Origin: Bolinopsis microptera
Lineage: Eukaryota; Ctenophora; Tentaculata; Lobata; Bolinopsidae
Direction of reading: 5' to 3'
DNA: 64,000 bases
NCBI RefSeq assembly: GCF_026151205.1
Contig: NC_087078.1
Coordinates: 4,109,675-4,173,674 of the forward strand
Part shown: in pieces, positions 1 through 64,000 of the stretch
Position numbering within the stretch: the stretch's first letter is position 1
Layout of the letters: every line of letters starts with the position of its first letter
Position numbers and translations under genes: made by a program
The notes under the pieces: model-generated
The model's input: only the letters and a program-made list of their open reading frames with translations
The model's database searches: none
What the model was told of the DNA's origin: nothing

Positions 1-789
1 AATGATTGCCCAAAATTAGCTTTTCGCAATTTGGTATACTAATATAGTACGGCAGACTACATCTGCCCGTTTCAGCTGAATTGAACTTCAGTCTATACTC
101 GCGTGCATGCGCCGCATGACAGCGCGCGCGCGTCGGACACACTAAATGAACGGATAGTTTACTTTGCATAGGATAGAGCTTAGAAAAAGCACTAAGTTTC
201 AGCATTTATGGTGTATTTTGATGCGCGTCTGAAAGCACGAGATCTGATCCAAGTTAGGCTAAAAGCAATCAACGACGACAGATAACCTAAATTATGGCTT
301 ACAAAATGATCGGGTAAATGCCTTAAATTTTGGAAAGTCGTGAACCATTTCATGCAGTACGAACACAAATTAGTGGACTATTCTAAATGCAGCAACGTGG
401 ACCGCACTAGCGTTGTCAGCGCGCGCTCCATTGCTATTTTTAGAAACCCTGGTGAGCAGTGTAGAAAAATTATCGAACAAGATCGTATTCGAGGGCGTTT
501 GTCGGTTTCAGTTTGGGTTTGTGCTGAAAGACAGATTGTGGGATTGTGCTGAAAAATGTAACTAAATTCCTTAACTATGACAATAAAACAAAAAACTTTG
601 AAGCACTTAACTTTCCAAGATCTTGACTTTCCAAGAAATCCAAATTATTAAAATGGTCAAAATTAATATATTTTTCATTTATGAAATCTGAATTCTTCGG
701 TTGTGCTACACCAAGAAGAGCCCTTTTTTAGAATAATCCACCAGCCCAATGATATGTTCTTGATAATTCAACTATCTGAGATTTACATT
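1..789. other. Non-coding region, no gene seen
   Basis: AT-rich sequence with a short CG-alternating patch near 121-133. Short open frames occur, but none has a recognisable domain or a convincing start. Nothing else is supported. Confidence 0.5.
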
Positions 790-797
790 AACATAAA

Positions 798-965
798 CTT
801 TTTCTCTCTCTCTCTCTCTCTCGCTCTCTACCTCTCTCTCTCTCCCTCTCTCTATCTCTACCCCTTTCTATCTCTCCCCCTCTCTATCTCTCCCCCTCTC
901 GCTCTCTCCCTCTCTCTCTCCCCCTCTCTATCTCTACCCCCCCTCTTTCTCTCCCTCTCTCTCCC
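798..965. repeat. CT-rich microsatellite
   Basis: About 165 bases of almost pure pyrimidine on this strand, built from TCTC, CCCTCTC and TATCTC units. Its translation is a Ser/Leu/Pro low-complexity string and should not be read as a gene. Confidence 0.9.
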
Positions 966-1637
966 ATAACCATTGGAAGTGAACCAAGGGTTCTAACTTG
1001 AGCCGTATATCGTCTCACCACCTTGCAGTAGAGGTCGATCATGACTATAAATAGTAACACTTAGATCGCGTGGTCACGGTGATTGAAGATTGGTCTGGCA
1101 GCATCCTGCTCAGAGACTATTAGAACTTTATGCGTCACATCAAAGAAGCTCCTTATATGGGAGTGTGAGTAGAAGAACGCGTGGTGGTGGAACTAGTGGT
1201 TACAAGTACAGTATAGGATAATTTCCAAGGAAATATGATGCTGTTCAAAGTACTTTTAACTTTTGGTATTGAAATTTGACACTGAGAAGCATTTTGACAA
1301 AAAAAGCTTTTTCATTTTATGACAATTTACGATTTTCATTAACTACAAAGGTGTAACCAAAGAAAATTTAGTGATTTTAATTATTTAAGCAATTTTAACA
1401 ATAGCTATATATATCATATCGGACAGACAACCCATTTAACTGATATTTGTTCATGTATAACCCTCACGATGAGCAATACCTCTTACCCTGACCACCTTGC
1501 TGCTATATCTTACCACCTCGGGGTATAATTTATCATAATAACAGCAACTATATATAAAACATTATCAACCAATAGTTATTATTATTAATCTCTGCCATTG
1601 TACCTTAACATGAGACACTGATATACCTACTACAACA

Positions 1638-1700
1638 GGGGGGTGTCATAGTCATTCCTGCCATTGGAAATAAATGGCAAATTTGGCGATGACACCCCCC
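1638..1700. repeat. Nested inverted repeat (63 bp)
   Basis: Outer 12-base arms GGGGGGTGTCAT (1638-1649) and ATGACACCCCCC (1689-1700) are perfect complements. They enclose an inner 7-base stem, TGCCATT (1659-1665) with AATGGCA (1673-1679). It could be a tiny foldback element or a structured RNA. No target duplication was identified. Confidence 0.7.
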
Positions 1701-2416
1701 TTTACACAAAATATATAGAACAACTTATAATATAAAGTTCAATTCCAATTATACAAATCTCTAACCTAGGTAAGTACGATATCATCATCATCTTATAGAT
1801 CAAATTCGTATAACAGTTACACAGATCATATGGTATATAATAATTATACATAATTATATATAATTATTGCTAATTATACGTATCTCGGGCAAGGTGTCGT
1901 GATGCGGTGTGACCACATGTTTAATACCAGTGCACGAAGCATGTTTCAGGTGCTGAACAACATTAGGTGCTAATAAACTTTCTCTCGTCCACACGAGCCG
2001 TAATATCATATCATATTGTTACATTTTTTTGAAATTTTTTCATCAACTTTGTACATTACTTTTAACAATCACATCACTTGTACCTCCAAGAGATTCACAG
2101 AATAGAGTATGTCTCCTGACACAGAGTTATACCAGTGTAACTATAACAACGTTACCATAGCAACTATTACATCCCAACCACATCACTCGGAACTGAGACT
2201 GTGTATTTTGTGAGCTCTCCTCGGAAGGTCTATTATCAACAGAGTCTATAATAAACTTTCAGTTAAACTTGAACCAGGACCTTAAAACAAACAACGAACC
2301 GTCCTCAAACAATCGGACATTATATCATTTTGAAATAATACAGAATACATTTTGAATCATTAATATTATAATACGATTTTTACAAGTTTGTTCGTTTTGC
2401 GGATTGAAACCCTCTA

Positions 2417-2417
<1 letters not shown>

Positions 2418-2448
<31 letters not shown>
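2418..2448. repeat. (CT)n microsatellite
   Basis: A run of about 15 CT dinucleotides. It generates Arg/Glu dipeptide translations on the other strand. Confidence 0.85.
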
Positions 2449-4049
2449 CTTTGCAATATGGGTGGAAGACTCGCAAGTTCAGCTAATTGAAAATGGAATG
2501 TACCTCTGACTGGAATGAGAATGTGTGTATACACAGGGAGTACAATATACAGTGTGTATTATGGTATCGTGGAACTGGTCTTAGCACGTGCAAGCGCGCG
2601 ACTGGTGAAAGTGTAAGTATGAAAGGGGAGCGTTCGGTTGTAAAATGCATCATAGTAATGTGAGGGAGAGAGGGAGCAAAGGGAACCAAGTCGCAAAACC
2701 GATTAACATTCTCCTATGGAACAAAATTAACGAATTGTACACATTTCAAGAAAAATAAGAGATCATACCAAATATATGATGTGAGGAGAAGAAACGGAAT
2801 TGTCGCGCTCCTCGTCGGAAGGGCACCCCACACCGCTGTAACGACGCTGTTGTTGCCATAGCAACGCAAATTTATACTCTCACCGTTAGCACAGTGACAT
2901 TTCGAACACTTAGAGCGTGAGTCAAGGAATATGTGAATTTGGAAATTTGGCCGGCTGGTGAACCTTGCAGCGCGTTTTTAAGCGGCGTGGGGTGCTCAGT
3001 TTGAAACAATACTTTAAACGAATCTCCCTATATATAGTTATACTTATAACATTGAAAACTATGCAGACCTTTAGAGGGTATTAATATCACTAAATATAAA
3101 TTATCAAATCAAGTGAATTAGTTAAATGAAACGGAATATAAAAAGGTTTGTAAGCCCGGGGCATGTTCAAAATTAATTGAGTACCGGCAAAAATCACTTC
3201 AAGATAATTTTCTCTGCACTTATAGGATGCCCCGGGCTTCATTTATCGCAGAAGTGCTATCTACAATTCGACGACTTGACGCCTCACGCCCAAAACTCAA
3301 CAACAGTCCAATTTTTACAATTTTACGGTAAAAGATTTCAAACTTTAAAGATTTTGAATATTTTAAGAAAGCAGGTCTGTGCAATATGCAGGACCGGTGT
3401 GCTGGCGTCGAGTGCAACTGAAGTAATCAAACGGGAAGTGCGACTACCATTCTGTAGACGTCACACTGTACTCTGTACGCACACACCATATCTTGCTGAA
3501 TATTGCACACACCTCACATAACAAAAGAAATGAGGACTATGAAGCGCCATTTCACTCCAGTTAGGATCCATAGTAATCCAACCACTCAACATTATATAGA
3601 TCACATCTTTTCGCTAAGCATATAGATCAGTACTTTACTGTATCACGCATCCTGGGATGCCTAAATTAATGGTTTACATATCAATTAGGGCAATAAACTT
3701 CAAGTTAACTTACCCAAAATTAACGGAACGACATAATTGGGGTATATTCAAATACCCGAATAATTAACCATTATTAATAACAACATTTGTTTCATATACA
3801 GGGCCTTTATACAATAGAACTACATTCCACCATATCGTGCTGATTGACAACACTGATTAACACTAATCACGTAGACTCGCTGTTCATTGTGGGTGTCTGG
3901 GCTGGGACATGTCGCCGCGCACACGTGCACGTGCGCACCTTGCACGTGCGTGCACCTTGCACGGCGACACGCTCCATCAATAACTCGCCAGCCCTCCCAC
4001 TGCGCTGATTTCACTCAGCATTTCAATTCTATCTCTAATGAAGTGCACA

Positions 4050-4777
4050 TTAGTACATGCCGCCCCTACTGTTATAACCACTGCGTCCGGCAGCACCGCC
4101 TCCCCCTCGTCGTCCACCATTGAATCTGCCTCCCCGGTAATATCCGCCACCACCACCACCTTGTGGGTAACCATAGTAACTGGGTCCGCCATAACCATAA
4201 CCGTAGTCGTAACCACCGCTGTAGTCATAACCACCGTAATAGCCGCCATGGCCCCAGTAATCATAGTCGTACATGGCGTATCGGTTTCTCATGTCTTCTT
4301 TCAGCTTCTTTATCTTCTTGTACGCCGGGTGCTCCTCTGGGTACGTCTTCTGACAATCAACTCGGACGCCGTTGATTTCGTGGCGCTGTCCACGTGGCGG
4401 ATTTTTCTTGTCAACCGCCTGTTCCACTGCCTCTTGAGAATCAAACTCGATGAACGCGAAACCCTTTTTCCTCTCGTGTTTGTTCTCTGGAATTAGTTTG
4501 ATGGACTGAATGTTGCCGATCTCCGAGAAGTATGTCTTCAAGTCCTCCTCTGTTAGAGGGTCCCTGATTCCCCCCACGAACAGTCTATTCGTCTTCATCT
4601 TATCTTTGTAAGGAATTGCTTTGCTGATAATCACTTCTTTTCCGTCCAGTGTTGGAGGTCCTGCCTTTATAGCCTCCTCTCTGTGCTCTTCATCCCCGTA
4701 AGTTATGAAGCAGAATCCTCGCGAGTTTTGGTCTGCGTCCAGTTTCAGGTCTAATTTTTCTATCCTACCGAACTGTT
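4050..4777 (-). CDS. hnRNP-type RNA-binding protein, terminal exon (second half of RRM1, RRM2, Gly/Tyr-rich tail)
   Basis: This is the last exon of a nuclear RNA-binding protein of the hnRNP A/B, D or Squid type. Such proteins bind single-stranded RNA and act in splicing, export or stability. The exon opens after a splice acceptor (TTTTATTTTCAG, about 4789-4778) inside RRM1, where an RNP1-like block RGFCFITY is readable. A linker leads to RRM2, with RNP2 LFVGGI and RNP1 KGFAFIEF. The C-terminus is Gly/Tyr-rich (GYYGGYDYSGG, then RGG-like runs) and ends GGMY-stop. Reading runs unbroken through an ATG at 4634, but that ATG is internal, because RRM1 sequence lies upstream of it. The exon or exons encoding the N-terminus and the first half of RRM1 were not found and must lie at higher coordinates. 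The two-RRM plus Gly-rich architecture makes the family assignment firm; the exact orthologue is uncertain. Confidence 0.9.
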
Positions 4778-5669
4778 CTGAAAATAAAAGCTCGGTTAGC
4801 TTTTAAAGGTGTGACAACCTGTTTAATGCTGAAGATCATTTCAGCTTAAACGGAATAATAGGATAAAAATTAAAATATGTGAATCATCAAAGCAACTGTA
4901 GTTTTAATAATAATTTTATTCCCAACAGTTCTGACAGGTAAAGTATGTAGTTACATAATCAGAGCTAAAAGGTTCTGGCAATGACTCCTGAAACAGTAAA
5001 CCATGATTAACCGCCAATACCAGGTTCATGCTCACAATCTGATTATTGCTCATTACGATAAACCAAACAGTAGCCCCTGATATAATGTTCTTATCATTGG
5101 GACAAATCACATTGCAATAACAGCAGTATTATAAATATACGTGGGATTATCATGTTCTAAATATTAAACTTGAAATGATCGTTTAAGCGAATTTGATAAT
5201 TTAAATGAAATGTTTAAAAGTAGTTGTACGCGATATTGTTATTGCAATATGTCATTATGGTTACTAACCACGGTATTCGGTAATGTCACGAAGGGGCGAT
5301 TTAAGCTTTTTAAATACAACTGAAGTGAGGAAATGTGCGGTATGATGCGGTTTGTGCGGTATGATGCGGTGCTTGCTTTAAGTGACGTCAACTTTTATTT
5401 CACAAAATGTTTCCCTCGTTCATTAACCTAGATCATTGTATAAAGATTGTGGGAAAAACAGAATTTAACTTTTATTATCTGAACAATCCTCGCTAACTGT
5501 ACACTAGCTAGAGAGATGTTTGGCTAGTGAAATGGCGTGCTACAAGTTTATTAGTACGATACAATAAGCAGCTTTAATTAAAAGTGGTTACAGGGATATT
5601 CTTGTACAGCAGCTGCTAATTAGATTTGACATGGAAAATAGCTCGGTGGATCAGGTCATAGAGCAAATT
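4778..5669. other. Probable intron of the RNA-binding protein gene
   Basis: AT-rich sequence directly upstream (minus strand) of the acceptor at 4778. No second exon with an RNP2 motif was recognised. A short repeat of the words GCGGTATGATGCGGT lies near 5337-5371. Otherwise nothing is supported. Confidence 0.4.
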
Positions 5670-6172
5670 GTGTGTGCACGTTTGTGCACTGTGCACTGTG
5701 TGTGTGTGCACGTTTGTGCACTGTGTACTGTGTGAGTGTGTACGTTTGTGCACTGTGTACTGTGTGTGTGTGCACGTTTGTGCACTGTGTACTGTGTGTG
5801 TGTGTGCACGTTTGTGCACTGCGTACTGTGTGTGTGTGTGTGTACGTTTGTGCACTGTGTACTGTGTGAGTGTGTACGTTTGTGCACTGTGTACTGTGTG
5901 AGTGTGTACGTTTGTGCACTGTGTACTGTGTGAGTGTGCACGTTTGTGCACTGTGTACTGTGTGAGTGTGCACGTTTGTGCACTGTGTACTGTGTGAGTG
6001 TGTACGTTTGTGCACTGTGTACTGTGTGAGTGTGCACGTTCGTGCACTGTGTACTGTGTGAGTGTGCACGTTTGTGCACTGTGTACTGTATGAGTGTGCA
6101 CGTTTGTGCACTGTGTACTGTGTGAGTGTGCACGTTTGTGAGTGTACACGTTAGTGCACTGTGTGAGTGTGC
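5670..6172. repeat. Minisatellite, 32 bp unit
   Basis: About 15 imperfect copies of a 32-base unit built from GCACGTTTGTGCACTG, then TGTACTGTGTGAGTGT. The period shows clearly at 5939 and 5971. Units vary by GT dinucleotide gain and by C/T changes. Long open frames on both strands (Thr/His/Val/Cys repeats) are a by-product of the repeat and are not called as genes. Confidence 0.95.
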
Positions 6173-9100
6173 GTTAGATCTAAAATCGTACCTCAATACG
6201 AGTATTCATTTCTAGACAGATCTATGTCAGAAATATTCGTACGCTAGAAGTGTAGAAACATCCATTATATTTCTGACATACTAATTAGCTGATTAACTGC
6301 ATGGTAGTGCCAGTGTAGTAATATTATAGTAGTATAATATAGTAGTTATATATTACACAGAGGTAGTTATTATAGTTGTTGTGTGCTTGTATTAGAATTG
6401 TATTCTGGTAGACAAATAACCGCAACTGCCGCCAACAGTAAGCGCGGCTAAATAGACAGTTAAATTGAAATTGTCAGAAGTGCTTCTTCTCCAAATATGG
6501 TTAACAGTTTCTAACACGAAAGATTTCTGGAGTTCACCTCCCCGGTTTAAGTAATTTAATAAAATCTACCATCATTTCAAATCAAGCATCAGACTTATTA
6601 CGGGTGAGGCTACTAAATATCCCGCGCCAGAAAATGAAAACCATAAGATGTGTGATGACCTTATAGCCTGAACAATACATGACGCTACTGAAAAACTCAC
6701 ATAATCTCTGTAACCAGTTCTAAAAGCCAACTACAGAAAACCCCAGATTTATTGTGTAGCTGAAGCTTTCAGTAGGCTGTAACAGTGAACATCTGTGCCT
6801 TGAAACCCATTTTATTTCAACTAATTGTAGTACCATATTAGTGTAGCAGTATTGTATCATACCATAAGGCTGTTTCCACCATCAGCTCTTACAATTTACA
6901 AGATCCAGACTAAATTGACCCGGTACTACTATTGCTCTCTCCGGCACAATGGTTGGTACCTGGTGAATATAGCTGCTGTTTGTAGGAATGTACCGTGTGT
7001 ACAGCTAATGTAAGCTAATGCTTGCTTGCAAAGCCATTATGGTATTTAGTCTCCATTTGAAGTTTGCTTACAGCTTTATGCTCGGAATGATATCCAAAGG
7101 TAAAGTGGAAACGTCGTTTCTCAATTCTCACTTTGATATTTCCGGGGAATAATTAATTAAAGATTGAATAGAGATAAACGGGATGTCGGTGTTTAATGTT
7201 GAGTCGTGAAGGATAAATAATTACTATTTGAGTGGGGCCTGTGAGATAAAAATACTTTCGATTGCGTTAAGACACATGACTAGTTCCTCCATGAAGGAGC
7301 TCCAGAGTCCAGGAGCTCCAGAAGGTATGCAGTTTGCAGAAGACTAAAGGCCTGGGCTGATTCTATAAACCCTCACTTACATACTCATCGTGCAGACCAT
7401 TTTAAGAAATGTGTCAAAAATTCTTTATCTGAAACAAATAAGTCTCAAATTTCGTCTTCTCTCGGGTAGAGTTGGTAACAATGTAACATGTTGCTAACTT
7501 GATGTCTTAGAACTGTGACTTACAGAAGTATTTGGTAAACGTTTTCCTGGTAAAACTAACAGCCAGAACAAATACTAAGTATTTTCCTGCCTCACTGCTA
7601 TTCTCAACTTTCAGGAATTTTTCCGGTTTCTCAGTCAACTGTCAATGTACTGTTCACCTTTAGTTTCCCTAAGTTGGACACAGTTGAGCTGTTGATGGCA
7701 TTAGTTGACGGCACTGTTCTTGCGGTTATGATCTGACGGCATTAGAAGCATTTACAACTTTAAGTTGACGGCATTGCGATTAGTAATTGACGGTTGTTTG
7801 ATGTGTCAATACAAATTTCCCACATCTTATTACAAACAAAATTATAATTTATCGATAAAATAACCAATCAATTAAGTCCAACATTTTTAAACGATTCCCA
7901 TTTTACCCATAATATACCCCAATTATTAAGATAATTTTAGAATAAGCCTGTATAAAACATGTGTATATTATTCATGATTATGTTAATGAATCTGCTCTTA
8001 TCACAGTGATCTAATACATCACTATTATACAGCTGTAGGGCCACACTGCGTATTACGCAGCACGCTAGATTGCAATGGACTATTAGCATAGTGCATGTCA
8101 TTGATGTTTTGTCAATCATCGGTTATTAAACATTATATTATACTGCAGAGATTTTTGCAATGCAGAACTAGCACCGGAGTGACGAGGAGAAGGGAGGAGA
8201 CGGTAAAAAGGAGAAGCTTCGTCTTAAACTATTGCTATTCTGTACAGGGTTTTTTCTAAGCTATTTCTATTCTGTACAGGGCTTTTTCTAAGCTATTTCT
8301 ATTCTGTACAGGGTTTTTTCTAAGCTATTTCTATTCTGTACAGGTTGAACCAGATTTAACTTGATAATTTAGACCAGATAACAGATAATATAAACCACCC
8401 ATTTAATCACCAGCTAGATATTAAAGTCACTATTGTGACGGTACATTAGAACTAGACAGAAACAAAGTGTGAAGGGCCTGAATATCTGGTCTTAAAGAGA
8501 TTGCGTTAATTTTGGACCACACTGCATTATATTATAGCAGGCCGCTATTAATCGTGTCGAACTGTTGGGAGACACCAAATGTACATATAATGTAATGTCA
8601 TACCGTACGAATTAGACGATTGACAATTTTGATAATTAGATTTGAGGAGGCTAAAGATTTTATGCATATTTTCACATATTTGAAAGCGCTTTATCAACAA
8701 AATGTCGAGTATTTTAAGGTTTCAGATAATCCAGGATACCAAAGAAGAGGCTCTACCATAACTACTAGTTTTTATTCCACGTAGTTAAAAATGTTTTTAT
8801 CAAGCGAAAATGTTACCGTCTAGAGCTCAGTTTGTAATCAATATCATGCGAAAAACGCACCATTTTAAAATGTAATTTGTATCACGTACAGATTTACCGA
8901 AGCGTGCGAGTTTTGAAATGTGGAAATAAGAAGTTCTAGGTTACCTAGAGTACACGTATAAAAGTTTATTGAAAAGTAGTGTACAACTACAAGTACGTGT
9001 ACACAATATTATGTATTTACATAATACAATATATACTGGTTTAAAATGTGGTAAAATATGCGACATGGGCGCTGGAACTTAAAGTCGTATAAGAAAACAT

Positions 9101-10236
9101 GTACAAATAACACATCAACACCTAACAGCATTCTCAACATTTTAAACTGCTCTCAATTTGTACACTACAATGTAGTATACACATGTGTTTACGCGTACGT
9201 GGTATAAAATAGCTGTGACGCAGATATCCGAGACTAAGACATACTGAAGACTTGGTATTTAGTATTTGATATGTTGAAGCTGTAAAGTACATTCAGATGA
9301 GAACGTAGAGAACCATTTTTGAGATAAAAACACTAGTAGACACATTCCCAGAGCTTCTAGAATGTGTGCACATTCTTGTACACCAGACAAGAGGATATTT
9401 CTGAATAAGGAGGGAGCAAAATTTGAAGTATTTGCAGGGAATCTAATTAATTCTGCAGCCTGACGCATATTCTATAATATTATTCTATTTACCGTGTTGA
9501 GATTATTTATGACTTGCAGGACTTCATTGCGATATGTTAGATATGTAGGAGTATAATATACACCCAACACACCCAACCTACCTAGCGGCATCAAAGACGT
9601 AATGTATATTGACATTTTATGTGAAAACTTAATTTATAATTAATCAGTAATATCACGTGATCAGGTAAAATGGAATTCAGAACGGGAGGGTGTGGTAAGT
9701 AATGTACTTTAGAATATGTGAAATATTCCTGATATTTAGAGAAGGATCGCTCTCTTATAAAGTGTCTTGTTATGGTGTGTACGTGTTATTTAGGCTGGAA
9801 TCTACATTCCGTGTACGTGTTTCACAACTCCTGACAAGGGACGGGGCTGTGTGTTTCACTAACATTCAGATCTACTAAACATTAGTCTTATGTGTACACT
9901 CAAGAACCAGGAATTATGTGTAAACAGCTACATTCAGGAGTTAGGTAACTTGGATTATTCTGAAGCTCAATTCAAATGTTGTGGAGAAAAATTCTTTAGA
10001 AGTAGAATCAGAAAATTAGTTATGTTCGGCGTGAAACAGAGAAAGAAGATTTGGAGGTCTTCTAAAGAATTAAATGTAGCTTTTGAAGGACACAAATCGG
10101 GAGTCGCACAGCTGCAGCCCGGAGCTATTTCTTTAGAGTATTACAATAGTTGCAGTCAGAGCAAAGTTCTCCTTGTATGATCAGAATACACGTTGCAGGT
10201 GGGTCAAGCCTGTGCTACGACTCTAAGTTATGCATG
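6173..10236. other. Non-coding region
   Basis: AT-rich sequence without recognisable exons or protein domains. It holds a short 32-bp tandem array (8227-8345) and a loose cluster of GTTGACGGCATT-like words near 7695-7795. A 96-codon ATG frame at 9890-10180 has no recognisable motif and runs up to the following minisatellite. Confidence 0.45.
8227..8345. repeat. Short tandem repeat, 32 bp unit, about 3.5 copies
   Basis: The block ATTCTGTACAGGG, then TTTTTTCTAAGCTATTTCT, recurs nearly identically at 32-base spacing. One copy has a single base change (GGGC for GGGT). Confidence 0.9.
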
Positions 10237-11767
10237 TATAGAACTGAGGAATGGAGTATGGCTGGAACTAAGGAATGGAGTATAGCTGGAACTAAGGAAT
10301 GGAGTATGGCTGGAACTAAGAAATGGAGTATGGCTGGAACTAATAAATAGAGTATGGCTGGAACTAAGAAATGGAGTATGGCTGGAACTAAGGAATGGAT
10401 TATGACTGGAACTAAGAAATGGAGTATGGCTGGAACTAATAAATAGAGTATGGCTGGAACTAAGAAATGGAGTATGGCTGGAACTAAGGAATGGATTATG
10501 ACTGGAACTAAGAAATGGAGTATGGCTGGAACTAAGGAATGGAGTAAGGCTGGAACTAAGGAATGGAGTAAGGCTGGAACTAAGCTATGGAGTATGGCTG
10601 GAACTAAGGAATGGAGTATGGCTGAAACTAAGGAATGGAGTATGGCTGAAACTAAGGAATGGAGTAAGGCTGGAACTAAGCTATGGAGTCTGGCTGGAAC
10701 TAAGGAATGGAGTATGGCTGAAACTAAGGAATGGAGTATGACTGGAACTAAGGAATGGAGTAAGGCTGGAACTAAGGAATGGAGTATAGCTGGAACTAAG
10801 GAATGGAGTATGGCTGGAACTAAGAAATGGAGTATGGCTGGAACTAAGGAATGGAGTATGGCTGGAACTAAGAAATAGAGTATGGCTGGAACTTAGGAAT
10901 TTGGAGTATGCCTGAAACTAAGGAATGGAGTAAGGCTGGAATTAAGCTATGGAGTATGGCTGGAACTAAGGAATGGAGTATGGCTGGAACTAAGGAATGG
11001 AGTATGACTGGAACTAAGGAATGGAGTAAGGCTGGAACTAAGGAATGGAGTATGGCTGAAACTAAGGAATGGAGTAAGACTGGAACTAAGGAATGGAGTA
11101 TGGCTGGAACTAAGCTATGGAGTATGGCTGAAACTAGGAATTGAGTATGACTTGAACTAAGGAATGGAGTAAGGCTGGAACTAAGCTATAGAGTATGGCT
11201 GGAACTAGGGAATGGAGTATGGCTGGAACTAAGGAATGGAGTATGGCTGGAACTAAGGAATAAAGTATGGCTGGAACTAAGGAATGGAGTATGGCTGAAA
11301 CTAAGGAATGGAGTAAGACTGGAACTAAGGAATGGAGTATGGCTGGAACTAAGGAATGGAGTAAGGCTGGAACTAAGGAATGGAGTATAGCCGGAACTAA
11401 GGAATGGAGTATGGCTGAAACTAAGGAATGGAGTAAGGCTGGAACTAAGGAATAAAGTATGGCTGGAACTAAGGAATGGAGTATGGCTGAAACTAAGGAA
11501 TGGAGTAAGACTGGAACTAAGGAATGGAGTATGGCTGGAACTAAGGAATGGAGTATGGCTGGAACTAAGGAATGGAGTAAGGCTGGAACTAAGGAATGAA
11601 GTATGACTGGAACTAAGGAATGGAGTATGGCTGAAACCAAGGAATGGAGTAAGGCTGGAACTAAGAAATGGAGTATGGCTGGAACTAAGGAAAGGAGTAT
11701 GGCTGGAACTAAGGAATGGAGTAAGAACTTAGGAATGGAGTATAGCTGGAACTAAGGAGTATGGCTG
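10237..11767. repeat. Minisatellite, 24 bp unit, about 60 copies
   Basis: About 1.5 kb of a 24-base unit, GGAATGGAGTATGGCT then GGAACTAA, with recurrent variants (GTAAGG for GTATGG, GAAACTAA, AAGCTATGG). Because 24 is divisible by three, reading frames stay open over many units on both strands (plus: EWSMAGTK octapeptides; minus: ILHSLVPA octapeptides). Variant units introduce stops such as AAATAG and GAATAA, so no single frame spans the array. It is not called as a gene. Confidence 0.95.
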
Positions 11768-12814
11768 GAGGACAGTTAGTCTGTGTAATTTAAAGGTTAT
11801 TGGTGATGACGTGTATTACTTTACCTGTACTAAACTTAACATCTCCTAGAAACCAACTCCCTAACTTCTAGAGCTCATAAAGCTATAGTAAATTGTAATT
11901 TTATGGACTGAGCTGGGTTTGCTCGTCGAAGCTCTTACATATAATACTCATGAGAATGGTCAGTACTTTGCACAGCAAGTGATTTATTCACTTTACTTTG
12001 ATCAAGAATTTAGATTTCAGAGGCTTCGTTTAACGGTTCATTATGACGTCACATCATATCTATTATAACGTCTACTGAACTGTATAAAATGAAGCTGTCA
12101 AAGTATGAATTGAAGTCTTGCCAACGGTAGGGATGCCTTCAAGTCAATTGTGTTTTGAGTTGTAGAGTTAAGTTAACTGTGATAGGTACCCCGTCACGTG
12201 ACATGTTTGATCTTTGTCAGAGTCTGACCAGTCACGGCTTGTTACGTCAAATGTGGAAAATTACCAACAGCTCGACAACCTCCTCTTGGAAACAACTAGA
12301 GCCCTCCAAAGGTTGCTAACGTCACACTTTCTCAACAATTAGAAAGCAAATTCAGGTTAGCTTCCAGACACGCATGTGCCGTAAGGTTCCCTTTCGTGAG
12401 ATGTCTTTACACAGATTCTGGCAAAATCTCAGCTGAGCTGTTGGGTAGCCAGTCAGTTTATAATGTTAGAAATCATACTATTTTTATTTAGCTACACTAA
12501 ATATAGTGAGATGTTACCCGGGTCTAATTATTCGAAGCACCTTATTCTGGACCATCTATGATCCCGAAAAGATTAGACCTGACCAACTAAATTCCGGACT
12601 ATTTATAACTTATGCCGGTCAAAAACATAATATAATATAATAAACATAATGACATCGGACATTTTACTTCATATAAACTGTGTCCTAGGTAAAATTTTCC
12701 CAGAATTACTGAAGGCGTATTTAAAATTCCTCGATTGTAAGGTACGGCAGGCTCAGGAAATGTGTTACATAATAGTGTGTAGCCTTGTTGGCCGGCCTTC
12801 ACAAATTAGGGTGG
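11768..12814. other. Non-coding flank of the LINE array
   Basis: No gene or element recognised. This is the 5' flank of LINE copy 1, which starts near 12815. No clear target-site duplication was found when it was compared with the sequence after the 3' tail near 25200. Confidence 0.4.
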
Positions 12815-13204
12815 ACACGGAATAAGATAATCAATAAACTTAATCAATCTGGAAAACACGACCAGAACTCCGTGCAGTACATTCACAAATTAATTAACTT
12901 CCAGGTTAAAACTTAAAAGCAGAATATATCCAGGAGATTGTGTCAATCATGAATAAATTGTATACACATTGTGCAGGGCCATCCCGGTAATATCCTACTT
13001 GCTTGTTGTTACAAAATTAAGATAAGAAACGAGGCTGAAAGTCTAGCGGTTTCTTACTATCAGGTTCGTAAGACACACGAGGCTAACATGCCGTACACAC
13101 TAGAGTTACACTAGAGGCCGTTACATACTTTGACAGACGTGGGACGGAAGGTGTGGTGTGTAAAGTGGAGATCAGGTGACACATCTAATACCTTGTACAC
13201 AGTT

Positions 13205-13244
13205 TTAATACTTTCAACTCTACTATATAACAAATAATTTGAGG
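13205..13244 (+). promoter_or_regulatory. Conserved 5' UTR motif (candidate LINE promoter module), copy 1
   Basis: TTAATACTTTCAAC, then a CTACTATATAACAAATAA block ending TTTGAGG. The same 40 bp with two or three changes occurs at 39204-39243, upstream of the diverged family B. The last 22 bases occur on the minus strand at 58946-58925, upstream of family C ORF1. It contains a TATATAA word. A promoter role is inferred from conservation and position, about 185 bases upstream of the ORF1 ATG. Confidence 0.55.
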
Positions 13245-13428
13245 TATGAGATATGATAGACGAGCGTAAGTGTTGACGTGCAAAGGACTGCTGTGAGTGT
13301 ACTTGAAGATTACTCATCCTCCTCCTTCTCATCAAAACTATTCTCATCAAAACTACTATCTGGACTGAAGGTATTGCGTTTACAGTGTTTATTGTGCTTC
13401 TGAACATTGAACTCTTGATAATATAACT

Positions 13429-15302
13429 ATGTCAAATAATAAGAGCTCAGACATTAGTCTCCACTCTTGTGAGCGCCCTTTAGAACATTTGAACTTTTCA
13501 TTCCAGTCTGAAAAATCAGAGAACTGTAACAATTGTCTGTCAAAAGACATCAAGATTGACTTTTTAGAAAAAAAGTTGTCTTTATTGAATGAAATTATCA
13601 GAACTAGTGATCTCATTGCTCAGTACAATGATAGTCTCATATCAGATCAAACTCAAATACAAGAACAGAGTTTTAAGTGTGAAAATTTGCTGCCAAACTT
13701 ATCAGAGGAGATTGAATGTGAGATCATAACCATTACCCCTCAGTCACACGTTGTTATCAATCAAGTAGAAGCGTTTGATGTAGATGACATTGTTGTGGAA
13801 GATGTTGTATCGGACAGTTTGTTTGTTGACAACGATGTCGTGGACAAAGTTGTTCCACAGGAGGTTGTTGGAAACGAGATTGTTATCAGTGAGATTGTTG
13901 TTAACGAGGTTATGGCAGACGAGGATGATGTGTCTGATCTCCCTGTATCTACTGCTACTGGTGAATCACGGATCAAACCCCTAAGCCCAGAGACAAATAT
14001 CCAAACTTGGTCCGTACCCCTGTCTACGATCCTATAACACCGGGGCCAATGAATATATCTGTAACTTGTTCCCCATCACCAGTGAAACCAGTTACCCTAC
14101 TAGATGATGGTCCATTCTCTAAATTTTCACTTGATCTATTAATGGAAGAACTTGAGTTCAGTCACGGTTTTAAAAACAGGAAATCGGTTTATTTTGGTGA
14201 CTTTCCCTATGAGTACTCAGGTGCAACACATGACCCAAAAAGTGTACACAATGATTCCTACCTTGCTAAACTCAGCTCCTACATTAATGTGATATTACCC
14301 AATTTCAGACACAATAGTATTCTCGTCAATCTATATGAAACTGGAGCAGAGTTCATGCCAGCTCATAGCGATTCTGAATCATGTATTGTAGAACACTCTG
14401 ATATTGTAACCATTTCACTTGGTGCGACGAGAACACTGCAAATTAGATCAAACGGCAGCAATGAAGTTGTGGGCTCTGTGCAGCTTCAGCATGGAGATGT
14501 CTTCATCATGTCCAAATTGTCTCAGGCTGACTTTCAACATGAGATACTGCCAGACGAAATGTGTGATGAACCCCGGATCAGCATCACCCTAAGACTGATG
14601 AAGCCCCCTAGGATCACTCAGTCAACTGAGTTTGGTCTGCGTTCACCGCCCCCACCCATCCCCCATTCAGGACACAAACTGACAGACTCTTCTTCACCTG
14701 CACTCTCAGTTTGCAAACAGTCAGCTAAAGCTTCACAAAAGTCTGTCCTATTCATAAGCAGCTCTATGTTCAGGTTTCTTGATGCGGACAAGTTATCATC
14801 GTCCACTGTTAGTGCTAGTAAACTGTTTTATCCTGGGGCTGATGCCAAAGTAATGTTAAATAAACTAAAAACTGACCTACACTCTGTTCCATCCCCATCT
14901 ATTATTTATATTATGACAGGAACTAATAATGTGAACACAGTCTATTTTGGCTCAAAGTCACTGAAGGATGCAGCGGGTGACATTAGTAATCTCTTAAATT
15001 ATCTCAAGTCAGTGTATCCGAATGCAACAATTAATGTTCTCAATATTCTTCCCAGGAGTACAAAAGGCCGCAATGATGTTGTGGCAGAGCTAAATAAGGT
15101 TATTAAGGATATGTGTAGCAAAGATTCTTGTTTTAATTACATTAGCACCCATAATTTATTTAACTATAATAGAAGTGGATTCAGGAAAGAATTTTATTTT
15201 GCCAGACCATCTGCAAAAATATCTGATAACTGTCACCTCAATACAAGCGGTGTTATTCGACTTGCTAAATTTCTGAAGTATTGGGCCCATAAGCAAGTTT
15301 GA
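13429..15302 (+). pseudogene. LINE ORF1 with AlkB-like dioxygenase and SGNH esterase, frameshifted (copy 1)
   Basis: Same protein as the intact ORF1 at 19523-21397, but one base is lost near 13975. Copy 1 reads ATCAAACCCC where copy 2 reads ATCAACACCCC. The first frame runs on to a stop at 14035-14037, and the rest of the protein continues in another frame to 15302. The break falls just before the AlkB-like domain, so copy 1 can make only the N-terminal coiled-coil and Val/Asp-rich part in frame. The dioxygenase (HSD, later H and PRISITLR) and esterase regions are otherwise intact. This is either a real young mutation or a sequencing error in one copy. Confidence 0.9.
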
Positions 15303-15461
15303 ATGTTCAGAAAGATTGTTAACATTTATTTCATCTAGATAAGGGATAATTACACATTGTTCCTCATGTTTATTGAAGTTTTAGAAAGTTTTGTTATTAT
15401 CTCATACAAATTTGCCAGTTCTGCAATTTATCTTATTCTGACAAGTTTATAGCAGCATAAA

Positions 15462-18400
15462 TTGGAAAAATTTTCATGCTCTCACAGCAGTTCTTGCATT
15501 AACCCGTGCATTAGTAAAATCACAGTTTCATACCATGCCAAAAAGCTTGCAGTGGGACATTGCAACATGCAGGGAGGACTAACAGGTATGCCAAAATGTC
15601 TTGAAATCCAAGATCTAATCTGGAAAGAGAAATTAGATGTTTTATGCCTGAATGAAACAAATCTTAAGTCGGATATTGACTCAGCCAGTCTAAACCTACC
15701 CAAGAATTTTACTTTTATCCGCAAAGACCGTCCTAACGACAATGGTCATGGGGGATGTGGCATTCTCATCAGTGAGCACATAAAGTTTAAAATGATTCAA
15801 CTAAACTTAGTTTTGCAATATGACCAAATCGAGGCTATTTGGATCCATCTTACAGATTGCAATATTTTCATCTGCTGTTTCTACAGATCTGAGTTGTTTA
15901 GTCCTCTTGACAAATTTTTAGATTATATGACAGACTGCATGATGAGTATAGGAAGTAAGAATGTTATTTGGCTGGGTGATGTAAATGTAGACCAAAACAA
16001 CATCAGCAGTATGAACTATAAGAAATTAGACATTACAATGAAAATGTTTGGAATGGTACAGGTAGTTCAGGATATTACCCGCATTGCTAAACTAGGAAAC
16101 AGAATCACAAAGACCACAATCGATGTTGTCATAACAAACACTTACTCCAAGTTTCTTGACTGCAAAGTCCTTGATGATTGTATAGGAGATCATCAGGTCG
16201 TAAAGTTCATTGTCGATTTCAATGTGCATAAGGCCTCAAAATTCAAGAAGTTACTAATAAGAGATCACAGCAAAATGAATGTTACTGCTCTTAAAGAATT
16301 TTTGGAAACTTGTGATTATAGACCAATAATAGATTCAACTAGTCTGAATGATGCAGTTGATGGTTTAAACGAACATATTGATCACTACTATGATCACTTC
16401 TGTCCAATTAAACAAATTAAGTGCCATAGTGATTACATCCATAAGCCATCTCCAGAATTTTTAGAAAGTAAGAAATTGAAAGGGAAACTTTACCGTAAAT
16501 TTTTAACACACAACAAGAACAGACGTATACATCCAAATGGTCTTATACACTGTAATAAATGTGACTCATTATGGATGGCATATAAACGGCAGAGAAACTA
16601 TTCAACCTATTTGTCTAGAATTAATAGGAAGACTAACTTAGCAACAGAACTGAAAGCCAAGTGTGCCATGAATGATCTAAAGGGTGTATGGAAAACGATA
16701 AAGACAGCATCAAATCTGCCTGTTAAAGCTAACAATATCAATAACAATCTTGATGCTGAAACCACCAATAAATATTTTGCTGAAATAGGTCCAAAGATCC
16801 AAGCAGAAGTGCAGCTGGAAAATGAAAATGAATTTCTATCTTATCTACAAAATGAGCAGATTGACAACGAGACCAGCTTGAATAGCTTTACTGAAATAAC
16901 TGAGTCCAATATCTTAGACTATGTGGCAAGTATCCCTTGTAGCAAATCCACTAATGATCATATACCATTGAGAGTGTTTAGACAAATTTTACCTGCATTT
17001 ATTGCTCCATTAACACATCTTGTAAATTTGAGTTTATCCAGTGGCATCATGCCAAACAGCTGCAAGGTTGCAAAAGTCACCCCAATCCATAAGGATGGTG
17101 ATACTGAGAATCCTAGTAATTATCGACCAATCTCAATTTTACCGATTCTTGGAAAGTGCATCGAATTTTGTGTGAACTCCCAACTGACTCAATATCTTGA
17201 TGAAAAGGGAATACTTTCAGAGCATCAATATGGTTTCCGTAAAGATCACTCTACAACTTATCTCATGTTAGATCTGTTTGATCGTATATTTACTGCTAAG
17301 AACAGTGCCAAGCATCCTGCAATTATCTTCCTGGACATCAGAAAGGCATTTGATACTGTTAACCATGATATTCTCATTCAAAAGCTGAAGCATTATGGAA
17401 TAAAAGATACTGCATTGAGCTGGTTTAGGAGCTTCCTCACAGATAGATTACAGCAAACTAGAGTTGGGAGTAGGATAAGCAGTTTACATTCATTGAACTC
17501 TGGAGTGCCTCAAGGAAGTATATTAGGACCAATTCTATTCAGCATTTTTATCAATGACCTGCCTAATGCATGCCTATTTTCTAAACCTTATCTATTTGCT
17601 GATGACGGTGCATTATATTTTGACAATATATCTAGAGGAAACTATGGTAACATCAAACAAGAGTTGAAATTAGTTATCAGATGGCTTCAGGCTAATAAAC
17701 TATCCCTGAATAATGAAAAAACAAAACTAATGATCCTTGACTCTAAGCCTAACCTTGATGCCATCCTTGTTGAAATTTGTGATGACCTTACTTTGGTAAT
17801 CTGTGAAACTAAATCCCATAAGTACCTTGGACTTATAGTTGACAGCAGATTGACATTTAATGAACATATTGATAACATTAAGAAAAAGATATCCAAAAGA
17901 ATTGGTGCTATGTATAGATCAAAAAAACTTCTCCCTCTTAAGTTCAGGAAGATGTTTGCTAATGCACTTATGTTGCCACATTTTGACTACTTAGACACCA
18001 TCTGGTCAAGAACATATAAAAAACGACTAGGAGAGTTAGATATCATGTACAAAAAGGTTGCTAAAATAGCCCTAGATGTAAACATCAGAGAGAGGTCGGT
18101 TAATGTATACAAAAATATGGGATGGCTTCCTCTCCATTTGAGACGACAGGTTCATCTTAGCTCATATATGTACCGTATAATCAATGAAACATGTCCAAAG
18201 CATTTTATCGGGAAATTCTCGTATATTTCTGGTGGATCACGTGAGGCAGAAAACTGCAATCTTTATACTCCTAAATCAAGATCTCACAAGGAGTTTAACT
18301 ATCTAGGAACTAAGGCCTGGAACATATTACCAAAGTCCCTTAGAGAGTGTGACGACGTTAAGAAATTTTCTAAGTTATACAAAGAAACTCTTATGAATAT

Positions 18401-18482
18401 GGTGCTAACTGATGAGAATTACCAAGGGGATAACTCTTACGATAAATTCATGATCCCACCCAACACTAGCCAATGTATCTAG
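15462..18482 (+). CDS. LINE ORF2: EEP endonuclease and reverse transcriptase (copy 1)
   Basis: A polyprotein of about 1000 residues for target-primed reverse transcription. The N-terminal EEP nuclease spans residues about 28-255 counted from 15462. It shows the Asn of GHCNMQGG, the Glu of LNETN, the WLGDVNVDQN block, TTIDVV and the final GDH. The RT follows at about 500-800, with FLDIRKAFDTVNHD, GVPQGSILGP and the catalytic FADD. A C-terminal LINE domain ends near VKKFSKLYKETL. The first codon at 15462 is TTG. The frame opens after a TAG at 15450-15452, and the first in-frame ATG (15567) comes after the catalytic Asn, so the true start is unclear. It is identical in translation to copy 2. Confidence 0.95.
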   Translation: MEKFSCSHSSSCINPCISKITVSYHAKKLAVGHCNMQGGLTGMPKCLEIQDLIWKEKLDVLCLNETNLKSDIDSASLNLPKNFTFIRKDRPNDNGHGGCGILISEHIKFKMIQLNLVLQYDQIEAIWIHLTDCNIFICCFYRSELFSPLDKFLDYMTDCMMSIGSKNVIWLGDVNVDQNNISSMNYKKLDITMKMFGMVQVVQDITRIAKLGNRITKTTIDVVITNTYSKFLDCKVLDDCIGDHQVVKFIVDFNVHKASKFKKLLIRDHSKMNVTALKEFLETCDYRPIIDSTSLNDAVDGLNEHIDHYYDHFCPIKQIKCHSDYIHKPSPEFLESKKLKGKLYRKFLTHNKNRRIHPNGLIHCNKCDSLWMAYKRQRNYSTYLSRINRKTNLATELKAKCAMNDLKGVWKTIKTASNLPVKANNINNNLDAETTNKYFAEIGPKIQAEVQLENENEFLSYLQNEQIDNETSLNSFTEITESNILDYVASIPCSKSTNDHIPLRVFRQILPAFIAPLTHLVNLSLSSGIMPNSCKVAKVTPIHKDGDTENPSNYRPISILPILGKCIEFCVNSQLTQYLDEKGILSEHQYGFRKDHSTTYLMLDLFDRIFTAKNSAKHPAIIFLDIRKAFDTVNHDILIQKLKHYGIKDTALSWFRSFLTDRLQQTRVGSRISSLHSLNSGVPQGSILGPILFSIFINDLPNACLFSKPYLFADDGALYFDNISRGNYGNIKQELKLVIRWLQANKLSLNNEKTKLMILDSKPNLDAILVEICDDLTLVICETKSHKYLGLIVDSRLTFNEHIDNIKKKISKRIGAMYRSKKLLPLKFRKMFANALMLPHFDYLDTIWSRTYKKRLGELDIMYKKVAKIALDVNIRERSVNVYKNMGWLPLHLRRQVHLSSYMYRIINETCPKHFIGKFSYISGGSREAENCNLYTPKSRSHKEFNYLGTKAWNILPKSLRECDDVKKFSKLYKETLMNMVLTDENYQGDNSYDKFMIPPNTSQCI

Positions 18483-18755
18483 GCAGTTATGTTATTTCGG
18501 TTAAGTTATCTCAGTACATAAGTGAATCCAATCTATCCCCTGCAATCAAAGTATTTCCATGCCTATTAAGCTATTACAGGAAATTAGGAACATCAGTGGA
18601 AAGGTGCACTGTCAATCATTATTGCTCCATACCTCCAGTCCTCCTGTTATGTGCAATTCTCACTGCTATATATGCTCCTCATTTGTATCAATTATATTGA
18701 TGCTACATTGTTATTGAATATGAAATAATTTTCAACCGTATTAATTTATTAACTT

Positions 18756-18885
18756 ATTGTAAATAGCAAGTTTGACAAAGGGATTACGTTTATTTTACCT
18801 GGAGTTCGTTTAAGTTTAGTATTGTAAATAGTTAATTTGACGAAGGGAATACGTCTATTTTACCCTGAGTTATGTTTTAGTTCAA
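18756..18885 (+). repeat. 3' UTR direct repeat pair, 65 bp units (copy 1)
   Basis: Two imperfect 65-base units lie back to back in the LINE 3' UTR. Each begins ATTGTAAATAG, continues TTTGACAAAGGGA or TTTGACGAAGGGA, then TTACGT or ATACGTC, TATTTTACC and a TTTAGTT-like end. The pair recurs at 24851-24980. A role in RT recognition of the template is plausible but only inferred. Confidence 0.8.
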
Positions 18886-19298
18886 TCTTGACACAATTTT
18901 AAAGTAGTACACGGAATAAGATAATCAATAAACTTAATCAATCTGGAAAACACGACCAGAACTCCGTGCAGTACATTCACAAATTAATTAACTTCCAGGT
19001 TAAAACTTAAAAGCAGAATATATCCAGGAGATTGTGTCAATCATGAATAAATTGTATACACATTGTGCAGGGCCATCCCGGTAATATCCTACTTGCTTGT
19101 TGTTACAAAATTAAGATAAGAAACGAGGCTGAAAGTCTAGCGGTTTCTTACTATCAGGTTCGTAAGACACACGAGGCTAACATGCCGTACACACTAGAGT
19201 TACACTAGAGGCCGTTACATACTTTGACAGACGTGGGACGGAAGGTGTGGTGTGTAAAGTGGAGATCAGGTGACACATCTAATACCTTGTACACAGTT

Positions 19299-19338
19299 TT
19301 AATACTTTCAACTCTACTATATAACAAATAATTTGAGG
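19299..19338 (+). promoter_or_regulatory. Conserved 5' UTR motif, copy 2
   Basis: Exact counterpart of the motif at 13205-13244, at an offset of 6094 bases and about 185 bases upstream of the ORF1 ATG. Confidence 0.55.
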
Positions 19339-19522
19339 TATGAGATATGATAGACGAGCGTAAGTGTTGACGTGCAAAGGACTGCTGTGAGTGTACTTGA
19401 AGATTACTCATCCTCCTCCTTCTCATCAAAACTATTCTCATCAAAACTACTATCTGGACTGAAGGTATTGCGTTTACAGTGTTTATTGTGCTTCTGAACA
19501 TTGAACTCTTGATAATATAACT

Positions 19523-21397
19523 ATGTCAAATAATAAGAGCTCAGACATTAGTCTCCACTCTTGTGAGCGCCCTTTAGAACATTTGAACTTTTCATTCCAG
19601 TCTGAAAAATCAGAGAACTGTAACAATTGTCTGTCAAAAGACATCAAGATTGACTTTTTAGAAAAAAAGTTGTCTTTATTGAATGAAATTATCAGAACTA
19701 GTGATCTCATTGCTCAGTACAATGATAGTCTCATATCAGATCAAACTCAAATACAAGAACAGAGTTTTAAGTGTGAAAATTTGCTGCCAAACTTATCAGA
19801 GGAGATTGAATGTGAGATCATAACCATTACCCCTCAGTCACACGTTGTTATCAATCAAGTAGAAGCGTTTGATGTAGATGACATTGTTGTGGAAGATGTT
19901 GTATCGGACAGTTTGTTTGTTGACAACGATGTCGTGGACAAAGTTGTTCCACAGGAGGTTGTTGGAAACGAGATTGTTATCAGTGAGATTGTTGTTAACG
20001 AGGTTATGGCAGACGAGGATGATGTGTCTGATCTCCCTGTATCTACTGCTACTGGTGAATCACGGATCAACACCCCTAAGCCCAGAGACAAATATCCAAA
20101 CTTGGTCCGTACCCCTGTCTACGATCCTATAACACCGGGGCCAATGAATATATCTGTAACTTGTTCCCCATCACCAGTGAAACCAGTTACCCTACTAGAT
20201 GATGGTCCATTCTCTAAATTTTCACTTGATCTATTAATGGAAGAACTTGAGTTCAGTCACGGTTTTAAAAACAGGAAATCGGTTTATTTTGGTGACTTTC
20301 CCTATGAGTACTCAGGTGCAACACATGACCCAAAAAGTGTACACAATGATTCCTACCTTGCTAAACTCAGCTCCTACATTAATGTGATATTACCCAATTT
20401 CAGACACAATAGTATTCTCGTCAATCTATATGAAACTGGAGCAGAGTTCATGCCAGCTCATAGCGATTCTGAATCATGTATTGTAGAACACTCTGATATT
20501 GTAACCATTTCACTTGGTGCGACGAGAACACTGCAAATTAGATCAAACGGCAGCAATGAAGTTGTGGGCTCTGTGCAGCTTCAGCATGGAGATGTCTTCA
20601 TCATGTCCAAATTGTCTCAGGCTGACTTTCAACATGAGATACTGCCAGACGAAATGTGTGATGAACCCCGGATCAGCATCACCCTAAGACTGATGAAGCC
20701 CCCTAGGATCACTCAGTCAACTGAGTTTGGTCTGCGTTCACCGCCCCCACCCATCCCCCATTCAGGACACAAACTGACAGACTCTTCTTCACCTGCACTC
20801 TCAGTTTGCAAACAGTCAGCTAAAGCTTCACAAAAGTCTGTCCTATTCATAAGCAGCTCTATGTTCAGGTTTCTTGATGCGGACAAGTTATCATCGTCCA
20901 CTGTTAGTGCTAGTAAACTGTTTTATCCTGGGGCTGATGCCAAAGTAATGTTAAATAAACTAAAAACTGACCTACACTCTGTTCCATCCCCATCTATTAT
21001 TTATATTATGACAGGAACTAATAATGTGAACACAGTCTATTTTGGCTCAAAGTCACTGAAGGATGCAGCGGGTGACATTAGTAATCTCTTAAATTATCTC
21101 AAGTCAGTGTATCCGAATGCAACAATTAATGTTCTCAATATTCTTCCCAGGAGTACAAAAGGCCGCAATGATGTTGTGGCAGAGCTAAATAAGGTTATTA
21201 AGGATATGTGTAGCAAAGATTCTTGTTTTAATTACATTAGCACCCATAATTTATTTAACTATAATAGAAGTGGATTCAGGAAAGAATTTTATTTTGCCAG
21301 ACCATCTGCAAAAATATCTGATAACTGTCACCTCAATACAAGCGGTGTTATTCGACTTGCTAAATTTCTGAAGTATTGGGCCCATAAGCAAGTTTGA
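19523..21397 (+). CDS. LINE ORF1: coiled coil, AlkB-like 2OG-Fe(II) dioxygenase, SGNH hydrolase
   Basis: A 624-residue protein starting at a true ATG. Residues 1-90 are polar and coiled-coil-like, and about 110-175 are a Val/Asp/Glu-rich linker. Residues about 235-395 match the AlkB family of 2-oxoglutarate and Fe(II)-dependent demethylases: Asn-x-Tyr at 301-303, His313-x-Asp315 (MPAHSDSE), His371, and the C-terminal PRISITLR with Arg383 and Arg389. AlkB enzymes remove methyl groups from N1-methyladenine and N3-methylcytosine in nucleic acids. Residues about 440-620 resemble the SGNH esterase known from CR1 ORF1. The candidate nucleophile is Ser446, in ISSSMFR where GDS is usual, with GTNN in block III and Asp600-x-x-His603. 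In the element this protein probably binds RNA and accompanies ORF2. Its substrate is not known. Confidence 0.9.
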   Translation: MSNNKSSDISLHSCERPLEHLNFSFQSEKSENCNNCLSKDIKIDFLEKKLSLLNEIIRTSDLIAQYNDSLISDQTQIQEQSFKCENLLPNLSEEIECEIITITPQSHVVINQVEAFDVDDIVVEDVVSDSLFVDNDVVDKVVPQEVVGNEIVISEIVVNEVMADEDDVSDLPVSTATGESRINTPKPRDKYPNLVRTPVYDPITPGPMNISVTCSPSPVKPVTLLDDGPFSKFSLDLLMEELEFSHGFKNRKSVYFGDFPYEYSGATHDPKSVHNDSYLAKLSSYINVILPNFRHNSILVNLYETGAEFMPAHSDSESCIVEHSDIVTISLGATRTLQIRSNGSNEVVGSVQLQHGDVFIMSKLSQADFQHEILPDEMCDEPRISITLRLMKPPRITQSTEFGLRSPPPPIPHSGHKLTDSSSPALSVCKQSAKASQKSVLFISSSMFRFLDADKLSSSTVSASKLFYPGADAKVMLNKLKTDLHSVPSPSIIYIMTGTNNVNTVYFGSKSLKDAAGDISNLLNYLKSVYPNATINVLNILPRSTKGRNDVVAELNKVIKDMCSKDSCFNYISTHNLFNYNRSGFRKEFYFARPSAKISDNCHLNTSGVIRLAKFLKYWAHKQV

Positions 21398-21556
21398 ATG
21401 TTCAGAAAGATTGTTAACATTTATTTCATCTAGATAAGGGATAATTACACATTGTTCCTCATGTTTATTGAAGTTTTAGAAAGTTTTGTTATTATCTCAT
21501 ACAAATTTGCCAGTTCTGCAATTTATCTTATTCTGACAAGTTTATAGCAGCATAAA

Positions 21557-24500
21557 TTGGAAAAATTTTCATGCTCTCACAGCAGTTCTTGCATTAACCC
21601 GTGCATTAGTAAAATCACAGTTTCATACCATGCCAAAAAGCTTGCAGTGGGACATTGCAACATGCAGGGAGGACTAACAGGTATGCCAAAATGTCTTGAA
21701 ATCCAAGATCTAATCTGGAAAGAGAAATTAGATGTTTTATGCCTGAATGAAACAAATCTTAAGTCGGATATTGACTCAGCCAGTCTAAACCTACCCAAGA
21801 ATTTTACTTTTATCCGCAAAGACCGTCCTAACGACAATGGTCATGGGGGATGTGGCATTCTCATCAGTGAGCACATAAAGTTTAAAATGATTCAACTAAA
21901 CTTAGTTTTGCAATATGACCAAATCGAGGCTATTTGGATCCATCTTACAGATTGCAATATTTTCATCTGCTGTTTCTACAGATCTGAGTTGTTTAGTCCT
22001 CTTGACAAATTTTTAGATTATATGACAGACTGCATGATGAGTATAGGAAGTAAGAATGTTATTTGGCTGGGTGATGTAAATGTAGACCAAAACAACATCA
22101 GCAGTATGAACTATAAGAAATTAGACATTACAATGAAAATGTTTGGAATGGTACAGGTAGTTCAGGATATTACCCGCATTGCTAAACTAGGAAACAGAAT
22201 CACAAAGACCACAATCGATGTTGTCATAACAAACACTTACTCCAAGTTTCTTGACTGCAAAGTCCTTGATGATTGTATAGGAGATCATCAGGTCGTAAAG
22301 TTCATTGTCGATTTCAATGTGCATAAGGCCTCAAAATTCAAGAAGTTACTAATAAGAGATCACAGCAAAATGAATGTTACTGCTCTTAAAGAATTTTTGG
22401 AAACTTGTGATTATAGACCAATAATAGATTCAACTAGTCTGAATGATGCAGTTGATGGTTTAAACGAACATATTGATCACTACTATGATCACTTCTGTCC
22501 AATTAAACAAATTAAGTGCCATAGTGATTACATCCATAAGCCATCTCCAGAATTTTTAGAAAGTAAGAAATTGAAAGGGAAACTTTACCGTAAATTTTTA
22601 ACACACAACAAGAACAGACGTATACATCCAAATGGTCTTATACACTGTAATAAATGTGACTCATTATGGATGGCATATAAACGGCAGAGAAACTATTCAA
22701 CCTATTTGTCTAGAATTAATAGGAAGACTAACTTAGCAACAGAACTGAAAGCCAAGTGTGCCATGAATGATCTAAAGGGTGTATGGAAAACGATAAAGAC
22801 AGCATCAAATCTGCCTGTTAAAGCTAACAATATCAATAACAATCTTGATGCTGAAACCACCAATAAATATTTTGCTGAAATAGGTCCAAAGATCCAAGCA
22901 GAAGTGCAGCTGGAAAATGAAAATGAATTTCTATCTTATCTACAAAATGAGCAGATTGACAACGAGACCAGCTTGAATAGCTTTACTGAAATAACTGAGT
23001 CCAATATCTTAGACTATGTGGCAAGTATCCCTTGTAGCAAATCCACTAATGATCATATACCATTGAGAGTGTTTAGACAAATTTTACCTGCATTTATTGC
23101 TCCATTAACACATCTTGTAAATTTGAGTTTATCCAGTGGCATCATGCCAAACAGCTGCAAGGTTGCAAAAGTCACCCCAATCCATAAGGATGGTGATACT
23201 GAGAATCCTAGTAATTATCGACCAATCTCAATTTTACCGATTCTTGGAAAGTGCATCGAATTTTGTGTGAACTCCCAACTGACTCAATATCTTGATGAAA
23301 AGGGAATACTTTCAGAGCATCAATATGGTTTCCGTAAAGATCACTCTACAACTTATCTCATGTTAGATCTGTTTGATCGTATATTTACTGCTAAGAACAG
23401 TGCCAAGCATCCTGCAATTATCTTCCTGGACATCAGAAAGGCATTTGATACTGTTAACCATGATATTCTCATTCAAAAGCTGAAGCATTATGGAATAAAA
23501 GATACTGCATTGAGCTGGTTTAGGAGCTTCCTCACAGATAGATTACAGCAAACTAGAGTTGGGAGTAGGATAAGCAGTTTACATTCATTGAACTCTGGAG
23601 TGCCTCAAGGAAGTATATTAGGACCAATTCTATTCAGCATTTTTATCAATGACCTGCCTAATGCATGCCTATTTTCTAAACCTTATCTATTTGCTGATGA
23701 CGGTGCATTATATTTTGACAATATATCTAGAGGAAACTATGGTAACATCAAACAAGAGTTGAAATTAGTTATCAGATGGCTTCAGGCTAATAAACTATCC
23801 CTGAATAATGAAAAAACAAAACTAATGATCCTTGACTCTAAGCCTAACCTTGATGCCATCCTTGTTGAAATTTGTGATGACCTTACTTTGGTAATCTGTG
23901 AAACTAAATCCCATAAGTACCTTGGACTTATAGTTGACAGCAGATTGACATTTAATGAACATATTGATAACATTAAGAAAAAGATATCCAAAAGAATTGG
24001 TGCTATGTATAGATCAAAAAAACTTCTCCCTCTTAAGTTCAGGAAGATGTTTGCTAATGCACTTATGTTGCCACATTTTGACTACTTAGACACCATCTGG
24101 TCAAGAACATATAAAAAACGACTAGGAGAGTTAGATATCATGTACAAAAAGGTTGCTAAAATAGCCCTAGATGTAAACATCAGAGAGAGGTCGGTTAATG
24201 TATACAAAAATATGGGATGGCTTCCTCTCCATTTGAGACGACAGGTTCATCTTAGCTCATATATGTACCGTATAATCAATGAAACATGTCCAAAGCATTT
24301 TATCGGGAAATTCTCGTATATTTCTGGTGGATCACGTGAGGCAGAAAACTGCAATCTTTATACTCCTAAATCAAGATCTCACAAGGAGTTTAACTATCTA
24401 GGAACTAAGGCCTGGAACATATTACCAAAGTCCCTTAGAGAGTGTGACGACGTTAAGAAATTTTCTAAGTTATACAAAGAAACTCTTATGAATATGGTGC

Positions 24501-24577
24501 TAACTGATGAGAATTACCAAGGGGATAACTCTTACGATAAATTCATGATCCCACCCAACACTAGCCAATGTATCTAG
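21557..24577 (+). CDS. LINE ORF2: EEP endonuclease and reverse transcriptase (copy 2)
   Basis: Same protein as 15462-18482. The EEP nuclease should nick the target, and the RT should copy the element RNA from that nick. All main motifs are present: the nuclease Asn (HCN), LNETN, GDVNVDQN, TTIDVV and GDH; in the RT, FRKDHSTT, FLDIRKAFD, GVPQGSILGP, FADD at about 712-715, and the KYLGLIVD block. It is separated from ORF1 by about 150 bases with stops in the shared frame, so simple readthrough is excluded. No ATG lies between the upstream stop (ends 21547) and the catalytic Asn, so translation needs a non-AUG start or a spliced or otherwise rearranged leader. There is no PHD finger at the N-terminus, unlike family B. 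Confidence 0.95.
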   Translation: MEKFSCSHSSSCINPCISKITVSYHAKKLAVGHCNMQGGLTGMPKCLEIQDLIWKEKLDVLCLNETNLKSDIDSASLNLPKNFTFIRKDRPNDNGHGGCGILISEHIKFKMIQLNLVLQYDQIEAIWIHLTDCNIFICCFYRSELFSPLDKFLDYMTDCMMSIGSKNVIWLGDVNVDQNNISSMNYKKLDITMKMFGMVQVVQDITRIAKLGNRITKTTIDVVITNTYSKFLDCKVLDDCIGDHQVVKFIVDFNVHKASKFKKLLIRDHSKMNVTALKEFLETCDYRPIIDSTSLNDAVDGLNEHIDHYYDHFCPIKQIKCHSDYIHKPSPEFLESKKLKGKLYRKFLTHNKNRRIHPNGLIHCNKCDSLWMAYKRQRNYSTYLSRINRKTNLATELKAKCAMNDLKGVWKTIKTASNLPVKANNINNNLDAETTNKYFAEIGPKIQAEVQLENENEFLSYLQNEQIDNETSLNSFTEITESNILDYVASIPCSKSTNDHIPLRVFRQILPAFIAPLTHLVNLSLSSGIMPNSCKVAKVTPIHKDGDTENPSNYRPISILPILGKCIEFCVNSQLTQYLDEKGILSEHQYGFRKDHSTTYLMLDLFDRIFTAKNSAKHPAIIFLDIRKAFDTVNHDILIQKLKHYGIKDTALSWFRSFLTDRLQQTRVGSRISSLHSLNSGVPQGSILGPILFSIFINDLPNACLFSKPYLFADDGALYFDNISRGNYGNIKQELKLVIRWLQANKLSLNNEKTKLMILDSKPNLDAILVEICDDLTLVICETKSHKYLGLIVDSRLTFNEHIDNIKKKISKRIGAMYRSKKLLPLKFRKMFANALMLPHFDYLDTIWSRTYKKRLGELDIMYKKVAKIALDVNIRERSVNVYKNMGWLPLHLRRQVHLSSYMYRIINETCPKHFIGKFSYISGGSREAENCNLYTPKSRSHKEFNYLGTKAWNILPKSLRECDDVKKFSKLYKETLMNMVLTDENYQGDNSYDKFMIPPNTSQCI

Positions 24578-24850
24578 GCAGTTATGTTATTTCGGTTAAG
24601 TTATCTCAGTACATAAGTGAATCCAATCTATCCCCTGCAATCAAAGTATTTCCATGCCTATTAAGCTATTACAGGAAATTAGGAACATCAGTGGAAAGGT
24701 GCACTGTCAATCATTATTGCTCCATACCTCCAGTCCTCCTGTTATGTGCAATTCTCACTGCTATATATGCTCCTCATTTGTATCAATTATATTGATGCTA
24801 CATTGTTATTGAATATGAAATAATTTTCAACCGTATTAATTTATTAACTT

Positions 24851-24980
24851 ATTGTAAATAGCAAGTTTGACAAAGGGATTACGTTTATTTTACCTGGAGT
24901 TCGTTTAAGTTTAGTATTGTAAATAGTTAATTTGACGAAGGGAATACGTCTATTTTACCCTGAGTTATGTTTTAGTTCAA
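24851..24980 (+). repeat. 3' UTR direct repeat pair, 65 bp units (copy 2)
   Basis: Same pair as at 18756-18885. The second unit also begins the truncated copy at 61034, so truncation there fell inside the repeat. Confidence 0.8.
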
Positions 24981-25202
24981 TCTTGACACAATTTTAAAAT
25001 TATAATTTAATTATTTTATATATATGTATTGTCCATAACTAGGGTGGCCTGCTAACAGAACCATGATCTGCCTTGATTCATCCTTCAGCACAGAGAAAAG
25101 CTCCTTTTTATACATTATGATTACAGAGGATCTGATATTTAGATATATATTGCTGTGCTGTAAAAATTGACTTTATTTATTTATTTATTTTATTTTATTC
25201 AT

Positions 25203-25697
25203 TAGACACTGTAACACTCTCTCGTGTGCACTTAGTAACACTGTAACACTCTCTCGTGTGCACTTAGTAACACTGTAACACTCTCTCGTGTGCACTTAGT
25301 AACACTGTAACACTGTGTAAACGTGCACTTAGTAACACTGTAACACTGTGTAAATGTGCTCTTAGTAACACTGTAACACTGTAAATGTGCTCTTAGTAAC
25401 ACTGTGTGTATGTGCACTTAGTAACACTGTGTGAATGTGTACTTAGTAACACTGTAACACTCTCTCGTGTGTACTTAGTAACACTGTAACACTGTGTAAA
25501 TGTGCACTTAGTAACACTGTGTGTATGTGCACTTAGTAACACTGTAACACTGTGTAAATGTGCACTTAGTAACACTGTAACACTGTGTAAATGTGCACTT
25601 AGTAACACTGTGTCTATGTGCACTTAGTAACACTGTAACACTGTGTGAATGTGTACTTAGTAACACTGTAACACTGTGTGTATGTGCACTTAGTAAC
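25203..25697. repeat. Minisatellite of AGTAACACTGTAACACTGTG-type units
   Basis: About 15 variable units of 22-36 bases, combining TTAGTAACACTGTAACACT with CTCTCGTGTGCAC or GTGTAAATGTGCAC. It starts immediately after the LINE tail. Minus-strand open frames here are repeat by-products. Confidence 0.9.
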
Positions 25698-26117
25698 TAG
25701 TCTACATGGCATGAGTGCAGCATGTAAAGTCTGCACTGTGTATTGCCTGTGTTTCAGGTTTAGTCTTGACCAACTACAACTCTGTTTAACATTCAGGGTA
25801 ATAATGTTAAATACGTTAAATAATACACGATTTAATACACACATTAGTGTGGTGTAGTAATTATCGTACAAATACAATCTGCATATGATTTTAAATTTTA
25901 ATCAAATTGTACGATTATAATACTACTATACTATACAACATACGATATACTACGGTGAAAAACACGAAGGGAGTGTGACAGGACAGCAGTAATATGTATT
26001 GTGATATTTCTAATGTTCATATTATCAAATATCATGTAGCAGGTAAATGATAACAAGCTAGAATCGGGCAATTCACAAAATGACAAACTGAAAATCTGAA
26101 ATACATCGAATTTCATT

Positions 26118-26323
26118 CAGTGGTTGACCGAAATTGAATATTTGTCCCGTCCGTATTTAAAAATCTGTTCTGACTGGGATGGGAAAATTGGGCTAAATTC
26201 CGGTCAACCACTGATTTTATATGATTATGAATATTATGGTGAAAATTTCACTATAATATTCATACTCATATAAAATCAGGTGAAATAACGTTCTCTGTTT
26301 CACTACTAGTTTAAGTGAAACAG
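26118..26323. repeat. Cluster of three inverted repeats
   Basis: First: CAGTGGTTGACCG (26118-26130) pairs with CGGTCAACCACTG (26201-26213). Second: an imperfect palindrome with 34-base arms, 26211-26244 against 26246-26279, two mismatches and virtually no loop. Third: CTGTTTCACT (26295-26304) pairs with AGTGAAACAG (26314-26323). The first and second share their boundary bases CTG. They may be remains of small foldback transposons. Confidence 0.8.
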
Positions 26324-27232
26324 AAAGCTAATTTCACTACTTTGTCGAACAATGAGCACATAAGTCTGAAAAGGTTTAGTCTTGATCGTCTTGACAAAAA
26401 AGCTCGGTCTAATAATCCGCAATAACAGTTGCTCTAATTACATAGTTATGCTGCACATTACCATCACATTCCGCAGAAACAATAATCCCATCACAGAGCT
26501 ACAATAACTACATACCCCGGCCCGCTGTGTTGGGACTATTTAACCAGCAGCTGGTGATGGTATGTGGTACCCAGACTAGCTGGTATGAGGTTAACTGGCC
26601 AGGAATGCAGCCCAGGTCTAATATGAGTACCACACAATCATCTCTCTCTCTCTCTCCCTAATGAGCTGTCTCTGATCCAGGCTAATTGCCATTCTCTCTC
26701 TCCCTCTCCCCCACATTCAGAAAGTTTCAAGTTTTCTTGCAAATGTTTCCCACTAAATATTTTCATAATCATATGCCCCTAAAAAAGGTCAGCTCTTTGA
26801 AAAAAGTCCTCTTTGGCACTAAATTTGCACGCAGATTATCTGCTGATCTGCTGTCTCTCTAGATGTAGGCTCCCCCGTCTCTCTCTGAGGGATTGTATAA
26901 TGTGTACCGTGCCAGCCCTAACCTGGATCAGACCTCCCCCATAGCACACTAGCTGCTGGCTCAGTGAGCCTCCCAACAGTCAGCACACCTCCTCCCGATA
27001 CAACCCTCCACCACCACCGCTATAATATAACCACCTGTACCTGATATAATTCATTATTCATTACGCTGGTCGCCACGTATCTCCAAGTATTTGCGTTTTC
27101 TAAACAATAGATATTAGAGTGGATGGCTAAGAAGGCGATATTCGTGATTTATACAGGTATGTTAATGAGTAGAATTATAATACATCTAATTATACAGGTA
27201 AAAGTAGTGTAGTGATATAGGTCATGACTCAT

Positions 27233-27425
27233 GAGGGAGGGGGGCAGAGGGAGAGTGGGCAAAAAGAGAGGGAGAGAGAGATAGACAAAGAGGGGGGCAA
27301 GTAGAGAGAGAGAGAGATAGAGAGGGGTGAGGAGGAGGCAGAGAGAGAGGGGTGAGGAGGAGGCAGAGAGAGAGGGGTGAGGAGGATGCAGAGAGAAGGT
27401 TGAGGAGGAGGCATAGAGAGGGGTC
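27233..27425. repeat. GA-rich repeat
   Basis: Purine tract with a repeated GAGAGAGAGGGGTGAGGAGG unit of about 25 bases, in about four copies at the 3' end. Confidence 0.85.
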
Positions 27426-27944
27426 GAGCAGAGAAAATGGTTAATGTATGCGGTGGTAAAGAGCTACAGTCGGTTATTACGTGATAGCCACTAAGAGAGA
27501 CCTGGCTACTTTATTAACTGTAATGTACACATGAAAGAGTGTCGGGACACACGGTACTAGTTCACTTGCACTGGTACTGTGAATTAGTACAGTGTGAGTA
27601 CATTTCCATGTAATTATACTGGAATTGGAACTTTATTGAAGATTCACCAACGTTACTTATTAATGATCTTAACATTTATACTCCCTATCACTAAAATTAG
27701 CTTTGATTAGGTTGAGGGCTGTGTATTTGGTAATTAAATTTAACCCAAGCCTTAAGTCCTATATAATTAAGTCCTATATTAAGTTACATTGTACACGTAA
27801 GTACACGTACTACTGTACGTAAGTAAACCTATCCACCGTCCAGCAACAAAACATTTTTGGAGTAAATTTTTTCGGATTATACATTTTTCGGATAAATATA
27901 TTTAAAAACGTTATTTTTACATTTAGTAACAACAAAGACTATCT

Positions 27945-29018
27945 ACCTTACTCGGGAATATTATAACCGGGATAAAGTGGTGGGTTTTGGAAGATTCCGC
28001 CATATTTTTCCCGGTCAAAAATTTTACCAGTCATAAAAAAACCCGCCGACTCAGATTATGGGGTTCCAAGGGGGTGGTGATCATCATATTTTACCTGAAG
28101 TCTCATATGTGCTAGAGAAGACTTTTGAAGCAGTGGATGGAGGGCTGTAACTTTATTGGCGGTTGCTACCATAATTTCGTTATAAAAATCACAATTTGGT
28201 TATAGAAATCAGTTTTCAGGGTGGACCGTGATTCTCACTTCTCTTGCCCATGAATCAGTGAATCGTAGAGAAGAAAACAATTTATATGTTATAGAAGAAA
28301 ACGAAAATAATAATAATATATAATAATAATATATAATATATATTATAATAATAATGTCTCTAAAGATTGATCGCTTCTCGTGTGCAGTGTGTAGACTAAA
28401 GAAAGAGGGAGTTTTCCCGTTAAAGTAACTTGTGGCCACATCCCGCTAGAAGTGAGTAAACTGTGCCACTATTTCATGGTCCAAGGTGGATTGATTACTG
28501 GAGCAGTTGAAGATGCAAAGCCAAGACGTTCCCCAATACCAAGCGGTGGGCAGGAAATTAAGCTCCGGCTGACCTTCAAAGCAGTAGCCCCATTAGCTGA
28601 CAAAATGAAAGTCTTGTTAAGACAACAATACAACTTCGAATTTGACGGTCAGCAGCTCAGGGGGATATCAATAATGATAATGGCGGGGACATTAGCGATA
28701 ATGAGAATGAGAATACGCTTTAATGAAGATTTGACTTATTATTGCTTAGATTTATTTTCCTTTAAATAGACGTGTCTTTTTTTTCTATTTCTGAGTAATA
28801 TCAATAACTGTAAATTGAAATAACTTCTTTAACAAGTAATAAAAACATAAATTTCGGTTGCAAATTTGTTGACCTCTAAAAAAAAACTTGAAAGGTCGGC
28901 CACCGGTAAATACATGACCGGGATAATTTGGCGGGTTTTGGGAAAGTCCGCCATATTTTTCCCGGTCATTAATTTTCCCAGTCATAAATTAACCCGCTAT
29001 AATATTCCCGAGTAAGGT
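27945..29018. mobile_element. Terminal-inverted-repeat element, 1074 bp, with ATCT duplication
   Basis: The left end (27945-27965) reads ACCTTACTCGGGAATATT then ATA. The right end (28998-29018) is its perfect complement. Both are flanked outward by ATCT (27941-27944 and 29019-29022), a candidate 4-bp target duplication. Inside each end is a related stretch of about 85 bases in direct orientation, beginning ACCGGGATAA and containing GTCCGCCATATTTTTCCCGG-like sequence. No transposase is visible, so this looks like a non-autonomous DNA transposon. A small open frame (28452-28769) lies inside. Confidence 0.75.
28452..28769 (+). CDS. Hypothetical small open frame inside the TIR element
   Basis: A 105-codon frame whose first codon is GTG, inside a GTGAGTAAA string that also resembles a splice donor. 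The start is therefore doubtful. The segment KLRLTFKAVAPL...FEFDGQQL has a faint resemblance to ubiquitin/SUMO-like folds (hydrophobic beta strand, then F-x-F-D-G-x-x-L). The C-terminal third is Met/Ile-rich and looks non-coding. It may be a captured exon fragment or chance. Confidence 0.2.
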   Translation: MSKLCHYFMVQGGLITGAVEDAKPRRSPIPSGGQEIKLRLTFKAVAPLADKMKVLLRQQYNFEFDGQQLRGISIMIMAGTLAIMRMRIRFNEDLTYYCLDLFSFK

Positions 29019-29022
29019 ATCT

Positions 29023-32000
29023 TATTCTGATCATCTATCTAACCTAACCACGACTACTACATACTGCTCACGACTACTACAAACTGCTCACGACTGATGC
29101 CCCTAAATAGGGACCCTTGGCTGCCTGCAGTCTACTCTGAGTGCCATTGCGACCTTATAAAGCTTAAATGGTGATGCACTCGGAACAGGACTGAGTAAAA
29201 ATGTCATTATGACACGTGACACGTAACGTGACAGGACACATGACAGGTAAACTGCATATCTGAAACCACCTGTATCTAGAGAGACTAATATTTGTAAGCC
29301 TATATCTATAAGACTGTGTGTGCTCGCTAGAAATGAGATAAGACCCCCGCTAAGAAAAAGTAGATAATCGTCTCACATACTGGACATAATAATAAGTTAT
29401 ATGCTAACATTTTACATTCATGTCATAGAATCTGAGCGTGGTTTGGTATGTTGGAATGTAGGATTAGTGTGCGTTGTTTTGATGTGAAAATGTGGACATA
29501 TTATACTGTATAATGCGTACAAACTCTACTAACGCCTCAATGCTTCTCACAATATTTGTTATGATACATAAAGCACTTTTAATTACGTTTATCATTATAT
29601 AGAATATATAGAATATATATTTATATTTTATATAATTAGACTTTATTCTTCTTTAACATTTCCCAAAAGCGCACCATTACTGAAGCAATATAGAGAGCCT
29701 CTGAAGTTAGTGTGGTTTCCCAACCTTACACAGCTTTAACACAGCTAGAAATGACATATTGACAGTGAACAGGTGCAATGTAAATCATACCGTTGTCGTT
29801 TTCTTAAGTCACGTACAGCTCTTAAAAATATTATGGTGTCTTCTTTCATTCTGTAAGCTGCAACCCAGACAGAAGAATTTTTATGGTAGGAAACAACTGA
29901 GCTTCCCATTTTTCTACAGAATTGTATCATTCTCCTCCTAATGTTTTAACCGTCTACCAGCGCAACTTGAGGATTTAACATTATCGTATTGCCTAACACG
30001 TGAATACTGAATATACACCTATAAAATAACTAATGAAACTAGAAAGATAATTCCAACGTGTTTTACAAGAGTTACAGCTTCTAGAATTACCATAGAAAAT
30101 GTATTTACGGGTGTAGGACAGGTAATTGTAGTTGAATATTATGTTAATATATGCGCGTGTATGTACATTAACCTACCCGAGGGCTGGTAGGGTAGTAGAC
30201 ACAGTACAATATACACGTTATCATACGTCTAGACGCGTATACTACTGTCTAGGCTAAGTAGCACGTGGTTAACAGTACAATGTGCACGTCTACTAGCTAC
30301 CTTACCCTGCACTGAATACCTTACTCTACCTTCCTCCTTACCCTACATGATAGGTTTAATAGCAGCCACGCCAATACACCTTCTAGAAGGAATCCCAGGA
30401 ATGAGGTTTTGTGTGTGATCAGAGACAGAATACTTGTGGAGTACATCACATAGGTCACATAGCTGGTCACAGTGTTTACAGGGATCAGTCTGATAAGCAA
30501 TTACCAAGTAAATCAGGAGGGAGTGGCTGCCTACTCCGCAAGCAATTAGCGTGTTATTAGTTGTAATCTTAATTACTAGATCCAGTACACACCACTAACT
30601 AGCGAACAGTGTACTCGTCAGTTCGTCTCTTCTCTCCGGGAATGTCACGTGGTTTTAGTACACAAGGTGACATCACCAAAATATCACTTACAACAATGCA
30701 TATTTGCTGATCAATACCTCCAGCCGTCAGGTGTAGTTTATTTAAATGTACCATTGTTCGTCTCACACAATACATAAGTAGCGGAGTTTGCCGGAGTCAC
30801 AGTAATAAGTGCAAATGAGAAGGAGACACGCCTTGTTTAATGGTGGAGACAAGCGATTGTGATCAGGAGGATTATATATGTACTGCAACTAATCATAATT
30901 ATATAATTATATACTGCAACTACTCATAATTATATATAATTATATACTCAGCGGTATTATTATACGACTAACTTTAACCTTGGTTAAATATAATAAATTG
31001 TATAATAATTTTGGTTTGCTCAGAAATTGATGCGAGGTAAAGGTTACAGTTTAGTATTTAGGATTGTCTAGTTAAGTTCATAACCTTAAACCTGACCTTA
31101 ATTGTTACTATAATTATTTTTAAAGTGTATATAAATATTTAACACACACAATTAGGGCGTTCGGGGCGTATTTAATGAGATAGCAAGAAATCATCATGTT
31201 ATCAACAATTCTTAATGATTTCGTCAAGTATGATATCAACTTTCAGCTATAATCTCTGTAGCAGAGTAAATATTTTAATTAATGTAAAAAACCTATTAAA
31301 TACGTTAATAGGGGATACTTCACGACCACCCACTAAACATTGTCACTGCTACAAATATCTCCACCTTAAATGGATCTCATTAATCTGGTTCTGATGTCTT
31401 TCAGTGCAGTTTTTAAATTAATCAGTAATGATTAAATGATAGAGTCTGTGACCATGATGTCATTTCTTTTTATGGACCACAAGGAAACATGTGAGCATTG
31501 CATTGGTTGGCCAATAAGCCATAATACTCTTAGGTACCTACTTATATCATATAACTTATATTTAAAAGGTTATGCTATTTAAGGTCCGGCGTAAATAATA
31601 GAGTACGTTACGTGGTGACGCTTCATACCGAGGAGACACCCCCGCCCCCACTGTATACCTTTAAATATCTGTATACTACACCATGATCTAGCTTGCAAAG
31701 TGAGGTTATATGAGGATTAATAAGAGGTTTACCGAGTAACATATATGACGTGATATTATCATTAGTGAACATTGTAGACACCTTTAGTCATTACCATCTT
31801 ATTAATTCTACTTAAGGTGCCTGCGTGGTGTAAATTGGTAAATGATATCATGGTTTTAAATATTTGGCACCATGATTATTATTTGTGGTATTTCAAATAT
31901 TCAAGATGATTTAATCTAATGAGGCTAGGCAGGCTTTAATAATGGTGGAATTACCCTTGCAAGGCCCCCAGGATAATACAAGTGATACTAGAGGCTGGAT

Positions 32001-33603
32001 TTAAGCCTTCAGATGTTGCTGAGTCGCATTGAATGATGTAATTTGGACAATCCAATAAAGATTTGACGAGTTTGATCAGAGAAAACAACAACACGAGATG
32101 ATGTTAAACCGAAAAGGGATAAAAATTTGTAGCTTAACCGACAAATTCCGATATTATTTACACGTGATAAGAAACTAACTAATAATTGCTTTTCGTTTGG
32201 AACTAAAATACTCTTATACTGTAGTATACTGTTGTTTAATGTTTATACTTTTACGAAAAACTTCCTAACCCAAACACTCTTCTATTGTTTCGGTGTGGGT
32301 TATGAAAATGAACTAACCAAAATACTCTCTTATTGTTTCGTTGGTAGTTTTGTAATTGAGCATCCTGACAATGATCTTGCGGTCGTCCGCACCCTCAGAT
32401 TCAAAGTAGGGGTCATCTGTACCTCCTGATGCCATGCTGAGTGGAGGAAAGTAGTTAATAGTTTTAATAGTAATAGTTAATAGTACTATGTTTACAGTTC
32501 AATACAATGTAGATTTACTGAAGGGGTATCCTTGTAAGATTCTCCATCTTTTAGCGGATACCCCTCCTGGCCTCCTCATTTAACCCTCAATCAAGTTTCC
32601 TAACATCCGGCTGAGTCAACCGAGGAGATCGCATAGATCCAATGGATCCTTAGCTACTTCCTAGACTAAGTGGAGTAGTATTTGTTACGACAAAAATATT
32701 ACTGACGGTAAAGATCGGGCTTAGTGAATCTATGTATAACGATGGCACTTCAAGACCGATCCCAGATAAGAATTCGAATTAAACTTATCACAATAAAACT
32801 GCAGGATAGCTTAAAAGTAAAAGATAAAACAATTAGAGTTAAATAATAAGTTATATCATACTTTATTAATCAGTGAAGAAAGCAATATTACACTTCAAAC
32901 AATTTAGTCGTATGATAAAGGATTTCGTGATTACAATACTCATGCACATGTGTGAGTGAGCGCTATTATACTATGTATCATTACTCGAGATTATTATATA
33001 ATTTACTGCTATCAAATTCCCTTACAGAAAATGATTACCCATCCCAATCATTTCAAGGAATGATTAGTGTGAATATTAGGGGACTGACTAGTGCAGTGTA
33101 GCCATGGCAACTGATCGAGGGAGTACTGTCAACTGACTATATAATATAGTCTGTATTTATACATGCAAATTGCAAGGTGGACCAGAATTTACAACAATAT
33201 TCTATGTGTAGATTATGTTCATTGTTGAATCTCTGTCAAGGCAATTGTAGCTGTTTTCATTGTATACCTCTCATAATATCTTAATAGTAAATTCTGGGTC
33301 ACCTTCTCAATTACTGACCAGTCTGGGGCAGGCAAACAATCAAAGCATTTAAAACAAACAATTATCGATACTATTATTATGATAAATATATATTTCTGTT
33401 TCAAATATCAAACTTGAGAACAAGCAGGAAATAAAACTGTACTTAGGCTCTTAGGTTCGTCTTGATAGAAATATTAAATCATAACTTAGCGTTCAGTTAG
33501 ACAAACACACACTCATGGCTACATACTGAATTTGACAGCAAAACTCAACTAGATACAAACTACAAAATGATAGATCAACATAATAATAATGTTTAAATAT
33601 TCT
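29023..33603. other. Non-coding region, 4.6 kb
   Basis: AT-rich sequence without recognisable domains. A short direct repeat of ACTGCAACTA plus CATAATTATA lies near 30884-30950. Exons too short to recognise by eye cannot be excluded, and the 3' UTR of the homeobox gene should lie just below 33604. Confidence 0.4.
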
Positions 33604-34995
33604 CTACGTTTGAAGTCGGAGGATGTGTTTGTCCTCCTGGTAAAGGATCTCTTGCTTGGCCCCACACTGACTGACCCTGGCCACCTCCACTCTATTATCA
33701 GGAGGGGCAGAGTGTTCAGTCTGTCTGATCATGTGATCGAGCTGCTGTTGAGGGGCTAACTCTTCAGGGGCGTCCCTGCAGTCCTTTCTCCACCGGGACC
33801 TTCTGTTCTGAAACCAGTTCTTGACTTGCTCCTCGTGCAGACTCAAGTCAGTGGCGATTATCTGTCTTTCACTTGCTGATAGATATTTTTTGTCGTCAAA
33901 AACTTTTTCAAGATCTTCTATTTGTGTGTCTGTGAAATGAGTTCTTGGTTTTCTTGGACGTTTTTTCTCGAAAAATAAGGAGTTATTTGTTTTTCCATTG
34001 ATATTCATCCGGGCATGTTTTATTACACCAGAGTTGAGGAGAAAATCAATTCTGTAGGGAAGAGGTTTGTGAGGGTCGTGCTGAGGGGGTGGTGGCAGGG
34101 GACAAATTTCTTTTTCTGATTCTTCTTTTGATCGGTTCTCTGAGTATCGCTTACTGCCTGAACTGGAACTGGTGTTATAGTTCCCAGTGTTCATACAATT
34201 GAAATCATTCTGGTTTGACTCAGTTTGCACAGCTTGGTCATAGTTCATAACATGTGCTGAATCTACTAACATAACTCTAGGCATGTCATGATCTGTGAAA
34301 TGCTTGCAATGCTTCGGATCTGTAACTCCATTTGATTTGCAGGATTCACAGATTTGTTTCTCGTTTAAGTTTGCATTGCACTTTGGAGTGTGCTCCCAGT
34401 GTTCTATTAGGTGATCTGGTGTTTGAAACAAGCTCCCACAGCCAACACAAACGTGGCAAGAGTTGTAGGGATAGAGGGCATGAGCAGGAGCAACTGGAAG
34501 CATTTTCAAATAGGATTCATTCTCTTTAACATCACAGTCTTTAGACAAGTGATTGTTCACCTTAGTTACCTAGACATTAATTGGTAAGTTTCTCAGAGTA
34601 AAAAGTAATAGATACAATAAAAATGATGTTGAATCTATTGACAGTTACAGTGCTGCAAATTCTAGCAATTGTGATGGGTAATCCGGAATACATTCCAACT
34701 AAAAATATTGATTAAAACTATGTTTAATCCACATCCCAAGTTTTCTGCTTTTTACAAGCTCGTACACTTTAAAGTGACCCTGCAGAAGCTCAAGCTGCAT
34801 AAAATATAATTATCTCATCTTTACTGCAAAATAAATTATCCCCCCCATTGCATGAGTGTTGATACAGAAATGTAGCACTATGGGGACCTCTTGAGAAATG
34901 CAGATTCTACATATTATAATGTCTATAAATCAAACCTGATGTTCATATGAGAGAATTTGTTGGCCATCATCTATACTGTCGTCACTCTCTGCCAT
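33604..34995 (-). CDS. Homeobox transcription factor with N-terminal zinc-binding motifs (two coding exons)
   Basis: Exon 1 (34995-34936) starts at an ATG in a good context (CCATGGCA) and encodes 20 residues, MAESDDS...YEHQ. It ends CAG before a GTTTGA donor. Exon 2 (34569-33604) follows an acceptor (TCTAG) in the same phase and encodes about 321 residues. In the 341-residue product, a C-x2-C-x12-H finger with a following H or C lies near 61-84. A C-x2-C plus H/C cluster lies near 94-110, and a proline run near 180. An eh1-like PYRIDFLL motif sits near 191-198. The homeodomain is at about 225-284, with WFQNRRSRWRK as helix 3 and Gln at homeodomain position 50. Homeodomains bind DNA in the nucleus, and eh1 motifs recruit Groucho repressors. 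The class is probably ANTP/NKL-like; no orthologue is claimed. An acceptor-like CTCCTTCAG just before the ATG suggests a further 5' UTR exon. Confidence 0.88.
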
Positions 34996-37724
34996 GGCAT
35001 TCTGAAGGAGAATCATGAAGTAATAATTAAACTTTTTTGTAAGCTGTCAATCCATATTACCATAAGAACGACAAATTTAGTCTACCATAAATTTAGTCAA
35101 ACTTTTGACTAAAATTGTTGTAAACCAAATTTCATGAGACTAAATTTTAGAGGAGACCAAAATTTCAGTACAGCATATGACATGAATATTATTGAGCTTA
35201 CATTGTTTATAATTAATATAATGACTTCACCGTTCCTACTGCTGAACTACTTTGTTGGGAGGAAAGACTGTTGTGGGAAAAAAAACTAGCTAAATAATGG
35301 AAAAATCAAATAAATGGAATGGAAAATGGTATCAAAAAGTCGAAAAATGTGACTAAAATTGTTGTAGACTAAAAAGATTTGCGAAATTTGCGACAAAGAT
35401 TATGGTAACAAAAATGATGGTAATAATAATAATAATTATAAATTAATGTTATTTTTATACAGCACCAAAAGGTTAAATAATTTAAATTTAACCCTTATGC
35501 TCAGCTGTAAATGATACCTAAATGACAGTAGAGATCATGCATCTCGCCTTGGACAGGAGTAAAAACGGAAGTTTATAGCTGCAAGTAAAATCCTGACTAA
35601 ATAAGGCAGATACACCTAACAAGAAGATATCCAAGAAAGGTTAGCAGGTTTTCTAACAAAACATAGATGATGACCACCAGAAATCTATGTATGAGACTCA
35701 TCAGACTAACAAAATGATATGCAAGATAATAAAGATGAAATCATAAAATATTAAAATTTCTTTAAGAATATATAGAACTCCAAACATACAAACAATCTGA
35801 ATACTTCAATATACAATACAAAATTATTAAAAAAGCTTACTGCAGAAGAGTAACTGACGTTACAGAAAATCTAATACAGTCATGTCAAATAATCTGGGCA
35901 ACATACAAGTCTAGAGACGGTGAAATAAACAGAGTGAAATAAACATGGTAACCAAAATTATGGTAACCAAATTTGTTGTGAACCAAATTTATTGGCCCTA
36001 AGGTATATTGTTAACAGTACACTCCGTTGTAACTTACAGTTTAACTTGCTGTTTATTGCAACCTACCAATGACCACTAACCAGTCATGAGTCATGTGTGG
36101 TTGTCTCTCCTCGGAGGGGTGCTGCAATTGCCATCAAGACCTTGTCTACTGCATGGTAAAGACCCATAACAACAACTACACCAGGATATTTTGGATCTAC
36201 AACTTGCCTTAAACCAGAGGAACCCTATTGAATGTCCATGACGAAGTCTTGATGGAGTCTACCACTAAGATTGGCCAATGAAAGTAGGATAATTTAGACA
36301 TAATTTAGACATAACATGACGTGTAGCGCGGTGTAGTACTGGAACTGGGAAGGTGACTGTGGTTGTTAGTTTACACTAGTTTTGTGTGCTGTGTTTTGTT
36401 GGAATCCCCTGCTGTCGTGTTTGAAGTTGTTCTTTTGTAACTATTATTATTTTTGTTTATCGTAGCTTTATGAACGTAAAACTTTATGAACGTATGATTT
36501 TTGGTAATTAAATTATTAATATATTTTAGGAGAAAAGTGAGGGAAAGATGATAGTTTGGCCAGTAATACTTGTATAAGTCGCCAATGCACAATCTAAAGT
36601 TTGTGGACCTCAGTTAAGCCTTTCACTTGTTAATAAAGACTGTTATTCTAAAAAGGGAACACTATTACAAGATTCAAAAATCGTAATTTCAAAATCACCA
36701 AGGGTTAAATGCAGTGGTGTAAGGAAGAGGGGGGTGGGGGGTTGCCATCAAGAAAACAACAAATTTTTAAAAGAAAACAACAAATGTTTACCTTACAAGA
36801 CATATTTATGTTCAACATAATTCCGGAGACCTAAATGATTTGGGAACGACAATATGGGCTTTTATTTCCCGAAAACCGCCACATTTCGTACCCCCAAATT
36901 AAATCATCTCATTATTTTACAAAAATGAAACCCAATATTTGAGAAAATTAAATACAAAGATCTTCTCTGGTCAGCTGTTTCATCTTGCAATCAATTTCTC
37001 TGGAGCCTTTGAAAGTTAGCCTAAACTTAACTTCTAATCCTCCAGACGGTTCTGGAGACAGACGGTGTCTGTTATCTTCCACTTCTCCAGAAACTTGATC
37101 ACTGTGGCCAATATAGTAGTGACATTTGTGCTCTGCTTTAGCATCACTTGACTATTTTTTTTTAATTGTTTGTTCAGGCCATGACCTTATAGTCAGCCAA
37201 TTGGCCATTGCTGAAATTGAATTACAACTATTGTGTACTCAATAAAGTAATTATCACCTTTGCATACTTTTAAAAAAATATAGTAGTGACAGAGCTTGCT
37301 TACTTTTAATGGAACGTGTCCAAAATCATTTTAAAATCAATTCATGATCCAATACTAGTGTTCATTTGCTTGATGAATAATAATTGAAACTTACTATATT
37401 GATAGTATATTGATAGTCATAGTTAAGGAAAATATGTGACAAATAATTTGGGGAAAATTATGTCGGTGACCTAAATTTTAGTCCGCAAATATGGTGTTTT
37501 TTTCGAAAAACCACCAACTTTCGTACCATTTAAATATGTCTGCTAAGGTATTTAAATCAGTCATCACCAATCATGAACTTGAGCAGCCATCCACAAAATA
37601 AAAGCGGCCGCATTTCTTATTATTTAAATCAATTATAGCAACAATTTTAGATACTTAAAAATACTCCATCACAACGGGTATTGTGACTTGAACTATTCAG
37701 TTGTTAAGTAGATTAAGATTAATG
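34996..37724. other. Upstream region of the homeobox gene, repeat-rich
   Basis: No coding exon recognised. A dispersed repeat with GTGACTAAAATTGTTGTAGA words occupies 35275-36003. Part of it recurs inverted at 53806-53970. A poly-purine patch lies near 36726-36742. Confidence 0.45.
35275..36003. repeat. Dispersed repeat, partner of 53806-53970
   Basis: Two blocks (about 35320-35420 and 35946-36003) match, on the opposite strand, one continuous block at 53806-53970. Examples are AAGTCGAAAAATGTGACTAA and GAACCAAATTTATTGGCCCT. Here about 530 bases intervene between the blocks. Related GACTAAATTT words extend to 35060. It is probably a non-autonomous element with length variants. Confidence 0.7.
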
Positions 37725-39203
37725 AAAAAGGCCCTGGAGTGGGGGGAACCAATTCATGTAACGTTACTGGGCCGCGCTCAGCCTGTCATTCCGCCTTGTT
37801 TAACAACATTAAAGCCTGGGGTCCCCAGGTAAATGTAACGTTATGCCACTGGTAGGGATGGGTGACTGGTTTGAAAAATCGTAAAGAAGAGAATTTAAAC
37901 ACTATACATAGCAATAGCTACTATACTGCCTAACTATATAATTAGGCACCCTAAAATTTTTAAAATTTATAAAATTGTGAGAAGGGGTAGATTGGATTGA
38001 TTGGGGAAGATGTTAATTATTGATTTTCGGGGTCGTTATCCAAATTCTGGAAAGTGCAAAAATGCATCAGGCTTCCTTTAAATATACAATCTAAATTTCT
38101 TTACTGTAGCTGATAATTTTATTTTAGATTTGACTGTTGTAAATGGAACATGGAATAGAAGTTCTCTCAAGAATATTGCTGTTTTTTCCTAAATAGACTC
38201 ATGAAAGTAAATAGATAAATATATAAGCCTCCCTAGTAAAACTTTAAAACCACTGGTCTCACACTTCAAAATTAATTACATACGTTGCATGTCACTGGAC
38301 TCTTTTTCGATGTTTCTACTGTTAACTGTTAAGTGCATAAGAAAAAGAGACAAAATTAAAGAAAGACAAAATTTGTATTTACCACAAAACAATCAATACC
38401 AAATACATAATGTTATATTCATAAACAAATTCAAGTTTCAATTTCAATTTCAACCATAAGTACAGCACGCCGCGCACGAGCGTTCTAAATCACTCTACAG
38501 TCGATCTTCGAGACTGTTCTAAAAGAGCCCCCGACAGTTCAAACCTAATTCAATCGATGTATTTTCGAACGCTGATTCCGAATCACCCCCCATGACATAG
38601 GGTTAAAATGCTCCCCTGACGAGATATTGGCGAAAAACTGTCTCGATCACGTGATATGACCGTATAAGGAAGTTAGTCTAATTTCTCGTTAGGGTTAGGG
38701 TTTCAGCATATGCTTTTGTTAAGGATTGGGTTAGGGTTAGGGTTGTAGCGCGATGCACTACTGGGTCGCGCGCGCATCAAATAATGCTTCTCGCAACCAA
38801 TGCTTCGGTAGATCGGCGAGATGCACCACTGTGCCTCACCGAGCTGCGAAGGATTGACATCGTGAATCAAGGTTAGGGTTGGGATCAGATTAAAGGGTTA
38901 TGGTTTCGAATAGTCGTTCAGGACCAGCTAGAGAACGGGTTGAAAAAGTCACGTGACAGTCGAGTGTAGAGTGATTAATCATCATCCCGCCGCGCACACA
39001 GCCACAAATTGTTGAGAAATTCTTTTTTGGGAGTTATAGCTATGGCAAAAAATTTGTTTTGGTCACGTGACAAGCTAGTAAAACCTTAAAAACCAAAATC
39101 ACGTGATAATTTTTTCGGCGAGCGAATTCAGTAAAAGCCCAAAAACTGTATAATTTCACGCTAACAGTTTCACCTAACCATGTGCTTTCGCGCCACTGTA
39201 GTG
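37725..39203. repeat. GC-rich dispersed repeats with telomere-like GGGTTA runs
   Basis: Several segments recur elsewhere in the window. GGCCGCGCTCAGCCTGTCAT (near 37771) is found inverted near 46450-46425. ATTTACCACAAAACAATCAA (38380) and its continuation to CGCCGCGCAC recur at 48031-48118. CACCTAACCATGTGCTTTCG (39171) recurs near 46261. A GATTGACATCGTGAATCAAG block near 38852 recurs near 49180. Short runs of GGGTTA units occur near 38690-38745 and 38872. These look like a family of short non-autonomous elements. No tRNA promoter boxes were confidently identified. Confidence 0.65.
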
Positions 39204-39243
39204 TTAATACTTTCAACACTACTATATAACAAATAATTTGAGG
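39204..39243 (+). promoter_or_regulatory. Conserved 5' motif, family B copy
   Basis: TTAATACTTTCAACACTACT, then ATATAACAAATAATTTGAGG. It matches the family A motif at 38 or so of 40 positions, although the flanking sequences do not align. Confidence 0.55.
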
Positions 39244-39833
39244 ATGTCCAATATGTCCATGGCTTGCTAAAGTCAACTGCATCGGGGGTACTATGATGGT
39301 CCAGGGGGTGCTGAATCAGAAGACTGGCACGCTAACCTGTTAAGAAGTTAAGTAGTTGTAGTGAATAATGTTTCTGTTTGGAAATGTATAACTCCATTCA
39401 CACCACAATCCACAATTGGACAATTGGACAACCCTGATTAATGTATAGATAGTGTTGAAAGAATTTTGAGCTTAAATCTTGAACCAATACTTCTGATAAC
39501 TTTTGGGGCTGTGCTCCAAGAACAGGCTGACATATATATGGCTTATGGATTATATTTAATGTATTCTGATTAAATGATAGGGCTTGCCAGTCCAACCACC
39601 TCATATTTTTCATACTCACTCACTCTCTTGTCCCATGTGTCGTAGTCCGTCAGTCTGTTCAATTTTTCAATCTTTTGAATCATTTTGACTAATCCAGTTT
39701 AAATACACTTTCATTGTTTTCCACAACGGAACATTTGAAATTGCTATCTGCTTTTCTTTCTTTCCAGGGAGTGTGCTGGTTGGACGTGAAGGTGCCCCCT
39801 GGATTGCCTGGTACCCCCAATTGCTTCTACGCC

Positions 39834-41795
39834 ATGAACGATACACCCACTGACTCTTCTCAATCTGTTCCGGACCAGACTTCAACTACTACGGTTCCGG
39901 ATCAGACTACACCTGCACCCACGACTCCTACCATTATGGTGGAAATTGACGAAGTACTGAAGGATGTTGAAAATATAATTCTTTCAGAATACCACGAATC
40001 AGAGGAAAATAAAGATTGTAGCAGCCTCCTTAGTTTCTTCTCAGGGTCTACCCCCCTTGACAACTTCCTGTTGACTCACTCGCAGAGCCTGCGCTCAGAG
40101 GTAGATATCATTAAGCTCAACATCTGTAACATTCTAAAACTTGATGTGAACAAATTTGCAATCATAACGCCATCTATGGTTAAGAGCTGCCCATCTCTTA
40201 AAAAACTCACCTTAGCAGAGGGTCTACTATCCCTGCTTGGCCTTGCAGAAAATGTCTGTGCTGTAATAAGTGGCAAGAGATGTGACCAAGAGGTTAAGTC
40301 CCCTTCTTATTTGTCAGCCCCCTCCAGCATTCCAATGGGTCATACTACTTCTAACGAAAGCTCTATACACAAGTCCTTAGAAGATATTCAAACATCCATT
40401 AAAAACTTGAAAGACAATGATAGCCACCTTAGGACTCTTGACTCCATAAACACCAAGCTTGCTGAGCTCAAAGTTGATATTAACTGTTTCAAAAACAGCA
40501 GATCCTCAAACGTATCCACTCCTGACCTGCCCATGCCTCCTTTTATCATAGGGCCACCAGCAGCCTGTGAAACAGACCATGAACAGCTCCTGCTAGATGC
40601 ACAGAAGCCTTCAAGTGCAGACGACCCTAAGTCTAAGCACATCATGTCTTATTTACCAGAATTCATTGATACAACCTTGAACTCTCAGCTATTAGATTTC
40701 CTTGCTCAACAGAACGATGATTTTGTCAAGAACACAGAAAACGGGCATGGAGTTATAAGCTTTGGTGAACGATATGATTACCCCGGGGCAAAAGCTGCTA
40801 AGCCCATATCAGAAGACCTGCCTGAAGTTCTTGCTGAACTTGCCTCAAGGATAAAGAAGCTTTGCCCTGAAACAGTTATTAATCAATGCCTGATCAACCG
40901 GTACAATGATGAGAGCAGTTTTCTCCCTAAACACTCGGATAACGAGAACTCGCTTGTGCATGATAGTTCGATTTTCACTGTATCGTAACTAGGAAGCCAG
41001 TGTTCAGTTAAGTTCTCAATGAAAGGATCAGAAAGTGGGGAAGTCATTGAGACAATAGAGGGACGCAGTCTATATATCATGAGCAAGCAGTCTCAGTTCC
41101 TCTGGGACCACAGAATAGATAAGAGCAGTGAAAGGAGGGACGTGAGATTCAGTATAACGTTCCGCTACGTGAGCAGCAGTAGCAATGCAACATTGATTAT
41201 TGGTGACTCAAATACCCGGTTCCTCCGATTTGGTGCTGGAAAAGGGACATTCGGTCACAAACTGCCTGGAAAAAGACTTGAATGCTTCACAATAGATCAG
41301 TTAGACCCTGCCCTTTGTGTAGGATATAAGAATGTTGTAGTACACTGTGGTGTAAATAATATTAAGAGGGGAGGGGGTGATGTTAAACACTGGGCTAATG
41401 AGCTGACGAAGAAGCTCACGAATATTTGTGAAATTTGTCCTTACTCTAAAGTTATAGTTTCACCAATCCTACCAACTAGGTCCTCCTGGCTAAATGAGAG
41501 AGCCATGGAGTTTAATAGTATATTGTTTGGGTACTGTAATACCAACGCTAGAATAGGAAATTTAGATTTTGATAGTTTTGTCGATGAGGAGGGTCTACTG
41601 AACAAACAGTTTTGTAGGTACAAGAAGCCGGATGACCCAATCCACCTGGGGTCAAGCGGTATCTTCAAACTCTCCCGGGCAATTGCCCATAAGATTCTAG
41701 GTAGCCCCGTTGATGGGAGGTTGTTCAGTGATGTTACCAAGGCCCAAAATAGATTTTCCCCACGTTCTCGTAGATCTGTAATCCAGTCATGGTAG
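39834..41795 (+). pseudogene. LINE family B ORF1: AlkB-like dioxygenase and SGNH esterase, one internal stop
   Basis: The frame is open from 39714 with a TTG, but the natural start is the ATG at 39834 (MNDTPTDSSQ). The N-terminus is Thr/Pro/Asp-rich and then helical. The AlkB-like domain follows, with an Asn-Arg-Tyr motif (LINRYND), His367-x-Asp369 (LPKHSDNE), then a TAA at 40986-40988. Beyond it, in the same frame, come a downstream His (LWDH) and DVRFSITFR with the 2-oxoglutarate-type Arg. Compared with family A, the TAA sits as an extra codon between TVS and LG rather than replacing a residue. The C-terminal SGNH hydrolase is canonical: GDSNTR, HCGVNN and DDPIHL for the Ser, Asn and Asp-His blocks. 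The stop overlaps the ORF2 start (ATGGTAG). Confidence 0.87.
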
Positions 41796-44700
41796 TCAAA
41801 CTGATATGCGAAATCTGCTGCTGTTGCGATAGACCTGTGCGTGCTGGACATCCATTTTTGATTTGTCAGATGTGTGACAAAATAATGCACAAAAAATGTA
41901 AAACTGATGATAACATAACCAAATTTCGAGATGCAACATACTGCAAAATATGCACTGATGCCAATGATATTGTACGGTACAACCCTTTCTACCAAGCTCC
42001 ACACTTTGCAAACAATGGCCTCATTGATGATGAGCCAGTTAATTATATTGAATCTATCTACAATAGCTCAAAGATTCTTGAAAATTGCAAAACATTCTCC
42101 ATAACTGAGTTGAATGCTACCGTCCTACCTAAAAATTCAGCTAAATATTTGTCCAAATTATTCCTAAATATTGATGGAAATGCATCAAACTTGGACAACA
42201 TTGCAGTTGAGCTGTCTTGTATCGACCACAAATTCTCTGTTATCGGTCTTGCAGAAACAAATACTAATCCCGAAAATGGAACTCTGTATCAGCTTAACGG
42301 ATACTCCTCCTGTTACCAATCACGTTATTTTTGTCAAAAGAAAAACCAGTTCAAGGGTAAAGGATCAGGAGTGTGTCTTTACCTGCACAACTCCTTTAAC
42401 TTTAACAAAATCCCTGGCTTATCTCTCTGTAATGAACACATAGAATCACTGTTCGTATCCATCACTAGCTTGCAAGACCCAACTGTTGTAGGGGTTATAT
42501 ACCGTCCCCCAAACGCATCACTTGAACTGTTCAACGAAGCATATGAATGTATTCTCTCAAAACTGAATGGCAAAAAAGTATATATTCTTGGTGATTTCAA
42601 TATAAACATGTTGAAGGACCCATCTCCATCAGAGGACAAATTCCAAGAAATAATATTCAACAACGGCTTCATACCAACCATATCAGTACCAACTCACCAA
42701 ATGCCTGGCTGTTCCAGGACCTGTATTGACAATATCCATACCAATGTAGTAGATCAAACCCTTATTTCTGGTGTGATATCTGACAAGATCTCCCACCATC
42801 ACCCTATATTCACTCTTATTGAACTTTCCCCTGACTCTGTGCCAACACCTGATTCATCAGACAAAATTACTATACACTACGACTATAGTAATGCTAACTT
42901 AGAAAAGCTCTGTCTTGAAATAGAAAACGATGTAGATAGGTTCCACCACAGCTGTAACACATTTGATTCTTTCATGCAGTTATTTCAAGAAAAGATAGAT
43001 TTGTCTTGCAAACTTCTAACTCCTAGAACCACTAAACGTAACAGCATAACCAACCCTTGGATTACCCAGGGCCTAATTAATTCCATCGATAAGAAAGCTA
43101 GGTTGTATTTCGAATGGAAGAAGACTTGTACATTAAAACTACCTGACGGGGACCCAAACAAGCACATCTACTACAAGGAATTCGACAAAGGTCAATAAAT
43201 ATGGCAAAGGCTATGTGCTATACTCAAAAATTCGAGAAGTACAGCATGAATTCGAAAAAGACTTGGGAAGTTATAAATGAACTCCGTGGTAAAAATTTGT
43301 CTAGATGTAAGGACGATTTTGTCATAGATGGCCAGAGAGTTACTTGCAGACGAATAATTGCTAACAAATTTTGTGAATATTTTACATCTCTTGCAAGTAA
43401 TCTCAATAAAAATGTATTGTCAAACAATAGTATTTCTCTGGAACCAGTAGAATCATTTGCTCAGTTCATGTCTAATTCAGTATCTGACTCCATATACCTA
43501 GAAGAAACTAATGAAGACGAGATTGTCGAGGTCATCAGAGATTTTCAAAATGGCAAGGCGAGTGACATACCTATAATCGTTGTAAAAAAATCGGCAAAGC
43601 TCATTGCTGGTACCTTGGCCAGGCTTTACAACACATGTATACAAAGTGGTACATTCCCAAGTATATTTAAAACTGGTAAAGTTATTCCTATTTACAAGAA
43701 AGACAATAAGGAATGCATTGAAAATTATCGGCCTGTATCAATATTACCTTTATTTGGAAAAATCTTTGAGAAGATCATTTACAAACGCCTTTATAATTTC
43801 TTCACATCTAAAGGTGTACTAACAGACTCACAGTTTGGATTTAGAAAAGGCCATTCTACCACTCATGCTCTACACAAATCTATAGACTCCGTTACAAAGT
43901 CTCTGGCTAGCAATAAACATGTCTTGGGCATATTCATTGACTTGAGCAAAGCCTTTGACACCCTTGATCACAATATTCTTCTAAGCAAGTTAAATTCCTA
44001 CGGTATTAGGGGTTCAGCACTTACCTTACTTAAAAGCTATTTGACTAACAGAAAGCAGTATGTTATGTATAACGATGTACCATCAGTAACAATGGACGTG
44101 AAATTTGGAGTACCACAAGGGTCAATTCTTGGGCCACTACTCTTCCTACTGTATATGAACGATATAGTAAACTGTTTTTCAGACAGTGAGGTGAAATTTG
44201 TACTTTATGCTGATGACACTAATATCTTCATATCAGGACCATCTAGAGAAGCAACATATAAAAAAGCCAACTTAGTACTTAAACATGTCTCGATCTACAT
44301 GAAATGTAATCTACTTCATATCAACATGTCCAAATGCTGCTACATACATTTTAAACCTGCCTCTGAATATGATGACACCTGTGCGCGGACTAGACCATTT
44401 GCTAACCTGCTAGATGAATCTAGATCAATATTCATCGATGGTAAGGTTATCACTAAAGTCAAGGATACCAAATTCTTAGGTGTTGTTATAGATAGTAAGC
44501 TAAACTGGACTGCCCACATGCACTACATCCGTAAAAAGCTGCGGACCATGACTGGTGCAATCTGTAGAATCCGGCACTCTATACCTGCTGAACTATACTT
44601 GAAAATATATAATGCTCTTTTTGAATCACATCTCAGTTATGGTATAAGTGTTTGGGGTGTTGTCATCAAGGAACGGTCCAATGACAGTCTTTTTATCACT

Positions 44701-45183
44701 CAGAAGCACTGTATAAGGATCCTTTTTGGTGATCTCGACTCATATCTAGATAAACAATCAACATGTGCAAGAACTAGACCATATTGTATGCAAAGATTAG
44801 GCCATAAACATTTTGAAAAGGAGCATACAAAACCCATTTTTAATAGACTAAAAATTCTTACAGTTCAAAACTTGTTCAAGTACCATTGCATTTCAGAATT
44901 CTCTAAGATTACCAAGTACCACTGCCCATACTCCCTTTATGAGGCCATCAACATTTCAAACCGTACAACGAGTTTAACGGTTATTCTTCTTAATAAATCA
45001 AATACTTTTTTGTTCACTGCAGCCAAGCTTTGGAACACTGTTCATAAAAAAATTCTAACCTCAAGCAATTGCCTAGAAACTTCCATTAACTTGATAAAAT
45101 TGAGAACCAAGGCACTATTATTACAAGTACAGGCTGCTGATTTAAAAGATACTTGGAATCCAAACAATTTTAAATTGCAGTAA
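41789..45183 (+). pseudogene. LINE family B ORF2: PHD finger, EEP endonuclease, reverse transcriptase, one frameshift
   Basis: Starts at ATG 41789, overlapping the ORF1 stop by seven bases. Residues about 7-60 form a PHD-type C4HC3 zinc finger (CEIC, then CQMC, HKKC and CKIC). PHD fingers usually read histone tails, so this could help chromatin targeting. An EEP nuclease follows: LNIDGN, LAETNTN, YILGDFNIN, CIDNI and the SHHHPI end. The first frame stops at 43196-43198. The protein resumes in another frame before 43201 (MCYTQKFEKYSMNSKKTWE), so one indel lies just upstream, in about 43160-43198. The RT in the second part has IFIDLSKAFDTLDH, GVPQGSILGP and catalytic YADD. A tail with a CARTRP motif follows, ending near 45183. 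Confidence 0.93.
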
Positions 45184-45720
45184 TCTATTCTTATCGCAGC
45201 AGCACACACTTAACACACTTAATATTACTATCATGATTGTATTATAGACTGAAAAGCTCTCAGATCAATTTTGGGCATTTTTAACCGCTTGTTGTAATGT
45301 TTTTAATTATTTAATATCTTAACTTAACTAAATTTTTATTCAGATCGAATTAACAAATAATATTTGATAATTTATTTGATAGTTTAGTCTGATATTGATA
45401 TTGACTATATTGATATTGTTATTATTGAATGAAGTTAACTCCAGACGTACATAATGTTACTTCTTTTAACAAAGGGACTTGGAGTATAAACGACCAAGTT
45501 AGCATACATTTTCAACCAACCAAGAATTCTGGAGGCAAAGGTGGGTGCGTAAACTTTATGGTCTGTACTCTCCGATCCTGTATCACCCAGGATTCTTTTC
45601 GACGTTTTTGGTAAAAGGTATATACCTTCTAGTCAATCTCTTGCTACTCCAAGTCCCCCAAGATTTCTAAACTAAAGTTCGTCCTAGTTATATTATATTA
45701 TATAAAATATATTTTTTGTT

Positions 45721-46708
45721 TGCTGTAACTGATACTAAATAAAATTGTTGTTTTCCTGAAATTGTTGTTTTCCTGCTTGTTTCACAAGTCTTTTTACCGC
45801 CGTGAGGCGGGCGCGCGCTACTGCAAGCGCAAGGGCTCTGGATAGAGCAACTAACAGTTTGTATTCTCTGCATGGATGATAGTACTCCGTAATAACTACT
45901 ATACATGAAACTTCAAACTTAAGACTTGTATTACTAAATTTCGCGAAATGTATTTTTGATTGTTCTATGCACACGAAGCAAATATTTGAAATTCAATCAA
46001 TGTAAAATAAAGAGTTATCAGCGTTTTAATATAAAGTAAAATACGCAGCCCAGGTCAAGCATATTTTACAGAAAATTAAATTTTGATAACATTTTATTTT
46101 TTGAATTGTTTCATGTTAACATTTGCCCTTTCAACACGCACATTATTATTTTTGCTTCAAAGCCAATTTCGAAGAAAAATATTTTCATGCTTTGCTTTGC
46201 AAAGAAAAAATAAATTCAAAGTTTGTTTTTTAAACTCGCCAATGGCCAATGCATTGCGTTCACCTAACCATGTCCTTTCGCTCCACTGCGGGCGCGCTTG
46301 TTTCACGAGTCAGTTTTACTGCAGTCAGTTTTACCGTTGTGAGGTGGGCTCGCGCTACTGTGTACTGCAAGCGCAAGGGCTCTTACCTGAGGACCCCAAG
46401 CTATTATGTTCATTAATAATTTGGCGGAATGACAGGCTGAGCGCGGCCCAGTAAAAGGGCTCTGGATAGAGCAACGCGATGGGTTACTGGTCCTTGCCGC
46501 GCACTTAATTGTGCTTCTCGCGACCAACCTCGCTAGATCGGCGAAATGCGCTACTGTGTACTACAGTCTAGATCTTAACTTGGAGCCACAAGGCCAAGAG
46601 TAATTTTTGATTGTTAAGGGAAATTTTTGAATTCTTAAAGGGTTGATTTTATATAGGGTCATTGCTACATTATGTGTATATTGGTTGAATAATTTTAAAA
46701 ATTTCAAA
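45721..46708. repeat. Non-coding region with two related short repeats
   Basis: TTGTTTCACAAGTC...GCAAGCGCAAGGGCTCTGG at 45776-45850 is repeated imperfectly at 46299-46382. GGGCTCTGGATAGAGCAAC occurs again near 46457. A block near 46420-46455 is the inverted partner of 37769-37800. No gene is supported. Confidence 0.6.
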
Positions 46709-46730
46709 AAAAAAAAAAAAAAAAAAAAAA
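46709..46730. repeat. Poly(A) tract
   Basis: Run of A residues, longer than 20 bases, lying upstream of the RT fragment. It could be the tail of an adjacent retroposed copy or a simple repeat. Confidence 0.8.
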
Positions 46731-46896
46731 CTTATTGATGTGGTAGTTTAGTTCACAATGTCCCGTGAGGAATTTTGTTGCTGTTCTTGTGCTCTCTTTG
46801 CCAAGTTTCGGGATTGATCTGGCGAACTTTTGTCTCCATACTCGTTTAAAGTGAGTGTTGGGTAAAGTTCTCCATCTTTCCCTCATCTTCCGATGA

Positions 46897-47760
46897 CTTA
46901 TACTCCGCAGTAGAGATAACACCTACAGAGAACCAACAGACCTTTTTGTGGCAAACAGCAAGGGAGTGATCATCAAGAGCTGCGAAGGTTTCACTCAAGG
47001 AGACAATATTGCCACTGGTGGATATGCTCTTAGCACCAAGCCACTTATCGACCGCCTGAGAAACATCATCGAACAGGTGTGGTTTGTCGATGATAGTGCT
47101 GCAGGAGGGAAATTGGAGGCAGTGTATAAGTGGTGGAAGGAGTTGCTCCAAGTTGGACCTAAGTATGGTTATTTTCCTAACCCATCTAAAAGCATTCTAA
47201 TAGTGAAGGACCCTTTGATGATCGACCAGGCCAAGGCATTGTTTGGAGAGTTCAATATGCAAATAACATCAGGCACAAGGCATCTTGGTGCAGTACTTGG
47301 CAATACAGGTGTCAAAGATCAGTACATAGCCGATAAGGTCCAAGGGTGGTGCGAAGACATCAAGATGCTAGCTGATATTGCAGAATCTGAGCCTCAAGCA
47401 GCCTATTCAGCCTACATCTCTGGCATACAACACCGATGGAAGTTTGTTCAAAGGACTGTTCCTCATATCTCTGAAGCTATGGAGCCGCTAGAACATGATA
47501 TAAGACAAAAGCTTCTGCTAAAGATGCTGGGCAGGGAGATTTCAGACTTAGAGAGGGACGTGTTAAGTCTACCAATAAGATTGGGAGGATTGGGCATTGG
47601 TAAACCCCACGAGGAATGTCAGTCTGAGTACACAGCTTCCAAGCTACTCACCACCGAGCTCACAAAGGCAATAGTGGACCAACAGGAAGTTTACACTGCA
47701 TCCAGTAACCTCACCAAATCAGGGAAAGTAATGATACAAAATTTTTTGACTGAATTATAG
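46897..47760 (+). pseudogene. Reverse transcriptase fragment of a non-CR1 element (DIRS-like type suspected)
   Basis: Open from 46897 after a TGA; the nominal first codon at 46948 is GTG, so no true start is present. Visible RT blocks are CEGFTQGDNIATGGYAL, then VWFVDDSAAGG (catalytic VDD), WWKELLQVGPKYGYFPN and RHLGAVLG. A C-terminal region ends with LPIRLGGLGIGKP. This QGD/VDD/GYFPN pattern differs from the LINE RTs in the window (QGS/FADD or YADD). I associate it, from memory of invertebrate genomes, with tyrosine-recombinase retroelements such as DIRS. No recombinase or RNase H was found nearby, so this is a truncated remnant. Confidence 0.75.
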
Positions 47761-49229
47761 AATTATATAATCAAGAGGCTTACATATGAACATATTGACA
47801 TGGGTGTAGCGTTGAGCCTGTACGGAACCTAGTAGTTTCAGTTCCTTGTTTAACTTGCCGTACAGCAAGGATATATTATATGCTAAGCCAATAGGATTAA
47901 GGATATCATTACAGAAGGTTCAAAGCAGTTGATACACACTTGGTCATTAGAAATTTCTGAACTTTATCAGCCTAGATGCCAAGTGGATATCATCATGAAA
48001 GAAAAATTTTTTTATGAAAGAAAAATTTTTATTTACCACAAAACAATCAATACATAATGTTATATTCATAAATTAATTCAAATTTCAATTTCAAACACAT
48101 ATACAGTACGCCGCGCACACAGCCACAATTTAAAATTGTTCAGAAATTCGTAGGTCAGCTGTAGGCGCCGCGCACATGATTTATTTAATTGTTATCTTAT
48201 AATACATGTCAATACATATCTTACAATTACATGTCACATTTCTTAATTTCTAGAGCCAAAATTTCAGAAGCAAAATAATTTAAAAGATATTTCTGTCGTT
48301 CACGCAGTACAGGCCGTGAACACTGCGACCTAATTAATATAATAATGGAGAGATTCCAAAAAACCGCGCGCTCGTTATTTGTGATTAAATTGAGTGCGCG
48401 CCACTGTCAACCGCAGTACCGCTCAAGCATGAAGTACTAAGCGGTACGCAGTTTTGCGTGAGGCGTAGACATTTGTAGCACACGTTTCATTCAACTAATC
48501 CATTATGTGACATGTAATTATATTAAAGCAAAAAGAATATTAATTTTAGTAATAATTGACGTAAACATATGTGTTTAAATAACATCTATAATCTAGCGAG
48601 TTACTAATACCATTTGTTTGTATTATTGATTATATATGTTTACACTAGCCTATATTATGATGGAGATATACATTATATAATTGCTCCAATATTCAACACT
48701 GCTAAACAACAAATACCTACTCGCCCATCGATAAAGCAGTCGCCAAAACAAAGCTCAAAGTTAATATATCCTCGTACTTCGTTTTGGAAACTGTAGAATT
48801 CCAATAAATAATTAGTGTTTCAATTGTGTATTCGATGGGCAAGCACTCGCCACTCGAGGCCGAGACAAACGGCACCAGCTCCGCCCTGCAACCATGAAGT
48901 AATGTAAGCAGTAAGGCGGGGCGGTGGTGTGCGCCGCTTATACGGCCCACAGCACAAGACATTTTGAGCTCCAAGACTTAAGACTATAAAAGTCCCGAAT
49001 TAAACATAGCGACTTACCATCGTCAGCCGTCAGAAATTTAGAATTTGTATGTTATAAACTCTACACCTGCTATCAGTTTGGAGGATTTCGCCGCTTCGAC
49101 GCGCCGCGCAAACTAGCATTCTTGCTTCGCATCGATCGTCGACGATCGTTGCTCTGCTTCGCAGAGCGACGATCTCGACGGATTGACATCGTCAATCAAG
49201 CTATCAGTATAACATGTAATTTAGTTTGT
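47761..49229. other. Non-coding, partly dispersed repeat
   Basis: 48031-48140 matches the repeat at 38380-38480 and 38990-39025, sharing ATTTACCACAAAACAATCAA and CGCCGCGCACACAGCCACAA. GATTGACATCGTCAATCAAG near 49180 matches 38852. No gene recognised. Confidence 0.55.
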
Positions 49230-49571
49230 AGTAGAGGCTCTTACGGGCATTGTCTGCTCGATACGCTAGGGACCCCAGATATACCTTACTAGACGTATTT
49301 TTGACCGTAAAATCGATTAAAAGTAGTTTCAAGATGATTGGACTGATTTTTCTCGGTTAAAATCGCAAAAAACCGATTTTTGGGCCAAAAATAGGCCAAA
49401 AAACCATGTTTTTTGATATTTTGAGCAAGTTAATTTTGTTGGCATGTCGGCAAAACTTGCATGGAGATAGCTAAAAGACAGCCGCACAAGATGGTATAAA
49501 AATAAAACAAATCCCTCTATTTTTTCTGGGGTAAAAATCCAAAAAAGTGGTAAAAATTTTGACTTTTTTGC
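49230..49571 (+). repeat. Dispersed repeat, copy 1 (AGTAGAGGCTCTTACGG end)
   Basis: 342 bases, about 90% identical to 50026-50368. The first about 20 bases, AGTAGAGGCTCTTACGGGCA, appear as an inverted copy at 57576-57595 and 57651-57670. It is AT-rich with repeated AAAAACCGATTTTTGGGCCA words and no open frame. It is probably an end of a non-autonomous DNA element. Confidence 0.8.
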
Positions 49572-50025
49572 TTGAAGTTTGAATAATTTTTTGCAGTTGT
49601 ATTAAATCAACTCAAAAATACTCACATCGTGTTTGCCTAAATTTTTCCTTTCTGAGAAGTACCCACTTCATATACTTTATCGAAGTTTGAATATTGTCAC
49701 TCTGCAAGCGTTTTTGCCACATTTTCGACGTGCACTATGCACTACGCGCAAAAGCATTTAGTTGTTATCAATTGGCACCCGCGCGTTCATCATAAATTTC
49801 AAACAGCTATAACTCAACGAGATTATGTCCGTTCTAGCTCATATTTTCACACCAAATAGAAAATGATGTGATCTTATTGCTGACAAAATTTGAATATAAT
49901 TACTCTAGTTGCCTTAGAGTAATAGACTGTCAAAGTTTAAAACGCGCATTGGTATAGCACGTGACTAATAAGGCCAAATCTCTACTTCTTAACATATTAT
50001 CGATCCTTAGACATCATACTATTGT

Positions 50026-50368
50026 AGTAGAGGCTCTTACGGCCATTGTCTGCACGATACGCTAGGGACCCCAGATACACCTTACTAGACGTATTTTTGA
50101 CCGTAAAATCGATTAAAAGTCGTTTCAAGATGATTGGACTGACTTTTTGGGGGTTAAATTGCAAAAAACCGATTTTTGGGCCAAAAATAGGCCAAAAAAA
50201 CCATGTTTTTTGATATTTTGAACAAGTTAATTTTATTGGCATATCGGCAAAACTTGCATGGAGATAGCTAAATTACAGCCGCACAAGATGGTATAAAAAT
50301 TTGAAAAATCCCTCTATTTTTTTGGGGGTAAAAATCCAAAAAAGTGGTAAATATTTTGACTTTTTTGC
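50026..50368 (+). repeat. Dispersed repeat, copy 2 (AGTAGAGGCTCTTACGG end)
   Basis: Second copy of the 49230 repeat, preceded directly by ATTGT (50021-50025). The same five bases follow both inverted termini at 57595 and 57670. Confidence 0.8.
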
Positions 50369-51515
50369 GCGCAATTTATTTTTGGTACTTATATGCTATA
50401 TTTTGGAAATTTTTGGTAATATATCTTGTAATAACAATTAATTGAAATATATTAAATATAATTTTGACCACAAAATTTATTTTTAATAAAACCAAAATTG
50501 TAGGTGCGCCGCGCATATTTTCGAAAATTTACACCGTGATATGAAAATCGAGCGCTAAAGCAAATACTGTCATATTGTCACAAGAATACCTAGGTTGTTT
50601 TTCAGTATTATTGTTGCATTTCGAAACTCCTTTTCACCCTATTCGGTTATCTTTTTGATGTGTAATTTGATTACTAACTATGTTTAAATGTATTCTTTTT
50701 GATGTGGAGTACCCATTCATATTATTTCCTATCGTTTTTATCATATGCTTTTTCCTCTAGAGTCGGCTCTATTTTTGACATACCTCTTATCTTCTACATA
50801 GTTTATTGTAGTTTGTTGATACTGAATTGGTTTAATTGATACTTTACGATTACTCTGTTAGAAATGTATAGTAAGATGTGACGGAATAAGAGAAACTAAA
50901 ATATTTAAATGGGTTGTGGCCATTTCAAAATATTCAATGAGGTTATATTTTTTAAATTGAAGGTCTTTCACCAAATATGACTTGAATAGTTTTTCGACAA
51001 AGTTTTTAGAAGAGCTTTAACGATTTCAAAGAATTAGCAAATTGATTGTACATCTTAGAAGCTACTACAGAGAGGCTACCCACACCAAACATAAATCCGA
51101 ACATATCTTGCAGATAAGTTGGAGCCAATCCTAGTATGGATTTGTGAGATTTTGCAGTAAGATTTTGAATTCAATCCTCTTCTCTATATCCATTATCCAA
51201 CCAGTAAAGATTAATCAGTTCATCCTCAAGATGGTAATGTTTATATTGCCTATCAACAGCTTTGGCTACAGCATTTTGTAGTAACTGGACCTGATGGGAT
51301 ACAAGGATACAAGGATACAAGGATACAAGGATACAAGGATACAAGGATACATTTATTGAGTTCCAAAAGTGGTAATCCTGAAATAAACATTGACATCATC
51401 GGCAAGTAATGGCCTCAAAAATTATGGTCCCTTCAAGATCAAAATCAACAATAATGTTTTAATTTAGATAAGTAGGAATAATAATTTTAGCCAGTCTCGC
51501 CTCTAGTTATACTCT
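50369..51515. other. Non-coding region
   Basis: AT-rich sequence with no gene recognised. It holds an 8-bp tandem repeat at 51298-51352. Confidence 0.45.
51298..51352. repeat. Microsatellite (GGATACAA)n
   Basis: About seven perfect copies of GGATACAA. Confidence 0.95.
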
Positions 51516-52256
51516 CTACAAGCTGAATATCTTATTGTTCCTAATTCTATGAAACTTGTCAGGCTCTGTAGTTCGTTTTAGTCTCAGTTCTTCTACAAGC
51601 TTTTTATAAGCTTTTCGTTCCATGGCAGTCCTATCAGGGCAGATGTAAACTGAGCTGTTCCCCTCCTTTGAGCGTAGTGTACTGGTGTTTCTGATCACTG
51701 GTGTTGCATGGTCAGAACTGCTCAATGTGAACTTTACTGGTCTGGATACATTTTCTTTCGGAGCTCCAATACAGCAGCAGTCCCTGACTAAAGGCTTCTC
51801 ACTAATTTCATTCAGAACCTCCTCAACTTTACTCAGCAGTTGCTCGTTCTCTGATTCTGATAGACCATAAATGATTGCGTTCTTGCTTCACTCAATCTGG
51901 TTTTCTACTTTTTTAATTGCAGCGTGGATCTTCTTCGGGGCGCAAGCAGCATTGATGCTTTTTCTAACGACTGAAAAGTAGCTTTTCATCTCCGTTTGCA
52001 CAGTATTCTGCATTGATTTGAGCTGTTTGTTGCTTTTTTCAATAGCCTTATTCTGAAGATCGATGATAATACTCTGATCTGAAATCTTCTCACTTTTCAA
52101 CTTGTCAATTTCTTCTGCAAGAGGTATCGCCTTCCATAGCCAGGTGATACTGAACTGGTCCAATATACAACAGACAGTTTCCAACCATTCGCATGGTTTC
52201 TCTTTCGTTACTGATCTCTTGTTTATTAAATTGCAAGATTGAATTTCCTCGTACAT
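51516..52256 (-). pseudogene. L1-type LINE ORF1 (coiled coil, RRM-like, C-terminal domain), one in-frame TGA
   Basis: Starts at ATG 52256. A helical coiled-coil part (AEEIDKLKSEKISDQS through to VQTEMKSYFSVV) leads to VENQIE, then TGA at 51890-51888. In the same frame it continues with NAIIYGLSESENEQLL and VRDCCCIGAPKENVSRPVKF. It then reads VYICPDRTAMERKAYKKLVEELRLKR and stops at 51516. The order of coiled coil, RNA-recognition fold and a PDRT...ERK...LVEEL C-terminal block is that of L1-type ORF1 RNA chaperones in invertebrate elements. The TGA could be a decayed CGA (Arg), but that is inference. No matching ORF2 was found next to it. Confidence 0.75.
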
Positions 52257-52478
52257 TTTCTTGTTGATTTCACTACAAATCTCGTCTAAAACACTCCCTG
52301 GCTTTTAATAGTAGGCACAAACATTACTAATGTTTTATGAGCGATTTCCACACCATCCCATTGAGCAGTACTATATTAGACCGACTAGAAGACTTTAATT
52401 TGAGTTTTAGAATTATTTATATTAGTTTTAGAATCATGTACTACATTAGCTGCAGATAGTATTTAAACGGGTGGGCAA

Positions 52479-53110
52479 CAATTAACCCCCGACAATTGTC
52501 CCCCACGACAATTGACCCCCCCCCACCAACAATTATCCCCCCGACAATTGACCCCCGACAATTGGCCTCCCGACAATATAATTTAATACAATTAACCCTG
52601 ACCCTGACCCTGACCCTGACCCTGACCCTGACCCTGACCCTGACCCTGACCCTGACCCTGACCCTGACCCTGACCCTGACCCTGACCCTGACCCTGACCC
52701 TGACCCTGACCCTGACCCTGACCCTGACCCTGACCCTGACCCTGACCCTGACCCTGACCCTGACCCTGACCCTGACCCTGACCCTGACCCTGACCCTGAC
52801 CCTGACCCTGACCCTGACCCTGACCCTGACCCTGACCCTGACCCTGACCCTGACCCTGACCCTGACCCTGAACCCTGACCCTGAACCCTGACCCTGACCC
52901 TGACCCTGAACCCTGACCCTGACCCTGACCCTGACCATGACCCTGACCCTGAACCCTGACCCTGACCCTGACCATGACCCTGACCCTGACCCGATCAATT
53001 GATCCCAGTGTAATTACATGGGGGTCAATTGTCAGGGGGTCACTTGTCGGGGGGTGAATTGTCGGGCGGTCAATTGTTGGGGGGTCAATTGTCGGGGGGT
53101 CAATTGCCGT
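52479..53110. repeat. (CCCTGA)n array inside a palindrome of GACAATTGACCCCCC repeats
   Basis: The core (52596-52992) is about 65 copies of CCCTGA with a few AACCCTGA and CCATGA variants near the right end. The left arm (52479-52580) has five to six loose copies of a 15-base GACAATTGACCCCCC-like unit. The right arm (53017-53110) has the same unit inverted (GGGGGGTCAATTGTC), six copies. The whole block therefore folds back on itself around the hexamer array. Long Leu/Thr or Arg/Val frames in the array are artefacts. Confidence 0.9.
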
Positions 53111-54903
53111 ACTAAACCCTAGATTTCGAGACATACCCCTGACACTTGAAACACCTAAGAACAAAGATACTGTCATAGACTTTACACATAGACTGATATC
53201 CGATATACACTTTGTTTTGTTGTTGAGCAAGAATGGATCTAATAACGTTGCTGACCTTGACAATTGCCTTAAAGATTTGAGCATTGTTTTTGAGAGGTTT
53301 TACAGCCAAGATATCGATCAGTTTATCATCAGTAGACGTAGAGGTACATTTAAACAGTGTTGATATTCCAGGATTTTGTTTTACAATCATAGATTTTAAT
53401 TCCTCTGAAGTGTATTCCTTAGATAATCCTACAATGTGAACAGTAGTTAATGTGGTCTATTCTTGATAAAAATATACTGTGCTACTCTTCGTTTAAACTG
53501 CTTTAGCTTTAAACTGTTTAGGAGATGATTTGAAGCGGGGCTATAGTCTACAGTGGTCGGTGGACAAGTGCGATGAACACCACAGCCAGATGCTTTAGTT
53601 CATGTACTATGACTGTGGCTGATTAATGTACCAGGTACCTCTGCAACAAACTGACAGTCTTACCTGTAACAGTGTAACCTGGTTAGTAAAAATTAGTTAT
53701 TCTTAATTGTGTACCTTCAAGCTTTCCACAATTACAACCAACTTTGAAGCAATGATTTATTGTCAGTATTTTTTATTATTGAGCAGACTGAGCCTTCTGC
53801 TCGTATTACCTTAGGGCCAATAAATTTGGTTCACAATAAATTTGGTTACCATAATTTAAGTCACAAATTTTGCAAATTTTTAGTCTACAACAATTTTAGT
53901 CACATTTTTCGACTTTTTGAGACCATTTTCCATTTCATTTATTTGATAATTCCATTATTCACAATGATTTCACAAACGTCGTAAGCATTACTTTAAAGTA
54001 CAGGGGATCTTCGATATTATGCAAGTTTGGTGGGATTTAATTCTAAAATCAAGGTCTTGTTACTCGATAACACGTTGCCATGGCCCCATAGTAACCACAA
54101 TCAGTGCCCTAGCTACCGAGGCAAATTTGGGTGATTTACCTAATTAATCCTTGGTACTGTTTCACAATTTTGACTTCAATCATCGTCAATTTACTAGCTC
54201 ACTGCGCATGCAGGTTTTTCCAAAGTAAATTCCAAGGAAAACGTTATGGTTTGGTGTGCCATATTATAGGACAAAGGAATAAATTGCCCATATTTCTTCG
54301 AGAAAAATATAACTCAAAATTAGCCATTAAACCTTAGAACTACCAATAACTTTTCACAAAATCAAGTCATTTGTCTTAACTGCAGTTTACTTTTGTAGTA
54401 GCTGATCCTAGTCTGCAATCCTAGTGGTAAAAGAGTTATTCAAAAGTACATCCTTGCAATATTTTTGAACACCCTGTAATCTGTACGCTCTGAAATCTGA
54501 TTTAATACTTCAACTCTGATATCATCCAGTGCCTAATGCGATATGCTAATTATAATATTTGATTGTAGGAGACTCTCACTTAGGAGACTTCCAAAAATGA
54601 AATATGATGCACCCACTCACAAGAGCGAAAAAAGGTACGCATTACTGTAGTGTGCTAATGTTTATCAAATGTTTTTATGTGCACATGCAATATGTTTATT
54701 TTCAAAAACTGTAACATCGCTCAATCAAAGCCTTATCAGCACAACACGCACAATCACATATCATACTAACTTTTGTTACTTTGGTTGTGTTTATCCTCGT
54801 AGCAGGAAGGGTCATCAGATTTCTGACCACCTCGATGGCAAGTAGTCTACCAGGGAATTAGACCAGCTGCAGCTATAACCGGAAGTCGGAGGGTTGTCCG
54901 GTA
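53111..54903. other. Non-coding region
   Basis: No gene recognised apart from the dispersed repeat at 53806-53970. Short frames near 53112-53390 lack recognisable motifs, although 53112-53440 reads partly like a decayed coding fragment on the minus strand. Confidence 0.4.
53806..53970 (-). repeat. Dispersed repeat, inverted partner of 35275-36003
   Basis: Reverse complement of the 35320-35420 and 35946-36003 blocks joined without the intervening sequence. It is a compact version of the same element. Confidence 0.75.
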
Positions 54904-55450
54904 TCAAAGCAATAAACTTGGACAAACTAACTTTAAACGACTCAAACGTAGCTCAGCTTTAATATTATCAGGCACTTTGTTCCACAGTTTTGGTCCTCTT
55001 ACAGCAAATGAGCTGTCATAGAGTGTCTGGTTGCTCGAGGAACTCGACCTAGACAGGGAAGGGATGATTGCTCGGGTACCATGTCTGGATGTTTTTGTGA
55101 ACCTTATATTGCTGCAATTGGGGACAACATTGTGAAGGATCTTCCACATCATCAGAATAGTGTACCGATCCCTTCTGCGCTGCAGTGACATTAGCTTTAG
55201 ATGTGAAAGCCTCTCCCAGTAGTTCATATTTTCCAGGCCGCATTATATACGATCGGTGAATGTTCGCTGGACCCCCTCCAAAAGCTGGATCTCAGTCACC
55301 TTAACAGGGTCCCACAGCGGACAACAGTACTCTAGTAGGCTTCTGACCAAAGACTTATATATAGGGTAGTCATTACGGTCCTATCACGAGTTTGAAGACA
55401 CTAAACACCCATGACAGTGTGCTTCTAGCTTTCTTGACCATCAACTTGAT
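54904..55450 (-). pseudogene. Decayed LINE reverse transcriptase C-terminus
   Basis: The minus-strand frame 55227-54904 gives NYWERLSHLKLMSLQRRRDRY, then TILMMWKILHNVVPN and FAVRGPKLWNKVPDNIK. This is the conserved tail that follows the RT domain in CR1, Jockey and L2-like LINEs. Upstream, in other frames, pieces such as SLLEYCCPLWDPV and QLLEGVQRTFTDRI are readable, so at least one frameshift separates them. No catalytic block survives. It is a different subfamily from families A and B. Confidence 0.75.
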
Positions 55451-57575
55451 CTCTGCGCATCATAATAACAACCACTCGCAAGGATTGTCACTGCTCACTT
55501 CAGACACACATCCACTTCACAGTACCACGTACAGCCTGCACAGAACTCAGCAATCAATTCTAAACGGCTAGCTGATTTTGATAAAATAACATCGTGATCC
55601 GGCGTGATCAATTATTTTAATTGAAGTACAACGGATGCACCCCTAACTTCTTAGCTAAAGATAAGAGACGCATATATTAGGACATTTTTAATCTGATAAA
55701 ATTTAAAGTTTTTGTGTGTGAATTAATATTTATAAATTATATCATATATCTTAATTAGGTGACAGTATTATTATTTTAACTACAGATTATATTATTTCAG
55801 TTTGTATCGACATAAATTTTACGATTGCAGTTTATTTGTATATCATATTGTATTCAATAAACCGGTTCCAAAGCCCTTAAGGGTGGCCCTCGGGTTTTTA
55901 AAACATAATTTGTGGGAGCACGTGGTACCGACATGCTTCAGAGGACAGATAGAGACTCAGAATTGTAACCACAAGTCTAAATTCTTTTCATAAATCTAGA
56001 CTTGTGGTTACAATTCTGAGGGTTTCATACTATTATTAATCACAGAATTATCCTGCTGTTCAAATATTGACAGAAAGGAAAGGTGTTTAGGAGTCGAATT
56101 GCTACAACTTCAGAATTCAGATTGCATAACAATTGTATAACTTCAGATTGGAGGACGGTCTAGGGAAAGATATAAGAATTAAGCCTACTTCACAGCTATA
56201 CTCTACAAAAGTACCTTCAGCGAAATAAGACGTCAACATCCATCTTGTTTATATCAATGATTGTGGAAATTACTTTTGTATTCTTTGTAATTTAATTCTT
56301 TAACGTTGTATTCTCTTAATACATTACGTTTGCTAGAATTCTTGTGTGTAAGCTTTAGAACTCTAGATGTCAAACAGAGATTTACGGCCAAGTGTCAACC
56401 CGGGGTTTGAAGCACGTTATACTAGTTTCAACTTTTATCAAACTGATTCATCGATTTCAGCTATGACATTTTTAGTTTTGATCAAACAAATAGTTTTTAT
56501 TACATTGTGGCGTTGATTACATTAAAATACAGTTTGATGTTTAAAACGGGGCATATGAAAGTTTTTTATCTGGTAAAACCTCGCCTAATCGACGAAGTTA
56601 CAGTCAGATCGAAAATTAGAAATAGCTTATTTTTAAAAGCAGTTGAAAGTGCTATTTTCAGAACCTGGTGGGTATTAGTCTAAAGATTCGTTGGAATTCA
56701 TTACACTGACCATGACATAAGATCCAAATTGGGTGTTAGGGAAATGCAGCGGACTAAATGCTATTTTACAATTACATCTTCCCCGTCACTGATCAGTCAC
56801 ATTTAAAGCTGCGAATGGTGTATTTGTTATGCCAACTAACACCAGAGCAGAACACTAAAACAGAGAACTTGTTAAAGTTCAAATTTAGCCCCGTAAAACT
56901 CAATGTATGGAATGTAACAGCCAATGTAATATATTACGTAATCACGTCCTGAACAACGTTTAATTTAACCCCCCCCCCCCCTCTCGGTGATTCCGTATTA
57001 TGTGAACGACCCCTAATATGCTTACATCGAGGTAGTTCTTACTGATTTATAGCAACATTTATCATAGCAGCTTGTTTTTTAAATCATTGTTTCGTATGAT
57101 ACAAGTTTCGTTACCATTCGTATCACACATAATAATAAATGTCTATTAAATGACGTAGTGTAACTCGTCGGATAATTCCTGGTCCTTTTTGTAGTAATTG
57201 TGCGGAACGCGCTTGCGCCGAATCAAAAATATGCGTGAAAGTTTTTCTTGCGCGCATTTACTGTGACATAATGTGTCACGTGATAATCTGAAACTTTGAA
57301 TGGTCATAACACCAAGAGATAAGCAACAGAGGTAAATCTGGCTACGTAATATTGTCAAGTAGGTATCTAGAAGTTGTATGAATATTTTGAAATCAAATTC
57401 GAGCGTTTACTTTGTGATTTAGCAAGGTGCGCGGGAAAAAGCAAATAACCGTCAGCACATGGCCATACAGCCTCCATAGTGGCATTTGAGATCGGCTATC
57501 GATGCGGCACTAATTACTAGTCCATAAAACAATCATCCCAGGAGCCTAGGGGCTCCATCAGAAGAGTGCCTTATT
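55451..57575. other. Non-coding region
   Basis: AT-rich sequence with a perfect hairpin (55956-56020), a poly-C run near 56970-56980 and no recognised exon. Confidence 0.45.
55956..56020. repeat. Perfect 24-bp hairpin
   Basis: The left arm (55956-55979), beginning CTCAGAATTGTAACCACAAG, is exactly complementary to 55997-56020. The loop is 17 bases. Size and perfect pairing fit a foldback element or a small-RNA precursor; which one cannot be told from sequence. Confidence 0.85.
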
Positions 57576-57670
57576 TGCCCGTAAGAGCCTCTACTATTGT
57601 GTCCAATTAGCGGTTAGGTCTCTAAACTCGTAGCAGAAAACATGCCTTTTTGCCCGTAAGAGCCTCTACT
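57576..57670 (-). repeat. Two inverted termini matching 49230 and 50026
   Basis: TGCCCGTAAGAGCCTCTACT occurs at 57576-57595 and 57651-57670. Each is followed by ATTGT. They are the reverse complement of the repeat ends at 49230 and 50026, which makes them candidate right-hand terminal inverted repeats. Confidence 0.75.
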
Positions 57671-57698
57671 ATTGTTATTGGCTAAATTTTCAACTCGA

Positions 57699-58715
57699 TT
57701 AAGCGATGCAGACGGATGAACTAGGCTTCTCCTCCGTCAAAAACACAATGAGAGGGGGTTGTGGAAGGACACGAACACTATTCGTTAACTCGTACCCCGG
57801 AGGAGCCTGCACTGGAGGAGAGGGGTACTGGGCTACAGGTGGTGCTTTAGATTGAGGAGATGCTTTAGAATCCTGTATTTGACTGCTTAAGTTGTTAAGT
57901 TGGGTGGAATGCTCACTCAGTTCTTGTGAGACTCTCTCAAGTAGCTCATGAGTGGCAGTGCAAGCAGGTGTTTCAGATGCTGTAGTTTGATGCGACTGAA
58001 GCTGTGCAAGTTGCTGGTTCAGCTGCTCGATGCTGTTGGCTAGAGGGTCTGTGGCAGAGCTGGATGATGAGGACAGTGCTGCTTCTAACTTTTTCATTTG
58101 AGCCTGATGGGACTTCAACCCGTCTTCTTTAATCAGGAGATGTTGCAGGTGGAGATCAAAAGTCGGAAGACGTTCCATGTTGCTGTCGAGACTGGCTATT
58201 TGCTCGCAGAGTTTCTCACTGTCTACCGAGGCAAGCGATGCTGAGATTAGGCCTATGTTATTAAGATTCTCTGCAGCAGCTGAGGCTTCAAATTCACTGT
58301 TAGCCTGTCGTAAGACTGCTGTGTTTCTGCAGGAGAAGCATGTGTCTGATCTCTTGTTCCTGGCAGTGCTTACTGGGGCAACGTAGCAAAAGGGACATAG
58401 GTAGTCAACCATGGCGTTGATGGCCTGCCTTGAGATCCCCCGCATACTAAGACAATCAACATGCCACTGCTGCTTACAACGCGAACAGTCGATCAAATAG
58501 ACTTTGCCGCCAGACGAGCTGTTACACGGGCACTTATCAAGGTCCCAGTGTTTCGTCTTGGCAGCACTTTCAGCTACTCTGCTCACCTTAATTAAGGGCG
58601 AGCTAGTATCGCTTTCTGACTTAGCTTTATTCCTCTTGTTGGGGTGAGGACTGAGTGTATCCATGGAACCTCCTCTCCCACTCTGGCTTCTTGGTATACT
58701 ACTATTACCAGACAT
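57699..58715 (-). pseudogene. LINE family C ORF1, N-terminal part with PHD finger and coiled coil
   Basis: Starts at ATG 58715. After a basic Ser-rich leader comes a PHD-type finger at about residues 62-110: CPC, CSRC, HVDC and CPFC supply the zinc ligands. A further CFSC pair follows near 125. Residues about 140-290 are Gln/Leu/Ser-rich and coiled-coil-like. A Pro-rich end (PPVAQYPSPPVQAPPGYEL) precedes a stop at 57699; the last dozen residues look non-homologous, so the element is probably 3'-truncated there. PHD plus coiled coil is a known ORF1 layout in CR1-like LINEs. The family A/B promoter-like motif lies about 210 bases upstream, which supports this reading over a host gene. Confidence 0.65.
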
Positions 58716-58924
58716 TCACAAAAGGAAAAAAGGAGTTTGTATCTTCTAAAAAAACTTAATCACCAACCGGAAATGTTCAGACTTTTGGGTCTGACTCCCT
58801 TTATAGATTTGTGTAGAGTGGAAGGAGAAGCAGGACTTCTCGGGTCTGTGCTGTGTCACTTAACGTCAGTTATCGTTTAACAGTTTCAGTTATCGTTTGA
58901 CATTATCGTTTAACATTACACATA

Positions 58925-58946
58925 CCTCAAATTATTTGTTATATAG
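58925..58946 (-). promoter_or_regulatory. Conserved 5' motif, family C copy
   Basis: On the minus strand, CTATATAACAAATAATTTGA plus GG, then TATG as in family A. Twenty-two bases are shared exactly with families A and B. Confidence 0.5.
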
Positions 58947-59652
58947 CAGCGCTGAAGATCAGTCATCTAACATTGTACATGAAGATACTAGATCAAAGTA
59001 GATACTTTAGCTCCTCTTTCCCATATTAATCTGCCTCTCTCTAATCACTAATGACTAACCTCTTGACTCTTTTAAGCTTCAACTGTTTCTTCATGTGTTG
59101 CCATTTCTGATTCCCAACCATGAAGGGGTGGCTACCTAGAATTAGGGCAGCCATCCCATGGAAAATGTATGCACAAGGCATGTGTAACGGCCTTATTCAA
59201 TTAGCTCGAAATTAGTACATATGTTTAAAAAGTAATACTTGTGTTTGATGTCGTTTAATTTTTTTTGTGAAAATTTTTATAAAATTTTTTATAAAAATAT
59301 TTTTTTGCTATAAAAAGCAATTTTCGACAAAAAATTATAGGTCAACATTTCAAAAAGGGGGCGGCGACCGCCTCCATCGCCCCCCCCCCTGGGCACGCCC
59401 CTGAATGGATTAACAAACTCCATATGTAATTAAAAGAAACCATAACAAATATGAAATTACATCAGCAATCAAATTGTAACATAAACATTTCTATTCCATA
59501 GTGGTGATAAAGTCGGAAATAAGCTTGCAGCTTTCAGTGTCAATATCTTGGTCCCAGTCTGGTTACCTATACCCGTGTAGTTTTGGTCTTCTTGTTTGTT
59601 GTTTACAAAAAATAATCATTTATCATCACGATTAATAGCATTGTCCCCTGAA
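58947..59652. other. Non-coding region
   Basis: Contains an AT-rich low-complexity block with short ATAAAATTTTTTATAAAA palindromes (59270-59310). No gene is seen. The 3' UTR of the minus-strand transporter would lie at its upper end. Confidence 0.45.
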
Positions 59653-60950
59653 TCACTGTGGGTATTTAGCTTCCTGTCCAAATTTCTGATGAAGTAGTTT
59701 TATGAGAACAGTTAAACTTGAGAAAATAAAGAAAGGAGTTCCTATCGCAAAAACTGTTTTGAAGTCTGCCAAGAAAGAAATCCTATGAAGATTCAAAGCA
59801 AAGATTGGTCCCAGAACAGCACCTGCATTATACCCCATGTTCCAAACATTCATAGCAGTTGACATGGCCACATCCGTCACAGCACTTCTACTAAGTATCT
59901 GAGCAGTATATGATAGAGAGGCAAATTGAATTGCGCTACTGCACACTAGAATTGCAGCAAAAGCAACTGCAGATACAGTGATGTCTGCTACATTAGGGAC
60001 TGAGATAACAGGTCCAAGAAACAGTAGCAGAAAGCCCACACCGGCCAGGCCACAAATTAGGTATAAATATTGTAGGACACGAAATCGCACTCCAATGGGC
60101 CCTGTAACGAATGTAGAGATGGTATAGATTGATGATCCTATTCCTAGCACTTTCCCGCCCCAATCAATGGTCTTATTGTATTCCTCTATGTAAAACTGTA
60201 CCAGAATAGACTCCACAAACACAATGCATGCCCCAATACTCAGCATGGGAACCCATCCATAGACAAGAGTGTCCAAAGTGAAGTGACGCTGATACTGCTC
60301 TGCCAAAGTTTCCTCTTTCTTGCACTTGCTCCCTGAATCCTTTATCAATGGGACAAACTCCTCATCTTTCTGAGGATAAATTAAGGCAAACAGCACTGAG
60401 AGTAGAAACCATGAGACCCCTGTTATGCCCATTGTCACGGGAAAACCAAAATGAGTACACAGCAAGGTCCCGATGTAGCAACCTATGCCCTTGCCCAAAT
60501 TAGATAACACTTCCCATGCCATGGAGATTTTGCAAGATCACTGTCCAAAATTATAGTCCAACCAACACCAATCTTGATGCTCATCAAAGAATCAGCTACC
60601 CCAGTCAATGAACGACCAATAAGGCCGATATAGAAGTATCCCAATCTACCAGCAAGTGGAGCATATGTGAATGAAGAAAATCCCAGCATTCCAATTGTCC
60701 CGACAGTAAGAATATATATGCTGGACTTCCACCCAGTTATAAGAGGGTACATCATTGTGGCTGGTATGGTGGCTAAAGGATGGGCGGCCACCAGGAATGC
60801 AACTTCAGTGCAAGTCATGTTCATTTCCATCGAGCCAGGGACGAGAGTAGCTAGGGGTATCATTCTGAGGAATGCAGCTGACATAGTCAGAGGTATAAAT
60901 AGAGTCAGGATAGCTCTCTTGCGGAGTGGTCTGACTTTCATCTCCTCCAT
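59653..60950 (-). pseudogene. MFS transporter, SLC18B1-like, intronless with one frameshift
   Basis: Starts at ATG 60950 (MEEMKVRPLRKR). The first frame (to 60483) covers transmembrane segments of the N-terminal half, with GRSLTGVADSLMS in the usual MFS position. The protein then continues in another frame from about 60520 (MAWEVLSNLGKGIGCYIG) to 59653. The join falls inside DSDLAKS / MAWEVLSNLG, where a single-base loss or two-base gain (CC before ATGG) explains the shift. Together about 430 residues and 12 predicted membrane helices match the SLC18/SLC22-like major facilitator family; SLC18B1 transports polyamines into vesicles. The lack of introns plus the frameshift suggests a retrocopy, but a sequencing error in a live intronless gene is equally possible. 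Confidence 0.8.
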
Positions 60951-61033
60951 CTGGAATCTGGATAGGCTAATTTGGATAATTTCTTATTGTGTTAAGTATT
61001 TTTCGTTGTAAAAGTACCACAAGTACCACCAAG

Positions 61034-61290
61034 TACGTCTATTTTACCCTGAGTTATGTTTTAGTTCAATCTTGACACAATTTTAAAATTATAATTTAAT
61101 TATTTTATATATTATATGTATTGTCCATAACTAGGGTGGCCTGCTAACAGAACCATGATATGCCTTGATTCATCCTTCAGCACAGAGAAAAGCTCCTTTT
61201 TTTATACATTATGATTACAGAGGAAATGATATTTAGATATATATTGCTGTGCTGTAAAAATTGACTTTATTTATTTATTTATTTATTTAC
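61034..61290 (+). mobile_element. LINE family A, 5'-truncated 3' end
   Basis: Matches 24945-25195 of copy 2 with few changes (a few indels, ATGATATGC for ATGATCTGC). It ends in TTTATTTATTTA units. It begins inside the second 65-bp 3' UTR repeat. Such dead-on-arrival truncation is typical of LINE insertion and confirms the family 3' end. Confidence 0.92.
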
Positions 61291-64000
61291 CACAGTTAGA
61301 GCTAAACGATAGTCAGAAAATGAGGAAACCTAGCTTGCTGAATCTTACAAGGAACAAGTGATCTTTATTTCTGAAGGAAGTGATAATTACTTCTGAAGAA
61401 TTATAATTTACGAATATATCATGCTACAATTACTCTTATCTAGTAGCAGAGTCGAGTATGCAGAGTGGAGTTGAGTATGCAGAGTGGAGTTGAGAATGCA
61501 GAGTGGAGTTGAGTATGCAGAGTGGAGTTGAGTATGCAGAGTGGAGTTGAGTATGCAGAGTGGAGTTGAGAATGCAGAGTGAGTGGTACAGAGTGGAGTT
61601 GAGTATGCACTTCGTATACACAACTTTTGACAACACAAGGTCCTTAGTATAGTCATTCTGCATCGAAATCATCTAGGTATGCAATTTGTCTCGATAGTCC
61701 TAGTCCTACAGAGCAAAATGTCTAAATAATATGAGAACGATACCGTAATAATTATTAGAACGATCTACACGAGCTAATATAAGCTGATATAAGACCAAAT
61801 TTAAACAATAATCTCAGCTATCGCTTAACATTTCACTTAACATTTCACTTAATCCCTATCGCCTAAGTGACAGGTGCTTCTGTATTTTACTGAAACCACA
61901 AAATGGAAATATAACACTCTAGCTACAACCGCAAAGTGCATCTTGACAATTTTAACGTATAAAAAGGCACAGTATAATATGTAGGATCGACTGTAACACA
62001 GTTATTACAAAATTATTGAACAATAAACATTAGTAAACGTTATTAGATATGGCGCCCATTATCATGGTAATTACTTATTATATCCGATTATTAATTATAT
62101 TTTTATTCATAAATTATAAAGAAAAGATTATATTTGATCTTATCATCTAGAATTAAATAAAATTATTCGTATCATGGAGCCAGGGTGTGAACTGGCTACA
62201 CCTTCTAAAAAAGTACCGCCCTTATGTCCTATGCCCCTATTTGAAATGGAAACTAATCGTGTTTCACTCTGCTACTAGTAAGTTGAAACCTGTGCCAGGC
62301 CCCAGGTCACGTGAAATTGACAGTGTCGAAATAGACATGCTCCAGGCTCCTCCGCCATGGCCAGGAATCCGTGAGATAACCTATAGCAACAACCCTGCAA
62401 GAATTGATTTTGCAAAGTGTTTGTTTTAAATTCACGAGGTTAAGAATAAAAACGAAGAAAGTAGTTATTAACTTTCAAAGGCTAAACTGATCTTAAATTT
62501 GGCCTTGCTGTTGAATTAACTATTCAAGCTATGCAGGTAATTTCAGCGTATTAGATTAGACTGACTATGGAATGTTATCAGATTGAAGTAATAGTATGAG
62601 TAGTGATAGTTCAATAAGTTTAGATGGCTGTGAAAATAACCTCCTCTTCACCGTACATTACGCGGATATAAGTAATGTGCAGCGTAAAAGACACAAGTAG
62701 AAGCTCGAAAGAATCAAAGGAATGTACAGTTAAATACCAAAGCGTGATTTTAAATCTTTGAACGTCATACTAAACACTGAGCCATGAACTAAAATAGTGT
62801 ACTACAATACAGTTTTAACCGAACTTTCCAATTCATTACAACTGTACTATTTAACTTTCTCCAAACTTTATCACACGAAACGTTAAATAAATAAATAAAA
62901 TAATATATGTCATATTATAAATAATGACATATAATAACGTCAGGTCAGTGAGCCGTTATAAGATAAGAAAAATTAAACCAACTGATAAAGTAAAATTGGC
63001 CAACAAAACACGTCAATCATGCTCTAAAATTACCAACAAACAGCATACAGTTAAAAGAGAAGAACGCAACACATGCTTATGTTATTCCTTATCAGTTAAA
63101 AAATAGTACTGAATAAATAAGACCATATCTTTGTTAAAATTATTGCAGCCTTTGAATTATAATTGACTGGAAATCCGCTTAGAAATAGAGATGCAAGCTT
63201 TATTCGAGAAAAATTAATTCATTCGTTCAAATCTCTTTTAGCATCTAGCTTCCGTATTGTAGAAAGTATGGATTTTATTTGACAATAACGACAAAGTTTT
63301 AAAGTTTCCCCAAATCAAAATTCTACGAATGCTATGATAGCTGCATTTCTTTTTATGCAACCCTGCACGAACCAATCCTTATCAAACCCAATATCATTGG
63401 GCCCTGTCATAGGGCCCTGTCATAGGATGCTGTTGCCAACGATCGGAGAAACAACTGTTCAATGACTTCATTATACGTTTAATATCTTTACTTACCCAGC
63501 CTAATCGAATTTAGTACATCAAGATAATCACAAAATTAATAAAACATAACATGGTCATATTAATACCTTTATCTCTTTAAAAATCATAAATTCTTAGAAA
63601 TAAAGTCAGATATTTCGAAAAAAATTTTACGCAAATTTTGAAGAAGAATTCGGGGAAAGGAATTACCCACAGTAAATCAAGGTTTGTGGTAAATGGGAGC
63701 GGGGTATTTAATCAATGTTTTACTGTAATATTATGTAGTAGATAAATTTAAACAATTATAAAATTGTGACTAATTATAATAAGTAAATTATGAGGAAAGA
63801 ATGATAGTAGAAATTAAAGGGCAGATTATCTCGCCGGCAATTTGGAGGGGGAAAAAAACCTCAATAAAGCTGAACAATTCGCCAAATTTGTAGCCTTTAA
63901 GTACCCTGGCCACCCGCCACAGGTTGGGGTTGGGGGGTGGGGGTCCGAGGGCAAGATATGTTGTAGAGCTCAGTTTACATTTTCAAATGCCTTTTTTCTT
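61291..64000. other. Non-coding region
   Basis: Holds a 19-bp minisatellite (61443-61616) and a short duplication of GGGCCCTGTCATA (63400-63426). Open frames at 62187-62429 and 62924-63106 have no recognisable motif. No gene is supported. Confidence 0.45.
61443..61616. repeat. Minisatellite, 19 bp unit
   Basis: About eight copies of GAGTATGCAGAGTGGAGTT with A/T variants (GAGAATGC). Confidence 0.9.

Follow-up and report, generated by a model that had tools for sequence, protein, structure and literature searches.

The window analyzed here, a 64,000-nucleotide stretch of contig NC_087078.1 of the ctenophore Bolinopsis microptera, harbors two copies of a LINE designated family A and an element of another LINE family, designated K (Table 1). 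The downstream family A copy is intact, and it was for this copy that the original prediction proposed an AlkB-like dioxygenase and an SGNH esterase encoded in a single frame of a LINE ORF1, adjoining an ORF2 for an EEP endonuclease and a reverse transcriptase (RT). This arrangement was borne out, the two ORF1 domains being recovered through Pfam, an ORF1 profile, and the conservation of their ligand residues. The boundaries of the element were set by comparison with other family A copies of the genome, which share 98.2 to 99.6% identity with the window copy; 7/7 begin to match at positions 19290 to 19303 of the window, while 5/5 cease to match at 25192 to 25206.

Table 1. Features of the family A and family K elements in the window
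Feature	Position	Strand	Basis or remarks
First copy of the family A element, in the tandem duplication	13201..18903	+	1-base difference interrupts ORF1; ORF2 intact; 3'-most ~200 bp missing
Second (intact) copy of the family A LINE, 5' end to 3' tail	19295..25205	+	Comparison with other copies
ORF1 (624 aa), with an acidic N-terminal part followed by the AlkB and SGNH esterase domains	19523..21397	+	ORF reading (ATG at 19523, stop codon ending at 21397) and Pfam
AlkB (2OG-Fe(II) dioxygenase) domain, residues 251-393	20273..20701	+	PF13532, ALKBH3 8jnr match, ORF1 profile
H313-S-D315, presumed Fe(II) ligands (HxD)	20459..20467	+	H313 and D315 invariant in 11/11 aligned ORF1s
H371, presumed distal Fe(II) ligand	20633..20635	+	Invariant in 11/11 aligned ORF1s
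R383-ISITL-R389, presumed 2-oxoglutarate-binding arginines	20669..20689	+	R383 and R389 invariant in 11/11; role from family knowledge
SGNH esterase domain, residues 438-624 (S446, G498, N500, H603)	20834..21394	+	PF13472 below cut-off; profile match to 4c1b; residues invariant in 11/11
ORF2: EEP endonuclease and RT	21557..24577	+	RVT_1 E 5.8e-37; Exo_endo_phos E 1.9e-4, below Pfam cut-off
Family K, another AlkB-SGNH LINE	39714..45183	+	ORF1 interrupted within AlkB; EEP and RT downstream

The upstream family A copy belongs to a 6.09-kb tandem duplication (12815 to 18903 versus 18909 to 24998), the two units of which differ by no substitution and by one 1-base gap, and it is this gap that leaves the ORF1 of the first copy broken. 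Because the duplication is nearly identical, the AlkB match of the broken ORF1 (13429 to 15302; E 1.9e-18, Pfam) is not regarded as independent evidence. Of the 81 genome matches reported for ORF1, 20 (the window copy counted) cover residues 1 to 622 or more at 99 to 100% identity with no stop, and family A is therefore considered young. The window element is classed from its sequence as a young esterase-type (CR1/L2-like) LINE, its RT having been compared among the families of this genome only. The family K element gave matches to PF13532 (1.6e-6, a partial domain below the cut-off), GDSL (2.6e-4), Exo_endo_phos (4.1e-4), and RVT_1 (2.9e-36), and its C-terminal part is 55% identical to that of locus L050.

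Residues 261 to 389 of the window ORF1 correspond to 2OG-FeII_Oxy_2 (PF13532; E 3.6e-18, 66.9 bits against a Pfam cut-off of 31.2 bits). The closest PDB relative of the single sequence is ALKBH3 (8jnr; residues 250 to 393, E 8.3e-15), followed by ALKBH2 and Escherichia coli AlkB. The same order was returned by the AlkB part of a profile built from 11 ORF1s of this genome (ALKBH3, 3.7e-27; ALKBH2, 4.2e-25; AlkB, 1.2e-11; ALKBH8, 4.2e-10), and none of the 54 PDB matches listed for that profile at E values up to 0.1 was a chain named ALKBH5 or FTO. The expectation that the region would show a significant profile match to the 2OG-Fe(II) fold was thus confirmed with both the single sequence and the ORF1 profile. 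A scan of viral contigs with the AlkB stretch returned no match.

All of the AlkB residues named in the original prediction are present (N301-L-Y303, H313-S-D315, H371, and R383-ISITL-R389), but the asparagine of the N-x-Y motif proved variable, being replaced by Thr, Ser, or another residue in other families according to a pattern search. Y303, H313, D315, E317, H371, R383, and R389 are invariant across the 11 aligned ORF1s, and H313, D315, H371, and R383 to R389 are unchanged in all seven of the other family A copies that were read, so that the anticipated conservation of the HxD...H...R residues in other copies held. It is the alignment of 11 ORF1s that served as the test of conservation, as the pattern counts are partly circular, the search pattern itself having required HxD and R.[SN].T.R. 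From knowledge of the family, we take H313, D315, and H371 to bind iron and R383 and R389 to bind 2-oxoglutarate. An AlphaFold model of the AlkB region, computed from the single sequence without an alignment, had a mean pLDDT of 30.6. To judge from the profile matches and ligand residues, the domain is almost certainly a member of the ALKBH2/3-type AlkB enzymes, and it is very probably catalytically active.

For the C-terminus of the window ORF1, the single-sequence match to SGNH/GDSL (PF13472, E 8.5e-5) falls below the Pfam cut-off, as do the single-sequence SGNH matches of related families, family G giving none. The C-terminal half of the ORF1 profile, in turn, matches a putative PAF-acetylhydrolase (2hsj, 2.7e-11) and the esterase of zebrafish ZfL2 ORF1 (4c1b, 6.1e-9). 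S446, G498, N500, and H603, which presumably form the esterase site as in other members of the family, are invariant in 11/11 aligned ORF1s. The assignment of an SGNH domain in the relatives is based on this profile match together with the Ser, Gly-x-Asn, and His shared by 14/14 aligned C-terminal parts (in the case of a Helitron described below, its N-terminal SGNH part).

The genome (264.65 Mb, 232 contigs) was searched for further carriers. At least 151 matches to PF13532 were obtained, those listed all lying above the cut-off (the best 150 of 587 first-look candidates were scored); these comprise transposons and host genes, and since only some were read individually, they are not all claimed as transposons. 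Of the 30 loci retained from this search, three resemble host genes, namely L009, which is ALKBH2-like (3.9e-60 to ALKBH2), L010, which is ALKBH3-like (3.3e-40), and L011. The last of these, in which an AlkB gene lies near an SGNH gene, was considered as a fourth association of the two domains and rejected: its AlkB groups with host ALKBH3 (85.7/85), its SGNH gene has 12 genome matches including itself, and the pair was treated as host genes.

Reading of the ORFs at 11 element loci, 10 RT loci, two further elements, and short PF13532 loci distinguished approximately 12 related LINE families with an AlkB-SGNH ORF1 (A, B, C, D [with two subfamilies], E1, E2, E3, F, G, I, J, and K). Their shared layout consists of a PHD-like or other N-terminal part followed by AlkB and SGNH, the PHD matches occurring in E2, G, and I and all lying below the Pfam cut-off. 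Family H represents a far more distant LINE, with an RT only 21 to 25% identical to those of the other families, and its order is AlkB, a long linker, and an SGNH-like domain recognized by alignment alone, Pfam giving no match. A third kind of carrier is the Helitron L043, in which one open frame encodes SGNH (5.1e-6, below cut-off), AlkB (2.9e-21), Helitron_like_N (6.5e-23), and PIF1 (4.3e-22); it is recognized as a Helitron by the presence of Rep/HUH and a Pif1 helicase within one ORF. The iron and 2-oxoglutarate ligands are kept in the AlkB domains shown from the Helitron and family H. Six of the listed PF13532 matches sit in frames longer than 2,200 aa, one of which was read nearly whole.

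The reverse survey examined 10 RT loci that had no listed AlkB neighbor, picked by eye from the best 150 scored of 6,502 RT candidates. An upstream AlkB was nevertheless found in full at three (L051, L052, and L059) and in part at a further three (L050, L054, and L056), two others (L055 and L058) retained ORF1 remnants of AlkB families, and at the remaining 2/10 (L053 and L057), read by eye, AlkB was absent from the fetched piece. It is, therefore, not proven that all related LINE families possess AlkB, yet the AlkB-SGNH ORF1 is widespread in this genome and does not represent an isolated capture.

The history of the domain was assessed in a tree of 29 AlkB domains of transposon, cellular, bacterial, and phage origin. 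LINE families A to G, I, and J, together with the Helitrons, are split from the cellular, bacterial, phage, and family H AlkBs at 97.4/98, family H falling on the cellular and phage side of this split. The transposon domain shares 25 to 35% identity with the plasmid and phage AlkBs listed as matches. The Helitron AlkB lies among those of the LINEs, in a position that is poorly supported (22/68 with I), and grouping of A to D as a single AlkB clade is likewise weak (79.2/70). In approximately unbiased (AU) tests, neither a single origin of all transposon AlkBs (p 0.268) nor a grouping of the LINE AlkBs (family H apart) to the exclusion of the Helitron (p 0.321) was rejected; pairing of the Helitron with family H was the sole constraint of the three to be rejected (p 0.0187), and the SH test did not reject it (p 0.062). 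The AlkB of the distant LINE possibly derives from a separate capture, which would imply more than one such event.

The RT and AlkB trees concur in placing E1 with E3 and differ elsewhere. B groups with D in the RT tree (90; based on a B copy with an incomplete RT) and with C in the AlkB trees, whereas E2 groups with G in the RT tree (99), with I and the Helitrons in one AlkB tree, and with J in the 29-domain tree. Part of this disagreement may be explained by an exchange of ORF1. Families B and C are 97.7% identical over 3,471 bp of ORF2 and the 3' end and about 52 to 73% identical in the 5' untranslated region and ORF1, with the switch located at the ORF1/ORF2 junction; similarly, subfamilies D1 and D2 show 49 to 82% identity in ORF1 windows and mostly 98 to 100% in ORF2 windows, with a diverged 3' end. 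It thus appears from these identity profiles that ORF1 has been exchanged between LINE backbones, and all four of the ORF1s concerned (B, C, D1, and D2) bear AlkB.

Selection was evaluated as dN/dS by the method of Nei and Gojobori for 17 pairs, of which 12 were comparable; the pairs left out were L025/L042 (the same locus twice), L031/L033 (too few changes), L045/L022 and L048/L049 (saturated), and A/B (no usable flank). Values for AlkB ranged overall from 0.05 to 0.32. The strongest constraint was observed in the three family H pairs (AlkB, 0.049 to 0.055; N-terminal part, 0.14 to 0.30; C-terminal part, 0.19 to 0.22), and the six Helitron pairs gave 0.142 to 0.319 for AlkB and 0.36 to 0.96 for its flanks. 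In B/C, AlkB (0.123) was likewise below the N-terminal part (0.211), and A/B gave 0.145 at a high dS. AlkB was the most constrained usable part of ORF1 in 10 of the 12 comparable pairs, the exceptions being D1/D2 (AlkB, 0.104; C-terminal part, 0.08, with dS nearly saturated) and B/L031 (AlkB, 0.237; N-terminal part, 0.424; C-terminal part, 0.225), in which the C-terminal part was at least as constrained. Among the seven other family A copies, comparison with the window copy revealed no distinct nonsynonymous and three synonymous changes in AlkB, and nine nonsynonymous and 12 synonymous changes in the rest of ORF1. These substitution patterns indicate that AlkB is under purifying selection in the elements.

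Esterase-type LINEs of the CR1, L2, and RTEX groups, exemplified by zebrafish ZfL2-1 (4c1b), resemble the window element in that their ORF1 ends in an SGNH domain retaining the catalytic residues and is accompanied by an EEP-RT ORF2. The PHD-like matches (below cut-off) of the relatives E2, G, and I are a further likeness, and the AlkB dioxygenase that precedes the esterase is the point of difference. Neither the main text of the ZfL2 paper (PMC3905857) nor that of the paper describing captured ORF3s in bdelloid rotifers (PMC5408684) contains the words AlkB or dioxygenase, the latter being comparable in that accessory domains, including SGNH, are common to unlike retroelements. The AlkB-SGNH ORF1 is new relative to the known esterase-type LINE ORF1. 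Among the open-access papers listed, judged by title and opening of the abstract, none announces an AlkB in a LINE or a Helitron, and an earlier notice may exist elsewhere.

The only transposon-encoded AlkB found in that literature is that of Ty3/Gypsy elements of the orchid Phalaenopsis, where an ALKBH5-like m6A demethylase occupies a separate ORF of an LTR retrotransposon in one orchid lineage (PMC9289625). Both cases concern an AlkB-family dioxygenase in a retrotransposon; the present one, in contrast, involves non-LTR elements and a Helitron, an esterase fusion, an ALKBH2/3-like domain, and many families. The same paper refers to AlkBs of plant RNA viruses (Alphaflexiviridae, Betaflexiviridae, and Closteroviridae), for which RNA repair has been proposed (PMC9289625); these likewise reside in a replicating RNA element but are not part of a LINE ORF1, and the likeness is one of description, not of sequence comparison. 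ALKBH3 and ALKBH2 themselves, known from structures and host genes, share with the window domain the profile, HxD...H, RxxxxxR, and the Glu two residues after the Asp of HxD (E317); the window domain differs from them in being part of a transposon protein and in its separation from the cellular and phage AlkBs in the tree.

To our knowledge, template repair has not been attributed to any other LINE protein. Enzymes of the ALKBH2/3 type remove m1A and m3C, at which reverse transcriptases stop. We propose that the AlkB domain acts as an active Fe(II)/2-oxoglutarate demethylase which would ride on the element's own RNP, ORF1p being bound to the LINE RNA, and would strip the RNA template and the single-stranded cDNA of N-methyl groups that sit on the base-pairing face (as in m1A, m3C, and similar lesions); as these lesions would stall reverse transcription, their removal would allow full-length cDNA to be completed. 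In the Helitron, the same chemistry would be applied to the single-stranded DNA intermediate, while the esterase would perform a separate membrane or lipid task, as has been proposed for ZfL2. A profile assigns the domain to an AlkB class without fixing its substrate, some relatives acting on m6A or on protein. Of the roles suggested in the original prediction (protecting or demethylating the element's own RNA or cDNA, or countering host methylation), action on the element's own RNA or cDNA is favored because the profile points to ALKBH3 and ALKBH2 and not to the m6A-type enzymes. That AlkB strips RT-blocking N-methyl lesions from the RNA template and from single-stranded cDNA or DNA jointly is a proposal to which we give about even chances, and cleaning of the RNA template may be its main role, a narrower claim for which the chances fall somewhat short of even.

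The proposal is supported by the recurrence of AlkB in elements of three kinds, all of which have a single-stranded nucleic acid stage. Published support for the RT logic is offered by OTTR, in which AlkB treatment removed m1A and m3C and most 3' tRNA halves were then better captured by the R2 RT, an enzyme of a non-LTR retroelement (PMC12140624). Against the proposal stand the effects of AlkB in the same study on intact tRNAs, which were only modest, and on m1G, which were small; the esterase class of ORF1p being reported without defined RNA-binding domains (PMC3905857); and the two pairs, D1/D2 and B/L031, in which the C-terminal part was at least as constrained as AlkB. The ORF1p of ZfL2 is described as dispensable in HeLa cells (PMC3905857), which suggests that the importance of ORF1 enzymes may be limited to certain settings.

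It is unlikely, in our assessment, that AlkB instead strips m6A or some other regulatory mark from the RNA of the element or the host, thereby permitting escape from host control. An m6A writer is probably present in this genome, to which eight MT-A70 matches were assigned (gene pieces, not eight genes; best E 4.9e-20), and the orchid Gypsy AlkB is an m6A demethylase in vitro for which the same role was proposed (PMC9289625). That domain is ALKBH5-like, however, whereas the window domain is ALKBH3/ALKBH2-like with no ALKBH5 or FTO chain among the PDB matches listed, and the occurrence of this module in a Helitron, for which no RNA intermediate is known, fits an RNA-mark eraser less well.

Action on DNA, by which AlkB would repair alkylated cDNA or Helitron single-stranded DNA or, at new insertions, would clear host DNA methylation or the 3mC that arises from it as a by-product, would suit LINEs and Helitron alike, and it accords with the standing of ALKBH2 and ALKBH3 as DNA repair enzymes and with a C5-methyltransferase-like gene in this genome (E 4.7e-32). 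As ORF1 proteins act mainly on RNA before integration, we hold it to be unlikely, and in part it overlaps with the proposed cleaning of RNA template and cDNA. AlkB folds also bind single strands, and the esterase-type ORF1p is reported to have no defined RNA-binding domains (PMC3905857), such that the AlkB fold could merely supply the missing single-strand binding module, its catalysis being irrelevant; a pure binding module should have lost some of the iron and 2-oxoglutarate ligands, which are invariant in 11/11 ORF1s across deep divergence, and this reading is very improbable. That AlkB is a functionless passenger, a host ALKBH exon caught by chance as LINEs and Helitrons are known to capture host sequence, is scarcely credible given its low dN/dS, the deep divergence within the LINE/Helitron AlkB clade, and its presence on both sides of the apparent ORF1 exchange.

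Returning to the removal of RT-blocking lesions, a broader and more tentative suggestion, which we consider doubtful as it stands, is that in this animal lineage the AlkB-esterase pair has become an accessory to replication that unrelated mobile elements share and exchange, these being LINEs of two or more distant lineages (possibly through more than one capture) and a class II Helitron. The AlkB half of the pair would free the single-stranded RNA or DNA of its element from methyl lesions that block the RT.

Of the LINE proteins, that of ORF1 is the least well understood, and for its esterase class we know of no agreed function. The retention of a demethylase-esterase fusion across many LINE families provides a biochemically testable hypothesis, namely that the element repairs its template in order that reverse transcription may finish, and the occurrence of the AlkB-esterase pair in a Helitron suggests a need common to elements with either kind of single-stranded intermediate. 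These elements would, in addition, be a source of new AlkB enzymes, which may be adapted to partner a reverse transcriptase, and would make it possible to ask if mobile elements of ctenophores are held in check by base methylation.

The window contains a 6.09-kb tandem duplication, across which no substitutions and a single one-base gap were found, and which could represent either a very recent event or an artefact of the assembly. Sequences similar to LINEs were also observed elsewhere in the window, namely, a family A 3'-end fragment, which shares 97-98% identity with the 3' ends of other copies, and an ORF with a PHD-like match under the Pfam cut-off, which aligns across 243 aa with the N-terminal part of the ORF1 of family J (L052) at 95% identity.

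Features of the window
Feature	Position	Strand	Details
Tandem duplication	12815-24998
Family A 3'-end fragment	61034-61289
PHD-like ORF	57702-58715	-
Homeodomain ORF	33607-34560	-	PF00046, 3.3e-22
Long tandem array	10241-11758		24-bp unit, 63 copies
Long tandem array	52595-52992		ACCCTG hexamer, about 66 copies

The AlkB and SGNH domains are also carried by a Helitron (L043:383-9901), in which one open frame of 3388 aa comprises SGNH, AlkB, repeat-rich linkers, Rep and a Pif1 helicase; among the matches listed, five more AlkB matches besides this element reside in frames of 2225-3366 aa. The two domains are adjacent outside transposons as well, at a locus (L070) where an SGNH-like ORF (4054-4911), which has 12 matches in the genome, lies some 700 bp downstream of an AlkB-like host gene (2455-3342). 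Furthermore, the flanks of two loci, L005 and L018, harbor an extra AlkB-like stretch, from a different family, adjoining the copies at these loci.

Between elements B and C (loci L071 and L072), ORF2 and the 3' end are 97.7% identical, whereas ORF1 is only approximately 52-73% identical, with the drop occurring abruptly where ORF1 meets ORF2. A comparable identity switch was apparent at the ORF1/ORF2 junction of D1 and D2 (L041 and L047). Judged from these sequence comparisons, LINE backbones appear to swap the whole 5' half, consisting of the 5'UTR and ORF1, among themselves (B/C and D1/D2).
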